A stretch of 64,000 nt of DNA, taken from assembly GCA_003945285.1 (NCBI GenBank), contig AP019005.1:558001-622000 (forward strand). Direction: 5' to 3'. This stretch comes from Hydrogenimonas sp. GTDB lineage: Bacteria; Campylobacterota; Campylobacteria; Campylobacterales; Hydrogenimonadaceae. The notes beneath the pieces were generated by a model, which ran no database searches, was not told the origin of the DNA, and saw only the letters and a program-made list of their open reading frames with translations. A program made the position numbers and the translations under genes. Positions 1-64,000 of the stretch are shown here, in pieces (position 1 is the stretch's first letter; every line of letters starts with the position of its first letter).

Positions 1-1563
1 ATTGAGCGGGTTGTGGGCCCCTATATATACCTCGAACGGCTCCTTGCCGCAATCAAAGAGTCCGTATACCGCCTCCTGGGCGCTTCTGACCGAGTATTCC
101 ACGGTAAATACGCAGTCATCCTCTATCTCGGTGAACTGTCCGAGAAAAGCGAAGTTTGTCGAGCCTTCCGGAATCACCTTCGGGCGGTCTCCGGGCTTTC
201 TGGGCATGAAAAGACTGTCTATAAACGGCATCGCTACCGGTATCGCGTTTACCACACCGCCTCTTTGCATGACCGGCTCCATCAGATCCAAGATTTTCAG
301 ATGGTACCAGAGCTCTTCGAGTATCTCCTCCCCGCTGCATTCGCTCATCGGCTTCTTGACATGGTTGCCGGTACGGTCCGGGTAGAGAGCGTAGCCCCAG
401 AATATCTTTATATCTTTCGGCTGGTCGGGAAAGTGTGGCTGTCTGGCTATGACTATCGACATGAGCCAGTTCGAGTCGGTCATGGTCACAAGCCCTCCCG
501 TGCCGTCCACGTTTCCCGTGAACTCCTCCATATAGTCGTGGAACGTACTCTCTTTCAGGGTAACTGTAAAGGAGTACCACTTCTGCAGGTCGATATTGTC
601 GCAAAATACTCCCGGGTTTCCGAATGCCGGGTCTTTCCGGGCGACTCTCTTCCAGAGTCTCCACGCTCCGGAGGAGTCTACACCCTTCAAAACGGGCGCC
701 CTGTGTAGGTCGCCAGCATCGGTGCTCTCCGTTATGGAGCCGTTGGTGAAGAGGAGAAAATCTCCGTTTTCAAGGATGATAGTATCGCTCTCTCCTCCTC
801 TCTCGACCACTATGGCTGTAGCGGTTTTGCGCTCTTTGGAGAGATCGAAGTCGATGTCGGTAACGCATGTTTCGAGCTCGAACCTGACCCCTTTGTCGCG
901 CAGGTAGTTTTCCAGAGGCAGAACTACGGAGTGGTACTGGTTGTATTTGGTGCGTAAAATCCCGCCTATATATTTCAGCCCCGGCATCAGGTGCATGAAA
1001 CGGCGCATATAGCGTCTCATCTCGGCAAGTGAGCTCCACTTCTGAAATGCGAACATGGTGGTGAAGATCATCCAGAAATTGGTGGAGAAGAAGCTGAGGG
1101 TGAACCACTCCTCTATACGTTTGCCCGCAAGTGCAGATTCTGGTGTAAAGAGAAGCTCCATCATCAGGAACTGATCTTTTTTCCCGATGCCGTAGGATGA
1201 GAGATCGACCTTTTTCCCCTCTCTGAGCAGTCTAGCCTGTGCGTGCGATACGAAACGGCTGTTGAACTCCATGCTCTCTTCGGTGACGCTGACATTCGGG
1301 TCGTCGTAGGAGGGGATGTTGGAGAGTAGATCCCAGTAGCAACGATACTCCTTTTCGTGCATCCTCCCGCCGCGTATCAGGTAGCCCTCTTCGGGATTTC
1401 CGGAACCGTCGAGAGCCCCGCCGGTAACCGGGTACTGTTCGAATATAGTGATATGCTCCGGGTTTATGCCGGCATCGTTTATCAGGTAGTAGGCACTCGC
1501 CAAAGAGGCTATGCCGCTCCCGATGAGATATACTCTGGTCTTTTCGTCCGCTTTCGTTTTCAT
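1..1563 (-). CDS. ohyA: Oleate hydratase (MCRA family), C-terminus beyond the window
   Basis: FAD-dependent oleate hydratase, which adds water to the cis-9 double bond of unsaturated fatty acids to give 10-hydroxy acids. Translating the minus strand from 1563 gives 521 codons without a stop before the window edge. Near the N-terminus is a dinucleotide-binding motif (GSGIASLASAYYL, residues about 14-27), followed by the MCRA-type GSGNPEEGYLIRGGRM. Start ATG at 1563 is preceded by a strong GGAGGAG ribosome site. Members usually have 530-590 residues, so only the tail is missing. It is transcribed divergently from the helicase-nuclease gene. The family assignment is firm; the actual substrate is inferred. 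The enzyme is not one I would expect as core metabolism in this phylum, so acquisition is possible. Confidence 0.88.
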   Translation of the reverse strand, partial: MKTKADEKTRVYLIGSGIASLASAYYLINDAGINPEHITIFEQYPVTGGALDGSGNPEEGYLIRGGRMHEKEYRCYWDLLSNIPSYDDPNVSVTEESMEFNSRFVSHAQARLLREGKKVDLSSYGIGKKDQFLMMELLFTPESALAGKRIEEWFTLSFFSTNFWMIFTTMFAFQKWSSLAEMRRYMRRFMHLMPGLKYIGGILRTKYNQYHSVVLPLENYLRDKGVRFELETCVTDIDFDLSKERKTATAIVVERGGESDTIILENGDFLLFTNGSITESTDAGDLHRAPVLKGVDSSGAWRLWKRVARKDPAFGNPGVFCDNIDLQKWYSFTVTLKESTFHDYMEEFTGNVDGTGGLVTMTDSNWLMSIVIARQPHFPDQPKDIKIFWGYALYPDRTGNHVKKPMSECSGEEILEELWYHLKILDLMEPVMQRGGVVNAIPVAMPFIDSLFMPRKPGDRPKVIPEGSTNFAFLGQFTEIEDDCVFTVEYSVRSAQEAVYGLFDCGKEPFEVYIGAHNPLN

Positions 1564-1637
1564 GGGCTCCTCCTTCGGTTGCCGATAGGGGCCGCTGTGG
1601 GCACTCTGTTTACAGGCTGTCGTATTCATTATATCAG

Positions 1638-1667
1638 GGGCACCTCCAAAAACCCCTGAACCCATAG
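1638..1667. repeat. Remnant terminus of the GGGCACCTC MITE family
   Basis: About 30 bp starting GGGCACCTCCAAAAACC and ending in CCCATAG closely match the 32-bp terminal inverted repeat of the element at 13113-13380. No second end is visible nearby, so this is a solo end or a relic. It lies between the divergent oleate hydratase and helicase genes. Confidence 0.55.
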
Positions 1668-1756
1668 TCTTTGGATGTACCTTGAAAAGAGCGCCCCGTT
1701 TACGCCGGCGGGAAAATTTTGATATGATAGCGGTAATTCAAGCCCAAGGGAGATCG

Positions 1757-4399
1757 ATGGAGCGGTTGCTGGCTCTGAGTGCGAGTGCCGGAAGCGGTAA
1801 GACATTTTCGCTGGTGGCTCGCTATCTTTCGCTTCTTTTCGGCGGTGCGAACCCTTCCGAGATTCTGGCCATAACCTTCACCAACAAAGCGGCGGGTGAG
1901 ATGAGGGAGAGAGTTGTCGCTTCACTGGAGTCGATACAGCCGGAGATGGTGCGTGAAATCTCCAGGATGAGCGGAGTTTCGGAAGAGGAGATAGAGAGGA
2001 GGCGCCCCAGGGTACTTGCCCGTTTCCTCTCGGCGGACCTCAAGATCATGACGATCGACAAGTTCGTCCACCGGGTATTGCGCAAGTTCTGCTGGTATGC
2101 AGGCGTACAGAGCGACTTCGAGATAGCCGCCATGCCCAAAGAGGAGTTTTTCGAACGTTTTCTTCAGGAGCTCGACGAAAGAAGTTACGCCAGACTCGTC
2201 GATTTCGCCCGTTTCGAGCAGCAGAAGAGCAGAAGCTTCATCGACTTTTTCGAAACGCTTTACGAAAAGGAGAAAGAGCTTCCCGACCTCACATTTTCGG
2301 TGGAGCCGGCCGACGAAGAGGAGGCGATGAGAGCGGCCCGGAAAATAGGCGCCTTCTTTCTGGAGAGCGGTGTCAGCGAACGGGCCAAAAAGACGATGAG
2401 GTTCGACTCTCTCGCCGATGTGATATCGAAGAGTTGGTTCCCGAAAGAGAGTCTGAACTACTGGGATTACAAAAAGGTGTACGATCCGGTAGTCGACATC
2501 TGGCTGGGTGAACTCAAAGAGGCGGTCCGCAGATATTACGACAGCAAAGAGAGGTTTTTCCTCTCCGGCATCTTCTCTCTCTACAACCGCTACAGGAGTG
2601 CGCGTATTTCGCATATGAAGAGGGCGGGACAGCTCTATTTCAAAGATATAGAGCACCTCGTCTACGACCTGCTGCGCCGAAATGACTTTACCGACTTTCT
2701 CTACTTCAGGTTAGATGCGCGCATAGGGCACATTCTGTTCGACGAGTTTCAGGACACCTCCGTTACACAGTACAGGATCTTCGAGCCGATAATAGCCGAA
2801 ATCGCGGCCGGCGGCAGTGATCGGACATTCTTCTATGTGGGTGATACGAAGCAGTCCATCTACCGTTTCAGGGGAGGGCGGAAGGAGCTTTTCGGCTATG
2901 TTGCCAAGAGGTTCGGCGTGAAGATCGACCATCTTCAGACCAACTACCGCTCCGGATCGGAGATAGTGGAGTTTGTAAACAGTACTTTCGAGTACGTAAA
3001 GCCTCCGCAAATAGCCCATAAAAGAGGCGGCTACGTGAGAGTCCGGGAGGGCGACGAACCGCTGGAGATGATGGGGGAGGCGCTCGGGACCCTCTTTTCA
3101 AATGGTGTACCGGAGAGTGAAATAGCTGTTTTGGTGCACGACAACAAAGAGATACTCAAAGTGGGCGAATATGTAAAAGAGCGCTTCGGCAGAGATATAG
3201 CAACCCACAAACGCGCAAAAGTGAGCGAGCAGCCGACAGCCGGGGCGATGATAGAGATGATGAGACTGCTTCTTTGCCTCGAAAGAGGAGAGGATGGATC
3301 CCTGCACAGGCTGAACGCTCTTACTCTTGCGGGAAGGCCCTACGATCCGAAATTCAAGCCTGAGGTAAAGATGGGCCGCCCCGCGGAGATGCTGAAACAG
3401 ATGATGGATCGGTACGGCTTTTTCGACGAAGCTGCTATGAAGCTTCTGGAGTTTGCGATACCGCTGAACGATCTGGTCGAGTTCGTTTACGAGATAGAGA
3501 GGTATGAAGATGAGCTTCCGCCGGGCGAGGTGGAGGGTATAAACGTTCTTACCATACACAAATCGAAGGGGCTCGAGTTCGAACACCTCATAGTGCTCGA
3601 CAGGCTCGGCAGTTCTAGAAGCGACACCTCCTCTCTCATCTTCGACTACAGTTCGATCGAGCTCAAAGATATCAGGGTGAAGTTCAAGAACAGGGAAGCA
3701 GTGGATGAAGAGTATGCGAGAGCCCTTGCACGTGAAAAGAGGTTGAGGGACGAGGATGCGATGAACCGGGCGTATGTCGCCTTCACGCGCGCCAGGGAGT
3801 CGCTTTTCGTTTTGAAAAAGGCAAAATCTTCGGCGTTCGGTTTCCTGGGGCTGAAAGAGCTGAGTGCAGGCGAGCTGAAATATGAGAAGAGGGTTCAAAA
3901 GAGGCCGCAGTCGCAGCCTGCTTTGAGCTACACTCCGAAAAGCTACGGACGCCAGGAGTGTGCGGCTGAGCTAGAAAAGTACGAACCGAACGATTTCGAA
4001 GCGATATATCTAGGACTCGGTGTGCACTATCTTCTGGAGACCGAAGACGAAGATGCCTTCCTGAACCGCTACGGAGCCCTGTGCGATACACAGAGAGCGA
4101 AAAAGATCGTTCAGGCTTCGAAATCGAATATGGAGTATCTCTTTTTGACAGAGGGGAAGATTTTCCATGAACTGCCGTTTGTCTACAGGGGCAGAGCCGG
4201 TGTAATCGACCTTTTTGTCGACAAAGGCGACAGCGGGGTCATAATAGACTATAAAACGGCGACGCCGCACGATCTGAGTTCATACAAAGAGCAGCTGAAA
4301 AGATACAAAGAGGCTCTCTTGCACCTGATGCCGGAAAAGAAGAGGATAGATACATATATATACTTCCTCGATACCCAAAAGCTCGTCAAGACCGGATAG
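1757..4399 (+). CDS. addA: AddA/RecB-like UvrD-family helicase-nuclease
   Basis: Large SF1A helicase with a C-terminal nuclease, the presumed AddA half of an AddAB-type recombination machine that processes double-strand breaks. Visible motifs: Walker A SAGSGKTF (residues about 10-17), motif II FDEFQDT (about 328), VGDTKQSIYRFRGG (about 360), motif V VLTIHKSKGLEF (about 597), motif VI AYVAFTRARESL (about 671). The end carries a PD-(D/E)XK nuclease, GVIDLFVD then VIIDYKTAT (about 815-835). I prefer ATG 1757 (880 residues) over the upstream in-frame start at 1682, because AAGGGAG sits directly before it and Walker A normally lies within the first 20 residues. No AddB partner is in the window. 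Confidence 0.88.
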   Translation: MERLLALSASAGSGKTFSLVARYLSLLFGGANPSEILAITFTNKAAGEMRERVVASLESIQPEMVREISRMSGVSEEEIERRRPRVLARFLSADLKIMTIDKFVHRVLRKFCWYAGVQSDFEIAAMPKEEFFERFLQELDERSYARLVDFARFEQQKSRSFIDFFETLYEKEKELPDLTFSVEPADEEEAMRAARKIGAFFLESGVSERAKKTMRFDSLADVISKSWFPKESLNYWDYKKVYDPVVDIWLGELKEAVRRYYDSKERFFLSGIFSLYNRYRSARISHMKRAGQLYFKDIEHLVYDLLRRNDFTDFLYFRLDARIGHILFDEFQDTSVTQYRIFEPIIAEIAAGGSDRTFFYVGDTKQSIYRFRGGRKELFGYVAKRFGVKIDHLQTNYRSGSEIVEFVNSTFEYVKPPQIAHKRGGYVRVREGDEPLEMMGEALGTLFSNGVPESEIAVLVHDNKEILKVGEYVKERFGRDIATHKRAKVSEQPTAGAMIEMMRLLLCLERGEDGSLHRLNALTLAGRPYDPKFKPEVKMGRPAEMLKQMMDRYGFFDEAAMKLLEFAIPLNDLVEFVYEIERYEDELPPGEVEGINVLTIHKSKGLEFEHLIVLDRLGSSRSDTSSLIFDYSSIELKDIRVKFKNREAVDEEYARALAREKRLRDEDAMNRAYVAFTRARESLFVLKKAKSSAFGFLGLKELSAGELKYEKRVQKRPQSQPALSYTPKSYGRQECAAELEKYEPNDFEAIYLGLGVHYLLETEDEDAFLNRYGALCDTQRAKKIVQASKSNMEYLFLTEGKIFHELPFVYRGRAGVIDLFVDKGDSGVIIDYKTATPHDLSSYKEQLKRYKEALLHLMPEKKRIDTYIYFLDTQKLVKTG

Positions 4400-4841
4400 T
4401 TCAACATTAAAACTTAAAAAATATATCTAACTGCACCTTAAATAACTTATCGGAATTTTTCTCCAACAGCCCCTGTTTATGCGGTGTAAATTATTTTCAT
4501 AATTTGCCGAAATGCTTCTTTATATGGCGAAAACTGGAAGAGTTTTTGCTTTTACAGGCATATAGCTGATGCAGCTGATATTGAGTAGAATTTACCGGCT
4601 TCCGCTATTTTGGCGGAAGGAGAGTATCCCCGAGATGGCGTCACGATTTTTTGGATGTTTTTCAGCGCGCCGCAGTGCTTGGCCCGCCCCATGGAGCAGA
4701 TTTTACGCAAGGTCAGTGGTGCATGAACGGTATACACCGCTCCCGCGGTATCTGTCCCGGCATCTCCGGACAGTATAGAAGCCGAGCAGAGATGCCGGGC
4801 TTGGGTACGAGAAGGCAAAGAAGTAGTTTAAAGGGTAGTTT
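4400..4841. other. 442-bp intergenic gap with a repeat fragment
   Basis: No convincing gene. The first 120 bp are AT-rich. Positions about 4635-4716 resemble the right half of the inverted-repeat element at 32451-32616: both run through a TTTTCAGCG or TTTGCAGCG block and end in GATTTT(A/G)CG(C/T)AAGGTCAG. A matching left end was not found, so it is a decayed or truncated copy. Confidence 0.5.
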
Positions 4842-6641
4842 TTGGAGCTTGAAAATCCTCTTGAGAGTTGTACTCTGCTATATATCGAAGATGATAGAGA
4901 TACAAGAAGGAGAGTAGTACCGTTTCTGGCTCCAAGGGTTAAGACTCTATGGGTCGCCGAAAACGGACAAAAAGGGCTCGAACTTTTTGAGAAGTGCAAG
5001 CCCGATATAATCGTTACCGATCTCGATATGCCGAAAATGGACGGTATAAAGATGGCGAGAGCCGTTCGAACCATAGATGAGGAGATCCCGATAATCCTGA
5101 CGGCACAATATGGCGAAGAGTATCGTCTATCTGCAGTAATCGATGCAGGTATCAGCTCTTTTTTGCCTAAACCGGTCAAGATAAGCCAACTTTTGAAGGT
5201 GGTCGAAAAGATTGCGAAAAAGCTCTTCGGGCAGAGAGCCAGGAGCAGGACCCAGTCGACTCTCGCACAGCACTACCTGGCGATCGAGGAGAGTGCTCTT
5301 CTGATATATCTGGATAGTCTGGGCAGAATCAAAGAGATAAACGGTGGAATGACGGCACTGCTCGGTTACGATAAAGCGCTTCTTGTCGGAGAGCCTTTCG
5401 AGGATCTGCTCTACAGAGATTACGACTTCAGCCGATACGATTCACTCTTCGAAGCTTTTGGGAACGGTGAGAGCTGGTACGGCGAGGTAAATCTCGTCTC
5501 GCAAGCCGACAGGGAACTTATTTTCAAAGCGACTCTAATACCTATATACGATACGATGGACCCCTCGTATCAGTTCATGATGCTGCTTGACGACATAACA
5601 GAACTGGTCAACTACCGAAAGCTCCTGAAAAACGAACTCGACCAGGCCCAGGATACCCTCTACGAAAAGATACACTTCCTCGAACAGTATCAGAACGCCA
5701 TCAACGAAGGAACGGCGATTTGCCGCTTTCTCGAAGACGGCACTATTTTGAAGACAGACAGCAGGTTCGACAAAATCTTCGGATTCGAAAAGAGTCAGTT
5801 CGTCAAGCGCTCCTTCTACCAGCTCTGCCCAAACCTTGAAACCGATTTGAGGGCGAAGGTCGCCGAAGCTATCGAGAATCGCACTGTCTTGAGAAGACGG
5901 ATCAGGTGCGTAGACAGGGACGGAAGAATGTACGTTTCGGATTCAGTATTCATTCCAATATACCGTCTGAACGGCGAGATAGAGGAGATAATAAGTATCC
6001 ATAACGACATTACCGACATCATAAAGCTCAATGAGGAGATACGCAATACCCAAAAGGAGCTTCTATATATTCTCGGTGAGGTTGTAGAGAGCAGATCGCA
6101 GGAGACTGGTTATCATGTCAAGAGGGTCGCCGAATACAGCCGCATTCTGGGTCGGCTTGCGGGGCTGAGTGAAGAGGAGGTGGAGCTTCTGGGGATAGTG
6201 GCACCGATGCACGATGTCGGGAAGATCGCCATTCCCGACAAGATACTGCTGAAACCGGGAAAGCTTGAACCGGAAGAGGAGAAGATAATAAGAGAACATA
6301 CCTTAATAGGGGAGGAGCTTTTCGGAAATTCGGAGAGATCTTTCATGAAGGCTGCACGTATCGTAGCTCTAGAACACCATGAGAGTTATGACGGCAGCGG
6401 ATATCCGTACGGTAAAGAGGGGGAGGAGATCCACATATTCGGAAGAATAGTAGCCATTGCGGACGTTTTCGACGCTCTGAGCGTAGAGCGATCGTATAAG
6501 AGTGCCTGGCCGGTAGAGGATATCATCGACTATATGAAGAGGGAGAGAGGGAGAAAATTCGATCCGCATCTAATAGATCTTTTCCTGGAGAATATCGATC
6601 TTTTTCTCGAGGTCAGAAGAGGTGAAAAGATGGTCTCCTAG
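4842..6641 (+). CDS. Response regulator REC-PAS-PAS-HD-GYP (c-di-GMP phosphodiesterase)
   Basis: 599-residue cytoplasmic response regulator predicted to hydrolyse cyclic-di-GMP. The receiver domain has the acidic start YIEDDRD and the phospho-acceptor motif VTDLDMPKMDG (about residue 59). Two PAS-like domains follow (about 140-270 and 285-405), separated by a coiled-coil-like linker. The HD-GYP domain (about 415-590) keeps HDVGKIAIPD (about 456) and HHESYDGSGYP (about 511), so it looks catalytically complete. The start is TTG with AAAGGG upstream. It converges on the next GGDEF regulator with a 4-bp overlap, so a putative degrader and a putative producer of the same messenger lie tail to tail. 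No cognate kinase is adjacent. Confidence 0.88.
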   Translation: MELENPLESCTLLYIEDDRDTRRRVVPFLAPRVKTLWVAENGQKGLELFEKCKPDIIVTDLDMPKMDGIKMARAVRTIDEEIPIILTAQYGEEYRLSAVIDAGISSFLPKPVKISQLLKVVEKIAKKLFGQRARSRTQSTLAQHYLAIEESALLIYLDSLGRIKEINGGMTALLGYDKALLVGEPFEDLLYRDYDFSRYDSLFEAFGNGESWYGEVNLVSQADRELIFKATLIPIYDTMDPSYQFMMLLDDITELVNYRKLLKNELDQAQDTLYEKIHFLEQYQNAINEGTAICRFLEDGTILKTDSRFDKIFGFEKSQFVKRSFYQLCPNLETDLRAKVAEAIENRTVLRRRIRCVDRDGRMYVSDSVFIPIYRLNGEIEEIISIHNDITDIIKLNEEIRNTQKELLYILGEVVESRSQETGYHVKRVAEYSRILGRLAGLSEEEVELLGIVAPMHDVGKIAIPDKILLKPGKLEPEEEKIIREHTLIGEELFGNSERSFMKAARIVALEHHESYDGSGYPYGKEGEEIHIFGRIVAIADVFDALSVERSYKSAWPVEDIIDYMKRERGRKFDPHLIDLFLENIDLFLEVRRGEKMVS

Positions 6642-8416
6642 TAGGCTATACGGTTTCTTCCCAGCTTTTTCGCTTCGTACATTTTGATATCCGCAAGATG
6701 CAGGAGTGCGTCCAGTGTAAGATCATCTCTCCAAGTCGCGATACCGAAACTGGCTGTTATGGGAACCGGAATATCGGCGGAGCGCCTCTCCAGTCGCTCC
6801 CGAAGTTTTCGGGCTATATGTATCGCATCTTCCAGTGATGTCTCCGGAAGTATAATGAGAAACTCTTCCCCTCCCCAACGTATAAGCGAATCGGTTGCAC
6901 GGAGGTTTTTACGGATAGTCTCCGAAGCTTTTACAAGTACCTTGTCCCCGGTGGTGTGGCCGTATGTATCGTTTATCTTTTTGAAGTGATCTATATCGAA
7001 ATAGATAACGGAAAAAGGGTGTCTGTAGCGCTTCGCCCTTTTAATCTCATGCTCCAGCAGCTCCATCCCCCTGTGGCGGTTTATAGTTCCCGTCAGTTTG
7101 TCGGTATGGGCCATCATATCAAGCTTGATAATGAGTGCATCCCGCTCCAGCCGCGCTTTTATGGACTCTATCCCGAATGCGACGGTATTGGCTATGTTTT
7201 GCCAGAGATTCAGCTCCTCTTTGTCGAATGTATGGTTCTCCTGAAACAGGAGCGTAAGTATGCCGGCGGGTCTGTTGAGCAGTTTTATCTTCATCGGGAT
7301 CGAAATTACCGTAACTATGCAGTTTTGCACAAGCATCTTTTTCAGCTTCGTATCGGGAAGATGGGAGATGTCGTCCACAAAAACCATCTGGTTGTGTCTG
7401 GCTGCAAGAGAGCAGGGGAGATACTCTTTCTCGCTCTGCGGATCGTTTAGGTCTATCGGTTCCTGAATCATAGACTTCAAGGAGAGTCCCGGGTATGAAG
7501 GGCAGATTATGCTCTTTAGGGAGGTGCCTTCCATGAGCATCAAAAAACCGAGAGTACCTACGCTTATCTTGGGAAGCTTCTCTATGAATCCGAGCAGGAA
7601 CTCCTCCACCGTAAATGCGGTTATGATATCCTGGCTTATCTCGGCATGGAATTTCATAAGAGACTTGAGGTAGCCCTCTTTCACCAACCGCCCCTTTATC
7701 TCTTTGTTGGTTTTTACGATCGAGTCGATCGGATGCCATCTTGTGGTATAGATCTTTTCGTTTCCGGAGACGGAGAACTCCGCCGATCCGCTGAGCAGAA
7801 GGTCGCTGCCGTCCCTTTTTCTGAATATACAGTGGGCATATTCTATATCTTTCTGCTCTTCGAGTCTTTTCAGAAAGTGGCGGTTATGTATATGGGGAAT
7901 CGGTTCGATCAGGAGTTCGATTGGCTCAAGCAGCAGCTCTTCGGGAGTGTATCCGAGAAAGAAGGCGAACTTTTCTCCGATAGAGAGAATTTTGCCCTCA
8001 TATGAGAGTTTTAGGCTGAAACTGAAACGTTCGTCGTTTTTGAAGTAGTCGTATATCGACTCTACGAGCCTGTCGGGTTTCGACCTTTTGGAGATATACT
8101 GCGTAATGCCGTACTCTATGGCACGTGTAAGATGGAGAGTATCGTTTTCAAAGGTGGTCGTCACGAAAATCGGTGTTTCAGGATGCCTCTTTTTGATCTC
8201 CTTTATCATATCCAGGCCGCTCATGACAGGCATATCGAAGTCCGTAATAACGGCATCGGGTCGGGCGTTCAGGAAAAGCTCCAGCCCCTCTTTCCCGTTT
8301 GTGGCGATATAGAGCTCCTGTACATGTTTTTCCAGAAAACTCGCCGTCTCCCTGAGAACGGTTTCATCATCTTCGACATATATCACTTTAATAGGTAGCT
8401 TCTGAAGCTGCTGCAA
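6638..8416 (-). CDS. Response regulator REC-PAS-GAF-GGDEF (diguanylate cyclase)
   Basis: 592-residue response regulator predicted to make c-di-GMP. The receiver has YVEDDE and the acceptor motif ITDFDMPVMSG (about 55). A PAS-like region lies about 130-240 and a GAF-like domain about 265-415. The C-terminal cyclase carries the active-site variant GGEEF inside IRWGGEEFLIILPE. An RATD (RxxD) inhibitory site lies five residues before it, implying product feedback. ATG at 8416. It faces an HD-GYP regulator at its 3' end and is divergent from the metal permease at its 5' end. The inducing signal is unknown. Confidence 0.88.
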   Translation of the reverse strand: MQQLQKLPIKVIYVEDDETVLRETASFLEKHVQELYIATNGKEGLELFLNARPDAVITDFDMPVMSGLDMIKEIKKRHPETPIFVTTTFENDTLHLTRAIEYGITQYISKRSKPDRLVESIYDYFKNDERFSFSLKLSYEGKILSIGEKFAFFLGYTPEELLLEPIELLIEPIPHIHNRHFLKRLEEQKDIEYAHCIFRKRDGSDLLLSGSAEFSVSGNEKIYTTRWHPIDSIVKTNKEIKGRLVKEGYLKSLMKFHAEISQDIITAFTVEEFLLGFIEKLPKISVGTLGFLMLMEGTSLKSIICPSYPGLSLKSMIQEPIDLNDPQSEKEYLPCSLAARHNQMVFVDDISHLPDTKLKKMLVQNCIVTVISIPMKIKLLNRPAGILTLLFQENHTFDKEELNLWQNIANTVAFGIESIKARLERDALIIKLDMMAHTDKLTGTINRHRGMELLEHEIKRAKRYRHPFSVIYFDIDHFKKINDTYGHTTGDKVLVKASETIRKNLRATDSLIRWGGEEFLIILPETSLEDAIHIARKLRERLERRSADIPVPITASFGIATWRDDLTLDALLHLADIKMYEAKKLGRNRIAY

Positions 8417-8566
8417 GATAAACTTTCCTTTTGATAAAAAAGCGGATAAATTCGGTTAATAATAACATATATCTGTTTTTTGAAGCTTAAAGTTAATATT
8501 TTTTCTAAGCTTAATGGAATAAATACAGGGTTATTATAAAACATAATAGGGAGAGAGGAGGAGAGT
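8417..8566. promoter_or_regulatory. AT-rich divergent promoter region
   Basis: 150 bp between the GGDEF regulator and the permease. Two copies of AAGCTTAA lie about 33 bp apart (about 8483 and 8507), and several A/T-rich -10-like hexamers are present. AGGAGGAG lies directly before the TTG start of the permease. The repeated AAGCTTAA may be an operator; this is inference only. Confidence 0.35.
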
Positions 8567-9685
8567 TTGGATATAGCGGCTTCCTTTTTTACGGCATTAT
8601 GGGAATTGACCGGGGCGATGGCTCCCTATATTCTTTTTGGACTCTTTTTTGCAGGAGTTCTGCATGAGTGGCTGCCGAAAGATTTCATACAGAAGCATCT
8701 CGGCAGGGACAGTATCCTCTCCGTTTTGAAATCGACACTTTTCGGTATTCCTCTTCCGGTATGCTCATGCGGTGTGATTCCGCTTGCCGCATCGCTCAAA
8801 AAAGAGGGAGCAAGCCGCGGGTCGGTACTCAGTTTTCTCATATCCACACCGATAACCGGTATCGACTCGATTCTGGCTACTTTCGGGATGTTCGGGTGGA
8901 TATTCACCATCTACCGTGTTGTAACTTCGATCGTTATAGCCTTCGTTGCCGGAATAGCGAGCAATTTCATGGGGGAGAATGATGGAGAGAGGCCGGATAG
9001 AACCCTTTCGCATGCAGGTACGGATGCAAAAGAGCCTTCCGCTTCCGAATGCTGCTGCGACGGCGGGTGTTCCGAAGAGGCTAAAAAACCGTTCTCTTTT
9101 GTCGAAGCTATGCGTTACGGCTTCATTACGCTGATGGGAGACATAGCCAAGCCTCTTTTTTACGGTCTTCTGATAGGTGCGGCCATTACGGTCGCGATTC
9201 CGGAAAATCTGGGAGAGTGGCTGAGCGGTTATACATGGCTCGGTTATCTGCTTGTCATTGCGATTGCGGTACCCATGTATGTATGCGCCACCGCAAGTCT
9301 GCCGATAGCCGCATCTTTGGTTCTGAGCGGTGTCAGCCTGGGAGCGGCTTTCGTCTTTTTGAGTGCCGGTCCTGCGACAAATACCGTCACCATCGGAGTC
9401 GTAAAGAAGATGCTCGGCACAAGATCGCTGATAATCTACCTGGTGACGATAATCGCCGGCTCGACCATATTCGGTATTACGCTAGATCTCTTTTTCGACT
9501 CGATGCAGATCGATCCGCGCTCCGTCGTCCATATGGAGGAGCATGGAGGCTGGCTGACCGTTCTCTCTTCCGTTCTGCTCTGGGCGCTTATGTTGTGGTT
9601 TCTTTTAAAGCCTCTCTTTTCGGGCAGGAAGAGGGAGGAGTGCGAAGAGGGCTCCTGCTGCAGTCAGAATTGGAACCTACCCTAA
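8567..9685 (+). CDS. SO_0444-type Cu/Zn efflux permease
   Basis: 372-residue inner-membrane permease of the YraQ/DUF318-like group that includes SO_0444. About eight hydrophobic segments form two halves. The first half carries a Cys pair in PLPVCSCGVIPL (about 65-76). A cytoplasmic loop is Cys-rich (SECCCDGGCSEE, about 161-172). The second half has YVCATASLPIAASL. The C-terminus again holds Cys (CEEGSCCSQN). The many thiols fit binding of a soft metal; transport of Cu or Zn is inferred from the family. The start is TTG at 8567 with AGGAGGAG upstream. It converges with lepB, overlapping by 4 bp. It fits the metal-resistance content of the window. Confidence 0.78.
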   Translation: MDIAASFFTALWELTGAMAPYILFGLFFAGVLHEWLPKDFIQKHLGRDSILSVLKSTLFGIPLPVCSCGVIPLAASLKKEGASRGSVLSFLISTPITGIDSILATFGMFGWIFTIYRVVTSIVIAFVAGIASNFMGENDGERPDRTLSHAGTDAKEPSASECCCDGGCSEEAKKPFSFVEAMRYGFITLMGDIAKPLFYGLLIGAAITVAIPENLGEWLSGYTWLGYLLVIAIAVPMYVCATASLPIAASLVLSGVSLGAAFVFLSAGPATNTVTIGVVKKMLGTRSLIIYLVTIIAGSTIFGITLDLFFDSMQIDPRSVVHMEEHGGWLTVLSSVLLWALMLWFLLKPLFSGRKREECEEGSCCSQNWNLP

Positions 9686-10335
9686 AGATTTTTGATCGAC
9701 CCCAGTGACTCGAGGCTTCTGCTCTTTTTGATTACGAACCAGACTCTGTAGTAGATCATATCGTAAGGGACGGGGCCGAAGAAGCGGCTGTCGGTAGAGT
9801 TGTCACGGAAGTCTCCCATGAAAAAGTAGCTCTTTTCGGGTATTACCGTTTTGGGGTAATCTATGAGCTCTTTCGGGCCTCTCACCCCGTCGATGTGTGT
9901 TATGTCGTAGAACTTTTCGTAAGGGTTTTTCAGCCAGCATCCATCTTCGTCGAAAAAGGTTTCGATGCCGTACTTTTTCGCATAACGGCATGTCGCTTTG
10001 GAGTCGCTCTCTATCTGAAGATATAGATTTTTATCTCCCAGAAAGAGCCTGTCCTTCGGCAGTGCCACACACCTTTTAAGATAGAGACGCCTCTCCATGG
10101 GGTGCCTGAAAGCCAGCAGGTCACCGCGCCCTATACCTTCCGGACGGCTGTAGATATGGCTATCTATGAAAAAGCCCCATGAAGGAACATGTATACCGGC
10201 AGAGATGTTCTCCACCACCGCATAGTCACCCTCTACGAGGGTGTAGTTCATGCTTATATCCGTAATTTCGTAGGGGCGTACGAAAGCTGTTGCGACAAGA
10301 AGAGCCAAAAGCACCGGAAGTACCGTTTTCATCAT
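9682..10335 (-). CDS. lepB: Signal peptidase I
   Basis: Membrane-anchored S26 serine protease that removes signal peptides from exported proteins. One N-terminal membrane segment (about 3-20) precedes the catalytic Ser box around DISMNYTLVEGD. The general-base Lys lies in RRLYLKRCVALPKD, and the signature box GDFRDNSTDSRFFGPVP is intact near residue 190. 217 residues, normal for a compact bacterial type I enzyme. The start is ATG 10335. A TACAAT hexamer ends 7 nt upstream with no Shine-Dalgarno, so the mRNA may be leaderless. Upstream lies a nest of inverted-repeat elements. Confidence 0.9.
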   Translation of the reverse strand: MMKTVLPVLLALLVATAFVRPYEITDISMNYTLVEGDYAVVENISAGIHVPSWGFFIDSHIYSRPEGIGRGDLLAFRHPMERRLYLKRCVALPKDRLFLGDKNLYLQIESDSKATCRYAKKYGIETFFDEDGCWLKNPYEKFYDITHIDGVRGPKELIDYPKTVIPEKSYFFMGDFRDNSTDSRFFGPVPYDMIYYRVWFVIKKSRSLESLGSIKNL

Positions 10336-10375
10336 AATCCATATTGTAGGGAGTTGCCGCTTTGGCGGCGGTAAA

Positions 10376-10707
10376 CCCTAATCTCGAAATAGAATGGTTT
10401 GAACCCGGATTTTGCAATAGAGATCACAGAACTCTACGCAAACCATTGCGCCGTGGGCACTCACAGAGAAACAATCGATGCACCTATGGGTGCACCTCAT
10501 GTTTTCCGCAAGCACCCACAGCACAAGCGTTTGGCAGATTACAAGCGATTCTAATGCAAAATCCGGGTTGAAATCGTTACGATGCTTGTGGTCAGGCGGT
10601 TTCGGGAAAATTTTAGGCGCACCCGTCAGGTGCGTCGACGGTTTTCCCAAAAGTGCATGGCTGCAATGATCGTGACGAGTTCTTCTATTTCTATTTCGAT
10701 ATTAGGG
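10376..10707. repeat. MITE-like element A, interrupted copy
   Basis: Inverted-repeat element with ends CCCTAATCTCGAAATAGA (10376-10393) and its near-complement (10690-10707; one mismatch in 18). Without the 164-bp insert and one copy of the 5-bp duplication it would be 163 bp, against 164 bp for the intact relative at 24269-24432, which it matches along its length. The centre folds as GCGCACCCGTCAGGTGCG. No open reading frame of its own: a non-autonomous element. Confidence 0.82.
10404..10567. mobile_element. MITE-like element A', inserted inside element A
   Basis: 164-bp element bounded by CCCGGATTTTGCAATAGA and its inverted copy (one mismatch in 18), flanked on both sides by TTGAA (10399-10403 and 10568-10572). 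The uninterrupted relative at 24269-24432 has a single TTGAA at this place, so TTGAA is a target-site duplication. Its ends match those of the host element at 13 of 18 positions and the interiors align, so it is a diverged member of the same family. Confidence 0.82.
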
Positions 10708-10788
10708 TGAAACCCTCTCCCAAGAGTACAGATGGTATAATGACTCTTTAAACGGGCGACGAACCGTGCCGCAAAAAGAGGAGGGGTG

Positions 10789-12612
10789 ATGCCGCAAAAA
10801 GAGGGCAAATATGAGGTGCTGAAACGGGTTTTCGGCCACACCGGTTTCAGGCCGCTTCAGGAGAGGGCGGTAGATGCGGCTTTAAGAGGAAAAGATCTGC
10901 TTCTTATTCTTCCCACCGGCGGCGGAAAATCGCTCTGTTACCAGCTCCCCGCACTTCTCAAAGAGGGAGTTACCGTAGTCATCTCCCCGCTTCTGGCACT
11001 TATGCAGGATCAGGTAAGGGCTTTAAAGCTGCAGGGTATCGGAGCGGAGATGATCGGTTCCATGCAGGGCAGAGAGGAGATAGATGCAGTGATGCAGGGG
11101 CTTCGAAAGGGTGAAGTGAAGCTGCTCTATATAGCTCCCGAGCGCTTCAATGCTTTCGGTTTTACCGATCTGCTGCGTTCGATTCCGGTAGCCTCTTTCG
11201 TTGTAGACGAAGCGCACTGCGTCAGTGAGTGGGGGCATGAGTTCAGAGAGGAGTACAGGCGGCTGCACCGACTCAAAGAGCTCTTTCCCGACACTCCCGT
11301 TTCGGCATTTACGGCAACCGCTACGCCCCAAGTGGAAGAGGATATCGCCAGGCAGCTGGGGTTGAAAGATCCTGTCAGGCTCAGAGGTTCGGTATACCGG
11401 GAGAATCTTCTGATAAGGGCCGAGCCGAGGTCGGGAGACGGAAGGGGACAGCTGCTCAGGTTCCTATCGCGTTTCAAAGGTGAAAGCGGCATAGTCTACA
11501 CCTTCACCCGCAATGCGGCGGAGTCGCTGGCCGGCTATCTGCAGAGTGAGGGGATAAGCGCTATGGCCTACCATGCCGGTCTCGGCAGGGAGGATCGTCA
11601 GAACGCCTACCACGCTTTCGTTCACGACGAGACGGATGTCATAGTCGCCACCGTGGCGTTCGGAATGGGGATAGACAAATCCAATATACGTTTCGTAGTC
11701 CATATGAGTATGCCCAAGACTCTCGAGGGCTACTACCAGGAGATTGGCCGTGCCGGCCGTGACGGAGTGCAGAGCGAGACGCTGCTGCTCTACAGTGCGG
11801 CGGATGCGGCTCAGCGGGCATCTCTTCTGGAAGGGCTGGAGGAGGGGAGCTACAAACAGAGTGCCTACGGGAAACTGGAGAAGATGGTCAACTACAGCAG
11901 GAGCGAATCTTGCCGCCATATGCAGCTGGCCGAATATTTCGGAGAGAGTATGGAGCCCTGCGGAAATAGGTGCGACAACTGTACGGCACCCCCCGCCGAC
12001 AAGAGAGATATAACGAAGGAGTCGAGGCAGCTTCTTTCGGCGGTCTACCGTACCTCACAGAGTTTCGGCAAAAATCATATAATCGACATTCTGCGGGGAA
12101 GCAGAAACGGTAAAATCGTTCAGTTCGGGCACGACTCTCTCTCCGTATACGGCATCGGCACGGAGCTTGGCAGGCGGCAGTGGGAGACGGTGACGGAGAG
12201 GCTTTTGGAGATAGGCGCACTGGTGCGGGGCGAGCACCGGAATCTGTTGATTACGAAATTTGGCGCAGAGATACTCAAAGGTCAAAAAAGCGTAGATATA
12301 AGATCTTCCCGTATGCAGGCCGTGGAGCGCAAAGGGAAGAGAAAGAGAGAGGCAGCCGCCCTGTACGACTGCGATCCCCGCCTCTTCGACGAGCTTCGCA
12401 GACTGAGGAAGGAGATAGCCGGCGAAAAAGGGGTGCCCGCCTATCAGGTTTTCAGTGACAAGACCCTCGTTCAGATGGCTGCTAAGCTTCCGCAAAACAG
12501 AGAAGAGATGCTGGAGATAAGCGGGATAGCGGAGGTGAAAATGGAGCGTTTCGGAGAGCCTTTTTTGAAACTCTGTATCGAGCTTGGAAAGAGGGTCGAA
12601 GCTGTAGAGTGA
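10789..12612 (+). CDS. recQ: ATP-dependent DNA helicase RecQ
   Basis: 3'-5' SF2 helicase acting in recombination and replication repair. Order of domains: helicase core with Walker A LPTGGGKS (about 45), DEAH box VVDEAHCVSEWGHEF (about 138-152), motif III SAFTATATP, motif V IVATVAFGMGIDKSNIRFV and motif VI QEIGRAGRDG. Then comes a RQC zinc site (CRHMQLAEYF through CGNRCDNC, about 370-398), a winged helix, and a C-terminal HRDC domain (about 525-605). 607 residues from ATG 10789, the normal full length; GTG 10786 is a possible alternative. GAGGAGG lies just upstream. A TATAAT-like box is at about 10735. Confidence 0.93.
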   Translation: MPQKEGKYEVLKRVFGHTGFRPLQERAVDAALRGKDLLLILPTGGGKSLCYQLPALLKEGVTVVISPLLALMQDQVRALKLQGIGAEMIGSMQGREEIDAVMQGLRKGEVKLLYIAPERFNAFGFTDLLRSIPVASFVVDEAHCVSEWGHEFREEYRRLHRLKELFPDTPVSAFTATATPQVEEDIARQLGLKDPVRLRGSVYRENLLIRAEPRSGDGRGQLLRFLSRFKGESGIVYTFTRNAAESLAGYLQSEGISAMAYHAGLGREDRQNAYHAFVHDETDVIVATVAFGMGIDKSNIRFVVHMSMPKTLEGYYQEIGRAGRDGVQSETLLLYSAADAAQRASLLEGLEEGSYKQSAYGKLEKMVNYSRSESCRHMQLAEYFGESMEPCGNRCDNCTAPPADKRDITKESRQLLSAVYRTSQSFGKNHIIDILRGSRNGKIVQFGHDSLSVYGIGTELGRRQWETVTERLLEIGALVRGEHRNLLITKFGAEILKGQKSVDIRSSRMQAVERKGKRKREAAALYDCDPRLFDELRRLRKEIAGEKGVPAYQVFSDKTLVQMAAKLPQNREEMLEISGIAEVKMERFGEPFLKLCIELGKRVEAVE

Positions 12613-12696
12613 AAGTACCCTTATGGTATAGTTTTGCAAATCTCTACCGGATGATCTTCTCGCAGAGAGGATGATCCGAAACATAAAGGATCGATT

Positions 12697-12972
12697 ATGG
12701 CAGGATGTGAAGATCTGAAAGAGCTGTTGGAGATCGAAGTGATCCCCGATGTCGAAGAGATGATCGACGAACTCTTTGAAGAGATCGCCGAGGCGAAGAG
12801 GGCCGATGAAGAGTCCAAAGCCGAGTATGCCGAGCTGCAGGAGCTTAGAACATCTTTTCTGGCGCTTTTGAGTGATATAGAAGATGGAGAGGTGGACGAA
12901 GAGGAGTGCGGCGAGATATACAGGGAGCTTGTAGAGATGATAGAGTCGCAGGAGGGTGCAGATGGTGTGTGA
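12697..12972 (+). CDS. Small acidic helical protein, unknown function
   Basis: 91 residues, strongly acidic (many Glu/Asp), predicted all-helical, without signal peptide or membrane segment. Not recognised as a named family. Its C-terminal part reads EVDEEECGEIYRELVEM. The same pattern (MDEWECGELYEEF) appears in the split gene immediately downstream, so the two are tandem paralogues. It starts at ATG 12697 and its end overlaps the next start by 11 nt, implying translational coupling. Function cannot be assigned. Confidence 0.6.
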   Translation: MAGCEDLKELLEIEVIPDVEEMIDELFEEIAEAKRADEESKAEYAELQELRTSFLALLSDIEDGEVDEEECGEIYRELVEMIESQEGADGV

Positions 12973-13479
12973 GAAGCTGGAAACCTACATCAACGGAGAT
13001 CTTCTTCCATTTCTGGAGAGTGCCCGCACCGTTTACGAACGTGAAGGCGACGACTCGAGGGTACTTGCGATAGACGACTTGCGACAAACTCTCGCTGAAA
13101 TAGTTGAAGTAAGGGCACCTCTAAAAACCCATGCCCGGCCATAGAAGGCAAAGAGAGCGTCAGATTTCGTAGAAGGTCGACACAGGGCTACCTGAAGGTA
13201 ACTCAAGGAGAGCTTCTGCGAAAGATGGCGCTCTATTTGCCTTCCCTACGGGCTTTGCAAGCTTTCACGCAGTCGGCGTTGCCGCTCCTTGAATTGGCTT
13301 TGGCCAGTCCTGCGTCGCGGCGCCTTGTCTGCGCAAAAGCTTGCAAAGCTATGGCTGGGCATGGGTTTTTAGAGGTGCCCATAAGAGGTCATATCATGGA
13401 TGAGTGGGAGTGCGGTGAGCTTTATGAAGAGTTCAGGCGCTACAGGAAAAGCGGAGAGTTTTTGGATAAAATACTCTGA
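12962..13479 (+). pseudogene. Small gene split by a MITE, paralogue of the gene upstream
   Basis: Two halves of one gene. The first (12962-13112) starts at ATG with GGAGG 6 nt upstream and reads through to RQTLAEIVEV. The second (13385-13479) begins RGHIMDEWECGELYEEF and ends at TGA. Removing 272 bp (element 13113-13380 plus the next 4 bp ATAA) joins them in frame as 81 residues. The junction then aligns with the upstream paralogue around the shared DExECGE(L/I)Y motif. As it stands, the first half reads into the element and stops at 13144, with an altered tail APLKTHARP. The normal function is unknown. Confidence 0.72.
13113..13380. mobile_element. 268-bp MITE with 32-bp terminal inverted repeats
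   Basis: Ends GGGCACCTCTAAAAACCC through CCATAG and the exact inverted sequence, one mismatch over 32 bp. Inside are two further inverted pairs: AAGGCAAAGAGAGCG (13145-13159) with its complement at 13229-13243, and GCTTTGCAAGCTTTCACGC (13252-13270) with its complement at 13331-13349. The whole can therefore fold as a multi-branched hairpin. The flanks GTAA and ATAA suggest an imperfect 4-bp target duplication. No transposase is encoded; it must be moved in trans. A solo end lies at 1638-1667. Confidence 0.82.
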
Positions 13480-13505
13480 CCTCAATATTGCAAAGGAGCG
13501 TGAAG

Positions 13506-13805
13506 ATGGAGATCAAAGAGTGCAAAACCCTCGAAGAGCTGCGAAAAGAGGTAGACAAGGTCGATGATAAGATAGTGGAACTCATAGCCGTACGCAACGA
13601 CTACATAAAGCAGGCGGCAAAGTTCAAACACACTGTCGATGAGATAAAGGCGGACGAGAGGATAGAGGATGTTCTCAACCATGTTCGCCACAAAGCTCTC
13701 ACACTCGGAGTATCACCGAACATGGTGGTCGAAATATACAAGAAGATGATTGACGATATGGTCGAGACGGAGATTGCGGAGTTCAGAAACAAGGGTTCGT
13801 TCTAG
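13506..13805 (+). CDS. Chorismate mutase, AroQ type (monofunctional)
   Basis: 99 residues, all-helical type II chorismate mutase domain that rearranges chorismate to prephenate for Phe/Tyr synthesis. Visible: LRKEVDKVDDKIVELIAVR near the start, with the family's conserved acidic/Arg helix; then YIKQAAKFK, ADERIEDVLNHVRHKA and VEIYKKMIDDMVE. ATG 13506 is chosen because AAAGGAG precedes it; an in-frame TTG at 13488 is less likely. The size equals a single AroQ domain, so it is not fused to prephenate dehydratase. Isochorismate-pyruvate lyase (PchB-like) activity is the main alternative, because that family has the same fold. No siderophore genes are adjacent, so mutase is favoured. Confidence 0.75.
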   Translation: MEIKECKTLEELRKEVDKVDDKIVELIAVRNDYIKQAAKFKHTVDEIKADERIEDVLNHVRHKALTLGVSPNMVVEIYKKMIDDMVETEIAEFRNKGSF

Positions 13806-13887
13806 GGGGAATGGTGACTTTTCTTGACTCTGCCTTAAGAATAATCTGTAGAGGCGGTATCTCTATGGATGGAAAACTTTTCTCTGC

Positions 13888-13893
13888 TATACT
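13888..13893 (+). promoter_or_regulatory. TATACT -10 box, candidate leaderless start
   Basis: TATACT ends exactly 6 nt before the ATG at 13900, and no Shine-Dalgarno is visible, so transcription could begin at or next to the start codon. Confidence 0.4.
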
Positions 13894-13899
13894 CGAATC

Positions 13900-14205
13900 A
13901 TGAAGAGATTGAGGAACTTTACAAGCCGGCTTATGCTGCTCTTTATGACATGTTTCGTCATGCACGACTACATAACCGGGCAGGGTGATGCGGTTGCAAA
14001 GATTGTATCCGTACAACCATACTCCCAGCAGCTCAATCTACACACCGCAGCCGTAGAGCACCAGGCATTCCATATGCTAGCGCTCGGTGAACTTATCATG
14101 CAGCCTCAATACTTCCCCGCAGACTTGAAACTTCACTTTTCATACTCTATGAATCTTGCCGACAGGCCGGCTTCACCACCTTTTACACCTCCTAAAACAG
14201 TATAG
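13900..14205 (+). CDS. Small exported or membrane-anchored protein upstream of an RND operon
   Basis: 101 residues with a basic N-terminus and one hydrophobic segment (LMLLFMTCFVM, about 11-21), then a polar domain with the pattern HQAFHMLALGEL and a Pro-rich end (SPPFTPPK). Not a family I can name. A protein of the same size, build and position (32064-32369, HHMFHLSAIPAS, ending RPP) precedes the second RND operon. Both may be periplasmic metal-related accessories, but similarity is short and this is inference. There is no ribosome site; TATACT lies 6 nt before the ATG. Confidence 0.55.
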   Translation: MKRLRNFTSRLMLLFMTCFVMHDYITGQGDAVAKIVSVQPYSQQLNLHTAAVEHQAFHMLALGELIMQPQYFPADLKLHFSYSMNLADRPASPPFTPPKTV

Positions 14206-14470
14206 TCCACTTTTTTGGCCCAACCCTCTTATACTGCGTAATGCTTGTGTAAACCAGAGGCTTTGAAGGGGAGTAAAATCCCCTACTTTCTCCAATGCTT
14301 TTTTAACAGACAAAGCGCAGTTTCAGGGATGAGGCTACGCTTTTTCCCTATGTAGGTCAACAGGGAATACCAGTTAACGAGTTTGATTCAGGCGGCTCTT
14401 CAAGAGAGCCTCTAACTGCTCGGACCGTTAATATCCATGTATGGTTCAGAGTCGAAAAAGGAGTATCGTT
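14206..14470 (+). promoter_or_regulatory. Structured leader upstream of the RND efflux operon
   Basis: 265 bp without a gene. It contains two good hairpins: GGGGAGTAAAATCCCC at about 14270 and GGCTCTTCAAGAGAGCC at about 14395. Between them is a region with AGGGATGAGGCTACGC and CCCTATGTAGGTCAACAGGG that can also pair. Such a long folded leader before a metal efflux operon suggests regulation by RNA or a metal-responsive repressor. GGGGAGTA followed by a GTCAACA-like element is loosely reminiscent of the yybP-ykoY (Mn) riboswitch, but the conserved core is not convincing. Confidence 0.35.
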
Positions 14471-14809
14471 ATGTCAAAACCTATTATCCTGCTTTTGGCC
14501 GCCATTATTTCACTTCAGGCCGAACAGGCACAGTTGAGTGACCTTGAGTATTCATCACTGCTCAGATATGACTTCAGGCCGAACAGGCCGGTAGGCAAAT
14601 ATGAGAAGTTGCGCTCCTATGCGAAGGTGTCACCCTCCAAGGCGCAGGAGATAGCACGAAAGAGCTGTTCAGGCGGTGAAGAGATAGATTATACAAGACT
14701 TGCAAGAGAGAGAAGGCTGCTCTTCTACCGTATTTTTACGAAGAGCTATATAGTGAAAGTAAATGCGCTCGACGGCGCACTGATCGAGTGTAAAAGGAGA
14801 AAACTTTGA
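14471..14809 (+). CDS. Small exported protein with a PepSY-like domain, first gene of the efflux operon
   Basis: 112 residues. Signal peptide MSKPIILLLAAIISLQAEQA, then a short domain. The second half, SPSKAQEIARKSC through YIVKVNALDGALIEC, follows the pattern of PepSY repeats (helix, then two strands ending in a V-x-A-x-x-G-x-(L/I) turn). ATG 14471 has AAAGGAG upstream; the in-frame ATG at 14441 lacks one and would place charged residues before the signal peptide. Its stop overlaps the start of the TolC gene. PepSY domains often sit beside metal and envelope systems; the function here is inferred to be periplasmic and accessory. Confidence 0.6.
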   Translation: MSKPIILLLAAIISLQAEQAQLSDLEYSSLLRYDFRPNRPVGKYEKLRSYAKVSPSKAQEIARKSCSGGEEIDYTRLARERRLLFYRIFTKSYIVKVNALDGALIECKRRKL

Positions 14810-15981
14810 AAAAGAGCATTGTAGTTTCGGTTCTGTTCGCTTCCATTCTGTCCGCTCAGAGCCTGTCGGATCTTTACAGAGAGGTAGAGAACTCCTCTCT
14901 ATACAAAAGCCGTATCGAAGCGATAGAGGCCGATCGACGCAGTGCGGAAGCGGGACGTTTGAGTGACGGCTGGAGCGCCGGAGCCGATCTGGCCGGAGCC
15001 TACCCGAAAGACGGCTCTTCGTCTGGTGGAGAGTTCTCCGTCAGTATCTCGAAAGAGTTCAACCTGAAGCGTTCGGCGCTTGCCCGCTTCATGCACTACA
15101 ACAAAAACTATTCAGAACTCCGCAAGAGGGTGGAGTTGAACAGAATCAAGGCTCGGATATTCAGGCTATACGGAGAGTACTGCATATCTAAAGAGGCGCT
15201 AAATGCACAGAGGTATCTCGCCTCGATATACAAAGAGATGCTGAAACAGATAGATACAGGTGTACGCTTTGGGGAGTTCGATGTCTCTAAAGCGCTAATG
15301 GCCCATCTTGCCCTCGAAAACCTCAATCTGAAGATTGTGGATACCGAGAGCCGCTTAAGAGGGCTGGAGGGAGAAATCTCCTCTATAATCTTCTTCGATT
15401 CAGCCGCCGAGTGCTCTTTGGAGGAGTTTGACTCCGGCTATCTGCTGAACCCTGAGAACTCCGCCTTCTACCCTATGCTGGAGCTTAAAAGCAGAAAAAT
15501 GAAAGAGGGGCTCGAGCTGAGCCGTTCGCGCATACCGGGGTTAGAGCTGACCGCACAGTACAGCGACGAGATAGATACAAGGCGTGCGACGATAGGTCTA
15601 TCCATACCTCTTTCATTCGGGAAGAGGAGTGAAGCGGAGCGTGCGGCGGCACTGCACGCCTATACTGCCGCTAGAAACGAGGCGGCCGCCCTGAAGAGAG
15701 CCTACGAGAGCTCCTCTGAAGCGTTGTTGGATCGTCTCAACCTCTACAACACGAAGGTCAGGCTCTTCGAATCTTCAATAAACCTCACGACCGATACGCT
15801 GATCGAACAGAGCAGAATCAGATTCAAGGCCGGTGAGGAGAGTCTGCTCTCGCTGCTGAAAGCGACGGAGACCAAACTTCAGATGATAGAGGCCCTGATA
15901 GGGCTGAAAACCAAACGTCACGATGCGGTATCAGACTTCATCGAGAAATATGCAATAGACCCCCAAGGAGTTATTAAATGA
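14806..15981 (+). CDS. TolC-family outer-membrane factor (CzcC/CusC-like)
   Basis: 391-residue outer-membrane channel component of a tripartite metal efflux pump. Signal peptide (MKKSIVVSVLFASILSAQS), then two repeats of long helices typical of the OEP fold, with TIGLSIPLSFGKRSEAE as the second-repeat strand region. TTG start at 14806 overlaps the preceding stop, with AAGGAG upstream. It overlaps the adaptor gene by ATGA. Substrate cannot be read from this subunit; the operon's RND protein is of the heavy-metal type. Confidence 0.85.
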   Translation: MKKSIVVSVLFASILSAQSLSDLYREVENSSLYKSRIEAIEADRRSAEAGRLSDGWSAGADLAGAYPKDGSSSGGEFSVSISKEFNLKRSALARFMHYNKNYSELRKRVELNRIKARIFRLYGEYCISKEALNAQRYLASIYKEMLKQIDTGVRFGEFDVSKALMAHLALENLNLKIVDTESRLRGLEGEISSIIFFDSAAECSLEEFDSGYLLNPENSAFYPMLELKSRKMKEGLELSRSRIPGLELTAQYSDEIDTRRATIGLSIPLSFGKRSEAERAAALHAYTAARNEAAALKRAYESSSEALLDRLNLYNTKVRLFESSINLTTDTLIEQSRIRFKAGEESLLSLLKATETKLQMIEALIGLKTKRHDAVSDFIEKYAIDPQGVIK

Positions 15982-17042
15982 GAAAATTGTTTATCCCGTT
16001 ATTCGTTCTGCTCATGCTGAGCCAGCTCTCTGCGAAAGAGCTGATCGTTACAAGCGGTGCAGCCGGTGTCAAAACCGCGAAACCGAAGCCGACCGAGCGT
16101 GTGTATCTGGGCAGCTACCTGGCCAGGGGGCAGCTCCCGGCAAACGAGGTCTACCGTATAGACGCACCGGTCGAAGGGATTGTGGAGAGGCTCTACGTGC
16201 ATCTGTACGAACCGGTTAAGAGGGGGCAGAAGCTTCTTCTTATAAAGAGCCCGGAGCTTCTGGAGCTTGAAGCCAAATATATAGACTCCCTGATCCAGCT
16301 GGAGTACAACCGGGCGGAAGTGGATCGCCTGAAGCCCCTTTTCGAAGCGGCGGTAGTGGCGAAGAAGCGCTACCTCGAGGCCGAAAATATGCTTATAAAG
16401 TTCAAGACACAGAGCTCATTTTACCGCCATCTTCTACTCGAGTGGGGATTGACTAAGAGCCAGGTAGATGAGATGACCGAAACCAAAAAGCCGTTGGCGA
16501 CCGTAGCAATCTACGCGCCGATAAGCGGTATAGTAAACGATATGGCTGTATACCCCGGTATCTATCTTCAGCGCGGCAAGCATGCGATGACGGTTATAAA
16601 TCCGAAAGGGGTGCACCTGGTGCTTGCGCTTCCCGTCAAGATAGCGAAGCACTTTGAAAGGGGAGAGAAGCTCTTCATCGGCGACAAACCAGTAAAGGTC
16701 GAGTCGGTTTCGGCAAGTGTCGATCCGCGCACACAGACCGTGGCGGTCCATCTCGTTCCCGAAAAGGGGAGCTCTCTCATGGCAGGCGAAAAGAGAAACG
16801 TTAAGCTCTATCGTCCAGAGAGAGCCTATATGCTTCCCGCTTCGGCCGTTATAGAGTACAACGACAAAGAGGCCGTTTTCGTAAAGAGCGGGAAGGGTTT
16901 CAAACCGGTTGTCGTTACGGTAATCTCCCGCAGCGGCAGAGAAGTCTATCTCCGCTCAAAAGAGCTTACTGCGGCAAGCGATGTCGCCGTAAGCGGTGTA
17001 ATTGCCCTCAAAGGTGCGCTGGAAGGAGCCGGAGGTGATTGA
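15978..17042 (+). CDS. HlyD/CzcB-like periplasmic adaptor of RND efflux
   Basis: 354-residue membrane-fusion protein linking the inner-membrane RND pump to the outer-membrane channel. Signal peptide MRKLFIPLFVLLMLSQLSA. The lipoyl half-motifs are YRIDAPVEGIVERLYVH (about 56-72) and ATVAIYAPISGIVNDMAVY (about 174-192), with a helical hairpin between. A beta-barrel and membrane-proximal domain follow. There is no His-rich tract, unlike the adaptor of the second operon. It overlaps its neighbours at both ends, so the three pump genes are translationally coupled. Confidence 0.85.
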   Translation: MRKLFIPLFVLLMLSQLSAKELIVTSGAAGVKTAKPKPTERVYLGSYLARGQLPANEVYRIDAPVEGIVERLYVHLYEPVKRGQKLLLIKSPELLELEAKYIDSLIQLEYNRAEVDRLKPLFEAAVVAKKRYLEAENMLIKFKTQSSFYRHLLLEWGLTKSQVDEMTETKKPLATVAIYAPISGIVNDMAVYPGIYLQRGKHAMTVINPKGVHLVLALPVKIAKHFERGEKLFIGDKPVKVESVSASVDPRTQTVAVHLVPEKGSSLMAGEKRNVKLYRPERAYMLPASAVIEYNDKEAVFVKSGKGFKPVVVTVISRSGREVYLRSKELTAASDVAVSGVIALKGALEGAGGD

Positions 17043-20000
17043 CAAGCTCATAGCATTTGCGCTTTCGCAGCGCATATTCGCGGTCATAATAGCGCTGGCC
17101 GTGGCTGTCGGCGGTATCATATCCTACTCCAGGCTGACGATCGACGCCTTTCCGGATGTCTCTACGACTCAGGTCAAGATCATCATAAAAGCGCCCGGTA
17201 TGACACCCAAAGAGGTTGAGCAGCAGATAACGATTCCGATCGAGCTGGAGATGCAGGGGATTCCCGACCAGAAGATGGTGAGGTCGATCTCTAAGTACGC
17301 TCTTGCCGACGTGACGATCGATTTCAAGGAGGGGACCGACCTCTACTGGGCACGGGACAGGGTATATCAGCGCTTCAACAACATCAAAAACGATCTTCCC
17401 TCTTCGATAAGCGGCGGTATAGCGCCTATTACCACACCGCTCGGGGAGATTCTGATGTTTACCATCGAGTCTCCGAATCTGACATTGATGCAGAAGCGGA
17501 CTCTGCTCGACTGGGTAATACGCCCGGCTCTAAGGAACATCGAGGGTGTGGCCGACGTGAATGCACTCGGCGGAGAGGTGAAGACCTTCAGAATAGAGCC
17601 AGACTTCGCGAAGATGGCCTCACTGGGCATCACTCTTGATGAGATAGAGCGAAAGCTGGAGAAGAACAACGCAAACTTCGGCGCCGGCCGTATAGAGCGC
17701 GGCGACGAAGCTCTTCTCGTGCGTCTGCCCGGCAGGATGAGCAGCAGCAGCGAAATAGAGAACCTCGTAGTGAAAGTGGACCGCAGTGCGATAGTGCGTC
17801 TCGGGGATATAGCAAAGGTATCCACAGCGGCACTTACACGTTACGGCTACGTAACCAAAGACGGCAAGGGAGAAGCGGTCCAGGGGCTGGTGCTGGGGCT
17901 CAAAGGCGCCGATGCCTCACGTACCGTAACCGAAGTCAAGGAGCGTCTGAAGGAGATAGAGAAGAACCTCCCTGAAGGGACCTCCATAAACATCTTCTAC
18001 GACCGCAGCGACCTTATAGGCAAAGCGGTAAGCATGGTGCAGAAGTCCCTCATGGAGGCCGTGCTTCTGGTGATGGTGATACTGCTGCTCTTTCTGGGAA
18101 GCTTCATATCGGCGATTACCGTGGCTCTTATTCTTCCGCTCGCCATTTTGAGCTCTTTCATTCTCATGTACTTTTTCGGCATCAGCGTAAACCTGATGAG
18201 CCTGGGAGGTATCGCCATAGCGATAGGTATGATAATAGACTCGGCTGTCGTCATGGTGGAGAATATAATAGCCAGACTCGCCCATCCGCCGACGGCAAAT
18301 GCTACGAGGCTCCATATAATCTACAATGCGGCGAAAGAGGTTAGTACGCCTGTAATATCGGGTATCCTGATAATCATTATCGTCTTTACGCCGCTTCTCA
18401 TGCTCCAGGGGCTGGGCGGCAAACTCTTCGCCCCGGTAGCGCTGAGTATAGTCTTCACCCTCGCATCGTCGATCTTTTTCGCGCTCTTCGTCATACCTAC
18501 GGTAGCCTCGTTCTTCATCAGGAAGCCGAAACATGAGGATACATGGCTCATGAAAAAGCTTCTGGCGATATACGAGCCGGTACTCAACGCTTCGTTCAGA
18601 GCCGAAAAGGTGATCTACGCCCTTCTCTTGGTGCTGCTGGCCGGAACCTTCTATGCGTTCGGCCATATAGGAAAGACATTTATGCCTACCATGGACGAGG
18701 GGAATATCGTTATAGGAATTGAGTCTCCGCCCTCCATCAATATTCCGGCGGGAATAGCACTCAATACGGAGATACAACGCAGATTGATGAAGGAGGTACC
18801 GGAGATCAGGTCGATCATAGCCAGAAGCGGGTCCGACGAGATCGGCCTGGACCCTATGGGGTTGAACGATACCGATACGTTCCTGGTCTTCAAACCGAAG
18901 TCGGAGTGGCGAAAACCGGATACGGAGTGGCTGAAAGATCAGATGAGGAAGGTTCTCGACGATATCGGGGGGATAGAGTACAGCTTCACCCAGCCGATCG
19001 AGATGAGGACTTCGGAGATGCTCACCGGTTCGCGCGGCGATGTCGTCATCAAGATTTTCGGGGAGGAGATAGAGGAGCTCAACAGGCTCGGTACAAAGAT
19101 CAAGGAGATAGTAGAGAAGACCCCCGGAAGTCAGGACGTATATATGCGCCAGAACGAAGGAGTCGCATATACAGAGCTGCGTTTCAACGATGAGAAGATG
19201 GGAAGTTACGGACTCGACAAGGCTGATGTGGCCCACCTGCTGAAAGCCGCGGTGAGCGGTGTGGAGGTAGGGACCGTATATGAGGGGATGAAGCAGTTCC
19301 CCATCCTGATCCGAGGCGACTACCTTCGCAAAAACCTCGACGAGCTCTATCTCGTAGGCTCTACGGGCGAACCGATATCTCTCACGGAGGTGGTGGAGAT
19401 CGTAAGAAGCAGCGGCCCGGTCGAGATAAAGCATGAACACGCCAGAAGATTCGTATCTATCCAGACCAATGTTACGGGTACGGACCTTGTCAGTTTCGTT
19501 GAGAGTCTCAAAGAGAATATTGCGAACGGCGTCAAGCTTCCGACCGGCTACTCCATTACATACGGCGGGCAGTTCAAAAACCAGCAGGCAACCATGGAGC
19601 GCCTTATGATAGTGGTGCCTATAGCACTGGTGCTTATCTTTATGATTCTCTATATGACTTTCAAATCGGTGCTGCAGAGTGCCATCATATTTACGACCAT
19701 ACCTCTTGCGATGGTCGGCGGAATCTTCGGCCTCTACCTCACGGACAGCTACCTTTCCGTCCCGGCTTCCGTAGGGTTCATCGCACTACTCGGTATTGCG
19801 GTACTAAACGGTGTAGTTATGATAAGCTACTTCAACGAACTGGCCCAGAGGCTTACGATCGAAAAGACGGTTATAGAGGGTGCGAAGCGGAGGCTCAGGC
19901 CGGTCATGATGACCGCTTCGATAGCGGCACTTTCACTCGTGCCGATGCTCTTTGCCACCGGTCCCGGGTCTGAGATACAGAAGCCTCTTGCCATAGTGGT

Positions 20001-20094
20001 CATCTGCGGTCTAATAACCTCTACCGCTCTGACACTGGTACTGTTGCCGATGCTCTACAGGAGGTTCGTCAAGGACCGAAACGAAACGGCTTAG
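17035..20094 (+). CDS. Heavy-metal RND transporter (CzcA/CusA family)
   Basis: 1019-residue inner-membrane proton-driven transporter, the energised component of the pump. The two halves each have one membrane helix, a large periplasmic loop and five more helices. The RND signature in TM4 reads GIAIAIGMIIDSAVVMVEN, with the conserved acidic residue and VEN of the HME group. The C-terminal half contains GIAVLNGVVMISYFNEL. The start is taken as GTG 17035, which follows AAGGAGCCGGAG and overlaps the adaptor's stop; an upstream in-frame GTG at 17002 would add 11 residues. The metal is not determined; the TM4 residues differ from the Cus type at 56.7 kb. Confidence 0.85.
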   Translation: MIDKLIAFALSQRIFAVIIALAVAVGGIISYSRLTIDAFPDVSTTQVKIIIKAPGMTPKEVEQQITIPIELEMQGIPDQKMVRSISKYALADVTIDFKEGTDLYWARDRVYQRFNNIKNDLPSSISGGIAPITTPLGEILMFTIESPNLTLMQKRTLLDWVIRPALRNIEGVADVNALGGEVKTFRIEPDFAKMASLGITLDEIERKLEKNNANFGAGRIERGDEALLVRLPGRMSSSSEIENLVVKVDRSAIVRLGDIAKVSTAALTRYGYVTKDGKGEAVQGLVLGLKGADASRTVTEVKERLKEIEKNLPEGTSINIFYDRSDLIGKAVSMVQKSLMEAVLLVMVILLLFLGSFISAITVALILPLAILSSFILMYFFGISVNLMSLGGIAIAIGMIIDSAVVMVENIIARLAHPPTANATRLHIIYNAAKEVSTPVISGILIIIIVFTPLLMLQGLGGKLFAPVALSIVFTLASSIFFALFVIPTVASFFIRKPKHEDTWLMKKLLAIYEPVLNASFRAEKVIYALLLVLLAGTFYAFGHIGKTFMPTMDEGNIVIGIESPPSINIPAGIALNTEIQRRLMKEVPEIRSIIARSGSDEIGLDPMGLNDTDTFLVFKPKSEWRKPDTEWLKDQMRKVLDDIGGIEYSFTQPIEMRTSEMLTGSRGDVVIKIFGEEIEELNRLGTKIKEIVEKTPGSQDVYMRQNEGVAYTELRFNDEKMGSYGLDKADVAHLLKAAVSGVEVGTVYEGMKQFPILIRGDYLRKNLDELYLVGSTGEPISLTEVVEIVRSSGPVEIKHEHARRFVSIQTNVTGTDLVSFVESLKENIANGVKLPTGYSITYGGQFKNQQATMERLMIVVPIALVLIFMILYMTFKSVLQSAIIFTTIPLAMVGGIFGLYLTDSYLSVPASVGFIALLGIAVLNGVVMISYFNELAQRLTIEKTVIEGAKRRLRPVMMTASIAALSLVPMLFATGPGSEIQKPLAIVVICGLITSTALTLVLLPMLYRRFVKDRNETA

Positions 20095-20107
20095 AGTACA
20101 TTTTCGA

Positions 20108-20113
20108 TATAAT
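20108..20113 (+). promoter_or_regulatory. TATAAT -10 box, candidate leaderless start
   Basis: TATAAT is followed by 6 nt and then the ATG at 20120, with no Shine-Dalgarno; fits a leaderless transcript separate from the upstream pump operon. Confidence 0.45.
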
Positions 20114-20119
20114 CTTGTC

Positions 20120-22111
20120 ATGTCAAAGGAAAAGCTCGTAACCATTCGCCGCCGTATGCTGAATACGATCGGCATCTTTCTTGTAATAAGCCTGGTGCTG
20201 GAGCTGCTTGTGGGTTTTTACCTCAAGCGGCAGGCGCTGACCGAACTGGCTATAGAGGATGCCCGGCACAGCAGTGAACTGGTTTTCGAGAACCTCTATA
20301 CGAAGATGCAGGAGGGGTGGAGCAAGGAGGATATCAGAAAGATTCTCGAAAGGCTCAATACGATCCGCCCCGGCATGAAAATAGCGACTTATAGAAGCGG
20401 GGCCGTAGAGGAGCTTTACGGGCGGATTCCGGAAGATTACGAAAAGGTGAAATCGGACCCTTTGATCCGGGAGGCGCTTCAAGGGCATGAGATAATCCGT
20501 ATAGACAAAGATAATGCGATACGCTACCTCTACCCGATACGCGTGGAGCAGAGATGCCTTCAGTGCCACCTGAACGCAAAGGCCGGAGATATAAACGGTG
20601 TCATAGACATAAGGATGCCTGCACAGCAGATAATCGTTTCACTCGATCAGATGATATTCTACTTCATTCTCACATTGGCACTCTTTCTTCTGCTTTTCTT
20701 CGCTTTTTTCTACTGGGTTTTCGACAGTCGGCTGGTGGTTCCGCTTACACAACTCAGTACGGAGATATCCGAAATAAAGGAGGACTCAGAACTTCACAAG
20801 AAGATACATATAGAGAGCGACTGCAAAGAGCTGAAGATGCTCGAGAGGTCGTTCAACACCCTTATGTCCAGAATCCGCTTCTATTACGACAAACTTCTCG
20901 CTTCACTCTTCATAGATCCTCTTACGAAACTGGGCAACATCTACCGTCTAAAGCAGGATCTCGACGAGAAAAAACCGGCCTCAATGCTGCTTCTCAATAT
21001 AGACCGCTTCAAGGAGCTGAACGACTACTATGGGTTCGAGCTTGGCGACAAGGTTTTAAGAGATATCGCAGAGAATCTCAAAAAGATCGTACCGGCAAAC
21101 ACAAAACTATACAGAATAGGCGGCAGCGAATTCGCCATTGTCGGCTACGAGCGGTGCGATCCTGAAAAGATCGAAGAGATCATGAGCGAACTGCACCGAA
21201 TAACGTTTGAGAGCAAAGAGCTCGAAGGGTTGCGCATAACCGTCACAGGCGGAGTCGTGGAGAACCAGACGGAGCGCCTCATAGAAAAGGCATCGGTAGC
21301 GTTGAGTGCGGCCAAAAAGAGAAAAAAGGCGTATGAGTACTACAGAAACGCAACGGGGCTTGAAGCCGAATACAAGCGCCACATACGCTGGATGAAAGAG
21401 ATAGAAGATGCGATCGAAGACAGCAGGATAGTTCCCTATTTTCAGCCTATAGTAAAGGTGGGAGATCCCAAAATAAGAAAATATGAAGTTCTGGTAAGAC
21501 TGATCGACAAAAACGGCAATACCCACGTACCGGACGAGTTTCTGGAGGTTGCCCAAAACAGCAGACTATATGCAAATATAACCAGGACCATGATAAAAGA
21601 GGCGTTTGCCTATTTTAAAGAGTGCAAGTGCAGTTTCTCCCTCAATCTCTCCATGAACGACATAAAAGACGCCCTGTGCAGAGACCATATATACAAAGCG
21701 CTGAGAGACTATCCGAGTCCGGAGCGGGTCACTTTCGAGATTCTGGAGTCCGAGGAGATCTCCGACTTCGTGCTCATAAACGAATTCATAGAAAATGTAC
21801 ACCGTTTCGGAGCCAAGATAGCCATAGACGACTTCGGCAGCGGATACTCCAACTTCCACTACCTTCTGAAGATGAAGGTCGACTACTACAAAATAGACGC
21901 TTCACTCATAAAGTATCTGGTGACGGATGAAGATTCGAAAATGCTGGTCGAAAGCATCGTCCACTTCGCGAAAAAACTGGGGATAGAGACGATTGCGGAG
22001 TATGTGGAGAATGAAGAGATCGCGAAGATGTGCAAAGATCTGGGTATAGACTATCTGCAGGGGTACTACATAGGCAAACCCGGGCCGACAATAAGTGAGT
22101 GTCACAGATAG
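20120..22111 (+). CDS. Periplasmic CxxCH sensor with degenerate GGDEF and EAL domains
   Basis: 663-residue inner-membrane signalling protein. TM1 (about 13-35), a periplasmic domain of the DUF3365/Tll0287 type with a c-type heme motif CLQCH (about 147-151), TM2 (about 175-200), a HAMP-like segment, GGDEF, then EAL. The cyclase site is GGSEF (about 333), so synthesis is probably lost. The EAL domain keeps YFQPIV, YEVLVRL (EVL), NLSMND, FEILESEE, IDDFGSGYSN, YKIDASL and LQGYYIGKP, so it is probably an active c-di-GMP phosphodiesterase. The heme suggests a redox or gas input. It converges on copB. Confidence 0.85.
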   Translation: MSKEKLVTIRRRMLNTIGIFLVISLVLELLVGFYLKRQALTELAIEDARHSSELVFENLYTKMQEGWSKEDIRKILERLNTIRPGMKIATYRSGAVEELYGRIPEDYEKVKSDPLIREALQGHEIIRIDKDNAIRYLYPIRVEQRCLQCHLNAKAGDINGVIDIRMPAQQIIVSLDQMIFYFILTLALFLLLFFAFFYWVFDSRLVVPLTQLSTEISEIKEDSELHKKIHIESDCKELKMLERSFNTLMSRIRFYYDKLLASLFIDPLTKLGNIYRLKQDLDEKKPASMLLLNIDRFKELNDYYGFELGDKVLRDIAENLKKIVPANTKLYRIGGSEFAIVGYERCDPEKIEEIMSELHRITFESKELEGLRITVTGGVVENQTERLIEKASVALSAAKKRKKAYEYYRNATGLEAEYKRHIRWMKEIEDAIEDSRIVPYFQPIVKVGDPKIRKYEVLVRLIDKNGNTHVPDEFLEVAQNSRLYANITRTMIKEAFAYFKECKCSFSLNLSMNDIKDALCRDHIYKALRDYPSPERVTFEILESEEISDFVLINEFIENVHRFGAKIAIDDFGSGYSNFHYLLKMKVDYYKIDASLIKYLVTDEDSKMLVESIVHFAKKLGIETIAEYVENEEIAKMCKDLGIDYLQGYYIGKPGPTISECHR

Positions 22112-22164
22112 ATTTGGGCTCTTTCACGGTCTTTGCAACATCGCCCGGGTCGGCTCAGCCGCTT

Positions 22165-24219
22165 TCAATCTGTCCTGGCCCTTTTCAGCAGCTGCGCGTT
22201 GAGTGCCACTACTACCGTACTGACAGACATCAAAACAGCGCCTACCGCCGGGTCGATAATGATGCCCCAGGGAGCCATGACTCCGGCAGCCAGCGGAATC
22301 GCTACAATGTTGTAGCCGCTGGCCCACCAGAGGTTCTGCACCATTTTTCTATAGGTGGCCCGACTCAGTTTTATTGCCGGTACAACGCTGTAGAGGTCGC
22401 TTTTCGTCAAGATAATATCGGCGCTCTCAATGGCTATATCGGTACCGGCACCTACGGCTATGCCGATATCCGCGGTGAGCAGTGAAGGTGCGTCGTTTAT
22501 TCCGTCTCCGACCATAGCGACCGTTTTGCCGTTTTCGCGAATCTCCTTTATGAGCTTGAGCTTTTCATCCGGCAGCAGGTCGGCCTTGTAGTGGTCGAGC
22601 CCGCTCTTTTCGGCCACATCTTTGGCAACCGCTTCATTATCTCCGGTGAGCATCCATGTCTCTATGCCGAGTGCCTTTAGTGTTTTGACAGCTTCCACGG
22701 ATGTTTCACGAATAGTATCTTTCAGGAGTATCACTCCGACCACTTTTCCGTCTATCGCCACCCACACTTTAGTAGATTCGCTTTTCTCGTACTTTTTGAG
22801 CTCCTCGGGAAGTTCCAGTGACTCTTTCAGAAGAATCTGGGGACCTCCGACCGCTACGCTGTGCCCCTCCACCTTCGCTTTGGCCCCGATGCCGGGGAAA
22901 GCGGTGAAATCTGTCGCTTTAACAGGCTCAACCCCCTCGTTTGCGGCGTGCTTTACGATCGCCTTTGCAATGATATGCTCGGAGTTCTGCTCTATGGAGG
23001 CTGCATAGCGAAGCAGACTCTTCTCGTCATCCAGTGCTATGACATCACTTACCGAGAGTTTCCCTTCGGTGATGGTACCCGTCTTGTCGAAACATATCGC
23101 ATCTATATCTTTGAGTGTCTCGAACGCCTCTCTGTTTCTAATCAGGATCCCGTTTCCGGCTGCAATCGAAGTCGATATGGCGACTACCAGCGGAACAGCC
23201 AGACCAAGTGCATGGGGACAGGCGATGATAAGCACCGTTACGCTTCTAAGAACCGCATCCATAGGTGAAGCTATAGCAGCCCATACGGCGAATGTTACGG
23301 CACCGACAGCTGTGGCTGCGTAGAAGAGCCACGCCGCCGCACGGTTGGCCAGATCCTGTGTTTTGGAGCGGCTCTGCTGCGCCTCTTTTACAAGCTCAAT
23401 GACCTGTGAAAGATAGCTCTCTTGGCCGCTTTTGGTTATTTTTATGCGGAGTGCCCCGTCGATATTGGTGCTTCCCATGAAGACGTCGCTGCCCGGTTTT
23501 TTGTAGACAGGCTTGGATTCACCCGTCAAAAAGGCTTCGTCGGTCATGCTTTCGCCCTCTTCGACTTTGCCGTCTGCAGGAACCTTTTCACCCGGACGCA
23601 CCAGGATGATATCCCCCTTTTGCAGCTCGTCGACACCGACCTCTTCAAGCCCTCCGTCCGGTTTCACTCTCATTGCGGTTTTGGGCATCATTTTTACAAG
23701 CTCTTCGAGCGCATCGGCGGCGCCCAGAACGCTTTTCGCCTCTATGTAGTGGCCTATGAGCATGATATCTATCAGGGTTGCCAGTTCCCAGAAGAACTCT
23801 TTGCCTCCGGGCATTACGAGTGTCATAGCCGAGTAGAAGTAGGCTACGCTTATGGCCATCGAGATCAGTGTCATCATGCCCGGTTTGCGTGATTTTATCT
23901 CCTCTACCATCATGGTAAGGAACGGTTTGCCGCCGTAGAGGTAGATGAATGTCGCAAGAACGAATATTATCGCCTCACGGTATGGGATATCCAGAGTGAA
24001 GCCGAACCACTGCTGGATCATCGGCGAGAGAATCAGGATCGGTACGGTCACTATGGCCGAGACGATGAAGCGGCGCTTCATATCTTCCATATGGTGCATA
24101 TGGCCAACGGTTGAGTGTTCATGCCCCTCATGTTCTTTGTGACCGTCTTGCTCATGATGCTTCGAATATTCCATCTGCTCTTGATTCGCAGAATGCTTTT
24201 TGTGTTGATGTTTCATCAC
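22165..24219 (-). CDS. copB: CPH-type heavy-metal P-type ATPase (CopB-like)
   Basis: 684-residue P1B-type ATPase exporting copper (Cu+/Cu2+) or silver from the cytoplasm. The N-terminus is a His-rich metal-binding tail (HKEHEGHEH, GHMHHMEDM). The membrane metal site is ACPHALGLAVP (CPH), which marks the P1B-3/CopB subgroup. TGES (actuator), DKTGT (phosphorylation) and VGDGINDAP (hinge) are intact. Odd point: the nucleotide-binding loop reads NSEHIIAKAIV, where nearly all P1B ATPases have SEHP. Loss of the conserved Pro may be tolerated or may affect ATP binding. ATG 24219 with AAGGGGCAG upstream. Confidence 0.88.
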   Translation of the reverse strand: MMKHQHKKHSANQEQMEYSKHHEQDGHKEHEGHEHSTVGHMHHMEDMKRRFIVSAIVTVPILILSPMIQQWFGFTLDIPYREAIIFVLATFIYLYGGKPFLTMMVEEIKSRKPGMMTLISMAISVAYFYSAMTLVMPGGKEFFWELATLIDIMLIGHYIEAKSVLGAADALEELVKMMPKTAMRVKPDGGLEEVGVDELQKGDIILVRPGEKVPADGKVEEGESMTDEAFLTGESKPVYKKPGSDVFMGSTNIDGALRIKITKSGQESYLSQVIELVKEAQQSRSKTQDLANRAAAWLFYAATAVGAVTFAVWAAIASPMDAVLRSVTVLIIACPHALGLAVPLVVAISTSIAAGNGILIRNREAFETLKDIDAICFDKTGTITEGKLSVSDVIALDDEKSLLRYAASIEQNSEHIIAKAIVKHAANEGVEPVKATDFTAFPGIGAKAKVEGHSVAVGGPQILLKESLELPEELKKYEKSESTKVWVAIDGKVVGVILLKDTIRETSVEAVKTLKALGIETWMLTGDNEAVAKDVAEKSGLDHYKADLLPDEKLKLIKEIRENGKTVAMVGDGINDAPSLLTADIGIAVGAGTDIAIESADIILTKSDLYSVVPAIKLSRATYRKMVQNLWWASGYNIVAIPLAAGVMAPWGIIIDPAVGAVLMSVSTVVVALNAQLLKRARTD

Positions 24220-24268
24220 TGCCCCTTTTGGGATATTTTAAAAGAGCAGTGTGCAATGTATGTGTAAA

Positions 24269-24432
24269 CCCAAATCTCGAAATAGAGATAGAAGAATCCG
24301 TCACGACCGTTGCAGCCGTGCACTTCCGGGAAAAACTGTCGACGCACCTGACGGGTGCGCCTCAAGTTCTCCAGAAACCTCCTGACCGCAAGCATCGCAA
24401 CGATTTCAAACTATTTCATATCGAGATTTTGG
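24269..24432. repeat. MITE-like element A, intact copy
   Basis: 164 bp with ends CCCAAATCTCGAAATAGA and CAAAATCTCGATATGA (inverted), a central GACGCACCTGACGGGTGCGCC hairpin and TAAA on both sides as a probable short target duplication. It matches the interrupted copy at 10376-10707 in reverse orientation. It sits between the copB promoter and the 3' end of polX. Confidence 0.82.
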
Positions 24433-24441
24433 TAAATGGTA

Positions 24442-26160
24442 TTACTTATTGAACACTCTTTTGAGCCTCTCCGGCGGCAGAGTGTTTATGACGTCCCCCT
24501 TCTCTATCCATCCCCGTCTGGCCTGGTTTATGCCGTACTGCATGAGATCGAGGCTCATCGTATCGTGTGCATCGGTCGCAATGGATATCTTTATTCCCTC
24601 CTCTTTTGCCGCCTTGGCATAGATGTCGTCTATATCGAGCCTTTCGGGCTGGGCGTTTATCTCCAAAACGACTCCTTCGTCCCTGCACGCTTTGAAAATT
24701 TCCGACATATCGAGTTCATACGCGTTTCTGTGGCCTATAATTCTGCCTGTCGGGTGGGCAAATATATTGAAGTGGGGGTTTTTCATCGCTTTGATTACAC
24801 GGAGTGTCTGCTCCTTTTTCGAGAGGTTGAACTTGTAGTGTACAGCTCCCAATACAAGGTCGAGCTCTTTGAGAACAGAGTCCGGCAGGTCCATCGTGCC
24901 GTCTTCGAGTATGTCGCACTCGATTCCCTTTAAAATCGTGATACCTTTCAGCTCTTCGTTGAGGCTGTCGATAAGTTCCATCTGCTCTCTCAGGCGCTTT
25001 TCGTCGACTCCTTTGGCAACGGTAAGGTGTTGCGAATGGTCCGTCACGGCGATATAGTCGTAGCCTTTCGCTTTGGCTGCCTCGGCCATCTCTTTTATCG
25101 AAGCGTGGCCGTCGGTCCATTTTGAGTGCGTATGAAGGTCTCCTCTTATATCTTCCATCTTTATCAGTTTCGGAAGTTTTCCCTTTAGTGCCGCTTCGAC
25201 CTCTCCGCGGTCCTCTCTGAGTTCCGGTTCGATATACTCCATTCCCATCAGGCTGTATAGCTGCTCTTCGCTTTCGCCCCCGAGTCGCTTTTTACCCTCG
25301 AAAACCCCATACTCGTTTATCTTCCACCCCTTCTCGACCGCCATCTTTCTTATCTTTATGTTATGTGCCTTGGAGCCGGTGAAGTAGTGCAGAGCTGAGC
25401 CGTAGCTCTCTTTGGCCACGCTTCTGAGGTCTACCTGAAGGTCGTTTCTGAGGATTACAGTAGAGCGGGTCGGGCCCTTTGAGACCACCTCTTTGACCTT
25501 TTCATACCTTACGAACCGCTCCGTAACCGATTCCCAGTTTTCCGCGACAACCAGGATGTCGAGGTCTCCAACCGTCTCTTTTCGTCTCCGGTAGCTTCCG
25601 GCGACCTCCACTTTTATGACCCCTTCGAAGGTGCCTAGATACCTTTTCAGCTCTTCGGCGAAAGGTCTGGCCACATCGAAACGGAAACGGCGGCCCGATT
25701 TTTTGGCGAGACGAACCCCTTTCAGAATCTTCTCCACCAGTTTCGGGCCGAACCCTTTGAGATTGTATATATCTCCGCTTTGGGCTACTTTTGCGAGATC
25801 TTCGAGCGAGGTGATGCCGAAGGTATCGTAGAGCTGTCGAATTCTTTTCGGTCCCAGCCCTTCTATGGAGAGCAGACTCTCCAGCCCCTCCGGCAGCTCC
25901 TTTTTGAGCGCTTCGAGTTTGGAGAATTTTCCGGTTTTCAGAATCTCTTTGATGGCATCGGAAAGATCGGCCCCGATTCCCGGCAGCTTGGTCAGATCCA
26001 TACCGCTTTCGACCAGCTCTTCGAGGCTTTTGCCCAGATTCTGTACGGTTCTGGCAGCATTTCGGTATGCCCGCACCTTGAAAGGGTTTTCGCCTTTGAT
26101 CTCCAGCATATCTGCCATCTGGTTGAAAATATCGGCGATTTCACTGTTGGAGAGGGCCAT
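24442..26160 (-). CDS. polX: DNA polymerase/3'-5' exonuclease PolX
   Basis: 572-residue family X polymerase fused to a PHP domain, used in base-excision and gap-filling repair. Order: helix-hairpin-helix 8-kDa region (LPGIGADLSDAIKEIL, about 58-73; IEGLGPKRIRQLYD, about 98-111), polymerase palm with VAGSYRRRKETVGDLDILV (about 186-204, catalytic Asp pair) and LQVDLR, then PHP with DLHTHSKWTDG (about 341-351), AVTDHSQH, GIECDI, AHPTGR and IATDAHD as metal ligands. ATG 26160 follows AGGAG. The gene ends 10 bp from a MITE. Confidence 0.93.
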   Translation of the reverse strand: MALSNSEIADIFNQMADMLEIKGENPFKVRAYRNAARTVQNLGKSLEELVESGMDLTKLPGIGADLSDAIKEILKTGKFSKLEALKKELPEGLESLLSIEGLGPKRIRQLYDTFGITSLEDLAKVAQSGDIYNLKGFGPKLVEKILKGVRLAKKSGRRFRFDVARPFAEELKRYLGTFEGVIKVEVAGSYRRRKETVGDLDILVVAENWESVTERFVRYEKVKEVVSKGPTRSTVILRNDLQVDLRSVAKESYGSALHYFTGSKAHNIKIRKMAVEKGWKINEYGVFEGKKRLGGESEEQLYSLMGMEYIEPELREDRGEVEAALKGKLPKLIKMEDIRGDLHTHSKWTDGHASIKEMAEAAKAKGYDYIAVTDHSQHLTVAKGVDEKRLREQMELIDSLNEELKGITILKGIECDILEDGTMDLPDSVLKELDLVLGAVHYKFNLSKKEQTLRVIKAMKNPHFNIFAHPTGRIIGHRNAYELDMSEIFKACRDEGVVLEINAQPERLDIDDIYAKAAKEEGIKISIATDAHDTMSLDLMQYGINQARRGWIEKGDVINTLPPERLKRVFNK

Positions 26161-26314
26161 TTCGAGCTCCTGTGGCGGTTTTAGAGATACCTCTACAAAT
26201 TATACCACCACATGAAGAGCTCTACTTATGCCCTGCTGTGTAACGTCACCTTGAAATCTGCGATTTACTAAAGAAACTGCGTTTCGCTTGTTTTCGAAGT
26301 TTCAGGGGGGTGCA

Positions 26315-26359
26315 GGGGACGGTCAGTCCCCGCCAAAGCTTGGGCCTGGCTCAAGCTTT
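26315..26359 (-). terminator. Two stem-loops downstream of the second RND operon
   Basis: AAAGCTTG (26335-26342) pairs with CAAGCTTT (26352-26359), and GGGGAC (26315-26320) pairs with GTCCCC (26326-26331). They lie just past the stop codon of the efflux gene at 26368. No clean T-run follows, so termination may need Rho. Confidence 0.45.
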
Positions 26360-26367
26360 GCGTAACA

Positions 26368-29300
26368 TTAGCTGTGCTCTTTTCTGTAGAAGAGCAGATA
26401 GAGTGCCGGTAGTACCAGCAGTGTAAGGAGTGTCGAGCTGATTATACCGCCCGTTACGACCACCGCAAGAGGGTACTGTATTTCGCTTCCGACACCGGTC
26501 GCGTAGAGCAGCGGAAGTATTCCGAAGAGTGTCGTAAACGCAGTCATCAGAACCGGGCGCAGACGCAGTGAGGCGGCATCTTTGAGCAGTATTTCAAGCT
26601 TGACGTCCGGAAATCTCTCCCTTAACTCGTCGATGAAGCTTACCAGTACGATTCCGTTTAGAATCGCTATGGCAAATATGGCGATGAAGCCGACGATCGC
26701 CGATACGCTCAGATACTCGCCGCTGACAACCAGCGCGATGATTCCGCCGATCAGCCCCATCGGAACCCCCAGCAGTATGAGCAGAGATTTTTTGATCGAA
26801 TTGAAAGCGGTATAGAGCAGCAGGATCACTACGATGATTGTAATCGGTATGATGAGCTTCAGTGTCTTTGTCGCCTCCTGCATATTTTTGAAATCTCCCG
26901 CCCATCTGGTGTAGTACCCCTTGGGTATCTTCACCTCTTTGTCGATCTTGCTCTGAGCCTCTTCGACGAACGATGCTATGTCGCGGTTCTCTACATCCAT
27001 CGAGATGACCATGTAGCGGCTGAGGTTTTCCCTTTTTATGAAAGAGGGCCCCTGTACGACCGAGACGTCGCACACCTCGTCGAGACGGACCATTTTGCCG
27101 CTGCCGCTTCGCAGCATGACCGCACCGAGAGCCTCTATATCATCTTTCGCACCCTCTATTTTCGGAACGATCCCGAAACGGCGCACTCCCTCTATCTTTT
27201 CGGTCACAGGCTCCTCCCCGATACCGTGACGGATGACGCGCATAACCTCGTCTACACCGATACCGTAGCGGGATAGTGCCAGAAAGTCGGGACGTATCGT
27301 CACCTGCGCCTGTCCGAGCTGCGTCTCCACTTCGGTGCGCTCCAGCCCTTCGACGCCGCTTAGAACTCTTTGAATCTGCGAGGCGATGGAGTCCATCACC
27401 TTCTGATCTTCACCGAATATCTTGATGGCCAGCTCAGCCTTGACACCTTCAAGCAGCTCCTCGATCCGCATGGCGATTGGCTGGGTGGGAACGAACTGCA
27501 CATACTCGAAGCGTTTTTGAAGGTCGTGTGTCATCCTCTTCGCTAGAGCCGGCAGATCTTCGATTCCCGGTTTCAGCGTAAGCAGCACCTCCATGTAGTT
27601 CGCCTGTGCAGTTTCGCCCTTTTCGCTCCGGCCGATCATGCTTAGAACACTCGAGACCTCTTTGCTGTACTCTTTGAGAATGTAGCGCTCCATCTCTTTG
27701 GCGGTTTCTATGTTCTGAGAAAGAGCGGTGCCGGGTATGCCGATAACGCGGTACATTATCGACTCTTCGTTGAGTTCGGGCATAAACTCCCGCCCCTGCT
27801 GGCTCAGAAGCCACGCCGTCGCACCGAAGAGGAGCGCGGCGAGTACGGTTATTGTCCCGGCATAGTGCAGAGTGAACTTCAGAGCCGGCAGGTATATCGC
27901 TTTGATACCGCGCATCACCGGGCTTATACCGTGTTTTGCAGGTTTGAGCAGCAGGAAGCTGAGCACCGGAACCAGGAGCATAGCCACGGCTAGAGAGCCG
28001 AGCATCACGAAGACGATATCTATGGCCATCGGCGTATAGAGCTTGCCTGCCAGACCTCCCAGGCTAAGAAGCGGGATGAAGACCGCCGCGATTATGAGCA
28101 GCGCGAATATGACAGGTTTTGCCACGCCGGCGGCGGCTTCGGCTATGATGTCGAGTTTGGAGGCTTCCGGTTTGTCGTGAAGAAGTCTGAAAGCGTTTTC
28201 GACCACGACGATCGTACCGTCGACGATCATGCCTATCGCTATCGCCAGTCCGCTAAGGCTCATCAGGTTTGCGCTTATGCCGTACTGCTTCATAAGCAGA
28301 AAGGCGATAAGCAGAGAAAGCGGCAGCGAGAGTATGACGATGAATGCGCTTCTGAGCTCGAAGAGAAAGAGAAAGAGAATTATCGCTACGAGCACCGCGC
28401 CGCTGAGCAGTGCACCGGTCATCGTACTGACCGCTTTATGCGTTATTTCGGTACGGTCGTAAACGGTCCCTATCTCCACCCCTTCCGGCAGTGCGGCGTT
28501 GACCAGCGGTATCCTCTCTTTCAGCCGTTCTACAACCATCGCGGCGTTGGTTCCGCTGCGCTGCAGAACCATACCGAACATCACCTCTTTGCCGTCTATT
28601 GTGACGGCCCCGAAACGGGGCGCTTTCCCCTCTCTTACATCGGCGATGTCGCCTATCGTTACCGCTCTGGCTTCCCTGGCGCGCACAACCGTATTTTTTA
28701 TATCTTCCAAACTCCGGTAGAAGCCGCTGCCGCGTATCAGGTACTGTTCGCGGTTCATCTCAAGGTACTGCCCTCCGGCACTTCGGTTGGCCTTCTGCAG
28801 CGCTTCGACGATCTCGTCGTATGTTACGTCTACAGCCTGCAGTCTTTTGGGATCGATCAGCACTTCGTACTGCTTGTCGAAACCGCCCCAGCCTATAACC
28901 TCTTCGACACCGTCTACCGACTTGAGCATAGGAGCGACAACATACTCCTGCAGCTCTCTTAGCTGAGTGAGGCTCTGTCTGCCGGAGTTGTCCTTTATCT
29001 GATACCAGAACACCTGCCCGAGACCTGTCGTATTGGGCCCCATGACCGGTTTCCCCCAGCCGTCGGGTATATCTACGCCGTTGAGCCGTTCGGTGACCAG
29101 CTGTCTAAGAAAGTATGTGTCGTACCTCTCCTCGAAAAAGATAGATACGTACGATAGACCGAATAGTGAGTTCGAGAGTATCATCTTGACACCCGGAAGC
29201 CCAGCCATCGCCGACTCTATAGGGTATGTTATAAGCTTCTCGATATCCTGCGCCGAGTTGCCCGGGCTCTCCGTATATATCACGACCTGTTTTGGTGTGA

Positions 29301-29421
29301 TATCCGGAAATGCGTCCACAGGAATCTCTTTATACGCCTTGTAGCCGAACCCGGCTATGGCGACAAATAGCGCTATAACCAGAAATTTGTAACGTATAAG
29401 GAGCTTGAAAAATTTTTCCAT
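26368..29421 (-). CDS. Heavy-metal RND transporter (CzcA-like), second system
   Basis: 1017-residue HME-type RND pump. N-terminal MEKFFKLLIRYKFLVIALFV is TM1; TM4 carries GLAIAIGMIVDGTIVVVEN with the conserved Asp and Glu of metal pumps. The second half includes GIVLVSFIDELRER and a membrane end. It differs clearly from the pumps at 17 and 57 kb, so the three are not recent duplicates. ATG 29421 with AAGGAG. It is the last gene of the operon after the outer-membrane factor and the His-rich adaptor. Zn, Co, Ni or Cd are the likely substrates, judging from the imidazole- and carboxylate-rich adaptor; this is inferred. Confidence 0.85.
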   Translation of the reverse strand: MEKFFKLLIRYKFLVIALFVAIAGFGYKAYKEIPVDAFPDITPKQVVIYTESPGNSAQDIEKLITYPIESAMAGLPGVKMILSNSLFGLSYVSIFFEERYDTYFLRQLVTERLNGVDIPDGWGKPVMGPNTTGLGQVFWYQIKDNSGRQSLTQLRELQEYVVAPMLKSVDGVEEVIGWGGFDKQYEVLIDPKRLQAVDVTYDEIVEALQKANRSAGGQYLEMNREQYLIRGSGFYRSLEDIKNTVVRAREARAVTIGDIADVREGKAPRFGAVTIDGKEVMFGMVLQRSGTNAAMVVERLKERIPLVNAALPEGVEIGTVYDRTEITHKAVSTMTGALLSGAVLVAIILFLFLFELRSAFIVILSLPLSLLIAFLLMKQYGISANLMSLSGLAIAIGMIVDGTIVVVENAFRLLHDKPEASKLDIIAEAAAGVAKPVIFALLIIAAVFIPLLSLGGLAGKLYTPMAIDIVFVMLGSLAVAMLLVPVLSFLLLKPAKHGISPVMRGIKAIYLPALKFTLHYAGTITVLAALLFGATAWLLSQQGREFMPELNEESIMYRVIGIPGTALSQNIETAKEMERYILKEYSKEVSSVLSMIGRSEKGETAQANYMEVLLTLKPGIEDLPALAKRMTHDLQKRFEYVQFVPTQPIAMRIEELLEGVKAELAIKIFGEDQKVMDSIASQIQRVLSGVEGLERTEVETQLGQAQVTIRPDFLALSRYGIGVDEVMRVIRHGIGEEPVTEKIEGVRRFGIVPKIEGAKDDIEALGAVMLRSGSGKMVRLDEVCDVSVVQGPSFIKRENLSRYMVISMDVENRDIASFVEEAQSKIDKEVKIPKGYYTRWAGDFKNMQEATKTLKLIIPITIIVVILLLYTAFNSIKKSLLILLGVPMGLIGGIIALVVSGEYLSVSAIVGFIAIFAIAILNGIVLVSFIDELRERFPDVKLEILLKDAASLRLRPVLMTAFTTLFGILPLLYATGVGSEIQYPLAVVVTGGIISSTLLTLLVLPALYLLFYRKEHS

Positions 29422-29431
29422 TTTATGCTCC

Positions 29432-30736
29432 TTAATGACCGTGTCCGCCGAGCTCCGACTTGAGCATCAGAGATTTGACGAAATAGACCCCGTCGGCAAC
29501 GTACTCTTCGCCCGGTCGTATCCCTCTCACGGCTGTGTAACCGCCGAAGCTGCTTATTGGCTCTACCACTCTTACTTCGTAAGGCTTCTCTTCGGAGTGT
29601 TCTGCATGTTCTGCATGTTCGGTCTCATCTCCATGCTCATCATCTCCATGCTCATCATCTCCATGCTCATCATCTCCATGCTCTTCATGCCCATGCTCTT
29701 CATGACCGTGCTCTTCATGACCGTGCTCTTCATGACCGTGCTCTTCATGACCGTGCTCTTCATGACCGTGCTCTTCATGACCGTGCTCTTCATGACCGTG
29801 CTCTTCATGACCGTGTTCCTCGTGTGCTTCGTGCTCTTCCCCCTCTTCCGTATGACGGGGAGTGAAAACGACCCACTCACCTTCAAACATGGTCAGAGCG
29901 GACCGTTTTACGGCCACATACTCATCGAACGGAGGAAGGTCAATCTCCATTTCGGCAAAAGCGTTTAGAAGAAGAGGCTTTTTCTCACTCTCTATCCAGA
30001 AGAGCATCTGGGCTCTTTGGGTCTCCTCGTCCACTTTCGGGAGCAGGTAGAGGTATCGGCAGTCGAAGCCGATTCCGTCTATCTTGAGCCTTCCTTCAAC
30101 CTTTTTCGGCATTTTGAGCGCTTCTGCCACCCCTATGTATGCGATTGCATAGTATCCGCTCGACTGTACCAGCGAGATGATGGGAGTTTCTGCCGTCAGG
30201 TTCGTATGCAGCGGAACCAGAAGCCGGTTTACCAGACCGTCGGCATGAGCCTTTATCGTCAGTGTATCGGTAGGCTTTTTGAGAGAGTGCAGATCGATAC
30301 CCAGTGAAGCCAGCTGCGAAGCGATAGCGTTCCTGTCCGCTTCTATCGATGCGAACGCTATCTGCTCTCGGTTAAGATCCTGCTCCGAAGCCAACCCTTT
30401 TTTATAGAGGCTCTCGGTCGAAGAGAGTCGTGCCTTCGCAGCTTCCAGTTTCTTTCCCAGGGCCAGATACTCCGCACTCATCTTCGAGAGCTCCAACGAC
30501 TTTATCAGCGCTATTTTGTCACCCTTTTTCACCTTCGCTCCCGGCTCGACATAGTAGCGCTCCAAGTGCCCGCCCAGGCGCGATACGATCAGCTGTTTCT
30601 GGTTTGAAAGCTGCACGATTTTGGCGTTTACATGTATCTGTTTTCCAAACTTCTTCAGCTCCGCTTTTTCGATTGTTATATCGGATGCGTGGAGTGCCGT
30701 GAAAGCTAGCAGTAGTGTTATAACTCTTTTTCTCAT
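29432..30736 (-). CDS. RND periplasmic adaptor with repetitive His/Glu metal-binding tract
   Basis: 434-residue HlyD-type adaptor. Signal peptide (MRKRVITLLLAFTALHAS), lipoyl halves (GGHLERYYVEPGAKVKKGDK and TLTIKAHADGLVNRLLVP) with a coiled-coil hairpin between, and a barrel domain. Near residues 301-375 is a low-complexity insert built from the unit EEHGH repeated about eight times, then DDEHG repeated, then EHAEHAEH. CzcB-like adaptors often have a His-rich stretch that binds Zn or Co, but this one is unusually long and regular. The gene overlaps the outer-membrane-factor gene by ATGA. Confidence 0.85.
   Translation of the reverse strand: MRKRVITLLLAFTALHASDITIEKAELKKFGKQIHVNAKIVQLSNQKQLIVSRLGGHLERYYVEPGAKVKKGDKIALIKSLELSKMSAEYLALGKKLEAAKARLSSTESLYKKGLASEQDLNREQIAFASIEADRNAIASQLASLGIDLHSLKKPTDTLTIKAHADGLVNRLLVPLHTNLTAETPIISLVQSSGYYAIAYIGVAEALKMPKKVEGRLKIDGIGFDCRYLYLLPKVDEETQRAQMLFWIESEKKPLLLNAFAEMEIDLPPFDEYVAVKRSALTMFEGEWVVFTPRHTEEGEEHEAHEEHGHEEHGHEEHGHEEHGHEEHGHEEHGHEEHGHEEHGHEEHGHEEHGDDEHGDDEHGDDEHGDETEHAEHAEHSEEKPYEVRVVEPISSFGGYTAVRGIRPGEEYVADGVYFVKSLMLKSELGGHGH
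29610..29835. repeat. 15-bp minisatellite inside the adaptor gene
   Basis: On the plus strand the unit CATGACCGTGCTCTT occurs seven times perfectly in tandem (29701-29805), flanked by variant copies and by a second 15-bp unit CATCATCTCCATGCT repeated three times. The period is a multiple of three, so gain or loss of units changes the number of EEHGH or DDEHG blocks without a frameshift. Confidence 0.92.
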
Positions 30737-31905
30737 TTCAGGTTTCCTTTCAGATACTCTGTCTCTATTTTGTAGAGGTTTGTCAAGTAGCGTGTTTTGA
30801 GGATCTCCCTCTCGGTTTCGATGAGGCTGTTTTTTGTACGCAGCAGATCCAGAAGTGAGCTCTGCGCCATTTTGTAACCCTCTTCAAAAAGGGCAAGAAG
30901 TTCCTTCTCTCTGCGCTCCTGCTCCTTCAAAGCGGTATATCTCTTTTTAAGTATCTCAACCTGTCGCATAAGCGACTCAAGCCTTGCGCGCTGGCCGATT
31001 TCGACCCTTTTTCTCTGCAGTGCGGCCTGTTTGGCTCTGATTTTGGCAAGTCTGTACTCCTGGTTGCTCCTGTTGAAGAGGGGAAGGTCGAGCGCTATGC
31101 CGATCCTGCCTATAGACTGGTCCGGCTCATCCTCTATCTCTCCGAAGAGGTTGTAACTCTTCACTCTACGGCTTTGGGTCTCAGCCTCGGCCGCAAGCAG
31201 CCGCTCATTTGTCCGGGCCAGCTTCAGGTCGGGACTCTCAAGCGGGCTCTCCTTCTCCGCCCGATCCGGTATGCTGTAGAGAAATTGGGCATCGAGCTCT
31301 ATACGCTCCGTGATCCCGGCAAATGCAACAAGCCTGTAGTATCGCTCCGTTACGGCCCTTTTTGCCTCCAGTAGCCTGTTTTCGGCACTCTGAAGCTCAA
31401 GCGAAGCCTGCATAAGTGCCGCTTTGGTACCGCCGCCGCTCTCGAACCTCTCTCTTGCTATCGACTCGAGTCTCTTGGAGATGGAGATCTCCTCCTCTAT
31501 CAGCTCCTTTGTGTATAGAGCCATTACATAGTCCGTATATCCGCGCCTGAGTGCGGCTATAAAACCGCTGCGGCTCTTTTCGTATCCGGTCTTTGCATAG
31601 AGCTCTAGACTCTTCGCATACTCTTTGAGGTCATCTTGCAGGCCGAACAGCCTGAAAGATTGGGATACCCCAAAGCGCCAGCCGTTCTCTCTCGAGCCGT
31701 TATCGGGTGAAAAGCTGCTTATTTCAGCCTCTATCTCCGGGTTTTCGTATCTTGTCAATATTTCGCCTCTGACTCTGGAAGCGTCGCTTTGGAGTCTGGC
31801 CGAAGCGATTTCCGGGGAGCTTTGCAGGGCTCTTTTTTCAAACTCCCTGTAGTCCGCCCCGAACAGCGAAATCGCCGTGAGCATCACTATGAATACTCTA
31901 CTCAT
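30733..31905 (-). CDS. TolC-family outer-membrane factor, second RND system
   Basis: 390-residue OEP-fold protein with a signal peptide (MSRVFIVMLTAISLFG), long helical repeats and a second-repeat strand around IGIALDLPLFNRSNQEYRLA. It forms the outer-membrane channel of the His-rich adaptor pump encoded immediately downstream. ATG 31905 preceded by AAGGAGAG. First of the three coupled pump genes. Confidence 0.85.
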   Translation of the reverse strand: MSRVFIVMLTAISLFGADYREFEKRALQSSPEIASARLQSDASRVRGEILTRYENPEIEAEISSFSPDNGSRENGWRFGVSQSFRLFGLQDDLKEYAKSLELYAKTGYEKSRSGFIAALRRGYTDYVMALYTKELIEEEISISKRLESIARERFESGGGTKAALMQASLELQSAENRLLEAKRAVTERYYRLVAFAGITERIELDAQFLYSIPDRAEKESPLESPDLKLARTNERLLAAEAETQSRRVKSYNLFGEIEDEPDQSIGRIGIALDLPLFNRSNQEYRLAKIRAKQAALQRKRVEIGQRARLESLMRQVEILKKRYTALKEQERREKELLALFEEGYKMAQSSLLDLLRTKNSLIETEREILKTRYLTNLYKIETEYLKGNLK

Positions 31906-32063
31906 TTATCTCTCCTTGATATCTCGTGCAGGCAACCTGTGCCAAGCCGCTCACGATTTTCCGTGAATATGACGCTTTATGCAGGCCTGCACAATTTGTA
32001 TGTCATGCAGATTTGACTCTGCCCATAGAGCTTTTGTAGGTCTTGTTCGGTAAGTAGGAGGTT

Positions 32064-32369
32064 TTAGGATATGGGAGGCCGGTATGTCCGGTCGTTCAGA
32101 GGCGGAAGGTAATCTTTGTTGAGGTAGTCGATGACATCTCTTTTTGCAAGAGAGGGAATATACATCGCAAAGGAGGCGGGAATAGCGCTCAGATGGAACA
32201 TGTGGTGCTTTTCGCAAAGGTCTCCGCAGTCGTTGACCTGTTCCATCTCCAGGACATATTCACATACAGTCTCGTGCTCGCAAGATTTGAATGAGTAGAT
32301 GATTGCGGCATGCACAACGTTAGTAAAGAGCGAAAAAAGCAGAAGTATGGAAACCGCTCTGTTGCACAT
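32064..32369 (-). CDS. Small exported protein upstream of the second RND operon
   Basis: 101 residues from ATG 32369, chosen because AAAGGGTGG precedes it and it gives a clean signal peptide (CNRAVSILLLFSLFTNVVHA). An upstream in-frame ATG at 32402 would add 11 polar residues. The mature part has several Cys (SCEHETVCEYV, NDCGDLCEKHH) and the pattern HHMFHLSAIPAS, with a Pro-rich end. In size, place and the HxxFHxL motif it resembles the protein at 13900-14205. The Cys and His residues would suit metal binding. Family not recognised. Confidence 0.6.
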   Translation of the reverse strand: MCNRAVSILLLFSLFTNVVHAAIIYSFKSCEHETVCEYVLEMEQVNDCGDLCEKHHMFHLSAIPASFAMYIPSLAKRDVIDYLNKDYLPPLNDRTYRPPIS

Positions 32370-32413
32370 AGCCACCCTTTCATTACGATTCTCTCCAACC
32401 ATTCTACATTATT

Positions 32414-32428
32414 TGAGAATCGTTGTCA
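32414..32428. promoter_or_regulatory. Fur-family box-like inverted repeat
   Basis: TGAGAATCGTTGTCA fits the 7-1-7 Fur-type pattern TGATAATNATTATCA at 11 of the 14 defined positions, and lies within a longer palindrome (ATTTGA ... TCAAAT). It is about 45 nt upstream of the start of the small exported protein that leads the second metal-efflux region. A Fur, Zur or PerR site is plausible; which one cannot be told. Confidence 0.4.
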
Positions 32429-32450
32429 AATTACAAATTGATGTTACAAA

Positions 32451-32616
32451 CTGATCTTACGCAAAAATTGTCAGCCCCGGGATTTGAGCGGAAAAATATC
32501 GTTTAAAAAACCGCGCTTGCCCGTCAGGGCGCCGAAGGCGTCAGCGGTTTTTAGATATTTTGCAGCGTCCCGCAGGGCAGATCCCGCTCGGCGTGCGGAT
32601 TTTGCGTAAGGTCAGT
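32451..32616. mobile_element. MITE-like element B with 7-bp target duplication
   Basis: 166-bp element with ends CTGATCTTACGCAAAA and TTTTGCGTAAGGTCAG (one mismatch in 16), flanked on both sides by TTACAAA (32444-32450 and 32617-32623). It has an internal inverted pair and no open reading frame. A partial relative lies at about 4635-4716. It differs in ends and target length from element A. Confidence 0.75.
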
Positions 32617-32987
32617 TACAAAATTCGGAAATAGTAGGAGTTGAAAACCCGACAGTTCAAAATCATACATCGGAAAATATGTCTCTGACCGGCAAAACCT
32701 CCAGAAGTTTCGATATACCCTTCGGAGCGTGGCAGTGTGATCTCTAAGAGTGTGACTTGGCGGGTGGCTAGTAAAGAATATAGAGTTTTTTGCCGATTAT
32801 CTTATACGTACAGGCATCAAGGCGACAGTTTCAGGTTTGAAAAAGTACCGAGTGCCGAGGTTTGCCACAAGGGCTTAAAATGATGCCGTGTGAAGTTTTT
32901 AAATCACAGGATTTGTTGAAAAACCAAAATATATGCTTGCCCAAGATTTACGTAATATCGGTCAGTAAATGATAAAAGGATGATAAC
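32617..32987. other. Gene-free region before the exopolysaccharide-type operon
   Basis: About 370 bp with no credible gene. AT-rich towards its end. It should hold the promoter of the operon starting at 32988; AAAAGGA lies before the TTG. I looked for a c-di-GMP (GEMM) riboswitch core and did not find one. A GATTTACGTAA...GGTCAG string at about 32945-32966 echoes the ends of element B. Confidence 0.4.
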
Positions 32988-34391
32988 TTGCCAGTCTACT
33001 CCATAGCTTGTATCGATCCCGAAGGGGTATTGGAAAAAAGCTCGAATATATCAGGTATGCTCTTTTACCGGGAGGCAGAGCTTCTTCTGTCGGATCCCGA
33101 AAAACATGATGCTGTATGGATAGTTTCGGATGATGAGAGGTTTGTCTCAGAAACGCTCGACCGCTTGCGGCGCGAACGTCACTATGCCGTTGTCCCCCTG
33201 TTTACCATGTACGAAACGGAAGGTGAATATGCCCTGTTGAGTGACGGAAAAGCTGCGACGCAGAGAGAGCTGGCCCATAAGAGCGAACCTATGCTGCTCA
33301 GGCTTGGGCATCTGGACAGGGAAGCCATGGTCTCTTCCGCAAGCATCGCACTGCTCGCGTATCTCTATCTTCGCCCGGATGAAGGTTTGAAAAGCTACAG
33401 GTCGTGGCACAATCCATATATCGAACTCTATCCGATCGTGGCGCGTTTGAACGATTCTGGTATGGACGATTTCCAATGGCTTACAATGATCTATCGCAGA
33501 GGCCTGCTGGAGAAAAAGGAGCTGCTCAATCGTATCCGGTTGTGTCCAAAATGTTCTATGCCGCATCACAACTTTATAGATGTCTGCCCCGTCGATCAGA
33601 TCATCGAAATAGAGAAAGTAGATTTCGTCCACTGTTTTACATGTGGATACGTAGGGCCGGAGCGGGAGTTTTTGGCGGATGGGACACTTGTCTGTCCCAA
33701 CTGCAAAACGGGGTTGCGACATATCGGCGTCGATTACGACCGTCCAATGGAGAGCTACATCTGTGCCGACGGCCACAAGTTTGTCGAGCCGGATGCCCTT
33801 GCGGAGTGTCTGGAGTGCGGTACGATAAGCCGCCCGGATGAGTTGGTTCCCAGGGAGATATATGCCTACGGTTTGACACCGGAAGGTATCCTGGCCGCCA
33901 AGATGGGAACCATAAGCGATATCTATGCGATTCTGGAGCAGGAGAATTTCGTCACACCGGACTATTTTGAGTCGCTGCTGGACTGGATGGTCAAAATGTA
34001 CCGAAGGGACGCTGAAGCATACTTTTCCATCCTGGTGATCCGACTACTGAATATTCCGGAGTTGGTGGAGAGTCTTGGGCGGGGCAAAGTGGTTGAATTT
34101 ATGGATGAATTCGCCATGCGCCTCAGAGAGATTCTCAGAAGTACAGATATCACGACCCGCACAAACGAGACGGACCTTTGGATACTGCTTCCCAAAACGC
34201 CGGAAGAGGGGTGTGAAATTGTCAAATCCCGCATAGAGCGGCTCAAATCGCTGCTCGTGCATGAAACGAAGAGTATCGATTTCGATACCGTTTGCCACAC
34301 TATCGGGAAAGAGCTTCCCAAGAGTGCGGAAGCGAAAGATATCATGCTCTCCATGAGTGCACGTCTCAAATCTGCCGGGGTGAAGAAATGA
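32988..34391 (+). CDS. TackOD1 zinc-ribbon protein with degenerate GGDEF-like domain
   Basis: 467 residues, cytoplasmic. The N-terminal about 90 residues look like a receiver-type alpha/beta domain without the usual acidic cluster. The middle (about 180-290) is a multi-zinc-ribbon module matching the TackOD1 pattern: LCPKC, CPVDQ, HCFTCGYVG, CPNCKTGLRHIGVDYDRP, CLECG. The C-terminal part resembles a GGDEF fold (FSILVIRLLN ... STDITTRTNETDLWILLPKT), but the active site is NETDL, so it cannot be a cyclase and may bind nucleotide or protein. The start is TTG with AAAAGGA upstream. It overlaps the glycosyltransferase gene by ATGA and probably regulates that enzyme. Confidence 0.75.
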   Translation: MPVYSIACIDPEGVLEKSSNISGMLFYREAELLLSDPEKHDAVWIVSDDERFVSETLDRLRRERHYAVVPLFTMYETEGEYALLSDGKAATQRELAHKSEPMLLRLGHLDREAMVSSASIALLAYLYLRPDEGLKSYRSWHNPYIELYPIVARLNDSGMDDFQWLTMIYRRGLLEKKELLNRIRLCPKCSMPHHNFIDVCPVDQIIEIEKVDFVHCFTCGYVGPEREFLADGTLVCPNCKTGLRHIGVDYDRPMESYICADGHKFVEPDALAECLECGTISRPDELVPREIYAYGLTPEGILAAKMGTISDIYAILEQENFVTPDYFESLLDWMVKMYRRDAEAYFSILVIRLLNIPELVESLGRGKVVEFMDEFAMRLREILRSTDITTRTNETDLWILLPKTPEEGCEIVKSRIERLKSLLVHETKSIDFDTVCHTIGKELPKSAEAKDIMLSMSARLKSAGVKK

Positions 34392-35722
34392 TCGACTTCT
34401 GGGTGCAGACAATCGTCGCTTTCTATGAAGTGGTCGTCCTGCCGATGGAGGAGAATCTTAAGCTCTTTCTCATGAAATTTATCCCCTTCATCATCTTTTT
34501 CGAGGTACCGGTCTATCTGCTCATTATCGTAGGTGTCATGAGATACGGATTCAAAAGATATGTGCATCGACCCAGACGGGTCCCGTATTATCCGAAAGTG
34601 AGTTGTGTAGTGCTCTGTTATGCCGAGGGGGAAGCCGTATCCTCCTCCATCGTCTCACTGTCGGAACAGATCTACCCCGGCAGCATAGAGATAGTTGCGG
34701 TTATAGACGGAGCTTCTAAAAACCGAAAAACTTATGATGCTGTCAGGGCACTGGAGGGCTATGTTTCCGAAAAAGCGTTGCGTGATATCCGTATCATCCC
34801 CAAGTGGCAGAGGGGCGGGCGTGTCTCTTCGATCAACTCCGGAGTGAAAGTTGCGAGCGGGGAGATAGTGATGGTGGTCGATGCGGATACCTCATTCGAC
34901 AACAACATGGTGGAGAGGGCTACCCGCCATTTCATCGACGAGAATGTCGTTGCAGTGGCGGGCAACCTTCGTGTAAGAAACTGGAAAGAGAGCCTCGTTA
35001 CCCGCCATCAGGCGATCGAATATATTCTATCCATCTATCTCGCAAAAATCGGATTGGGTGAATTCAATCTTCTGAACAATGTTTCCGGCGCCTTCGGAGT
35101 CTTCAGAAAGAGCTTCGTGGAGAAGATCGGCTTTTGGAATACGGGTACGGCGGAAGATCTGGACATGACACTACGGATAAAGAACTATTTCGGGCGCCAC
35201 AAGAACCTTCGGATCGTTTTCGAGCCCGAAGCGATCGGTCATACGGACGTTCCGGGCACATGGCGTGGGTACCTTGAGCAGCGTTTGCGCTGGGACGGAG
35301 ACCTGTTGTATATCTATCACAAGCACTTCATGAGTTTTTCCGCCCGGATGGTCGGCAAACTGAACCTGCTGGCACTGGTTTGGACAGGACTTTTCTTCCA
35401 AATTACGATGCCTTTTTTGATCTACCTCTATCTGTGCTACTCCCTGTTTTTCTACGGAGCGGTATTTACGGCCGCTTTGAGTCTTTTGGCCTATCTTTTC
35501 TATTTCGCCGTTACTTGCCTCTTTTTTATCATCTTTCTCTTCTGGATATCGGAACGTAAAGAGGAAGATATGAAACTGGTACCCATGCTCTTTCTCTACC
35601 CGGTATTTGCCTTTTTTATGCGTTTATGGAGTGGAGTCGCCCTTGCAAGGGAGGTGGTGATCAATGCCCATCTCGACTCTTCGATGGCACCATGGTGGGT
35701 TTTGAAAAAATCGGATATATAA
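34388..35722 (+). CDS. Processive GT2 glycosyltransferase (polysaccharide synthase)
   Basis: 444-residue inner-membrane family 2 glycosyltransferase of the cellulose/PNAG/hyaluronan-synthase type, which polymerises and usually extrudes a beta-linked polysaccharide. One N-terminal membrane segment (about 25-50), the GT-A domain with VVLCYAEGE and the metal-binding VVDADTS (about 164), the acceptor motif GTAEDLDM (about 255) and QRLRWDGD (Q-x-x-R-W, about 297-304). Four or so C-terminal membrane helices follow. All processive-synthase motifs are present. No PilZ domain is visible, so any c-di-GMP control would come through another protein. ATG 34388 overlaps the previous stop. Confidence 0.85.
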   Translation: MIDFWVQTIVAFYEVVVLPMEENLKLFLMKFIPFIIFFEVPVYLLIIVGVMRYGFKRYVHRPRRVPYYPKVSCVVLCYAEGEAVSSSIVSLSEQIYPGSIEIVAVIDGASKNRKTYDAVRALEGYVSEKALRDIRIIPKWQRGGRVSSINSGVKVASGEIVMVVDADTSFDNNMVERATRHFIDENVVAVAGNLRVRNWKESLVTRHQAIEYILSIYLAKIGLGEFNLLNNVSGAFGVFRKSFVEKIGFWNTGTAEDLDMTLRIKNYFGRHKNLRIVFEPEAIGHTDVPGTWRGYLEQRLRWDGDLLYIYHKHFMSFSARMVGKLNLLALVWTGLFFQITMPFLIYLYLCYSLFFYGAVFTAALSLLAYLFYFAVTCLFFIIFLFWISERKEEDMKLVPMLFLYPVFAFFMRLWSGVALAREVVINAHLDSSMAPWWVLKKSDI

Positions 35723-35730
35723 GGAATATC

Positions 35731-37854
35731 ATGATGGGAAAAAGTGTCGGCACTATTTCGGGAGTTTTGTTATCGGCAATGCTCTTTCTGGTTTCTGCGC
35801 AGGGTGATACGTCGGTACGTTATATGCTACAGGACCTGGAGAAGCGTATTGTAGAGTCTCCGGATATATCGATGGCTGTCGCCGATATCGAAATGAAAAA
35901 GGGAGAGCTCGAGCGGGAAAAAGCGCTTGGAGGGTTGACGGCTTTCGGTACGGTGGGAGTCGGACGCTACAAAGACCTTGTGGATGAAAACAGTGTCTGG
36001 TACCACACGGGAGGCCGTTTCGTTGCCGGGCTCAGCCTTCCGCTTCTTGGATCGAAGCTGATGAAACGTGATGCGGTTTTGGATGCGGAAACTTTGGTGG
36101 AAGAGCAAATCCTGAAGAAAGAGGATACGAAAAGAGAGAGCCTGGCCGCATTGAGAAGCGCCTATATAGGCTACTGGTCCGCTATGAAGAAAAGAGATGT
36201 GGCAGAGGCTTTTTTACAAGGGTGTGACGATACGGTCACAATATTGCAGGATAGGGCATCAAAAGGCTTCATACTTCCCGTAGAGGCACTTGAAGCATCG
36301 CGACAGTGCATGAAAGCCCGAGTGCTTGAAAAGCGCTACAGAGTGTCGATGAGACGTTTTTTGCAGATGATACGCTATCTGACTGTAGCGGATCTGCCCG
36401 AGTTCATCCCCTATACGCCCAAAATGGAGCTGCCGGATCAGGAAAAAGCGTATATGCTTGCCGAAGCGGCTGAAAGGGACCCGAGTGTGCGGATAGCACG
36501 GCTGCATCTCGAGAATGCGATGAAAAAGAGTGACAATACCTTTTTGAAGAGTATAGAATCGGATTTGCGGCTTGTCGGTTTCGTCGCTCCAGAGTACGAC
36601 TCCAACCGACAGGGGCATGGGGTGGAGATTACGTTCAACGTCAAATTCCCCCTCGCACTGGATGAGGCTTCGAAGGCGCAGAAGCGTATAGAACATGCTC
36701 AAATCGTAAAAACGGCGCTGGCTTTGCGTAAGACCTATGGAGAGAGAGTTTCAAATCTTCGGATCGCCGTTGATGCATGGACCACCGCTGTCGAAAACTA
36801 CCGCTATGCGAAAAGCTACCTTGAAAAAGAGTCGGAATCGCTGAGAGAGGCGCTCCTGCGCCTGAGTAGATTCTCCCAGGATGGGTACCTGAAAATTCGT
36901 GATGCCAGGTACGACTACTTTCGAAGCGCATTGGAGACGATAGATGCCTATGCCGGAATGGAGACGGCCGCGGTACATATCCTACGGTATCTGCCGGAGG
37001 ATTATGCTGCGATGCACACGGAATCGGTACGGTTCGACGATGCGATTGAAGCCCCATTGGCAATGAATTTAGATGTGCAGAGTGTCTCTTCCGGGCCGCA
37101 GACAGGGGTCTATCTGTGGGATAGCCGCCTCTGGCTTACCGATGATACGATGTGGAAAAAGCTCCTTTCGAAGCTGCAGGAGGCGGGGCTGAACCGTGTT
37201 TTGATCGGTCTTGACGGAGATCAGATCAGGGCACTGGACAGACCGGCGATGAAGGATCGGATGAAGCGCTATATCAGGGAGGCCCATGCCGCGGGAATAG
37301 AGGTAGACCTGCTTCTCGGGGAGCCTACCTGGCTTCTTCCGGAACATAGGTACAAACTGCTTCAGATTGTCGGGAGACTGGAGCCGATTCCTTTCGACAA
37401 GGTAAACCTGGACCTTGAGCCGCAGCAACTCGACAGAGAGATCACGCCCAAAGAGGGGGCGAGACTCGTTTACGAAACATTGGCGGCCGTCCGTTCCGTT
37501 TCATCGGTACCCCTGGGTGTTACGCTCCACCCGAGACTGCTTAACAGGGAGGAGACCGAAATGGACCTGGGAAAACTTTTGGCCGATATAGGTATACGCG
37601 AGATCGTTCCGATGTTGTACGGGTACGGCATCGAAGCGGTTGCAGAGTGGGAGCGAAAATTTATCGCCGCCTACCCGAAACTGCCGCGCATCGCGGCATT
37701 GAGCCTTGAAAAAGAGGTGCCGGAGAATCCTTTCGCACTTTCCGACAGGGAAAAGTTGCGAAATAAAATCGAAAACCTCCGTTCCGCACCGGGTATGGAG
37801 AGTCTGTCGATACTTCTACAGGATTTCAGCCGCCTCGAAAGGATGAAGCCGTGA
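35731..37854 (+). CDS. TolC-like outer-membrane protein fused to a TIM-barrel glycosidase-like domain
   Basis: 707 residues. Signal peptide (MMGKSVGTISGVLLSAM...VSAQG), then a TolC/OEP-like helical region to about residue 440 (segments such as ALRSAYIGYWSAMKKRDVAE and DGYLKIRDARYDYFRSALE). The remaining 260 residues resemble a TIM-barrel glycoside hydrolase: TGVYLWDSRLW, NRVLIGLDGDQ, DLLLGEPTWLLPEHR (about 526-540), VNLDLEPQQL (about 556-565) and PLGVTLHPRLL. The acidic residues of NLDLEP are candidate catalytic residues. I know of no characterised protein with this fusion. Start ATG 35731 (second ATG 35734) after AAGGAA; the frame extends upstream without a better start. Confidence 0.72.
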   Translation: MMGKSVGTISGVLLSAMLFLVSAQGDTSVRYMLQDLEKRIVESPDISMAVADIEMKKGELEREKALGGLTAFGTVGVGRYKDLVDENSVWYHTGGRFVAGLSLPLLGSKLMKRDAVLDAETLVEEQILKKEDTKRESLAALRSAYIGYWSAMKKRDVAEAFLQGCDDTVTILQDRASKGFILPVEALEASRQCMKARVLEKRYRVSMRRFLQMIRYLTVADLPEFIPYTPKMELPDQEKAYMLAEAAERDPSVRIARLHLENAMKKSDNTFLKSIESDLRLVGFVAPEYDSNRQGHGVEITFNVKFPLALDEASKAQKRIEHAQIVKTALALRKTYGERVSNLRIAVDAWTTAVENYRYAKSYLEKESESLREALLRLSRFSQDGYLKIRDARYDYFRSALETIDAYAGMETAAVHILRYLPEDYAAMHTESVRFDDAIEAPLAMNLDVQSVSSGPQTGVYLWDSRLWLTDDTMWKKLLSKLQEAGLNRVLIGLDGDQIRALDRPAMKDRMKRYIREAHAAGIEVDLLLGEPTWLLPEHRYKLLQIVGRLEPIPFDKVNLDLEPQQLDREITPKEGARLVYETLAAVRSVSSVPLGVTLHPRLLNREETEMDLGKLLADIGIREIVPMLYGYGIEAVAEWERKFIAAYPKLPRIAALSLEKEVPENPFALSDREKLRNKIENLRSAPGMESLSILLQDFSRLERMKP

Positions 37855-38918
37855 AAATACATTTTGAAAGTCCGAAGGCCGGACGGCCGGACGTAGAGCG
37901 GGGAATCAAAGTGCCGTATGCTCCGGAAAGGCGGAAAGCGCCTATATGGCGATGGTACCTGCTTCTTGCCCTGATTCTCTCACCGGTTATATATTTCGCA
38001 TGGATTTTGATACAACCGCTTGCGGTCATTACCGCCCCCGGCTTTTTGCGTCTCGAGCTCTACGGAGTGGACTCACACATTTCCGGCAGAGTCACGGGTG
38101 TATACAGAGAGATAAATGAGCAGGTTCAAAAAGGGGAGCCCCTGTTTGAAGTTGAAAATATTGTCCTTTTGAACCGGATAGAGGCGGTACGGAAGGAGCT
38201 GAAAGCGGTTCGGAAGAAGATGGAACTGGATCTTAGAGCGTCAATTGCGGCGAAAAAGAGTGAAGTTACCCGACTGTCGTCTCTTTTACGTGAGTTGAAA
38301 AGCAGATGTAAAGAGGTAGATAACCTGATTGCAATGGGAGCAGCCACTTCTACGGAACTCATGCAGTGTCGCCGCCAGATTGTGGAGTTGCAGATAAACC
38401 TGATACGCGCAGGAGAGGAGCTTCGGATAGACAAAGCGAAACTCCGGAACCTCTCCAGTGATCCCAAAATAGTATCGTTACAGAGCAGTCTGAACGGGCT
38501 TATGAAGGAGTCCAAACTTCAGACAATCACCGCCGAAGTGAACGGGACGTTGGAGAATATACAGGTGAAAAAGGGCGAATATGTCCATACGGGAAAGAGG
38601 CTGGCAGATATTATCGACGACAGAAAAATAGCCATAGATGCCTATTTTGACCCGAAATATTTCGACTACCTGAAGAAGGGTGATTCCGTCATCGTTAAAT
38701 TTCCAGACGGATACAGTGTCGACGGTTTCATTCTGGATATGCCGAGACTAAGTTCCAGGCTTCCGAGTGACTTCACCCTTCTGAAGGAGCAGAAACGGGC
38801 GGTACTGGTACGCATAGGCCTGAAGAACGGCCTGCTGCAGAGGTATCGTGTCGCCCAGATGCCGGTTGAAGTCCGTCTGAAAAAAGGGGTTGTGGAGTCG
38901 TTGTGGGAGCGCATGTAA
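37851..38918 (+). CDS. HlyD-type membrane-fusion protein of the exopolysaccharide system
   Basis: 355 residues. A cytoplasmic N-terminus, one membrane helix (WYLLLALILSPVIYFAWILI, about 34-53), a lipoyl half-motif (YGVDSHISGRVTGVYREI), a long coiled-coil hairpin (about 100-215), the second lipoyl half (ITAEVNGTLENIQVKKGEYV) and a barrel domain. It resembles EmrA/HlyD adaptors more than RND adaptors, because it is membrane-anchored by a helix and has a cytoplasmic tail. GTG 37851 overlaps the stop of the fusion gene. It would connect the synthase side to the TolC-like protein. Confidence 0.8.
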   Translation: MKIHFESPKAGRPDVERGIKVPYAPERRKAPIWRWYLLLALILSPVIYFAWILIQPLAVITAPGFLRLELYGVDSHISGRVTGVYREINEQVQKGEPLFEVENIVLLNRIEAVRKELKAVRKKMELDLRASIAAKKSEVTRLSSLLRELKSRCKEVDNLIAMGAATSTELMQCRRQIVELQINLIRAGEELRIDKAKLRNLSSDPKIVSLQSSLNGLMKESKLQTITAEVNGTLENIQVKKGEYVHTGKRLADIIDDRKIAIDAYFDPKYFDYLKKGDSVIVKFPDGYSVDGFILDMPRLSSRLPSDFTLLKEQKRAVLVRIGLKNGLLQRYRVAQMPVEVRLKKGVVESLWERM

Positions 38919-39295
38919 ATATACCCCCCACAGGCGGCCTATTTTTGAGACTGATACTATCCAAACGGGTGCGTCTCGAATATTCCCGAATCGCCTGGTC
39001 GGAGGCATAGTAACGACTTCAAACTATTCTATTTGTCAAGCAAAGCTCGAGCAGAAGCCGGGCTTTGCCGAAGATAGACCCTCTTCCCCAGTACTCGCTG
39101 AAGTTACGAAACCGCGGACTTCCATATGACGTCGCGTTTTTTTCGTAATACCGGACTACACTCTTACGTCCAAGTCAAGATATTGACAGATTTTACGTAA
39201 CGGTAGCTTGCAAAAAACTACTTTTTTCGAGAATATGCCAAAATCACAGCGATTGTGTACTATAATGATTTGAAATAGATGGAGTGTTCAGGGCA
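38919..39295. other. 377-bp gene-free gap with a decayed element A copy
   Basis: About 38965-39036 matches the right half of MITE element A: ACGGGTGCG, then a CCTGGTCGG block, then AACGACTTCAAACTATT. The terminal CTCGA box is degraded. A TTTTACGTAA string at about 39188 echoes element B ends. A TATAAT at about 39261 probably starts the FIST-GGDEF-EAL transcript. Confidence 0.55.
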
Positions 39296-41761
39296 ATGAA
39301 GAGTCAGAGCGTGGTTTTTTCCGGCGGCAGGGTGCCTCAAAAGGGTGATTACGATCTATCCGGCAGTAGCTCCGTCCTCTTTATCGTCATCGCCGCGACA
39401 GAAGATAGAGCCTATGTCCGGAAGGTTCTCGATGCCCTGAAAACTCTATATACAGGAAGCAGAATCATCGGCGCTTCCAGCGACGAGGCGATAGTGCCTG
39501 AAGGAGTTTTGCAAGACAGGGCTATAGCGGTTACAGCCTTGAGTTTCGAAGATACCGTCGTCGAAACCGTCCGCATCTCATCCTGCCTTGATGCGGCGGA
39601 GAGGGTCGAAAGTTATATGCGTGACGATACGAAGCTGATGATCTCTTTCAGCGAGGCTTCCAGCGTAAACGGTGAACTGCTTCTGGACGCACTCCGGCCT
39701 CTGTGCGGTTCGGTCCCGGTTTGCGGAGGGGTGGCGGCCACACCCACTTTCGAGAACACTTTCGTAATAGAAGATGCACAGATACTCGACAGCGGCGCCG
39801 TCATGGCGTTTCTTCACTCTAAAAGTCTTACCGTCTATACCGACTTCTCTTTCGGATGGCAGGCGGTAGGGCGCTCCTTCAAGATAACGGAAGCGGAAGG
39901 AAACAGGATCGTCTCCATCTCTGGAATCTCACCCGCGGAGCTTTTCGGGCACTACCTCGGAAAAGAGGTGGTCGATGCAATGCCTGGAATCGGTTCGGCT
40001 TTTCCTTTTATGATCAAAAGAGACAATATGCTTATAGCCCGCGGGATAATCGGTGTCGACGGGAGCAGCTTCATCGTCTCGGGAAATGTAAAGGTCGGAG
40101 ATGAAATTCGTATAGGTTACGGCAACCCGTACTCCGTCATGCAGCAGAACGGTCTTCATAAACGGCTCGTTCGCAAACTGCCCGATCCCGAGTGCATACT
40201 CAGCTTCTACTGCGAAGGGAGAAAACTCTTTCTTCCGAGAGATGTGGTGGAGTATGAAGAGAGGGTTTTGAACGTTGTGGCCCCTACCGTCGGAATGTTT
40301 ACACTGGGTGAGTTTTTCGGAAGAGGGCGTAAGGATCTTCTCAACTTCAGCTCCACCGTCGTGGCGCTGAAAGAGGGAGAACCGGGGGGTGAAAGAGCCT
40401 TGGAGTTCCCTCCGCCTCCACGGCTCGAGAGTATCGAAATGGTTGCCGAAGGACTTTTCCACTTTATAGAGGTGCGCGTAAAAGAGCTGGAAAACCTTGC
40501 CTACTACGATGAACTGACCGGACTTCCGAACAGGACACTATTTACCGGAATACTCCAAAATGCGATTGCGAACGTGACGAAGGAGGGCGGCAGCGGAGCA
40601 CTCTTTTTTATCGATATCGACAACTTCAAAGATATAAACGACACAGTTGGGCACAGGGAGGGTGATGAGATTTTGCGGTTGCTTTCCGAACGGCTCGAGA
40701 AGGAGCTCGGAAGAAAAAGGAGACTCTGCCGTTTCGGCGGAGACGAGTTTGCCATAGTGGCCGAAAATATGGGAGAGGGACCCGAGACCGCAAAATTTGC
40801 GGAAGAGATTCTCCAGAGGGTGAAGGAGAGAATAGAGGTGGGGGTGCACGGCTACCACCTTACGGCAAGCATAGGAATCACCTTTTTTTCGGAGCAGAAC
40901 CCGGATGTGGAAGAGATTCTGAAGCAGGCCGACATAGCGATGTACAGGTCGAAAAGATTGGGGAAAAACAGGTGGAGCATATACCTGGAGAGCATGGGGC
41001 AGGATGCGAAGGAGCGCTATTTCCTGGAGCAGCAGCTTCGCGGAGCGATCGAAAAGAGGGAGTTTGTTCTGCACTACCAGCCGCAGTATGATATAGAGAC
41101 GGGAGAAATCGTCTCCGTGGAGGCGCTGGTTAGGTGGAGCCACCCGGAGCGGGGGATGCTCTTTCCGGACAGCTTCATAGAGATTGCCGAGACATCCGGC
41201 CTCATAATCCCTCTCGGAGAGCTCGTGCTCGATATGGCGCTGGAGTTTTTTACCGTATGCAGAAATTTAGAGAGAGTAGCGGTAAATATCTCCTCGAAGC
41301 AGTTCAACGACTCCGACTTCTTCTCCATGGTTATGCGCCTTCTGGAAAAACATGGAATAAACCCGGAAAACCTTGAGCTGGAGATGACCGAATCGGTCGT
41401 AATGGACGACGATAGCGAGACTACAAAGCTCCTCTTCGCGCTGGCAGAGAAGGGGATAAAGCTCAGTATAGACGACTTTGGCACCGGATACTCCTCCCTG
41501 AGCTATCTTAAACGTATGCCCATCACAACCCTCAAGATAGACCGCTCGTTTGTAACGGATCTTCCAGAAGACGAGAACGACGCGGCCATCGTCAGGAGTA
41601 TCATAGCCATGGCAAAAACACTCGGTCTGAAGCTCGTAGCAGAGGGGATAGAGACGAAAGAGCAGGAGAACTTTTTCAAAGAGGAGGGGGGAATAGTCGG
41701 GCAGGGCTACTACTACTCGAGGCCGATTCCGCAGGAGGAGATACTGAAACGGCTGCGTTGA
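39296..41761 (+). CDS. FIST-GGDEF-EAL c-di-GMP turnover protein
   Basis: 821 residues, cytoplasmic, no membrane segments. An N-terminal FIST_N/FIST_C ligand-binding pair (about 1-380; for example GASSDEAIVPEGV and VPVCGGVAATPTFENTFV), thought in this family to sense small molecules such as amino acids. GGDEF (about 400-560) with an intact CRFGGDEFAIV motif but no RxxD feedback site. EAL (about 575-820) with YQPQYD, VEALVRW, VNISSKQF, LEMTES, DDFGTGYSSL, KIDRSFV and AEGIE. Both catalytic sites look intact. I chose ATG 39296, with GGAG upstream, over GTG 39284, which overlaps that ribosome site. It lies just after the polysaccharide operon. Confidence 0.88.
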   Translation: MKSQSVVFSGGRVPQKGDYDLSGSSSVLFIVIAATEDRAYVRKVLDALKTLYTGSRIIGASSDEAIVPEGVLQDRAIAVTALSFEDTVVETVRISSCLDAAERVESYMRDDTKLMISFSEASSVNGELLLDALRPLCGSVPVCGGVAATPTFENTFVIEDAQILDSGAVMAFLHSKSLTVYTDFSFGWQAVGRSFKITEAEGNRIVSISGISPAELFGHYLGKEVVDAMPGIGSAFPFMIKRDNMLIARGIIGVDGSSFIVSGNVKVGDEIRIGYGNPYSVMQQNGLHKRLVRKLPDPECILSFYCEGRKLFLPRDVVEYEERVLNVVAPTVGMFTLGEFFGRGRKDLLNFSSTVVALKEGEPGGERALEFPPPPRLESIEMVAEGLFHFIEVRVKELENLAYYDELTGLPNRTLFTGILQNAIANVTKEGGSGALFFIDIDNFKDINDTVGHREGDEILRLLSERLEKELGRKRRLCRFGGDEFAIVAENMGEGPETAKFAEEILQRVKERIEVGVHGYHLTASIGITFFSEQNPDVEEILKQADIAMYRSKRLGKNRWSIYLESMGQDAKERYFLEQQLRGAIEKREFVLHYQPQYDIETGEIVSVEALVRWSHPERGMLFPDSFIEIAETSGLIIPLGELVLDMALEFFTVCRNLERVAVNISSKQFNDSDFFSMVMRLLEKHGINPENLELEMTESVVMDDDSETTKLLFALAEKGIKLSIDDFGTGYSSLSYLKRMPITTLKIDRSFVTDLPEDENDAAIVRSIIAMAKTLGLKLVAEGIETKEQENFFKEEGGIVGQGYYYSRPIPQEEILKRLR

Positions 41762-41797
41762 CGGTTTTGCGTAAGGTGCCGCCCAATATTCGTACGC

Positions 41798-41803
41798 TAA
41801 ACT
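41798..41803 (+). promoter_or_regulatory. TAAACT -10-like box, candidate leaderless start
   Basis: TAAACT is followed by 6 nt and then ATG 41810, without a Shine-Dalgarno. Same geometry as at 13888 and 20108. Confidence 0.3.
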
Positions 41804-41809
41804 GATTGG

Positions 41810-42817
41810 ATGAATCCTATACACAGAGTCTACATTCTGCTCCTGCTGCTGAGCTCTTTGTATGCCGAAGAGCGGATTGTCAGAGAGCAGGCGGTTATGG
41901 GAACATACGCCTTCGTGGCGCTGCCTGCCTCACATATATCTTCTGCAGGAGCGATATTCGACGCCATGAGAAGAGCCGAAAAATCTCTCTCGTCATTTCG
42001 CAGCGACGGAGGTGTGGCGCGTCTAAACGAAAAGCGGAGCATAAAAGCCGATACGATTCTACTGAAGAGTCTCTCATACTGCAGAAAGCTGTACGAAATA
42101 ACGGACGGATATTTCGACTGTACAATCGGCTCGCTGACAAAGAAGCTCTACAGGTTCGGAACCGATGAAGAGGCCATACCCTCAAAGAGTGAAAGAGAAG
42201 CCGCAGCGGTCTCGATGAAGGGTGTAAAGATTACAGGGGAGATTGTGGAACTGGATGAGGGGAGAGTGCTGGATCTCGGCGGGCTCGGAAAAGGGGTCGG
42301 TGTCGATCTGGCGGCGGCGGAGGCATTGAAGTCGGGAGTTGAAAGCGGAATCATCGGCATAGGCGGCGACATACGCTGTCTGGGCCCCTGCAGGGTAGAT
42401 ATCCAGAACCCCTTCGGTGACGGGACCGTCGGTACCGTCAGAAACGGGGAAGGGCAGCTTGCCGTCAGTACCAGCGGTACATACAGGCGCTACATCGGCT
42501 CCAGCCGCTACAACCACCTGCTCGACCCCTACAAGAAAGAGAGTGCCGGCCGGCTTCTCTCCGTAACCCTCGCGGCGAAGCTGCCCAACGCGCTTCTCGA
42601 CGGCCTTGCCACCGCCGCTGCGGTCATGCCCGTCGAATCGGCTATGCGGCTTGTAGCCTCGCAAAAAACAGATGCCCTTTTCATCGCCGCGGACGGTTCG
42701 ATTCTGCGCTTCGGCAGAGGCATAGAGGTGAAGCCTGCCGCTCTTGGCGGTTTCGTACTCCACCCCTCACTCTCACTCCAAGAAGCAGCGCGATATATGA
42801 GAAGAGAAGGGCGGTAA
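41810..42817 (+). CDS. apbE: FAD:protein FMN transferase (ApbE)
   Basis: 335-residue exported flavin transferase that attaches FMN covalently to Thr/Ser of extracytoplasmic flavoproteins, using FAD. Signal peptide MNPIHRVYILLLLLSSLYAEE. Family features: MGTYAFVAL, EKSLSSFRSDGGVARLN, DGYFDCTIGSL, LDLGGLGKGVGVDLAAAEAL, GIGGDIRCLG and the C-terminal NALLDGLATAAAVMP. It converges on an operon encoding an FMN-binding-domain protein with an SGAT box, its likely substrate. Its 3' end overlaps the facing membrane-protein gene by 137 bp. Confidence 0.9.
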   Translation: MNPIHRVYILLLLLSSLYAEERIVREQAVMGTYAFVALPASHISSAGAIFDAMRRAEKSLSSFRSDGGVARLNEKRSIKADTILLKSLSYCRKLYEITDGYFDCTIGSLTKKLYRFGTDEEAIPSKSEREAAAVSMKGVKITGEIVELDEGRVLDLGGLGKGVGVDLAAAEALKSGVESGIIGIGGDIRCLGPCRVDIQNPFGDGTVGTVRNGEGQLAVSTSGTYRRYIGSSRYNHLLDPYKKESAGRLLSVTLAAKLPNALLDGLATAAAVMPVESAMRLVASQKTDALFIAADGSILRFGRGIEVKPAALGGFVLHPSLSLQEAARYMRREGR

Positions 42818-43139
42818 CGGCGGCGATGAGGCTTCTTGCGGGAGTCTCACCGTAAAAAGAGAGGAGAATGTCGGCAAATATAGCCGCAAAAAGAGCGTAA
42901 GCCTGCATCGTTACACTGTTTCTTCTGCCGCAATCTTTCAGAACGATAAGCAGATGGATGAGAGTGAATGCGACGATGGACATACCGGCAAGATGGGGTA
43001 CGGCAACCTCCAGCCATCCGCCGGGCGAGGGGGTCGGCACCGTTTTGAGAGCGTAGAGCCAGGTTCCGGTCGCGACGATTGAAACGGCCGTGAACGAGAG
43101 GAGATAGATGAGCCCGGAGTACGGTTTGAGACCCTTCAA
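42681..43139 (-). CDS. Small membrane protein with a DUF4405-like His pattern
   Basis: 152 residues, four hydrophobic segments (about 8-28, 48-68, 78-98 and 105-125). His in VPHLAGM and LIHLLIV are spaced as in DUF4405/cytochrome-b-like proteins, so heme binding and transmembrane electron transfer are possible. The Arg/Cys-rich tail after about residue 128 is antisense to the apbE end and may be unstructured. The start overlaps the stop of the preceding gene by ATGA, making it the last gene of the porin/flavoprotein operon. Function inferred from context. Confidence 0.6.
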   Translation of the reverse strand: MKGLKPYSGLIYLLSFTAVSIVATGTWLYALKTVPTPSPGGWLEVAVPHLAGMSIVAFTLIHLLIVLKDCGRRNSVTMQAYALFAAIFADILLSFYGETPARSLIAAVTALLFSYIALLLGVRVRGGVRNRQERQASPLCLCRSAESNRPRR

Positions 43140-43609
43140 AACCTACCCTTCAGAAGAGTTTTGGCACAAAGAGCGGCTATAAAGAGGGCCGTCAGGTGCC
43201 AAAAAACGGTAAGAAAAATCCAGAGTGCGGCAGCCGCGGTGCCTGCTGCGGGAATAAGCAGAAAAACTGCCTGGGCCGTAAGAGAGGCTGCCCCCAGGGC
43301 CGTTACAAGATAGATCGCAGAGCGCGTGCCGTTACAGAGACGAATATAGCTCGCACCCAAAACAGCCAGCAGCAGAAATATGAAGAAGAGATTCATATGA
43401 ACCTCCAGAAGCAGCTCCTCGAATGGAATAGGGTCGATAAAGAGCTCCTCGTCACCGAGAATCGTCGAGGTGATCTGTGCAGGTGTGACTCCGTAGCGGA
43501 TCGCTTCGAGTACCGTATGCGAAACTGTAAAGAGCGATGCCGCAGATATGAGCAGCAGAAGCACCGCCCGCATCTGCCGGTTGAGTGCCGGTGTCGTCAA
43601 AAAACGCAT
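43136..43609 (-). CDS. Small four-helix membrane protein of the flavoprotein operon
   Basis: 157 residues with about four membrane segments (about 14-34, 68-90, 95-117 and 122-148). His in FTVSHTVLEAIRYG, LEVHMNLFF and VFWHLTALF lie in or near membrane helices and could bind heme. An extracytoplasmic loop (about 35-65) is acidic (DEELFIDPIPFEE). Not recognised as a named family. With the next gene it may form the membrane electron conduit to the FMN-binding protein. Confidence 0.6.
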   Translation of the reverse strand: MRFLTTPALNRQMRAVLLLLISAASLFTVSHTVLEAIRYGVTPAQITSTILGDEELFIDPIPFEELLLEVHMNLFFIFLLLAVLGASYIRLCNGTRSAIYLVTALGAASLTAQAVFLLIPAAGTAAAALWIFLTVFWHLTALFIAALCAKTLLKGRF

Positions 43610-43636
43610 CTATTCCCCTTTTTTACTGAATCCATC

Positions 43637-44182
43637 CTACTTTTTCTCTTTCAGAACTTCAAAGAGAGCCAGTGCGAGCCGCGCTCCTTCCGTCACGTTT
43701 CTTGCGGAGAGAGTGGCCCCGGAGACGGCAGGAATGTCCCGCCCCGGCCTTAGCGGGTCCGTGAGCTCTCTGTTCTCCATTAGCCTGAGCCAGCTTTTGG
43801 AGGGTTCATACTCGGGAGGCTCGGCGAACGCCAGGATCTCTATCGCAGCGATCCTGCCCGGTTCCGTCACTACGTATAGAACGGCAGCCTTTTTCGTGCG
43901 CACCTTCCGGCTCAGCACCACCCCTATACACTCCACGCCCCCGTTCCGTTCGGCTGTGTAGTATCTTACGATGCGGGAAGGGAGCCTGGCTTGAGCCCTT
44001 TTTTGAAGAGCCGCAACCTCCTCTTTCGAGAGAAGTCTGCTTCTCTTCTCCACTCTTACCGCCTCACCGCAGCTCTCTTTTACGATACCGGCTATGTCGA
44101 CCCGCTCCTTAGCATAGAGCGGAAGGCTAGAAAATGAAGCCAAGACCGAAAGAGAGAGTATCGACTTTATCGCTGCCGTCAT
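43637..44182 (-). CDS. Exported FMN-binding domain protein (SGAT flavinylation box)
   Basis: 181 residues. Signal peptide MTAAIKSILSLSVLASFSSLPLYA, then an FMN-binding domain like those of NqrC, RnfG and NosR. The flavinylation box is DIPAVSGATLSARNV, with the acceptor Thr at about residue 157. ApbE encoded nearby would attach the flavin. Its start lies 56 bp inside the porin gene's end; no later in-frame Met gives a signal peptide, so the overlap looks real. Predicted periplasmic electron carrier. Confidence 0.8.
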   Translation of the reverse strand: MTAAIKSILSLSVLASFSSLPLYAKERVDIAGIVKESCGEAVRVEKRSRLLSKEEVAALQKRAQARLPSRIVRYYTAERNGGVECIGVVLSRKVRTKKAAVLYVVTEPGRIAAIEILAFAEPPEYEPSKSWLRLMENRELTDPLRPGRDIPAVSGATLSARNVTEGARLALALFEVLKEKK

Positions 44183-45398
44183 TTCTGTCCTTTACTGCAT
44201 AATCTGCTTTCAATACGACCTGTTCGTGCGGATAGTAGTTGACCCCGAAGGTCCAGATATCTATGTCGTTCATCGGTGTAGCCCCGCCTTCGCGCTCTTT
44301 GACCGGGTTGTAGCTCTCATACTGCACGAAGAGCGGCAAAGATGATGAGCTCTTTAAATTCCGCATGATGTCATACTCGGCCGTAACGTACCAACCCTGA
44401 GCCTTTTTGGCGGCGACCGGGGATATCTTCTCCGCCCCGCTCAAAAGAGCCTGCGTAAAGAGAGCTTTCACCTTTACAGATTCGTAACTGTAGAGTGCAT
44501 GAAGATCGTATATGAGAATCGATGTACCGTTGACATTGCCGCTCTTGTCGTTTGAAGCGTTCCCCCAGTAGAACGATGCCCCCGCAGTCAAACCCTCTAT
44601 ACCGCTGTAATCGAGCCGGCCGGTAGCGGCTACCCTTCCCATGGCGGTTTTGTTTGCCGAGCCCTTTCTTCCGTCCCTGATCCATCCGGCATCTCCCGTT
44701 TGGGTCTGAGAGGTGTTGAGGTTCAGCGCATTTACTATACCGAAGTGGTAGTAGAGGTCGGCCACACCTGTTTCGCCGTATGCAACGACTCCCGTCTCGT
44801 TCCAGGTACTGGGAATTATATACTTCTCCGTCTCCGGCCTCTGAACGGTTGGGAAGAGGGTGGGTTCATGCCTCAGGTTTACAAGCCCTACAGGTACCAG
44901 CTGGCTTCCCAGGCGCAGGTTGAAGTTTCGGTGCAAAAGAAAGTCGAGATACAAAAACTCGACGGCAACCTTCTCGCCGCCGTGCTCAAACTCCAGCTCC
45001 GTGTTCAAAACCACCTTGTCGCTGAATTTGTAACCGATATAAGGAACAAACCTGTAGACATCCGTAATAGCCCTCCCGCCGGTAGAGTCCGCCCAGTACA
45101 TCTCGCCGTATCCGCCGATTGAGAGCGGGTTTTGGGTGTAGTAGACCTTGGATGCCGCCGCACCGAGTCCGCTGTGGCTCTTGGTTACATCCACCGTCTG
45201 GAACCAACCCTCGCTCTGCAGCGTAGCCAGCTCATCTATCAGGGCCGACCTCTCCTCTTCGCCGCTTTTTTGCTTCTGCTCAAGCTCGCTCAGCCTCTTC
45301 TTCATCTCCTCCAGCTCTCTTTGAATATCCCCACCGGCCGCAAGCCCAAACGGCATAGCCGCCATAACAGCCGCAACAGCCAAATGTTTAAAACGCAT
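44127..45398 (-). CDS. Outer-membrane porin, first gene of a Fur-box-linked operon
   Basis: 423 residues. Signal peptide MRFKHLAVAAVMAAMPFGLAAGG, a short coiled coil (about 24-60, ELEEMKKRLSELEQKQ) as in trimeric porins, then a beta-barrel of alternating strands ending in TLSFGLGFIF with the terminal Phe needed for barrel insertion. It resembles phosphate-selective/OprO-type porins. ATG 45398 follows AGGAGGG; the in-frame ATG at 45455 has no ribosome site and precedes a non-signal sequence. A Fur-box-like site lies about 60 nt upstream, suggesting iron-controlled expression of the whole operon. Confidence 0.85.
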   Translation of the reverse strand: MRFKHLAVAAVMAAMPFGLAAGGDIQRELEEMKKRLSELEQKQKSGEEERSALIDELATLQSEGWFQTVDVTKSHSGLGAAASKVYYTQNPLSIGGYGEMYWADSTGGRAITDVYRFVPYIGYKFSDKVVLNTELEFEHGGEKVAVEFLYLDFLLHRNFNLRLGSQLVPVGLVNLRHEPTLFPTVQRPETEKYIIPSTWNETGVVAYGETGVADLYYHFGIVNALNLNTSQTQTGDAGWIRDGRKGSANKTAMGRVAATGRLDYSGIEGLTAGASFYWGNASNDKSGNVNGTSILIYDLHALYSYESVKVKALFTQALLSGAEKISPVAAKKAQGWYVTAEYDIMRNLKSSSSLPLFVQYESYNPVKEREGGATPMNDIDIWTFGVNYYPHEQVVLKADYAVKDRNDGSDKVDTLSFGLGFIF

Positions 45399-45459
45399 AA
45401 CAAACCCTCCTAATTGAAAATGAATATCAGTATAGTAAACAAAAGGAGCTTTCACAGAG

Positions 45460-45478
45460 CTTAATGATAATCAATATC
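45460..45478. promoter_or_regulatory. Fur box upstream of the porin operon
   Basis: CTTAATGATAATCAATATC matches the 19-bp Fur consensus (GATAATGATAATCATTATC) at 16 of 19 positions. A TATACT -10 candidate on the minus strand lies at about 45430. Confidence 0.65.
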
Positions 45479-45545
45479 AAGAATAAAATGGGCGGTTTTT
45501 TTCGATTCGACTTTTGGAGAATTTCGGCATGGAACGGGGTTTTAA

Positions 45546-45574
45546 GCAAGGTTATTATTATCACCAGACCCCTC
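45546..45574. repeat. Repeat D, inverted copy
   Basis: On the minus strand this reads GAGGGGTCTGGTGATAATAA followed by TAACCTTGC, matching the direct copies at 53679, 53858 and 54453. It lies just before the exonuclease-helicase gene, at the left edge of the accessory region. Confidence 0.6.
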
Positions 45575-45780
45575 CTGCTCTCAAGAAATTCATTTGGATA
45601 GAGCGTGCCGCAACCGGTATTTTGTAAAAAAGCAAGAACTCTTAGATTATTTTGATAAAATAGAATCTGATACGATATCACACTATTGTTTTTAGTTATG
45701 TATGTATTTTCCTGCCGGACAAGATTTTATGAATAACGAAATAACATCCAAAATAGAGGAATAGAGAGCATGCAAAATAG

Positions 45781-48700
45781 ATGGAAGTAGCAGTGAACGA
45801 CAGGAAGATTCTCTATCTCGATATCGAAACGGACCGTAAAGGAAAAAATCTCTATGAGATCGGCGTGCTCTGCGGTACTCGTGGTTACAGTAGCAGTTCT
45901 CCACAGATGATCTCCACCTTCATCCGGCACTGTTCTCATGCAGAATATCTTTGCGGGCACAATCTTTTCGATCACGATCTATCCTATATTAATCAGCACA
46001 GTAAACTATTTCATGATTTGTCGCGATTCCGGATTATTGATACACTTCCGCTTTCGTTACTCTTTTTCAGTGAAAAGACCCATCATGCCCTTCCCAAGGT
46101 TTACAAAAGTGAGGATGACTTTGTAAACGATCCGATCAAGGATTGTGAACTGACTCGCCATCTGATGGAGAAACTGGTAACACGATGGAGCGATATGCCC
46201 CAGCCGCTGCAACACATTCTCTTTACATTGCTGCGCAAGCAGGAGCGATTTACCGGTTTTTTTGACTATCTTGCGAACAAAATCAGTTTTGAGATTCTCG
46301 ATACTGAACAACTGGTTGCGATGATTGCCGACGAGTACGACCGTTCGATCAGCGATTACACCTATCTGGAAGAGATGATCGCCGAATCGCCTGTTGAGCT
46401 TGCTTATATACTGGCGCTTCTCACACCTCATATAGAGATTAAAGCGCATCCGCCGAAAGTCCTCTATGACTATCCCGAAATTGTGGAAAAACAGCGAAGA
46501 CTTTGCTACAACATCGATAGTCTCAAAAATGAGCTCTCCGTAATTTCCGAAGAGATATTCGGTTTTAGTGAATTCCGTATTTTCCCCAAGCTTAACCCCT
46601 CGCTACTAAGCACCAACACAATCTCCCAGCGCGATATTATTGAAGCGGCATTAAGACGGGACTCGTTTTTAGCGGTCTTGCCGACGGGCGGGGGCAAGAC
46701 CTTCACTTTTTGGTTGCCGGCAGTTATTCAGGCATCCAGTTATAAAGCCCTTACCGTGGTAATATCTCCCTTGCAAGCGCTCATAGAGGACCATATCAAA
46801 AGTTTCGAAAACAAGGCCGCCAATTACCGGGCTGTGGCCATCAGCGGCTTCATGACACCACAGGAGCGTAGTGAAGCTATAGAACAGGTTGCCAACGGTG
46901 TGGCGGATATTTTATACATCGCTCCTGAATCTCTACGCTCCAATACAATTTTTTCTCTACTAAAAAACCGCTATATCGAGCGTTTCGTCGTTGATGAGGC
47001 CCACTGTCTATCCACCTGGGGAAACGACTTTCGGCAGGACTATTTCTATATTTGCGAATTCATTAAAGATCTGCTGGCGGCAAAATCTTTTCAGGAGAGA
47101 ATTCCCGTCTCATGTTTCACCGCTACCGCCAAGCCTAGTGTCATCGACGATATTAAAAACTACTTTCAAGAAGGGCTTGGATTGGAAATGGAAGAGTTTC
47201 TAGCCAAACCGGAGCGCAATAACCTTCACTATCGTGCTCTTGAGGCACCTCGTATCAAAAAGTACACCGTACTTCTTCGGCTGATCCAGGAACATAGGGG
47301 CTCCTCTTTGGTATATATTCCCACATCCACTAGGCAATGCGACGAAGTGGCTGAAAAATTGGCCATGGACACCGGAAAGGCAGTGCGTTCTTTCCATTCC
47401 AAGCTCGATTCTCAAGAGAAGATGAAGATTCTCAAGGATTATATAGAGAACGAGATCGATGTGATCGTCGCCACTACCGCTTTCGGGATGGGGGTGGATA
47501 AGCCCGATATCACTCAGGTAATCCACTTCGAACCCTCCGATTCTCTCGAGAATTATGCACAAGAAGCTGGACGTGGTGCGCGGGATCAGCACCTGGAGGC
47601 AGTCTGTCCGGTACTCTACGACGAAGCCGATCTCGATAAACATTTTCAAACCCTGCGCCGAAGCAAGATTACCGTAGCGGAAATTAACTCCATCTTTCGG
47701 GTCATCAAACACCACAAAGGAGATATTGTACTACTCAGCGCCAAGGAGCTGGCCAAAGAGGCGGGCTGGGATGTTGAGGATATCGAGGCGGATGTAGAGA
47801 GTAAGATCAAGACGATTCTTCTGGAACTGGAGCGCGAAGGCTATATCCGGAGAAAACGCAACAAAGTACGATTTTACGGTGATTCAGTAGCAGTAGAGAG
47901 CCGTGATAAACTGTATGCGTTTATAGAGCGGAACCACAAAAGTGACGAGGAGCGGTGGAAATATATCGAAATACTCAACCGGCTCCTGGGGCAGGGTAAA
48001 GAGAGATCCATCGAGATCGACGACATTGCTAGGGTGCTGGGTATCCCCCGTGAAGATGTAGCGCTGATCCTGCAGGAGCTTAAAGAAGAGGGTATTATCG
48101 GGGACAGCCGGGATATGGCGGTTAAGCTTCTGCATGAGGATCTTAGAGCTTTGGATAGAGTACTTAGGATCGAAAAGGCGCTGCTAGAGTTTCTGCGTGC
48201 TTATCCGGGAGATATAGTCGCCATTAAAGAGCTTAACGAAGCACTGATAGAGCAGGGGATATTGTGTGATAACGATAACGAGTCGGAGTTGATCCGAGAG
48301 CTGATCAAAGGATGGCGAAGCCGGGGACTTTTCAGCTTTACTCGCATGAACCGCCAGCAGGATCGCTGGATGTATAGTTTCTTAGACGCTGAACGATTCT
48401 CCAGCCTGCTTAGTAAACGGCAAAATCTAGTGCGTGAACTTATGGTGTGGCTTCTTGGGCGAACAACCGGAGAGGGTAATATCGGCTTTTCACTTCTGGA
48501 GCTCAAAAAAGCGCTTAAAGAGCGCTACAAACTCAAAGAGCTGGACCGGGGACTGCTTTTTTTGCATCGGCATAAGTTCATCATGCTGCTCGGTGGTCGT
48601 TTTATCTACTACAACCCCCTGGTGATCGAAAAGCAGGAGAAAATTAAGATTACAAACAAACGCTACACTAAAGTGGAATACAAACAGCGTCTAGGGACAC

Positions 48701-50610
48701 ATTATCAGATCAAGACCGAGGCGATTCATATTATGGGGGAATATGCCAATCTGTTGCTGAACGATCCCAAAAAGGCGGGTAACTTTTTGCAGGATTACTT
48801 CACTCTGCGTTACGATGCCTTCAAGCGCCGTTATAAACTTTTTAAAGAGACCCTCTCGCGTCCCATCACCAAGCGCCGCTATGAGCAGATTTTTAAGAAG
48901 TTAAGCCCTGAGCAGCAGGCAATTATAGCCGATCAGACGAGCCGGGCCATCATGATTCTGGCGGGTCCAGGCAGTGGAAAGACCAGAGTGTTGGTTCATA
49001 AGATCGCCTCTTTGGTGCTGACCGAAGATGTCAAACCTGAGAATTTCATGATGTTGACATTTTCTCGGTCTGCAGTGCGGGAGTTTCGCTCCCGTTTGCA
49101 TAAGCTAATCGGCGATACGGCATATAATATGGAAATCAGCACTTTCCACGCCTATGCACTCAAGCTTATCGGCCGCACCGCCGAAAATAACCGAAGGGTA
49201 TTGGATGGTTCGATTGCCGAAGCGGCCCGACAGATCCGCGCCGGGCAGCTAAACCTTCCCCACCTCAAAGCACTGGTGCTGGATGAGTATCAGGACATAA
49301 ACGAAGCGGCATTCGACCTGATTTCAGCCATCGCTGAGATGAGTCCCGATATGCGGGTGATTGCTGTTGGCGATGACGATCAGTGCATCATGGAGTATGC
49401 GGGCGCCGATGTGGGCTTTTTTGAGCGATTTGAAGAGCGGTTCGACACTATGGAGGTGGAGGAGGATGAGCGCAGTTTCACCAGGTATGAACTGCTCACC
49501 AACTACCGGAGCAACGCTTCTGTTGTCAACTATGCCGAGGCGTTCATTTCTAAAGTCAGGCGCCGTTTCAAGGAGAGGCCTTTGATTCCCTATCGGAAAG
49601 AGGGTAAAAAGGTAGAAGTGATCGACTATAGGGGAACTTCTCTAGTGCAGCCGGCTATGGAGTGGGCGCTAAAGTATCTGGAGGAGTCTGATGAGGTAGC
49701 GATCTTGGCATATACCAACGACGAGGTTATGCGGCTCTATTCACTTCTGCGAGCAAAGGGAGTTGCCGCACGCTATCTTATAGATCGGCCGCGCTTCGAG
49801 GTGAAGATGATTGAAGAGGTTGCGGTTTTCGACCGGATTTTGAACGAGTCGGTGATATCCGGCAGAGAATACAAAAAAGTAGATTTTGAGAGGGCTATGG
49901 AGCATGTAGAAACCCTCTATGCCGGGTCGAAAAATCTGCCTCTTCTACGGAAGGTAGTCTACGGTTTTTTGAACGAAAGCGAGAGTCTGGCGGCATCTTT
50001 CTGGTTGGAGTATCTTGATGAGCTGGAACTGGAGCCCCTGGAGTCAGAGCAGGGGCATGTGACCATCTCCACTATCCATAAATCCAAAGGCCTGGAGTTC
50101 AGCAGTGTCGTTCTGCTGGCTCAGAACCCAGTCCAAAATGACATTTACCGACGCCTCCATTATGTAGGTATGACTCGCGCCAAAGATCACCTGTGCATCC
50201 TTCATCGAGACGACCGATCCTTCCTGCTACCCGGCCACGCTCACTACAGGACAATGGACGCCCTACCAGAAGAGCAATGTACCTCCCTTATCATGGTTAT
50301 GGGCCTGTCGGATATATATTTAGGTTTCAAGGGAGCTCAAAATCGCCGACACGACCTACGCATCATTGCCGGTGAGGAGCTTCTATTCCGCCGCTCCAGT
50401 TATGGGATCTATCAGATGTACTATAAGGGGCATATAGTGGGACAGGTTTCAAAGAAGTTTAATGAAAAACTGGTAGAGCTGGAGACAAAGGGATATAGAA
50501 TAAGCCGAGTGGTTGTAGACTACGTCGTGTGCTGGTTAGATCGAAAAGAAGGAAGGGAAGTAAGACATGTTTTAGGGTGGGTGGAGATGACGAGCGGTAA
50601 GCCTTTTTAG
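45781..50610 (+). CDS. DEDD exonuclease-RecQ-UvrD fusion protein
   Basis: 1609 residues combining three nucleic-acid machines. First an N-terminal DEDD 3'-5' exonuclease (LYLDIETD about 11-18; CGHNLFDHDLSYI about 58-70; KDCELTRHL about 120). Then a RecQ-type SF2 helicase (LPTGGGKT, VVDEAHCLSTWGNDF, SCFTATAKP, ATTAFGMGVDKPD, QEAGRGARD; about 275-620), followed by winged-helix-like regions. Last a UvrD-type SF1 helicase (LAGPGSGKTRVL, VLDEYQDI, VGDDDQCIMEYAGAD, TNYRS, STIHKSKGLEFSSV, HYVGMTRAKDHL; about 1035-1560). All ATPase motifs are intact. A repair or anti-phage role is possible; its place at the edge of an AT-rich island favours defence, but this is inference. Start ATG 45781 has only a weak ribosome site. 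Confidence 0.85.
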   Translation: MEVAVNDRKILYLDIETDRKGKNLYEIGVLCGTRGYSSSSPQMISTFIRHCSHAEYLCGHNLFDHDLSYINQHSKLFHDLSRFRIIDTLPLSLLFFSEKTHHALPKVYKSEDDFVNDPIKDCELTRHLMEKLVTRWSDMPQPLQHILFTLLRKQERFTGFFDYLANKISFEILDTEQLVAMIADEYDRSISDYTYLEEMIAESPVELAYILALLTPHIEIKAHPPKVLYDYPEIVEKQRRLCYNIDSLKNELSVISEEIFGFSEFRIFPKLNPSLLSTNTISQRDIIEAALRRDSFLAVLPTGGGKTFTFWLPAVIQASSYKALTVVISPLQALIEDHIKSFENKAANYRAVAISGFMTPQERSEAIEQVANGVADILYIAPESLRSNTIFSLLKNRYIERFVVDEAHCLSTWGNDFRQDYFYICEFIKDLLAAKSFQERIPVSCFTATAKPSVIDDIKNYFQEGLGLEMEEFLAKPERNNLHYRALEAPRIKKYTVLLRLIQEHRGSSLVYIPTSTRQCDEVAEKLAMDTGKAVRSFHSKLDSQEKMKILKDYIENEIDVIVATTAFGMGVDKPDITQVIHFEPSDSLENYAQEAGRGARDQHLEAVCPVLYDEADLDKHFQTLRRSKITVAEINSIFRVIKHHKGDIVLLSAKELAKEAGWDVEDIEADVESKIKTILLELEREGYIRRKRNKVRFYGDSVAVESRDKLYAFIERNHKSDEERWKYIEILNRLLGQGKERSIEIDDIARVLGIPREDVALILQELKEEGIIGDSRDMAVKLLHEDLRALDRVLRIEKALLEFLRAYPGDIVAIKELNEALIEQGILCDNDNESELIRELIKGWRSRGLFSFTRMNRQQDRWMYSFLDAERFSSLLSKRQNLVRELMVWLLGRTTGEGNIGFSLLELKKALKERYKLKELDRGLLFLHRHKFIMLLGGRFIYYNPLVIEKQEKIKITNKRYTKVEYKQRLGTHYQIKTEAIHIMGEYANLLLNDPKKAGNFLQDYFTLRYDAFKRRYKLFKETLSRPITKRRYEQIFKKLSPEQQAIIADQTSRAIMILAGPGSGKTRVLVHKIASLVLTEDVKPENFMMLTFSRSAVREFRSRLHKLIGDTAYNMEISTFHAYALKLIGRTAENNRRVLDGSIAEAARQIRAGQLNLPHLKALVLDEYQDINEAAFDLISAIAEMSPDMRVIAVGDDDQCIMEYAGADVGFFERFEERFDTMEVEEDERSFTRYELLTNYRSNASVVNYAEAFISKVRRRFKERPLIPYRKEGKKVEVIDYRGTSLVQPAMEWALKYLEESDEVAILAYTNDEVMRLYSLLRAKGVAARYLIDRPRFEVKMIEEVAVFDRILNESVISGREYKKVDFERAMEHVETLYAGSKNLPLLRKVVYGFLNESESLAASFWLEYLDELELEPLESEQGHVTISTIHKSKGLEFSSVVLLAQNPVQNDIYRRLHYVGMTRAKDHLCILHRDDRSFLLPGHAHYRTMDALPEEQCTSLIMVMGLSDIYLGFKGAQNRRHDLRIIAGEELLFRRSSYGIYQMYYKGHIVGQVSKKFNEKLVELETKGYRISRVVVDYVVCWLDRKEGREVRHVLGWVEMTSGKPF

Positions 50611-50764
50611 ACAAAAAGTTTCAAAAATTGCACTTTGGATTTAAATCTGGGATATGTTTTTGAAAAACTAACGGAGTTTATTTTGTACGGTTAATACCGG
50701 ATTTTAGTGGTGGTGTTGCTATAATGTTCCTTGAATAAATAGTTAAACATAATAAGGGTGATGT

Positions 50765-51799
50765 ATGGCATATCGCATAATTAAATTACGTAATTCAAAA
50801 ATTAGGCCGCACAAAGCTTTTGTATCACCAGAATTTGATGCTTCAACAGTCTTGGTGGCGGATCAATTTGATTATGTGGAATTATGGCTTAAAAGGAACT
50901 CAAATATAGAATCTGTTCTATTTTGGCAGCAATCTAAAAACTTTTATAAAGCTAGTCAGATGCTACCAAATGAGTCAAAAACGATAGCATCTTATTATTG
51001 TATGCTTAATGCAGCAAAAGCGCTTCTATCGACAAAAGAAATAACATATTCTCAATTACATGGAATAACTGGTCAATCAAAAGATAGTAGAACTAGTTTG
51101 GCAAATGAAATTTCAAAGATAAAAGGAAAAGGAATATTTGCATCTCTCTCCAAGTATTTCGGAGCCGACCTATCCGGTAAGGAGGTTTCTTTAAAAGATC
51201 TTTTATATAATATTCCGTTCGTACACAGAGCATACACTGTTACATACAGGGGGTCTCAAGACTTATTTATTCCTATACATAATCCTCATTTTGTGAGACA
51301 AACAAAAGGCTCAGAGGCGTGGTTTTGTGCAGAGATCAGAGACGAAAGATTTTGCAGTAAAAAAATATTCACAAAACAAAGAGGTTGGGAAATCGATGTT
51401 AGCCAGTCTCCTAAATTTATTATAAGACGAAAAAGAAGATTTCGCTGGGACACATCCAGGGGTTCTAAGAAATCAAATAGAATCTCATCTTTAACCAAGT
51501 ATCATCAGAAAATAAGAAGGGATATCAAGTATATACATGGAGCTCAAAGGCTGTGGTACTTTAAGCGCAATGACCGTGAAGCAGGAACTTTACCGTGGCC
51601 AACTCCTGCACTTATTTTTGTTGCAATGCACAGATTAAGTGAGTTAACCCGGTATGATCCAAAGAGGCTGAAAAGACATTTCGACTGCCAACATAACTGG
51701 TTACTTACCGAGTTTATAAACCAGGCAACAGATAATTTCATTGACCAAGCATCAAGTGATATTACTGGTCATGAATTGATGGTTCCGGGGTACAGGTAG
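50765..51799 (+). CDS. YaaC-like protein
   Basis: 344 residues, soluble, AT-rich coding. The segment FWQQSKNFYKASQMLPNESK (about 58-77), followed by SYYCMLNAAKALL and LHGITG, matches the YaaC family, whose function is unknown and which often occurs in mobile or defence islands. The C-terminal half is basic and helical (FIIRRKRRFRWDTSRG). ATG 50765, GGTGATGT upstream. Base composition differs from flanking genes, consistent with transfer. Confidence 0.65.
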   Translation: MAYRIIKLRNSKIRPHKAFVSPEFDASTVLVADQFDYVELWLKRNSNIESVLFWQQSKNFYKASQMLPNESKTIASYYCMLNAAKALLSTKEITYSQLHGITGQSKDSRTSLANEISKIKGKGIFASLSKYFGADLSGKEVSLKDLLYNIPFVHRAYTVTYRGSQDLFIPIHNPHFVRQTKGSEAWFCAEIRDERFCSKKIFTKQRGWEIDVSQSPKFIIRRKRRFRWDTSRGSKKSNRISSLTKYHQKIRRDIKYIHGAQRLWYFKRNDREAGTLPWPTPALIFVAMHRLSELTRYDPKRLKRHFDCQHNWLLTEFINQATDNFIDQASSDITGHELMVPGYR

Positions 51800-51887
51800 T
51801 GCCCAACAACGCGTTCGTTCGGAGGCGAACTAAGTTACGTTTTGTTTACGCCGAACAGCTAGGTCTTTAGCCGTACAAGGGGCACAG

Positions 51888-52775
51888 ATGGAATTTTTTG
51901 TGAATATTGAACCAGATAAAGATGGATATACCGGGAGGGAATGTCCGGAATGCGGAAAATATTTCAAAATTAAGTTTGGTACTGGCCTACCTAATGCAAC
52001 TGATTGTCACTGCCCATATTGTAATCATATTAGTAAACAAGACAAATTTTGGACTAAAGAGCAAATTGAGTATGCACAATCGGTTGCGCTGAATAAAATT
52101 TCATGCGATCTCCTTGAGACTCTGAAAAAAATGGAGATAAAATCAAAACGGAATCGGCTTATTTCTATCGGTATAGAGGTAAAGGGAAGACCAACTCCAA
52201 TCACCTACTATTCTGAAAAAGTGCTAGAAGAAAAAATAGAGTGTGCAAATTGCGCTTTGCAGTATACAATCTACGGGGTATTTGGTTACTGCCCAGATTG
52301 TGGAGTTCATAATTCAAAACAAATCGTTGAAACAAACTTTAACCTAATATTAAAAATACTAGACTTAGCATCGAACACCGAGAAAGAAGTCAAAACGAAA
52401 TTGGTAGAAAATGCATTAGAAGATTGTGTTTCTGCATTTGATGGATATGCCCGTGAACACTGTTCTGACAAATATAATAAAATGTCATTTCAAAATATAG
52501 AAACTGCACGAAAGAAAATTCTAACAGATTACGGTGTTGATATATCTATGGGCATGGATAACGATCAATGGTCATTCATTGTTGAGCAGTTTAAGAAGAG
52601 GCACTTGCTAGCTCATAAAATGGGAGTTATTGATGAAGAGTATATAAAAAAGACATCTGGTGATCTATCGCAATTAGGGCGCAAGGTTTCAATATCTGAA
52701 AGCGATGTGTGCAAACTGGTAAAAATCTTAACGGTCGTTGCAGAAAATTTATTTAATGGTTTACCACGCAGATAA
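51888..52775 (+). CDS. Zinc-ribbon protein with HEPN-like C-terminal domain
   Basis: 295 residues, AT-rich. Two treble-type zinc sites: CPECGKYF with CHCPYCNH (about 18-47), and CANCALQYT with CPDCGVH (about 120-145). The helical C-terminus (about 150-295) contains KKRHLLAHKMG, an R-x4-H motif (about 237-242) as in HEPN ribonucleases of toxin and defence systems. No named family recognised. ATG 51888 follows a structured 88-bp spacer. Likely RNA- or nucleic-acid-directed, by inference. Confidence 0.6.
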   Translation: MEFFVNIEPDKDGYTGRECPECGKYFKIKFGTGLPNATDCHCPYCNHISKQDKFWTKEQIEYAQSVALNKISCDLLETLKKMEIKSKRNRLISIGIEVKGRPTPITYYSEKVLEEKIECANCALQYTIYGVFGYCPDCGVHNSKQIVETNFNLILKILDLASNTEKEVKTKLVENALEDCVSAFDGYAREHCSDKYNKMSFQNIETARKKILTDYGVDISMGMDNDQWSFIVEQFKKRHLLAHKMGVIDEEYIKKTSGDLSQLGRKVSISESDVCKLVKILTVVAENLFNGLPRR

Positions 52776-52834
52776 CAAGGTACTTCAGCCGACGCCAAAA
52801 AGTGGTGCGTATGAGCTATAACGTTTAGTATTCA

Positions 52835-52970
52835 AACAACGGCAGGGCGGGCAGAACACCCACTTGTTCTCTGCTGCACTCGTATCAGATAACAAGGGAG
52901 GAGCAGACAACCAAATTAGAAAATTGCATTTTCAAATTCGGTTGCTGCTCTTCCTCTCTGCCGTCATGTT
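52835..52970. other. Structured spacer, large nested hairpin
   Basis: AACAACGGCAG (52835-52845) pairs with CTGCCGTCATGTT (52958-52970) with a 2-nt bulge. Inside, GAGCAGACAACCAAATTAG.. (52901-52924) pairs with 52928-52950, leaving single bulged bases, and GCAGAAC pairs with GTTCTCTGC. Bulged arms like these recall integron attC sites, but the consensus core pairs were not found. Confidence 0.5.
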
Positions 52971-52984
52971 AAAGGAGTATAATC

Positions 52985-53632
52985 GTGGATATATTTAATA
53001 ACCCTTGGGTTGTAGGAATTGGAGGCGGAATTCTTAGCGGATTGCTAGTTACAATCATTACGCGTAAATTTTTTGAAAGTGAAGATGATAAGGAATATTT
53101 TCAAAAATTGAAGCTTGCAAATAATGAGGTATTGTATGCAATAAAGCCATTTATAGTTGATGGTGAAGTGCCAAGCAAGGATATAATTTTTTCTTTGCGA
53201 GTTGCAACAGCGAGAAAACACTCAGTTGACCTAAATGACATAGCTTCGCTTGCAGAAATATCTGAAAGCCTTATTAAAGAAGTTTTAGATTCGAGTTTTA
53301 TATCAAATGCAGTAAAAACTGAATATTGCCAAAAACTAAGTCAACTAATACCAAACGAGTCAGAAGCAGATGAAGTTGAAAAGGCAAAAACTCAGGCAAT
53401 AACAGAATATCGAAGTAGAGTTGTAACAACATTTAGTATTATCCTTGGCATTTTTTCTGGGTTGCTTACCGCTTATGTTGGGTTCTTGGTTTCTTTTGAA
53501 GGGTCAGAATTATACCTAAAATTTAAAATTTTACTTCCCTCTTTTCTTGCCTTTCTAATGGCCTACTTTGCGATTAGGTTAATCAAGGTGGCAAAAGAGA
53601 AAGAATTAGAAAATAAAGATGACGGTACATAA
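52985..53632 (+). CDS. AT-rich membrane protein of unknown function
   Basis: 215 residues. One N-terminal hydrophobic segment (WVVGIGGGILSGLLVTIITR, about 8-27), a cytoplasmic helical region of about 110 residues, then two membrane helices (about 143-165 and 175-195) and a charged tail. GTG start with AAAGGAG upstream. Architecture is like small effector proteins of defence modules, but no family is recognised and nothing more can be claimed. Confidence 0.55.
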   Translation: MDIFNNPWVVGIGGGILSGLLVTIITRKFFESEDDKEYFQKLKLANNEVLYAIKPFIVDGEVPSKDIIFSLRVATARKHSVDLNDIASLAEISESLIKEVLDSSFISNAVKTEYCQKLSQLIPNESEADEVEKAKTQAITEYRSRVVTTFSIILGIFSGLLTAYVGFLVSFEGSELYLKFKILLPSFLAFLMAYFAIRLIKVAKEKELENKDDGT

Positions 53633-53678
53633 TAAAAAATTCCAGTCGCCGCTGTGAGCATAGGGAGCATAGAACAAT

Positions 53679-53706
53679 AGGGGTCTGGCGATAACAATAA
53701 CACAAG
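53679..53706. repeat. Repeat D, direct copy 1
   Basis: AGGGGTCTGGCGATAACAAT followed by AACACAAG, after the membrane-protein gene. The following GAGAGGG...GCCTCAA stretch also recurs after the copy at 54453. Confidence 0.6.
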
Positions 53707-53767
53707 CTGAGAGGGACCATGCCTCAACCAATCAACTTTTCAATTCCGGTTTTTAGAGAATAGAGGC

Positions 53768-53841
53768 GACAATCCCCAAAGGGCCGGAGCCCTTCGGTTA
53801 CCCTTTTTTAAGAAGGGTTTTGGAGGTGTAAATCTCGTAGA
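53768..53841. repeat. 74-bp direct repeat, left copy (duplicated 3' end of cusA)
   Basis: Perfectly identical to 56663-56736. That second copy contains the last 44 bp of cusA (ending TSKTLLKKG) and its terminator hairpin; here there is no cusA body. The two copies bound a segment with a lipoprotein gene, an AAA ATPase and a RelBE-type pair. Confidence 0.95.
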
Positions 53842-53857
53842 TTACCTAGGGGCCTGT

Positions 53858-53885
53858 TACCTAGGGGCCTGGTGATAACAATATG
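53858..53885. repeat. Repeat D, direct copy 2 (with a partial tandem)
   Basis: TTACCTAGGGGCCTGG then TGATAACAATATGAGG, preceded at 53842 by a partial tandem TTACCTAGGGGCCTG. Contains the palindrome CCTAGG. Confidence 0.6.
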
Positions 53886-53929
53886 AGGTAGCGACTGACC
53901 ACTATGCTTTCATGTACTTGTTATTTCTT

Positions 53930-54343
53930 TTACTTATCACAACCACATTCTTTACACTCACCTGTAAACTCTTTTTTCATTGTTTCCAAAATTCTGTCAT
54001 TCATTTCTGAAAATAATACTAATTCAGTTGTATTGTTATCAATGGCTCTAAATGTTGCACCATGATGCATTTGTTTACCAAACCCACCAATCAAGTAAAT
54101 TGAGATACGTGCAGATTTTGTTTCTGTAAAAAGTTGACCATCGGATACTATTGCAGCAGTAAGCATTCCATGCTCATAACATTGTTCTGCCATATTCAAA
54201 CTATTTTTATATAGTTTTTGATAATTTTGCTTAATAATATAACTTTTTTTGTGGATACTTGGTTTTTTCACCATTTCATTAAAACTAGAAGCCATACAAC
54301 CACTAAATATCATTATTAAAACTATTGTAAGTAAATATTTCAT
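53930..54343 (-). CDS. Small lipoprotein of unknown function
   Basis: 137 residues, AT-rich. Lipoprotein signal MKYLLTIVLIMIFSGC, with the lipidated Cys at residue 16. The mature domain has a mixed pattern (GQLFTETKSARISIYLIGGF, a Gly-rich turn, HHGATFRAI) and ends in a Cys cluster (GECKECGCDK) that could bind metal or form disulphides. Not recognised as a family. It is flanked by direct copies of repeat D (53858 and 54453), which may mark it as a mobile cassette. Confidence 0.6.
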   Translation of the reverse strand: MKYLLTIVLIMIFSGCMASSFNEMVKKPSIHKKSYIIKQNYQKLYKNSLNMAEQCYEHGMLTAAIVSDGQLFTETKSARISIYLIGGFGKQMHHGATFRAIDNNTTELVLFSEMNDRILETMKKEFTGECKECGCDK

Positions 54344-54664
54344 AATAATCCTTGATGTAACTATTTATTATATGAACAAAGTATAGCACTTGTCTTTATA
54401 AAATCAAATAGCAATACACAACAAATTTTGTGCTATTTCTTAAATCTTTCGATACCTAGGGGCCTGGTGATAACAATAACACAAGATAGTGAGAGGGTTA
54501 AGCCTCAAGATAGTGTCAAGAAACGTTCGCAATTTTCCCGAAACCACCAGACCACAAGCATCGCAACGATTTTAAACTATTCAATTTCGAGATTAGGGAA
54601 TATAATTTATCCTTAATGAAAGGGATGAAATATGCTATAATCATCCTTGCAAGGAAGGATAAAA
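54344..54664. other. Gap with repeat D copy 3 and an element A fragment
   Basis: 54453-54485 is repeat D (TACCTAGGGGCCTGGTGATA and on). 54531-54598 is the right end of MITE element A (ACCACAAGCATCGCAACGAT, ending TTTCGAGATTAGGG). TATAAT at about 54635 and AAGGAAGG before 54665 serve the ATPase gene. Confidence 0.65.
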
Positions 54665-55939
54665 ATGAAAGAGATATTTAAAAAACTCATTGTCGATTCC
54701 CAGGAGCGCGTTTTCGGAACGATCGTTCCAAGGGATTACGATATTCCTCTCGATACAAAAAAGATCGTTTCGCTCATCGGAGTACGGCGGAGCGGCAAGA
54801 CCTATATACTCTATTCGATCATTCAAAAACTTAGAGAGAGTATCGATCCGAAAAACAGTCTCTATGTCAATTTTGAAGATGACAGGCTGTTTCCATTGAA
54901 GGTTCAGGACCTCGATGCTTTGATGGAGGGTTATTACGAACTTTATCCCGACAAGAGAGATGAGAAGGTCTACCTTTTTTTGGATGAAGTACAGAATGTT
55001 GAAGGGTGGGAGCGCTACATAAGGCGTATACACGATACGCTGAACGTGCGGATATATATTACCGGCTCCTCATCGAAGCTGCTCTCTTCCGAAATAGCCA
55101 CATCGTTAAGAGGACGAACCGTCAGCTATGAGATCTTTCCGTTTTCGTTCAAGGAGTACCTGCGCTACAGGGGGATCGAAGTAAACTTCTACTCCTCGAA
55201 AAACCTTAGCTACATCAAGCATGCCTTTGGACAATATCTTACAGATGGAGGGTTTGCGGAGACGTTCGAAGAGGATGAGGATGTTAAAAGACGTATTCTG
55301 AAAGATTATCTTGATCTTATAGTCTACAAAGATGTCGTGGAGCGATACGGAATCAAAAACCAGTCCCTTCTTAAACATCTTATAAAATATCTTATCGTCA
55401 ATATGGGAACTCTCGTAAGTTTCAACAAACTCTACAACATCTACAAATCCCAAGGATACAAAGTGGGAAAAGATACTATCTACGACTACCTCTCCCATCT
55501 TCAGGATGCCTACACCTTTTTTGCGGTGACTATATTCAGAAACTCCGTCAAAGAGGAGCGGCGCCATCCGAAAAAAATATATGTGGTCGACAACGGATTC
55601 AAAAAACTTTTCAATATCACTCTTTCGGACGACTACTCAAAACTCTATGAAAATATGGCTTTTCTTCATCTTCGGCGTCAAACATCCGAAATCTATTATT
55701 TCAAAGGAGACCGGGAAGTCGATTTTTATACCGACATCGACACGAAAACTCTGGTCAATGTATCTTACGATCTTAATGATGAAGCAACACTGCAAAGAGA
55801 GTTGAGCAGGTTGAATGAAGCGATGGCCTATTTCGATGTTTCTAAGTCGTATCTGATTACATCGGAAAGAGAGGAGTCGATAGAGACTGACAGAGGCATC
55901 GTAGAAGTTTTACCGATGTGGAAATGGCTGTTGAAATAG
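54665..55939 (+). CDS. AAA-family ATPase with DUF4143 domain
   Basis: 424 residues, cytoplasmic. N-terminal P-loop LIGVRRSGKTYIL (about 32-44), Walker B VYLFLDEVQNVEGW (about 99-112), sensor ITGSSSKLLSSE and the box SLRGRTVSYEIFPFSF. The C-terminal DUF4143 nuclease-like domain ends with KIYVVDNGF, NMAFLHLRR and FYTDIDTKTLVNVSYDL. This family is widespread, often horizontally transferred and of poorly known function. ATG 54665 follows AAGGAAGG; the in-frame TTG at 54647 is unlikely. It lies in the segment between the 74-bp direct repeats. Confidence 0.82.
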   Translation: MKEIFKKLIVDSQERVFGTIVPRDYDIPLDTKKIVSLIGVRRSGKTYILYSIIQKLRESIDPKNSLYVNFEDDRLFPLKVQDLDALMEGYYELYPDKRDEKVYLFLDEVQNVEGWERYIRRIHDTLNVRIYITGSSSKLLSSEIATSLRGRTVSYEIFPFSFKEYLRYRGIEVNFYSSKNLSYIKHAFGQYLTDGGFAETFEEDEDVKRRILKDYLDLIVYKDVVERYGIKNQSLLKHLIKYLIVNMGTLVSFNKLYNIYKSQGYKVGKDTIYDYLSHLQDAYTFFAVTIFRNSVKEERRHPKKIYVVDNGFKKLFNITLSDDYSKLYENMAFLHLRRQTSEIYYFKGDREVDFYTDIDTKTLVNVSYDLNDEATLQRELSRLNEAMAYFDVSKSYLITSEREESIETDRGIVEVLPMWKWLLK

Positions 55940-56148
55940 GTGCATCGATTCGGAGCCGTATGAAAACTCTACTTTACCCTGAAAATCTGCACACCAAGGC
56001 TGTGGCAAACAGATATCCGGTTGCAAATTTTCCAGGCAAAAGAGAGGAGTGAATAGTTGTGCTATACTTGTAATACATTTATTGGACTCCTGGCATTTGC
56101 TTAGAGGTATAGGAGTTATGCGAGAAGTCTATTACAAAAGGAGTTTGG

Positions 56149-56358
56149 ATGATCAGCGTAAGACTCGACCGGGATCTGGAAAAAGAGTTGGAAGAGATTG
56201 CCAAAATCACAAATAGACCCAAAAGCTTTTTCATCAAAGAGGCCCTGAAAGAGTATCTTGAAGATATCAAAGATATTCTGGAGGCAAAAGAGAGAATCAG
56301 TGACCCGAAAAGAGAACTTATCACACTTGATGAGCTAAAAAGAGAGCTCGATGTATGA
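56149..56358 (+). CDS. RHH-type antitoxin of a RelBE/ParDE pair
   Basis: 69 residues. The N-terminus MISVRLDRDLEKELEEIAKI, then RPKSFFIKEALKEYLED, is a ribbon-helix-helix DNA-binding domain as in CopG/RelB/ParD antitoxins. The C-terminal helical tail (LITLDELKRELDV) would wrap the toxin. It overlaps the toxin gene by 8 bp, typical of such operons. It should neutralise the toxin and repress its own promoter. ATG 56149 with AAGGAG upstream. Confidence 0.85.
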   Translation: MISVRLDRDLEKELEEIAKITNRPKSFFIKEALKEYLEDIKDILEAKERISDPKRELITLDELKRELDV

Positions 56359-56605
56359 AGTTGTTTTAGACAAAAAGGTTTTGAAAGATCTGAAACAGAT
56401 AGAAAAAAAAGATCGGATCAAAATTGTCGAAACAATTGAAGATAAATTGGCAAAAAATCCTTTCATCGGCAAACGATTAGCCGGAAATCTCTCGGAATAT
56501 TATCGATATAGAGTCGGTAATTATCGAATCATATATCTGATTTATGAAACAGAAGTCGAGATAGAAATTATCAAAGTCGGGCACCGAAAAGATATCTACA
56601 GATAG
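56351..56605 (+). CDS. RelE/ParE-family toxin
   Basis: 84 residues with the RelE/ParE superfamily fold: YEVVLDKKVLKDLKQIEKKD, FIGKRLAGNLSEYYRYRVGN, YRIIYLIYE and a terminal VGHRKDIYR. The conserved RVGNYRIIY and HRKDIY residues suggest an mRNA-cleaving RelE-like toxin, though ParE (gyrase) members share them in part. Its start lies inside the antitoxin gene. The pair may stabilise the segment between the direct repeats. Confidence 0.87.
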   Translation: MYEVVLDKKVLKDLKQIEKKDRIKIVETIEDKLAKNPFIGKRLAGNLSEYYRYRVGNYRIIYLIYETEVEIEIIKVGHRKDIYR

Positions 56606-56662
56606 AGTGATCTCTTTTTGCACATGTTTTTGGGTCTTGATACCCTTATAAAAAAGAGAAGA

Positions 56663-56736
56663 GACAATCCCCAAAGGGCCGGAGCCCTTCGGTTACCCTT
56701 TTTTAAGAAGGGTTTTGGAGGTGTAAATCTCGTAGA
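56663..56736. repeat. 74-bp direct repeat, right copy (true cusA 3' end)
   Basis: Identical to 53768-53841. Contains the end of cusA and the terminator stem-loop, and bounds a 2.8-kb segment. Confidence 0.95.
56671..56692. terminator. Bidirectional terminator of cusA and relE
   Basis: CCAAAGGGC-CGGA-GCCCTTCGG stem-loop just past the cusA stop. On the plus strand it is followed by CCCTTTTTT, on the minus strand by a T-rich tract about 12 nt away. Confidence 0.6.
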
Positions 56737-59700
56737 GCAACGGTATGATGAGGAGGCTTAAAACCGCCGAGCTGACGACTCCGCCTATCATGGGGGCGGC
56801 TATTCGCTGCATGACTTCGCTTCCTACGCCGTGGTTGTACATGATGGGAAGGAGTCCGGCGAGTATGGCGAATACCGTCATGAGTTTGGGGCGGACTCTC
56901 TGGACTGCTCCTTCGAATATCGCGGCTCTTAGACTCTTTTTGTCGAGTGCGCCGTCTCTTTTAAGAGCCTCTTCGACACTCTCCTGGAGGTATACTATCA
57001 TCACTATCGCCGTTTCGGCCGCTACCCCCAGCAGTGCCAGAAAGCCCACGATGACCGCGACGCTCATATTGAAGTTGAGCCAGTCTATGTAGAGCAGTCC
57101 GCCCAGCAGCGCGAAGGGGAGGGTGAAAAAGACGATGAGTGTAGGCACCATCTTTTTGAGTGCGAAGTAGATCAGCACCAGAATAACCAGCAGCACCGTC
57201 GGTGCGATCCAGCTTATCTTCTTCATGGCGCTCTCGAGATACTCCGACTGTCCGGCCCACTCTATGTAGTACCCCTCCGGAAGCTTCAGCTTTTTCAGAA
57301 CCTCTTTCGCTTTCTCTTTGTACTCCGAAGCGCTTATGCCGGTTTTGGGGGTTATGTATATGAATGTTACCGGTTTTGCCATCTCCGTTTTGATGACGGA
57401 GGCGCTCTCTTTGTAGTGTACATTCGCCATATCTTTCAGAGGTACGAAACCGAACGGTGTCTTGATCTGTATATTTTTTATATCTTCGAGTGTCCTTCGG
57501 TCGCTCTCTTCGTATCTTACGGCTATCGGATAGCGCTCCAGCCCTTTTATGAGGGTACTCACTCTCATGCCGCCTATCCCCGAAGAGGTGTAGGAGAGAA
57601 GCTCGTTTTTGGAGATGCCGTATCTTGCAAGGCTCTTTTCGTCTATGTCTATATCTATATAGTACCCCGCATCGGACTGGTCGGCGAAGACCGACATAGT
57701 CTCATCCATGCCCCGGAGGCTCTCTTCGATCTTCGCACCGATGCTCTGCAGACTCTTCAGATCTTCACCGTAGAGCTTTATGCCCAGCGGGGTTCGTATG
57801 CCAGAAAGCAGCATATCTATCCGTCCGCGTATCGGGTAGGTCCAGGAGTTTACGAGCCCCGGAACCTGGAGTGCATCTTCGAGCTCCTGCTGGAGCTTCT
57901 GCCATGTCATTCCCTCGCGCCACTCGCTTTGGGGTTTGAATGTGATGATGGTCTCTATCATCCCCAGAGGGGCCGGGTCGGTGGCGGTGTCGGCACGTCC
58001 GCCTTTACCGAAAACGGTTTCGACTTCGGGGAAGCTTTTTATGATTTTGTCGGTCTTTTGTGTGATCTCTTTGCTCATATCGACGCTTATTCCGTAGGGA
58101 GTGACCGGCATGTACATGAAGGTCTGCTCGTTCAGCATAGGCATGAACTCCCACTTGAGCTTCTCGTAGACGGGCACCATCCAGACCAGCAGGGCGACTG
58201 CCGCCGCGAGGACGAGGTATTTCAGTTTCAGCCCCAGGATAAGAAGAGGGTTGTAGAGCCATATGAAAAAGCGGTTGAGCGGGTTTCTCTTTTCACTTGG
58301 GATCTTTCCTCTTACGAACCAGACCATAAGTACGGGAACGAGTGTGACGGCGAGCAGGGCCCCGGCTGTCATCGCGAAGGTTTTGGTGAAGGCGAGCGGG
58401 GTAAAAAGTAGCCCCTCCTGCCCGGAGAGTGCGAAGATGGGCAGAAACGAGACTACCACCAGTGCCAGAGCGAAGAAGATGGGGCGGCCGACCGTTTTGG
58501 AAGCGCTTACAATGGCCGCTATGCGCTCATCGTTGGTAATGCTTCCCTTTTTTTCCACTATTTTATGGATTGCTTTATGGGCATTCTCTATCATCACTAT
58601 CGATGCGTCAACCATCGCTCCTATGGCTATGGCGATGCCGCCGAGACTCATGATGTTGCTTCCGATGCCGAACATCTTCATCAGCAGAAAAGTCATGCCT
58701 ATGGTCAGAGGAAGTATTATGAGCACTATGAGCGAACTGCGCAGGTGCACAAGAAAGAGGGCTATGACGATGACGACTATCAGGCTCTCTTCGAAAAGTG
58801 TACGTTTGAGCGTATCCACAGCTTTCTCGATGAGACCGCTGCGATCGTAGGTCTCTACGATATCCACACCGTCGACTTTGAGCCCCTGGAGCCTCTCTTT
58901 TACCCGCTTTATGACACTGTAGGCGTCTTCGCCGTAGCGCACCATGACGATACCGCCCACGACTTCGCCCTCTCCGTTGAGATCGGCCATGCCTCTTCTG
59001 GGCGCCGGCACAACCTCTACCCGTCCTATGTCGCCGATGGTAAGGGGTGTTCCGTCGACGCTCTTTACGACAATGTTTCTTATGTCATCGAGCTTTTCTA
59101 TGTATCCGCGCGCCTGTACCATCCACTCGTAACCGTTCTGAATGACGATGCGTCCGCCGGTATCGTTGTTGTTCGACTTGATCGCCCTTGCGATGTCGGA
59201 TATGGAGAGGTTGTGCCGTACCAGGGTGTCGTTCTCTACACTCACCTGCCATGTAGGTACGAACCCGCCTATCGTGGCAACGTCGCTTACACCGTCCACA
59301 CCCATCAGCGCATATTTGTAGGTATAGTCCTGAAGCGTGCGCAGTTCGGCGAGATTTTTCGTTTTGCTCACCAGCGCATACTCATATACCCAGCCTACCC
59401 CTGATGCGTCCGGTCCCAGTGTCACCTCCACTCCCGGGGGGAGCCGGCTCTGTATCGCCGCAAGCTGTTCGAGTACCCGGCTTCGCCCCCAGTAGAGGTC
59501 GGTTCCCTCTTTGAATATGATGTATATGAGTGCGTTTTCATAGGTTGAAAATCCGCGTACCGTCTCTATGTTCGCAATGGCAAGGAACTTCGCTATGAGC
59601 GGGTAGGTTGCCTGATCTTCGATGATATTAGGGCTCTGTCCGCTCCATTTTACCTGTACAATCACCTGCGGAGGGGAGAGGTCGGGCAGCGCATCGAGCG

Positions 59701-59803
59701 GAGTGTTTTTGACGGACCAGACGGAGCCCATGACGATGAAAAGTGTCGCCATGAGGACCAGAAAACGGTTTTTTACACTGAAGTCTATAATCTTTTCAAT
59801 CAT
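56693..59803 (-). CDS. cusA: Copper/silver RND efflux transporter CusA
   Basis: 1036-residue inner-membrane proton-driven pump exporting Cu+/Ag+ from periplasm and inner membrane. TM4 reads GIAIAIGAMVDASIVMIEN, typical of the Cu/Ag (HME4) group. The periplasmic segment FMPMLNEQTFMYMPVTPYGI, then FGKGGRADTATDPAPLGMIE, then RIDMLLSGIRTPLGIKLYG, is very like E. coli CusA and contains the Met sites used for metal relay. N-terminus MIEKIIDFSVKNRFLVLMAT. The final 44 bp are duplicated at 53.8 kb. Last gene of the operon. Confidence 0.92.
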   Translation of the reverse strand: MIEKIIDFSVKNRFLVLMATLFIVMGSVWSVKNTPLDALPDLSPPQVIVQVKWSGQSPNIIEDQATYPLIAKFLAIANIETVRGFSTYENALIYIIFKEGTDLYWGRSRVLEQLAAIQSRLPPGVEVTLGPDASGVGWVYEYALVSKTKNLAELRTLQDYTYKYALMGVDGVSDVATIGGFVPTWQVSVENDTLVRHNLSISDIARAIKSNNNDTGGRIVIQNGYEWMVQARGYIEKLDDIRNIVVKSVDGTPLTIGDIGRVEVVPAPRRGMADLNGEGEVVGGIVMVRYGEDAYSVIKRVKERLQGLKVDGVDIVETYDRSGLIEKAVDTLKRTLFEESLIVVIVIALFLVHLRSSLIVLIILPLTIGMTFLLMKMFGIGSNIMSLGGIAIAIGAMVDASIVMIENAHKAIHKIVEKKGSITNDERIAAIVSASKTVGRPIFFALALVVVSFLPIFALSGQEGLLFTPLAFTKTFAMTAGALLAVTLVPVLMVWFVRGKIPSEKRNPLNRFFIWLYNPLLILGLKLKYLVLAAAVALLVWMVPVYEKLKWEFMPMLNEQTFMYMPVTPYGISVDMSKEITQKTDKIIKSFPEVETVFGKGGRADTATDPAPLGMIETIITFKPQSEWREGMTWQKLQQELEDALQVPGLVNSWTYPIRGRIDMLLSGIRTPLGIKLYGEDLKSLQSIGAKIEESLRGMDETMSVFADQSDAGYYIDIDIDEKSLARYGISKNELLSYTSSGIGGMRVSTLIKGLERYPIAVRYEESDRRTLEDIKNIQIKTPFGFVPLKDMANVHYKESASVIKTEMAKPVTFIYITPKTGISASEYKEKAKEVLKKLKLPEGYYIEWAGQSEYLESAMKKISWIAPTVLLVILVLIYFALKKMVPTLIVFFTLPFALLGGLLYIDWLNFNMSVAVIVGFLALLGVAAETAIVMIVYLQESVEEALKRDGALDKKSLRAAIFEGAVQRVRPKLMTVFAILAGLLPIMYNHGVGSEVMQRIAAPMIGGVVSSAVLSLLIIPLLYEIYTSKTLLKKG

Positions 59804-59811
59804 GACTGCAC

Positions 59812-60807
59812 CTAAAAGAGCCCGTTTATCTGGGCGTCGCTGTCGATCATAAAGAGAGCGTTGTCAACCACTTCGTCGCCTTCGGAGAGACCTGAAAGCA
59901 CCGCGTAGTGTTCGCTGTCTATCGGTTTTACGCTAATCTCTACCGGTTCGTATTCGCCTTCGAATTCACCGGCTTTGAATACGTACCAGCTTCCCATTTT
60001 GCGTATTACGGCGGTGCGCGGAAGCATAAGCGTACTGCCGGCTTTCGATTTGGCCTCGACGGTTGCGAACATCCCCGGTATCAGTTTGGAGTCTCTGTTG
60101 GCTATCTCCAGACGGAGTGTTGCCAGGGCTGTTTTCGGGTCTATGTTCGGGTAGAGAAGCGGCTTGGAGGCTTTGAAGCTCCCTTTGACCGCCTTCGTTT
60201 TTACCGTATAGTCGGAAGCCTTCATAACCGCCTCTATATCCGGTTCGCTTATCTTCGCCTCCAGCCAGATGTTTTCGAGTCCTACGACGGTGAAGAGCGT
60301 CGATTTGGCGTTGAAAGCGCTCCCTTCGGTCAGGTTTTTTGCAAAAATGTACCCCGATGCCGGCGATCTCAAAAAGGTGTAGGGGTCACTCTTTTTGCCG
60401 GCTTTGAGTGCCGCGATCTCATCTTTTTCGACTCCGAGAAGCTCCAGTTTGAGTCTCGCACTCTTTACCATGTTGGAGTTGCCCCTTCGTTTGGCGTAGT
60501 TGAGTGAGTTGAGATACTCCTCTTTCGCCTTGAACACCTCCGGAGAGTAGACTTTTGCAAGAACCTGACCCCTCTTTACCTTCATATATATTCTGTCGGC
60601 ATATAGCTTCACCACATACCCGCCGTATCTGGCTGTTACATCGTAAACCAGTCTCTCGTCGGCTTTCAGGAGTCCGTAAAAACTCTTCTTGAAAGCGGCC
60701 GAAACCCTTTTCACCTTTACCGTCTGTACGTTGAAAAGCTGCTCTACGGTCGGTTTTTCGGCTGCAAAAATCAACAGGGGCAGCAGAAGCAGTAACGATT
60801 TTCTCAT
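59812..60807 (-). CDS. cusB: Copper/silver efflux periplasmic adaptor CusB
   Basis: 331-residue membrane-fusion protein with a signal peptide (MRKSLLLLLPLLIFAAEK). The lipoyl halves are VYDVTARYGGYVVKLYADR and TFLRSPASGYIFAKNLTEGS, with a short hairpin between. The barrel and membrane-proximal domains carry VEAKSKAGSTLMLPRTAVI. It links CusA and CusC and in E. coli passes metal to CusA. It is shorter than E. coli CusB and lacks the long N-terminal Met-rich extension. It overlaps cusC by ATGA. Confidence 0.88.
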   Translation of the reverse strand: MRKSLLLLLPLLIFAAEKPTVEQLFNVQTVKVKRVSAAFKKSFYGLLKADERLVYDVTARYGGYVVKLYADRIYMKVKRGQVLAKVYSPEVFKAKEEYLNSLNYAKRRGNSNMVKSARLKLELLGVEKDEIAALKAGKKSDPYTFLRSPASGYIFAKNLTEGSAFNAKSTLFTVVGLENIWLEAKISEPDIEAVMKASDYTVKTKAVKGSFKASKPLLYPNIDPKTALATLRLEIANRDSKLIPGMFATVEAKSKAGSTLMLPRTAVIRKMGSWYVFKAGEFEGEYEPVEISVKPIDSEHYAVLSGLSEGDEVVDNALFMIDSDAQINGLF

Positions 60808-62006
60808 ATTTTCTCTCCCAGTATCGCCTCTATTTCGGCTAAAGTCATATAATATTTCGCACGTGCGGATATCGCCTCCGCATCGAGCTTCAATTTCTGC
60901 TCTACAAGATCTACGAATTTGTAGAGATCGCCGCCCGCGGCTATTTCGCTGCGTATCAGATCGAACATATGGTCTATCTGCGGAATGCTCTCTTTCTCTA
61001 TGATATGCAGTATCTCACGGCTGCTTTTCGCTCTTGCGTAGAGTTTTTCCAGTCTGGCCGCGACTCTTCTTTTTGAGTCGATCACCATCAGTTTCTGTGC
61101 CGCAAGAGCGACTCTCTGCTCCTCTTCCAGGCTCTTTTCGGTCCCGTAAACGGGAAGAGAGAGCCCGACGCCGATAGAGAGATAGTCTTCGAACGAGCTT
61201 CTCTGGTAGTAGCCGAGACGAACGACGGGATCTATCTTGCCTTTGAGCCTGTAGATCTCCAGGCGGCTCTGCTCTATTTTCCGTTTTGCCTTCTGAAGCC
61301 TGACTGCGGGACTGCTCTCGCTTTTTGAAAGGAGTCTTTCGAGCGGGGGAAGCTCTCTCTCTTCAAGCTCGATCTTCAGACTCTTCACCTCCGCAAAGCT
61401 CAGGTACCCCAGAAGGGCCAGAGCCGCTCTTCTTTCGGCTTCGAGGCGCTGAAGCGAGGTTTTCAGGCGCGACTTCACAAGCTCTGCGGAGATGATTCCC
61501 ATATGGGTATTTCCCGACTCTCCCGATGCAGTGTATGCTTCGAAGAGCTCTATGTTCTGCTCGGTAAGAGCCACGGTACGGCGTGTAACCCCGATGAGCC
61601 TCTCGATCTCCCAAAGACGGTATGCGCTCTGCCTGATTTTTGCGAAAAGCACCGCTTCGGCCTCTTTCAGGGAGGCAAAAACGTACGATTTCGCAGCTTC
61701 GCTCAATGCCCTCCGGGCATCCCGCTTTCCGAACCACGGAATCTTTTGCGAAAATGTGACGTATTGGGTCTGCATTCTCTCCAGAGAGCGGTCTGCGGGG
61801 CGGTCGAGCCTTATATCGTTTACCCCTATGCCGAGCATGGGATTGTCGAAGTTTTTTGCCCGGCTTATAGCGTAGTCTGCCGCGGCTATGCGCAGTTTTA
61901 TCTCCTGGAGGGTCGGCTGTTTCGTGCGTGCCGACTCAATGAGCTGAGGCAGTGTTGCGGCATTTACGGCCCCTAAAAGAAGGGCCGCAAGAAGCAGAAT
62001 ACGCAT
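60804..62006 (-). CDS. cusC: Copper/silver efflux outer-membrane factor CusC
   Basis: 400-residue TolC-fold protein with signal peptide MRILLLAALLLGAVNAA, long helical repeats and the second-half strand SIGVGLSLPVYGTEKSLEEEQ. It forms the exit duct of the Cus pump. It follows the small YtkA-like gene by 9 bp and overlaps cusB, so the four genes form one transcript. Confidence 0.87.
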   Translation of the reverse strand: MRILLLAALLLGAVNAATLPQLIESARTKQPTLQEIKLRIAAADYAISRAKNFDNPMLGIGVNDIRLDRPADRSLERMQTQYVTFSQKIPWFGKRDARRALSEAAKSYVFASLKEAEAVLFAKIRQSAYRLWEIERLIGVTRRTVALTEQNIELFEAYTASGESGNTHMGIISAELVKSRLKTSLQRLEAERRAALALLGYLSFAEVKSLKIELEERELPPLERLLSKSESSPAVRLQKAKRKIEQSRLEIYRLKGKIDPVVRLGYYQRSSFEDYLSIGVGLSLPVYGTEKSLEEEQRVALAAQKLMVIDSKRRVAARLEKLYARAKSSREILHIIEKESIPQIDHMFDLIRSEIAAGGDLYKFVDLVEQKLKLDAEAISARAKYYMTLAEIEAILGEKI

Positions 62007-62015
62007 ACCGGTCTC

Positions 62016-62399
62016 CTAAAGATTGAAAGATGTTTTGAAGCGGTATTTTTTACCCTCGTCGGTAGTTACGAAGATATGCACCTGCCATGTTCCGCCCATA
62101 GCCGCATTGAAATCGGCTTCGTATGTGCCGTTACCGACCGGTTTGGCTTTCGCTCTGCTCTCCATGTATGGCATTCCCGGCATCGCAGGCATGAATATTT
62201 TGAGAGCCACCTTCGCCCCGTCGAGCGGTTTGGACGACTTGTAAAGCTTCACTTTTATATGATTGTTACCGGCTGTCAGGGGTTTTTCCGAGACCAGCTC
62301 CACCTTCAGACCTTTTTGCTTCAAGGTTTTCTCGTAAGCTGCCGCATGCAGCGATGTAAATGCCAGGGCCAGGCCCAGCAGGAGTGTAGTGAGTTTCAT
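62016..62399 (-). CDS. YtkA/FixH-like periplasmic protein, first gene of the cus operon
   Basis: 127 residues. Signal peptide MKLTTLLLGLALAFTSLHA, then an Ig-like beta-sandwich with a Met-rich loop (FMPAMPGMPYM, about 69-79) and TYEADFNAAMGGTWQVHIF. This matches the YtkA/FixH fold found beside copper-handling operons. The Met loop suits Cu+ binding in the periplasm, possibly as a CusF-like metallochaperone substitute; this is inference, as no CusF is encoded here. Confidence 0.7.
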   Translation of the reverse strand: MKLTTLLLGLALAFTSLHAAAYEKTLKQKGLKVELVSEKPLTAGNNHIKVKLYKSSKPLDGAKVALKIFMPAMPGMPYMESRAKAKPVGNGTYEADFNAAMGGTWQVHIFVTTDEGKKYRFKTSFNL

Positions 62400-62475
62400 T
62401 CTTTTTCCTTTGTGTTGGTTTGGGTAACGCTATTTTAAAAGCGGAGTGTGTAAAGAGTGTGGATTCGGTTTGTGA

Positions 62476-62481
62476 TACAAT
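62476..62481 (+). promoter_or_regulatory. TACAAT -10-like box, candidate leaderless start of cusR
   Basis: TGTGATACAAT ends 7 nt before ATG 62489, and no Shine-Dalgarno is visible. Confidence 0.35.
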
Positions 62482-62488
62482 CTTCACT

Positions 62489-63145
62489 ATGAAAATACTA
62501 CTGCTTGAAGACGACCCGCTGCTGTCGGAATTGATAGAAGAGCATCTTGAGGAGAAGGGCTTTGAAGTTGAACACTACCTCGACGGCGAAGAGGCCGAAG
62601 ATGCGATTTTGTCTCAGAAATTCGATATTCTGCTGCTGGATGTAAACGTTCCCGGTATAAGCGGTTTCGAACTGCTTAAATCGATGCGTGAGCGGAAAGA
62701 TTTCACGCCTGCGATAATGATAACTTCCAGAAACACCAGCGCGGATCTGAAAGAGGGTTTCGACCTCGGCTGTGACGACTACATAAAAAAACCGTTCGAA
62801 TTCGAAGAGCTCGATGCGAGAATTTCCCATATCGTACGTGTGTACGGACTTCGGCAGAACGAGGCTATAGAGCTGGGCGAGGGCCTTCTTTTCGAGCCGG
62901 AGCGTCACAGGCTCATTATAGATGAGGAGCCTGTAGCGCTGACGCCGAAGGCATCGGAGATACTTCACTATCTCTACAGGAACAGGGGAAGGATAGTTTC
63001 GAGAGAGGAGCTTGTCCAGAATCTCTGGAGCTACGATGAGACCCCGACCGATGCGACACTGCGCAGCTATATAAAGGTATTGAGAAAGCATGTGCCGCAG
63101 ATAGTGACGGAGAGGGGAGTCGGCTATGGCTTTGAGCCCCTATGA
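62489..63145 (+). CDS. cusR: OmpR/CusR-type response regulator
   Basis: 218 residues. Receiver with LLEDDP and the phospho-acceptor in DILLLDVNVPGISG (about residue 51), Thr/Ser in IMITSRN and Lys in DDYIKKPFE. The winged-helix DNA-binding domain (about 130-218) has LTPKASEILHYLYRNRGRIV and TLRSYIKVLRKHV. It is divergent from the cus operon and coupled to the kinase gene, so it probably activates cus in response to copper. I placed the start at ATG 62489; the in-frame codon at 62420 would add 23 residues ahead of the receiver. Confidence 0.85.
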   Translation: MKILLLEDDPLLSELIEEHLEEKGFEVEHYLDGEEAEDAILSQKFDILLLDVNVPGISGFELLKSMRERKDFTPAIMITSRNTSADLKEGFDLGCDDYIKKPFEFEELDARISHIVRVYGLRQNEAIELGEGLLFEPERHRLIIDEEPVALTPKASEILHYLYRNRGRIVSREELVQNLWSYDETPTDATLRSYIKVLRKHVPQIVTERGVGYGFEPL

Positions 63146-64000
63146 GAAGCGTTCACTCTTCCGTTTCATGGCGATCTACCTGGGTGCGGTGCTGATTGTC
63201 GTTTTGGCCTTCTCCATACTCTTTTACAAGATAGATTCCGAGTCTATAAAAGAGCGGATTTTTTACAACCTTAGAATGATAGCGATGCAGATTTCCGCAT
63301 CGGCAGTAGATGCCCAGATGCGGGGAAAAGAGTTCAAAATACCCTCCTCGATAGGGTGCGACTATCTGCTTCTCGACAAAGATGGCAGGGTTATACAGGG
63401 TTGTATTCATGAAAAGGTCGATACAAGCCGGGAAGAGTATGTGCAAAACGGCTGCGCCTACTATATAGACCGCAGCGCCAGGGGGCATCTCGGCATCGAC
63501 TATATTGTGGTGAGAGACTGCAGTTTGAAGAGCAGGATAGAGGAGTGCGGACAAAACGTTATCTTCGCGGCAATAGGGGCTTTCGGCTTTCTGGTTCTGG
63601 TAGGGTGGTACCTTGGCCGTCTCTTCCTTCGGCCTATGCGTGAAAAGATAGAGTCGATGGACCGGTTTATTCATGACAGTACGCATGAGCTGAACACCCC
63701 GGTTACCACTTTGCTGCTGGCGCTGGGGAAGATAGAGAAGAACGAGTGCAAGCCGTCGCACCTGCGGGCCCTGCAGATGAGCGGCAGGCTTATAGCCAGG
63801 GTATATGAGGATCTCACTTTTCTACTGATGCGTGAGAAGCAGAGAGAGAGAAGCAGGCTGTCGACTCTGGATGTGGCCGAGAAGACGAGAGAGAGTATAG
63901 ACTTTTTCTCCATTCTCGCCGAACAGAAACGGCTGAGTGTCACATCTTCTCTTGAGAGCTGCATCATAGAGGCAGACCCCCACCATATCGAGATAATGAT
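63126..64000 (+). CDS. cusS: Sensor histidine kinase (CusS-like), C-terminus beyond the window
   Basis: 291 residues present. TM1 (FMAIYLGAVLIVVLAFSILF, about 14-33), a periplasmic sensor loop of about 105 residues rich in Cys (GCDYLLL, QGCIHE, NGCAYY, RDCSLK, EECGQN), TM2 (VIFAAIGAFGFLVLVGWYLG, about 145-164), then the phosphoacceptor box HDSTHELNTPVTTLLLALG with the catalytic His (about 182). The ATP-binding domain lies outside. The five Cys in the periplasm could bind Cu. The start overlaps cusR by 20 bp, after GGAGAGGGGAG. Confidence 0.83.
   Translation, partial: MALSPYEKRSLFRFMAIYLGAVLIVVLAFSILFYKIDSESIKERIFYNLRMIAMQISASAVDAQMRGKEFKIPSSIGCDYLLLDKDGRVIQGCIHEKVDTSREEYVQNGCAYYIDRSARGHLGIDYIVVRDCSLKSRIEECGQNVIFAAIGAFGFLVLVGWYLGRLFLRPMREKIESMDRFIHDSTHELNTPVTTLLLALGKIEKNECKPSHLRALQMSGRLIARVYEDLTFLLMREKQRERSRLSTLDVAEKTRESIDFFSILAEQKRLSVTSSLESCIIEADPHHIEIM

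Follow-up and report, generated by a model that had tools for sequence, protein, structure and literature searches.

We find that four tightly packed forward-strand genes at positions 32988-38918 of the 64,000-nucleotide stretch of DNA analysed here (the window) are best explained, with a probability of roughly three in four, as a mobile cassette for synthase-dependent exopolysaccharide secretion whose regulator is a predicted receptor for c-di-GMP, a biofilm signal. Inspection of the open reading frames confirmed the layout of overlaps and short gap given in the original prediction (Table 1), and the protein types it named, namely a TackOD1 zinc-ribbon regulator, a processive GT2 glycosyltransferase, a TolC-like protein fused to a hydrolase-like domain and an HlyD adaptor, were borne out by Pfam, GT2 motifs, a transmembrane (TM) scan and AlphaFold. 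The cassette is real and widespread: Pseudomonas, Nitrosomonas, Synergistota and numerous further bacteria have an almost identical set of genes, and it seems never to have been described before.

Table 1. Features of the cassette and of the segment that holds it, in window positions unless residues are given.
Feature	Position	Strand	Details
Segment missing at the equivalent site in four genus relatives	32438-39249		Holds the cassette and a repeat element at its left edge
TackOD1 regulator gene	32988-34391	+	TTG start; 467 aa; Pfam, AlphaFold, Foldseek
REC-like fold	TackOD1 protein, about residues 1-106		N-terminal
TackOD1 zinc-ribbon domain	TackOD1 protein, residues 116-295		
Degenerate GGDEF domain	TackOD1 protein, about residues 310-467		C-terminal
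I-site RxxD, R384-S-T-D387	34137-34148 (codons)	+	RxxD kept in homologues
R415, third I-site arginine	34230-34232 (codon)	+	
Processive GT2 gene	34388-35722	+	444 aa; ATGA overlap with TackOD1 gene; Pfam, NCBIfam, motifs
TolC-fold/TIM-barrel fusion gene	35731-37854	+	707 aa; ATG 8 bp past GT2 stop; OEP Pfam match
TIM-barrel domain of fusion	37102-37836	+	Alignment of 44 sequences; AlphaFold
Barrel D104xE106	37411-37419	+	Conserved; end of strand 4
Barrel E203	37708-37710	+	Conserved; after strand 7
HlyD adaptor gene	37851-38918	+	355 aa; GTG overlaps fusion stop; Pfam, TM scan

Conserved gene linkage supports treating these proteins as a unit. TackOD1 adjoins GT2 in all 83 loci found through GT2, and the complete fused four-gene set is present in 67 of them, in one of two orders. 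A second search, seeded by TackOD1 alone and covering 52 fetched loci from three other phyla, returned an adjacent GT2 in 49 (15/15, 28/28 and 6/9 by phylum) and GT2 plus HlyD in 48; exactly one TackOD1 above cut-off occurs per cassette genome (21/21), and the association of the genes lies far above chance level. We looked for rare adjacency elsewhere, or for TolC and HlyD proteins standing apart from GT2 synthases, and found neither, because the genes are almost always adjacent and the TolC/HlyD pair always accompanies GT2. The prediction that the four genes belong together therefore stands, as does that of a self-contained exopolysaccharide line, which remains the best reading. The view of the set as a four-gene system needs amending: TolC is absent from eight otherwise complete TackOD1-GT2-hydrolase-HlyD loci, TolC and hydrolase are both absent from many TackOD1-seeded proteobacterial loci, and the hydrolase stands alone in some pseudomonads, is missing in others and gives way to a GH16 in one Legionellales locus. 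TackOD1, GT2 and HlyD form the invariant core, to which HlyD belongs even at loci without a TolC or hydrolase gene; hydrolase and TolC are accessory domains, added, split or lost by lineage, rather than parts of an obligate four-gene unit.

The cassette is foreign to the window genome, and it is probably mobile. It is missing from 17 congeners, four of which (G005, G006, G010 and G012) have an uninterrupted site where the flanking genes are neighbours, and alignment breaks delimit the inserted stretch; elsewhere, Aeromonas caviae plasmids bear the cassette. GC content (50.6% in the cassette vs 49.6% in the window) is uninformative on recent acquisition. In the GT2 tree the window protein lies near Desulfocapsaceae with support of only 81/72, and the other GT2 copy with the same gene order sits among Proteobacteria (98/82). 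One sequence labelled as archaeal (L036) falls within Synergistota and is probably a binned contaminant. A separate CusABC-like pump (26368-31905, on the strand opposite to the cassette) was present before the insertion, and the neighbouring FIST-GGDEF-EAL gene, once a candidate member of the cassette, is conserved in the genus and predates the cassette's arrival. Other GGDEF/EAL proteins lie near 5 of the 83 cassettes, with FIST found in the window only. The proposal that this neighbouring c-di-GMP protein controls the cassette is thus not upheld, since its gene is kept in the genus without the cassette and is unlinked to it elsewhere.

At the centre of the cassette is a GT2 (Pfam E=9e-18) with the features of an inner-membrane processive synthase: a DxD motif (D165-D167), a TED motif (TAED, 254-257), a QxxRW motif (QRLRW, 298-302) and hydrophobic stretches both N-terminally and within the C-terminal third. 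The motifs are near invariant, being present in 82-83 of 83 homologues, and together with the membrane segments they suggest that the enzyme builds a polymer from a sugar nucleotide and passes the chain across the membrane by a channel of its own. Its best NCBIfam match is PgaC/IcaA, at 139.6 bits, far short of the curated 422.3-bit threshold, and it shares 26% identity with E. coli PgaC and branches separately in the tree. We rejected membership of the PNAG/Pga systems on this score and because there is no PgaB-type protein; the cassette resembles PgaABCD in its distantly PgaC-related GT2 and in having a glycosidase domain in the system, but lacks a PgaA-type porin, deacetylase and PgaD, and its hydrolase is unrelated to PgaB in sequence. 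Bcs cellulose membership was likewise rejected: the CelA model scores 20 bits on GT2 against a cut-off of 699, and Pfam matched neither PilZ nor BcsB in the cassette.

The regulator matches TackOD1, a domain whose function has been termed obscure (PMC5847659), at E=4e-56 and, weakly, GGDEF at E=2e-6 (Pfam); its model has a pLDDT of 89.8 (AlphaFold), and Foldseek matches confirm the GGDEF fold of the C-terminal domain. The active-site position reads NETDL in the window protein and GG[DE]EF is intact in none of 83 homologues, while the I-site RxxD is kept in 81 of 82 and the full triad in 78 of 82, the third arginine having gone from a few. An I-site retained beside an active site that is never intact predicts a receptor, and the TackOD1 protein is likely to work in the manner of PelD, which also combines a degenerate GGDEF with an intact RxxD and a downstream Arg and serves as a dedicated receptor in a synthase operon that too has a hydrolase (PMC7112168). 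PelD is a GAF-GGDEF protein, whereas TackOD1 replaces GAF in the cassette; Pel works through PelB/PelC with a synthase complex of another kind (PMC7112168), and the cassette has no Pel genes. The I-site resemblance supports PelD-like working of the predicted receptor, not Pel family membership. We propose that the TackOD1 protein acts as a switch in the cytoplasm, that its dead GGDEF domain would bind c-di-GMP at the conserved I-site, and that the bound form may license GT2, as PelD does for Pel. The Cys-rich domain could instead make the protein responsive to metal, redox state or a partner protein, with the GGDEF remnant as a scaffold only: 11 cysteines and one histidine are nearly invariant across homologues (in the window, D replaces one Cys), some relatives have a response-regulator architecture, and haloarchaea have TackOD1 without GT2. 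We consider this unlikely, as the I-site R..D and R have been selectively kept while the active site decays.

Downstream of the synthase, an HlyD protein (HlyD_3, E=3e-13) with a single N-terminal membrane segment and a TolC-like fusion would carry the chain outward. An OEP match (E=9e-15) covers the N-terminal half of the fusion, whose N terminus is hydrophobic and signal-peptide-like, and OEP is encoded in the operon in the window and in most, not all, full cassettes. HlyD, anchored in the inner membrane beside GT2, would deliver the chain to an outer-membrane channel of TolC type, and the synthase would thereby replace the ABC, MFS or RND pump of an ordinary tripartite exporter; in the window ORFs with Pfam, and at homologous loci, no ABC, MFS or RND gene lies within the cassette. 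The lack of TolC from eight complete and many proteobacterial loci means that the TolC route is not obligatory unless an unlinked TolC serves. HlyD might serve GT2 in the periplasm, as a co-polymerase or a guide for the chain, without docking on TolC, as may be the case for BgsB and for the HlyD-like portion of Alg44, the fusion being an independent route or an outer-membrane holder of the hydrolase. The persistence of HlyD in the core where TolC and hydrolase genes are absent, and the BgsB precedent without TolC, favour such a role, but we judge it improbable, given that the TolC-hydrolase and HlyD genes usually overlap where present (median distance -3 bp) and stay together in both gene orders. 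Rather less probable still is a polymer that remains periplasmic, or is a membrane-attached glycan, as the many core-only loci without TolC might suggest; most full cassettes have the TolC fusion. Export of a small molecule or protein by TolC-HlyD, with GT2 glycosylating the cargo or making a short glycan, finds an echo in the best NCBIfam match of HlyD (EmrA/EmrK of drug efflux, far below cut-off), yet is very hard to reconcile with the absence of a cargo gene and energised transporter, GT2's full processive motifs and membrane segments, and a core conserved without TolC; tripartite drug efflux and type I secretion were rejected for want of an energised inner-membrane transporter encoded in the cassette.

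The C-terminal half of the fusion, for which Pfam gave no credible match, models as an eight-stranded TIM barrel (pLDDT 94.8, pTM 0.91; AlphaFold). In the 44-sequence alignment W6, D104, E106, M171, S201, E203 and Q240 are invariant and lie at or just past strand ends. These residues suggest that the barrel, which would sit at the periplasmic face of the channel, may act as a hydrolase that trims, releases or clears the polymer. Its glycosidase family was not settled by Pfam, PDB profile or Foldseek: Glyco_hydro_18 matched weakly in three of the 44 members (E 0.011), the one PDB sequence match (10yv, described as a putative GH97) was weak (E 2.6e-4), and Foldseek found resemblance to TIM barrels generally, with TM scores no higher than about 0.6, whether the match was a glycosidase, a lyase or an epimerase. 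A PgaB-type hydrolase was rejected, as the barrel profile has no PgaB similarity and the cassette no deacetylase.

Three precedents come closest: Pel, the BgsBA pair of rhizobia and the XcsAB-TolC route put forward for cyanobacteria. A synthase-HlyD-TolC route has been proposed, not validated, for cyanobacterial cellulose (Maeda et al. 2018, via PMC12430437). As far as PMC12430437 describes it, XcsA-XcsB-TolC shares with the cassette a processive synthase, an HlyD-like adaptor, a TolC-like channel and a glucanase, and differs in that TolC is encoded apart from the other genes, the synthase carries PilZ, and there is neither a TackOD1 protein nor a TolC-hydrolase fusion. BgsBA, a mixed-linkage beta-glucan synthase, likewise joins a GT2 synthase to an HlyD-like partner and is under post-translational c-di-GMP control, a likeness to the control predicted for the cassette; in BgsBA, however, c-di-GMP binds the C terminus of a cellulose-synthase-like synthase, and there are two genes only (PMC9495663). 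The claim that no known system uses this combination is thus qualified by both precedents. A suggested link to stalk or sheath formation in iron oxidisers finds no support. The Sfz/xag stalk cluster, with its GT2, hydrolase and presumed exopolysaccharide, has a BcsB-like Sfz1 and an EpsE-GT2 fusion, Sfz2 (PMC8250860), whereas the cassette has no BcsB-like protein and its GT2 no N-terminal EpsE-like domain; unlike the cassette, the cluster has no HlyD named in PMC8250860 and no TackOD1. A literature search on Leptothrix sheath genes yielded nothing usable for the sheath link.

Taken further, we lean slightly towards a mobile type of exopolysaccharide machine, gated by c-di-GMP and previously unnamed, that spans at least four bacterial phyla: the synthase would replace the pump of an HlyD-TolC exporter, the channel would bear its own polymer-cutting enzyme, and a TackOD1 zinc-ribbon/dead-GGDEF protein, from a domain family without known function, would be the receptor. 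If so, cultivable bacteria, among them Pseudomonas, Nitrosomonas and Thioalkalivibrio, would make a biofilm-matrix polymer that has gone unrecognised, together with a second-messenger receptor dedicated to it; this could account for c-di-GMP-induced matrix that remains after deletion of known systems. The TackOD1 domain would gain a concrete, testable bacterial role. The cyanobacterial synthase-HlyD-TolC idea draws, as presented in PMC12430437, on models with a TolC encoded elsewhere; the cassette would give one-operon genetic support for a synthase feeding an HlyD-TolC conduit, and its TolC-hydrolase fusion would bear directly on why secretion systems have glycosidases.

The open reading frames of the four-gene cassette, encoding a TackOD1 regulator, a GT2 synthase, a TolC-barrel fusion and an HlyD adaptor, coincide exactly with the positions first read from the sequence, and are separated only by overlaps or an 8-bp gap, all on one strand. 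We first met the fusion protein elsewhere on two mobilizable 29-kb plasmids of Aeromonas caviae, where the four genes follow the same order as in the window; one of these small plasmids, pKAM329_3, carries a complete cassette, and the tree nests its GT2 with that of Pseudomonas alcaligenes. A TackOD1 search led to another cassette in a genome of the window's taxonomic order, with a separate hydrolase gene and no TolC. Three GT2 sequences used as queries against a genome collection matched 306 relatives; the top 80, together with the window, a plasmid and the same-order genome, make up a set of 83 loci. The expectation that these genes would be adjacent and ordered elsewhere held: within this GT2-picked set TackOD1 adjoins GT2 in 83/83 loci, and the fused four-gene set occurs in 67/83 in two orders, TackOD1, GT2, TolC-hydrolase, HlyD (56/83) and TolC-hydrolase, HlyD, TackOD1, GT2 (11/83, Synergistota and relatives). 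Eight further loci have a stand-alone hydrolase without a TolC gene, and the remaining eight are incomplete, split or without a hydrolase. One cassette, L036, sits on a contig labelled as the archaeon Methanomethylovorans yet nests in Synergistota, and the label is probably a binning error.

Features discussed, with positions in the window or in loci of other genomes and plasmids (L-numbers)
Feature	Location	Strand	Description
CusB-like adaptor	window 29432-30736		repeat tract
Small gene	window 32064-32402		between flanking genes
Repeat element	window 32449-32617		left edge of insertion
TackOD1 protein	window 32988-34391	+	Pfam TackOD1 E=4e-56, weak GGDEF
GT2	window 34388-35722	+	Pfam GT2 families
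TolC-barrel fusion	window 35731-37854	+	Pfam OEP (outer membrane efflux) domain, N-terminal half
HlyD	window 37851-38918	+	Pfam HlyD families
1609-aa protein	window 45781-50610		exonuclease-helicase-like
Complete plasmid cassette	L007 17127-22949		Aeromonas caviae pKAM329_3
Legionellales cassette	L073 9315-11290		GH16 gene after HlyD
TackOD1-GGDEF protein	L133 6332-7756		not adjoining GT2
TackOD1-GGDEF protein	L135 1623-3173		not adjoining GT2
TackOD1-GGDEF protein	L137 6474-7913		not adjoining GT2
galE	L168 9277-10287		Rhodobacteraceae plasmid

Because these loci were picked by GT2 similarity, we repeated the linkage test with TackOD1 alone as seed, in three phyla each named from the genome used as its centre. 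TackOD1 was found in 15/399 genomes of the phylum of Pseudomonas (L048), 10/297 of that of Desulfopila (L020) and 30/151 of that of the Synergistota locus L022. GT2 is adjacent in 49 of the 52 fetched loci and HlyD is present too in 48 (15/15, 5/9 and 28/28, respectively); some genomes are shared with the GT2-picked set, which leaves the two tests partly dependent on each other. The three loci without an adjacent GT2 all belong to the Desulfopila phylum: no synthase was found among the checked neighbours of L133 and L135, and a GT2 profile had no match in L137. Exactly one TackOD1 exceeds the family cut-off in each of 21/21 cassette genomes. On annotated plasmids the TackOD1-GT2-HlyD core also occurs in Plesiomonas, Rhodobacteraceae and Phyllobacterium, and in Roseibium a TackOD1 within a response regulator adjoins GT2. 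A galE gene follows the core on the Rhodobacteraceae plasmid, a hint that the precursor in this case is of the galactose or GalNAc type.

In the regulator's model (pLDDT 89.8), a receiver-like fold at the N terminus precedes the Cys-rich TackOD1 domain, and the C terminus adopts a GGDEF fold. The GG[DE]EF active-site motif is intact in 0/83 regulators, the inhibitory-site RxxD is retained in 81/82, and RxxD together with a downstream arginine, which from its spacing we take to be the position of PleD R390, in 78/82. In PelD, the same signature marks a receptor through which c-di-GMP controls the secretion of a polymer (PMC7112168). The one open-access paper found to mention TackOD1 concerns archaea, where it is an output domain whose function is called obscure (PMC5847659).

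For the last 245 residues of the fusion a Pfam search found no credible family, and fold and profile searches with this domain gave no specific family. An AlphaFold model from 44 sequences (pLDDT 94.8, pTM 0.91) is an eight-stranded TIM barrel. Active sites of TIM barrels sit at the C-terminal ends of the strands, and at or just after these ends lie the near-invariant W6, D104 and E106 (strand 4), H143 and R145 (strand 5), M171 and Y173 (strand 6), S201 and E203 (strand 7) and Q240 (strand 8); the acidic positions that follow strands 4 and 7 are compatible with a glycosidase. In a Legionellales cassette lacking the barrel, a GH16 gene follows HlyD, which suggests that this slot is meant for a polysaccharide hydrolase and possibly hints at a beta-glucan-like polymer there.

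The fusion protein is found in 0/17 other genomes of the genus. In four of these relatives, the two genes that flank the cassette, one CusC-like (OEP) and one encoding FIST-GGDEF-EAL, lie 0.6-0.8 kb apart and enclose the small gene that is also present in the window; their alignment with the window stops at ~32437 and restarts at ~39250. The cassette is therefore an insertion, loss in the relatives being less simple, and the FIST-GGDEF-EAL gene is the older resident. The original prediction that this neighboring c-di-GMP protein could control the cassette is thus disfavored: the gene was there first, and relatives without the cassette have it. At the left edge of the insertion lies a repeat element of ~170 bp that ends in 18-bp inverted repeats and has ~40 copies in the genome. 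The tree puts the window's GT2 close to Desulfocapsaceae (support modest, 81/72) and that of the same-order genome elsewhere (98/82), consistent with separate acquisitions. Nearby, a CusB-like adaptor carries a long HGHEEHGHEEHG repeat tract, probably metal-binding and prone to length changes, and a 1609-aa protein reads like a fused exonuclease, RecQ-type helicase and UvrD-type helicase.

DxD, TED and QxxRW are present in virtually all GT2 members. The window's GT2 has N- and C-terminal membrane segments; it is closest to PgaC, yet well below that family's cut-off, and the tree sets it well apart from E. coli PgaC. HlyD and TolC are absent from the text of PMC7112194, and the open-access literature yielded no description of the cassette; since subscription papers lay outside this search, its novelty is probable, not certain. 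Among known systems, the closest precedents are BgsBA, Pel and XcsAB-TolC, the last a proposed route. That a core lacking TolC occurs so widely is the main argument against TolC being obligatory. As the cassette encodes no energized transporter, the most economical interpretation would be that its synthase feeds a conduit formed by HlyD and TolC.
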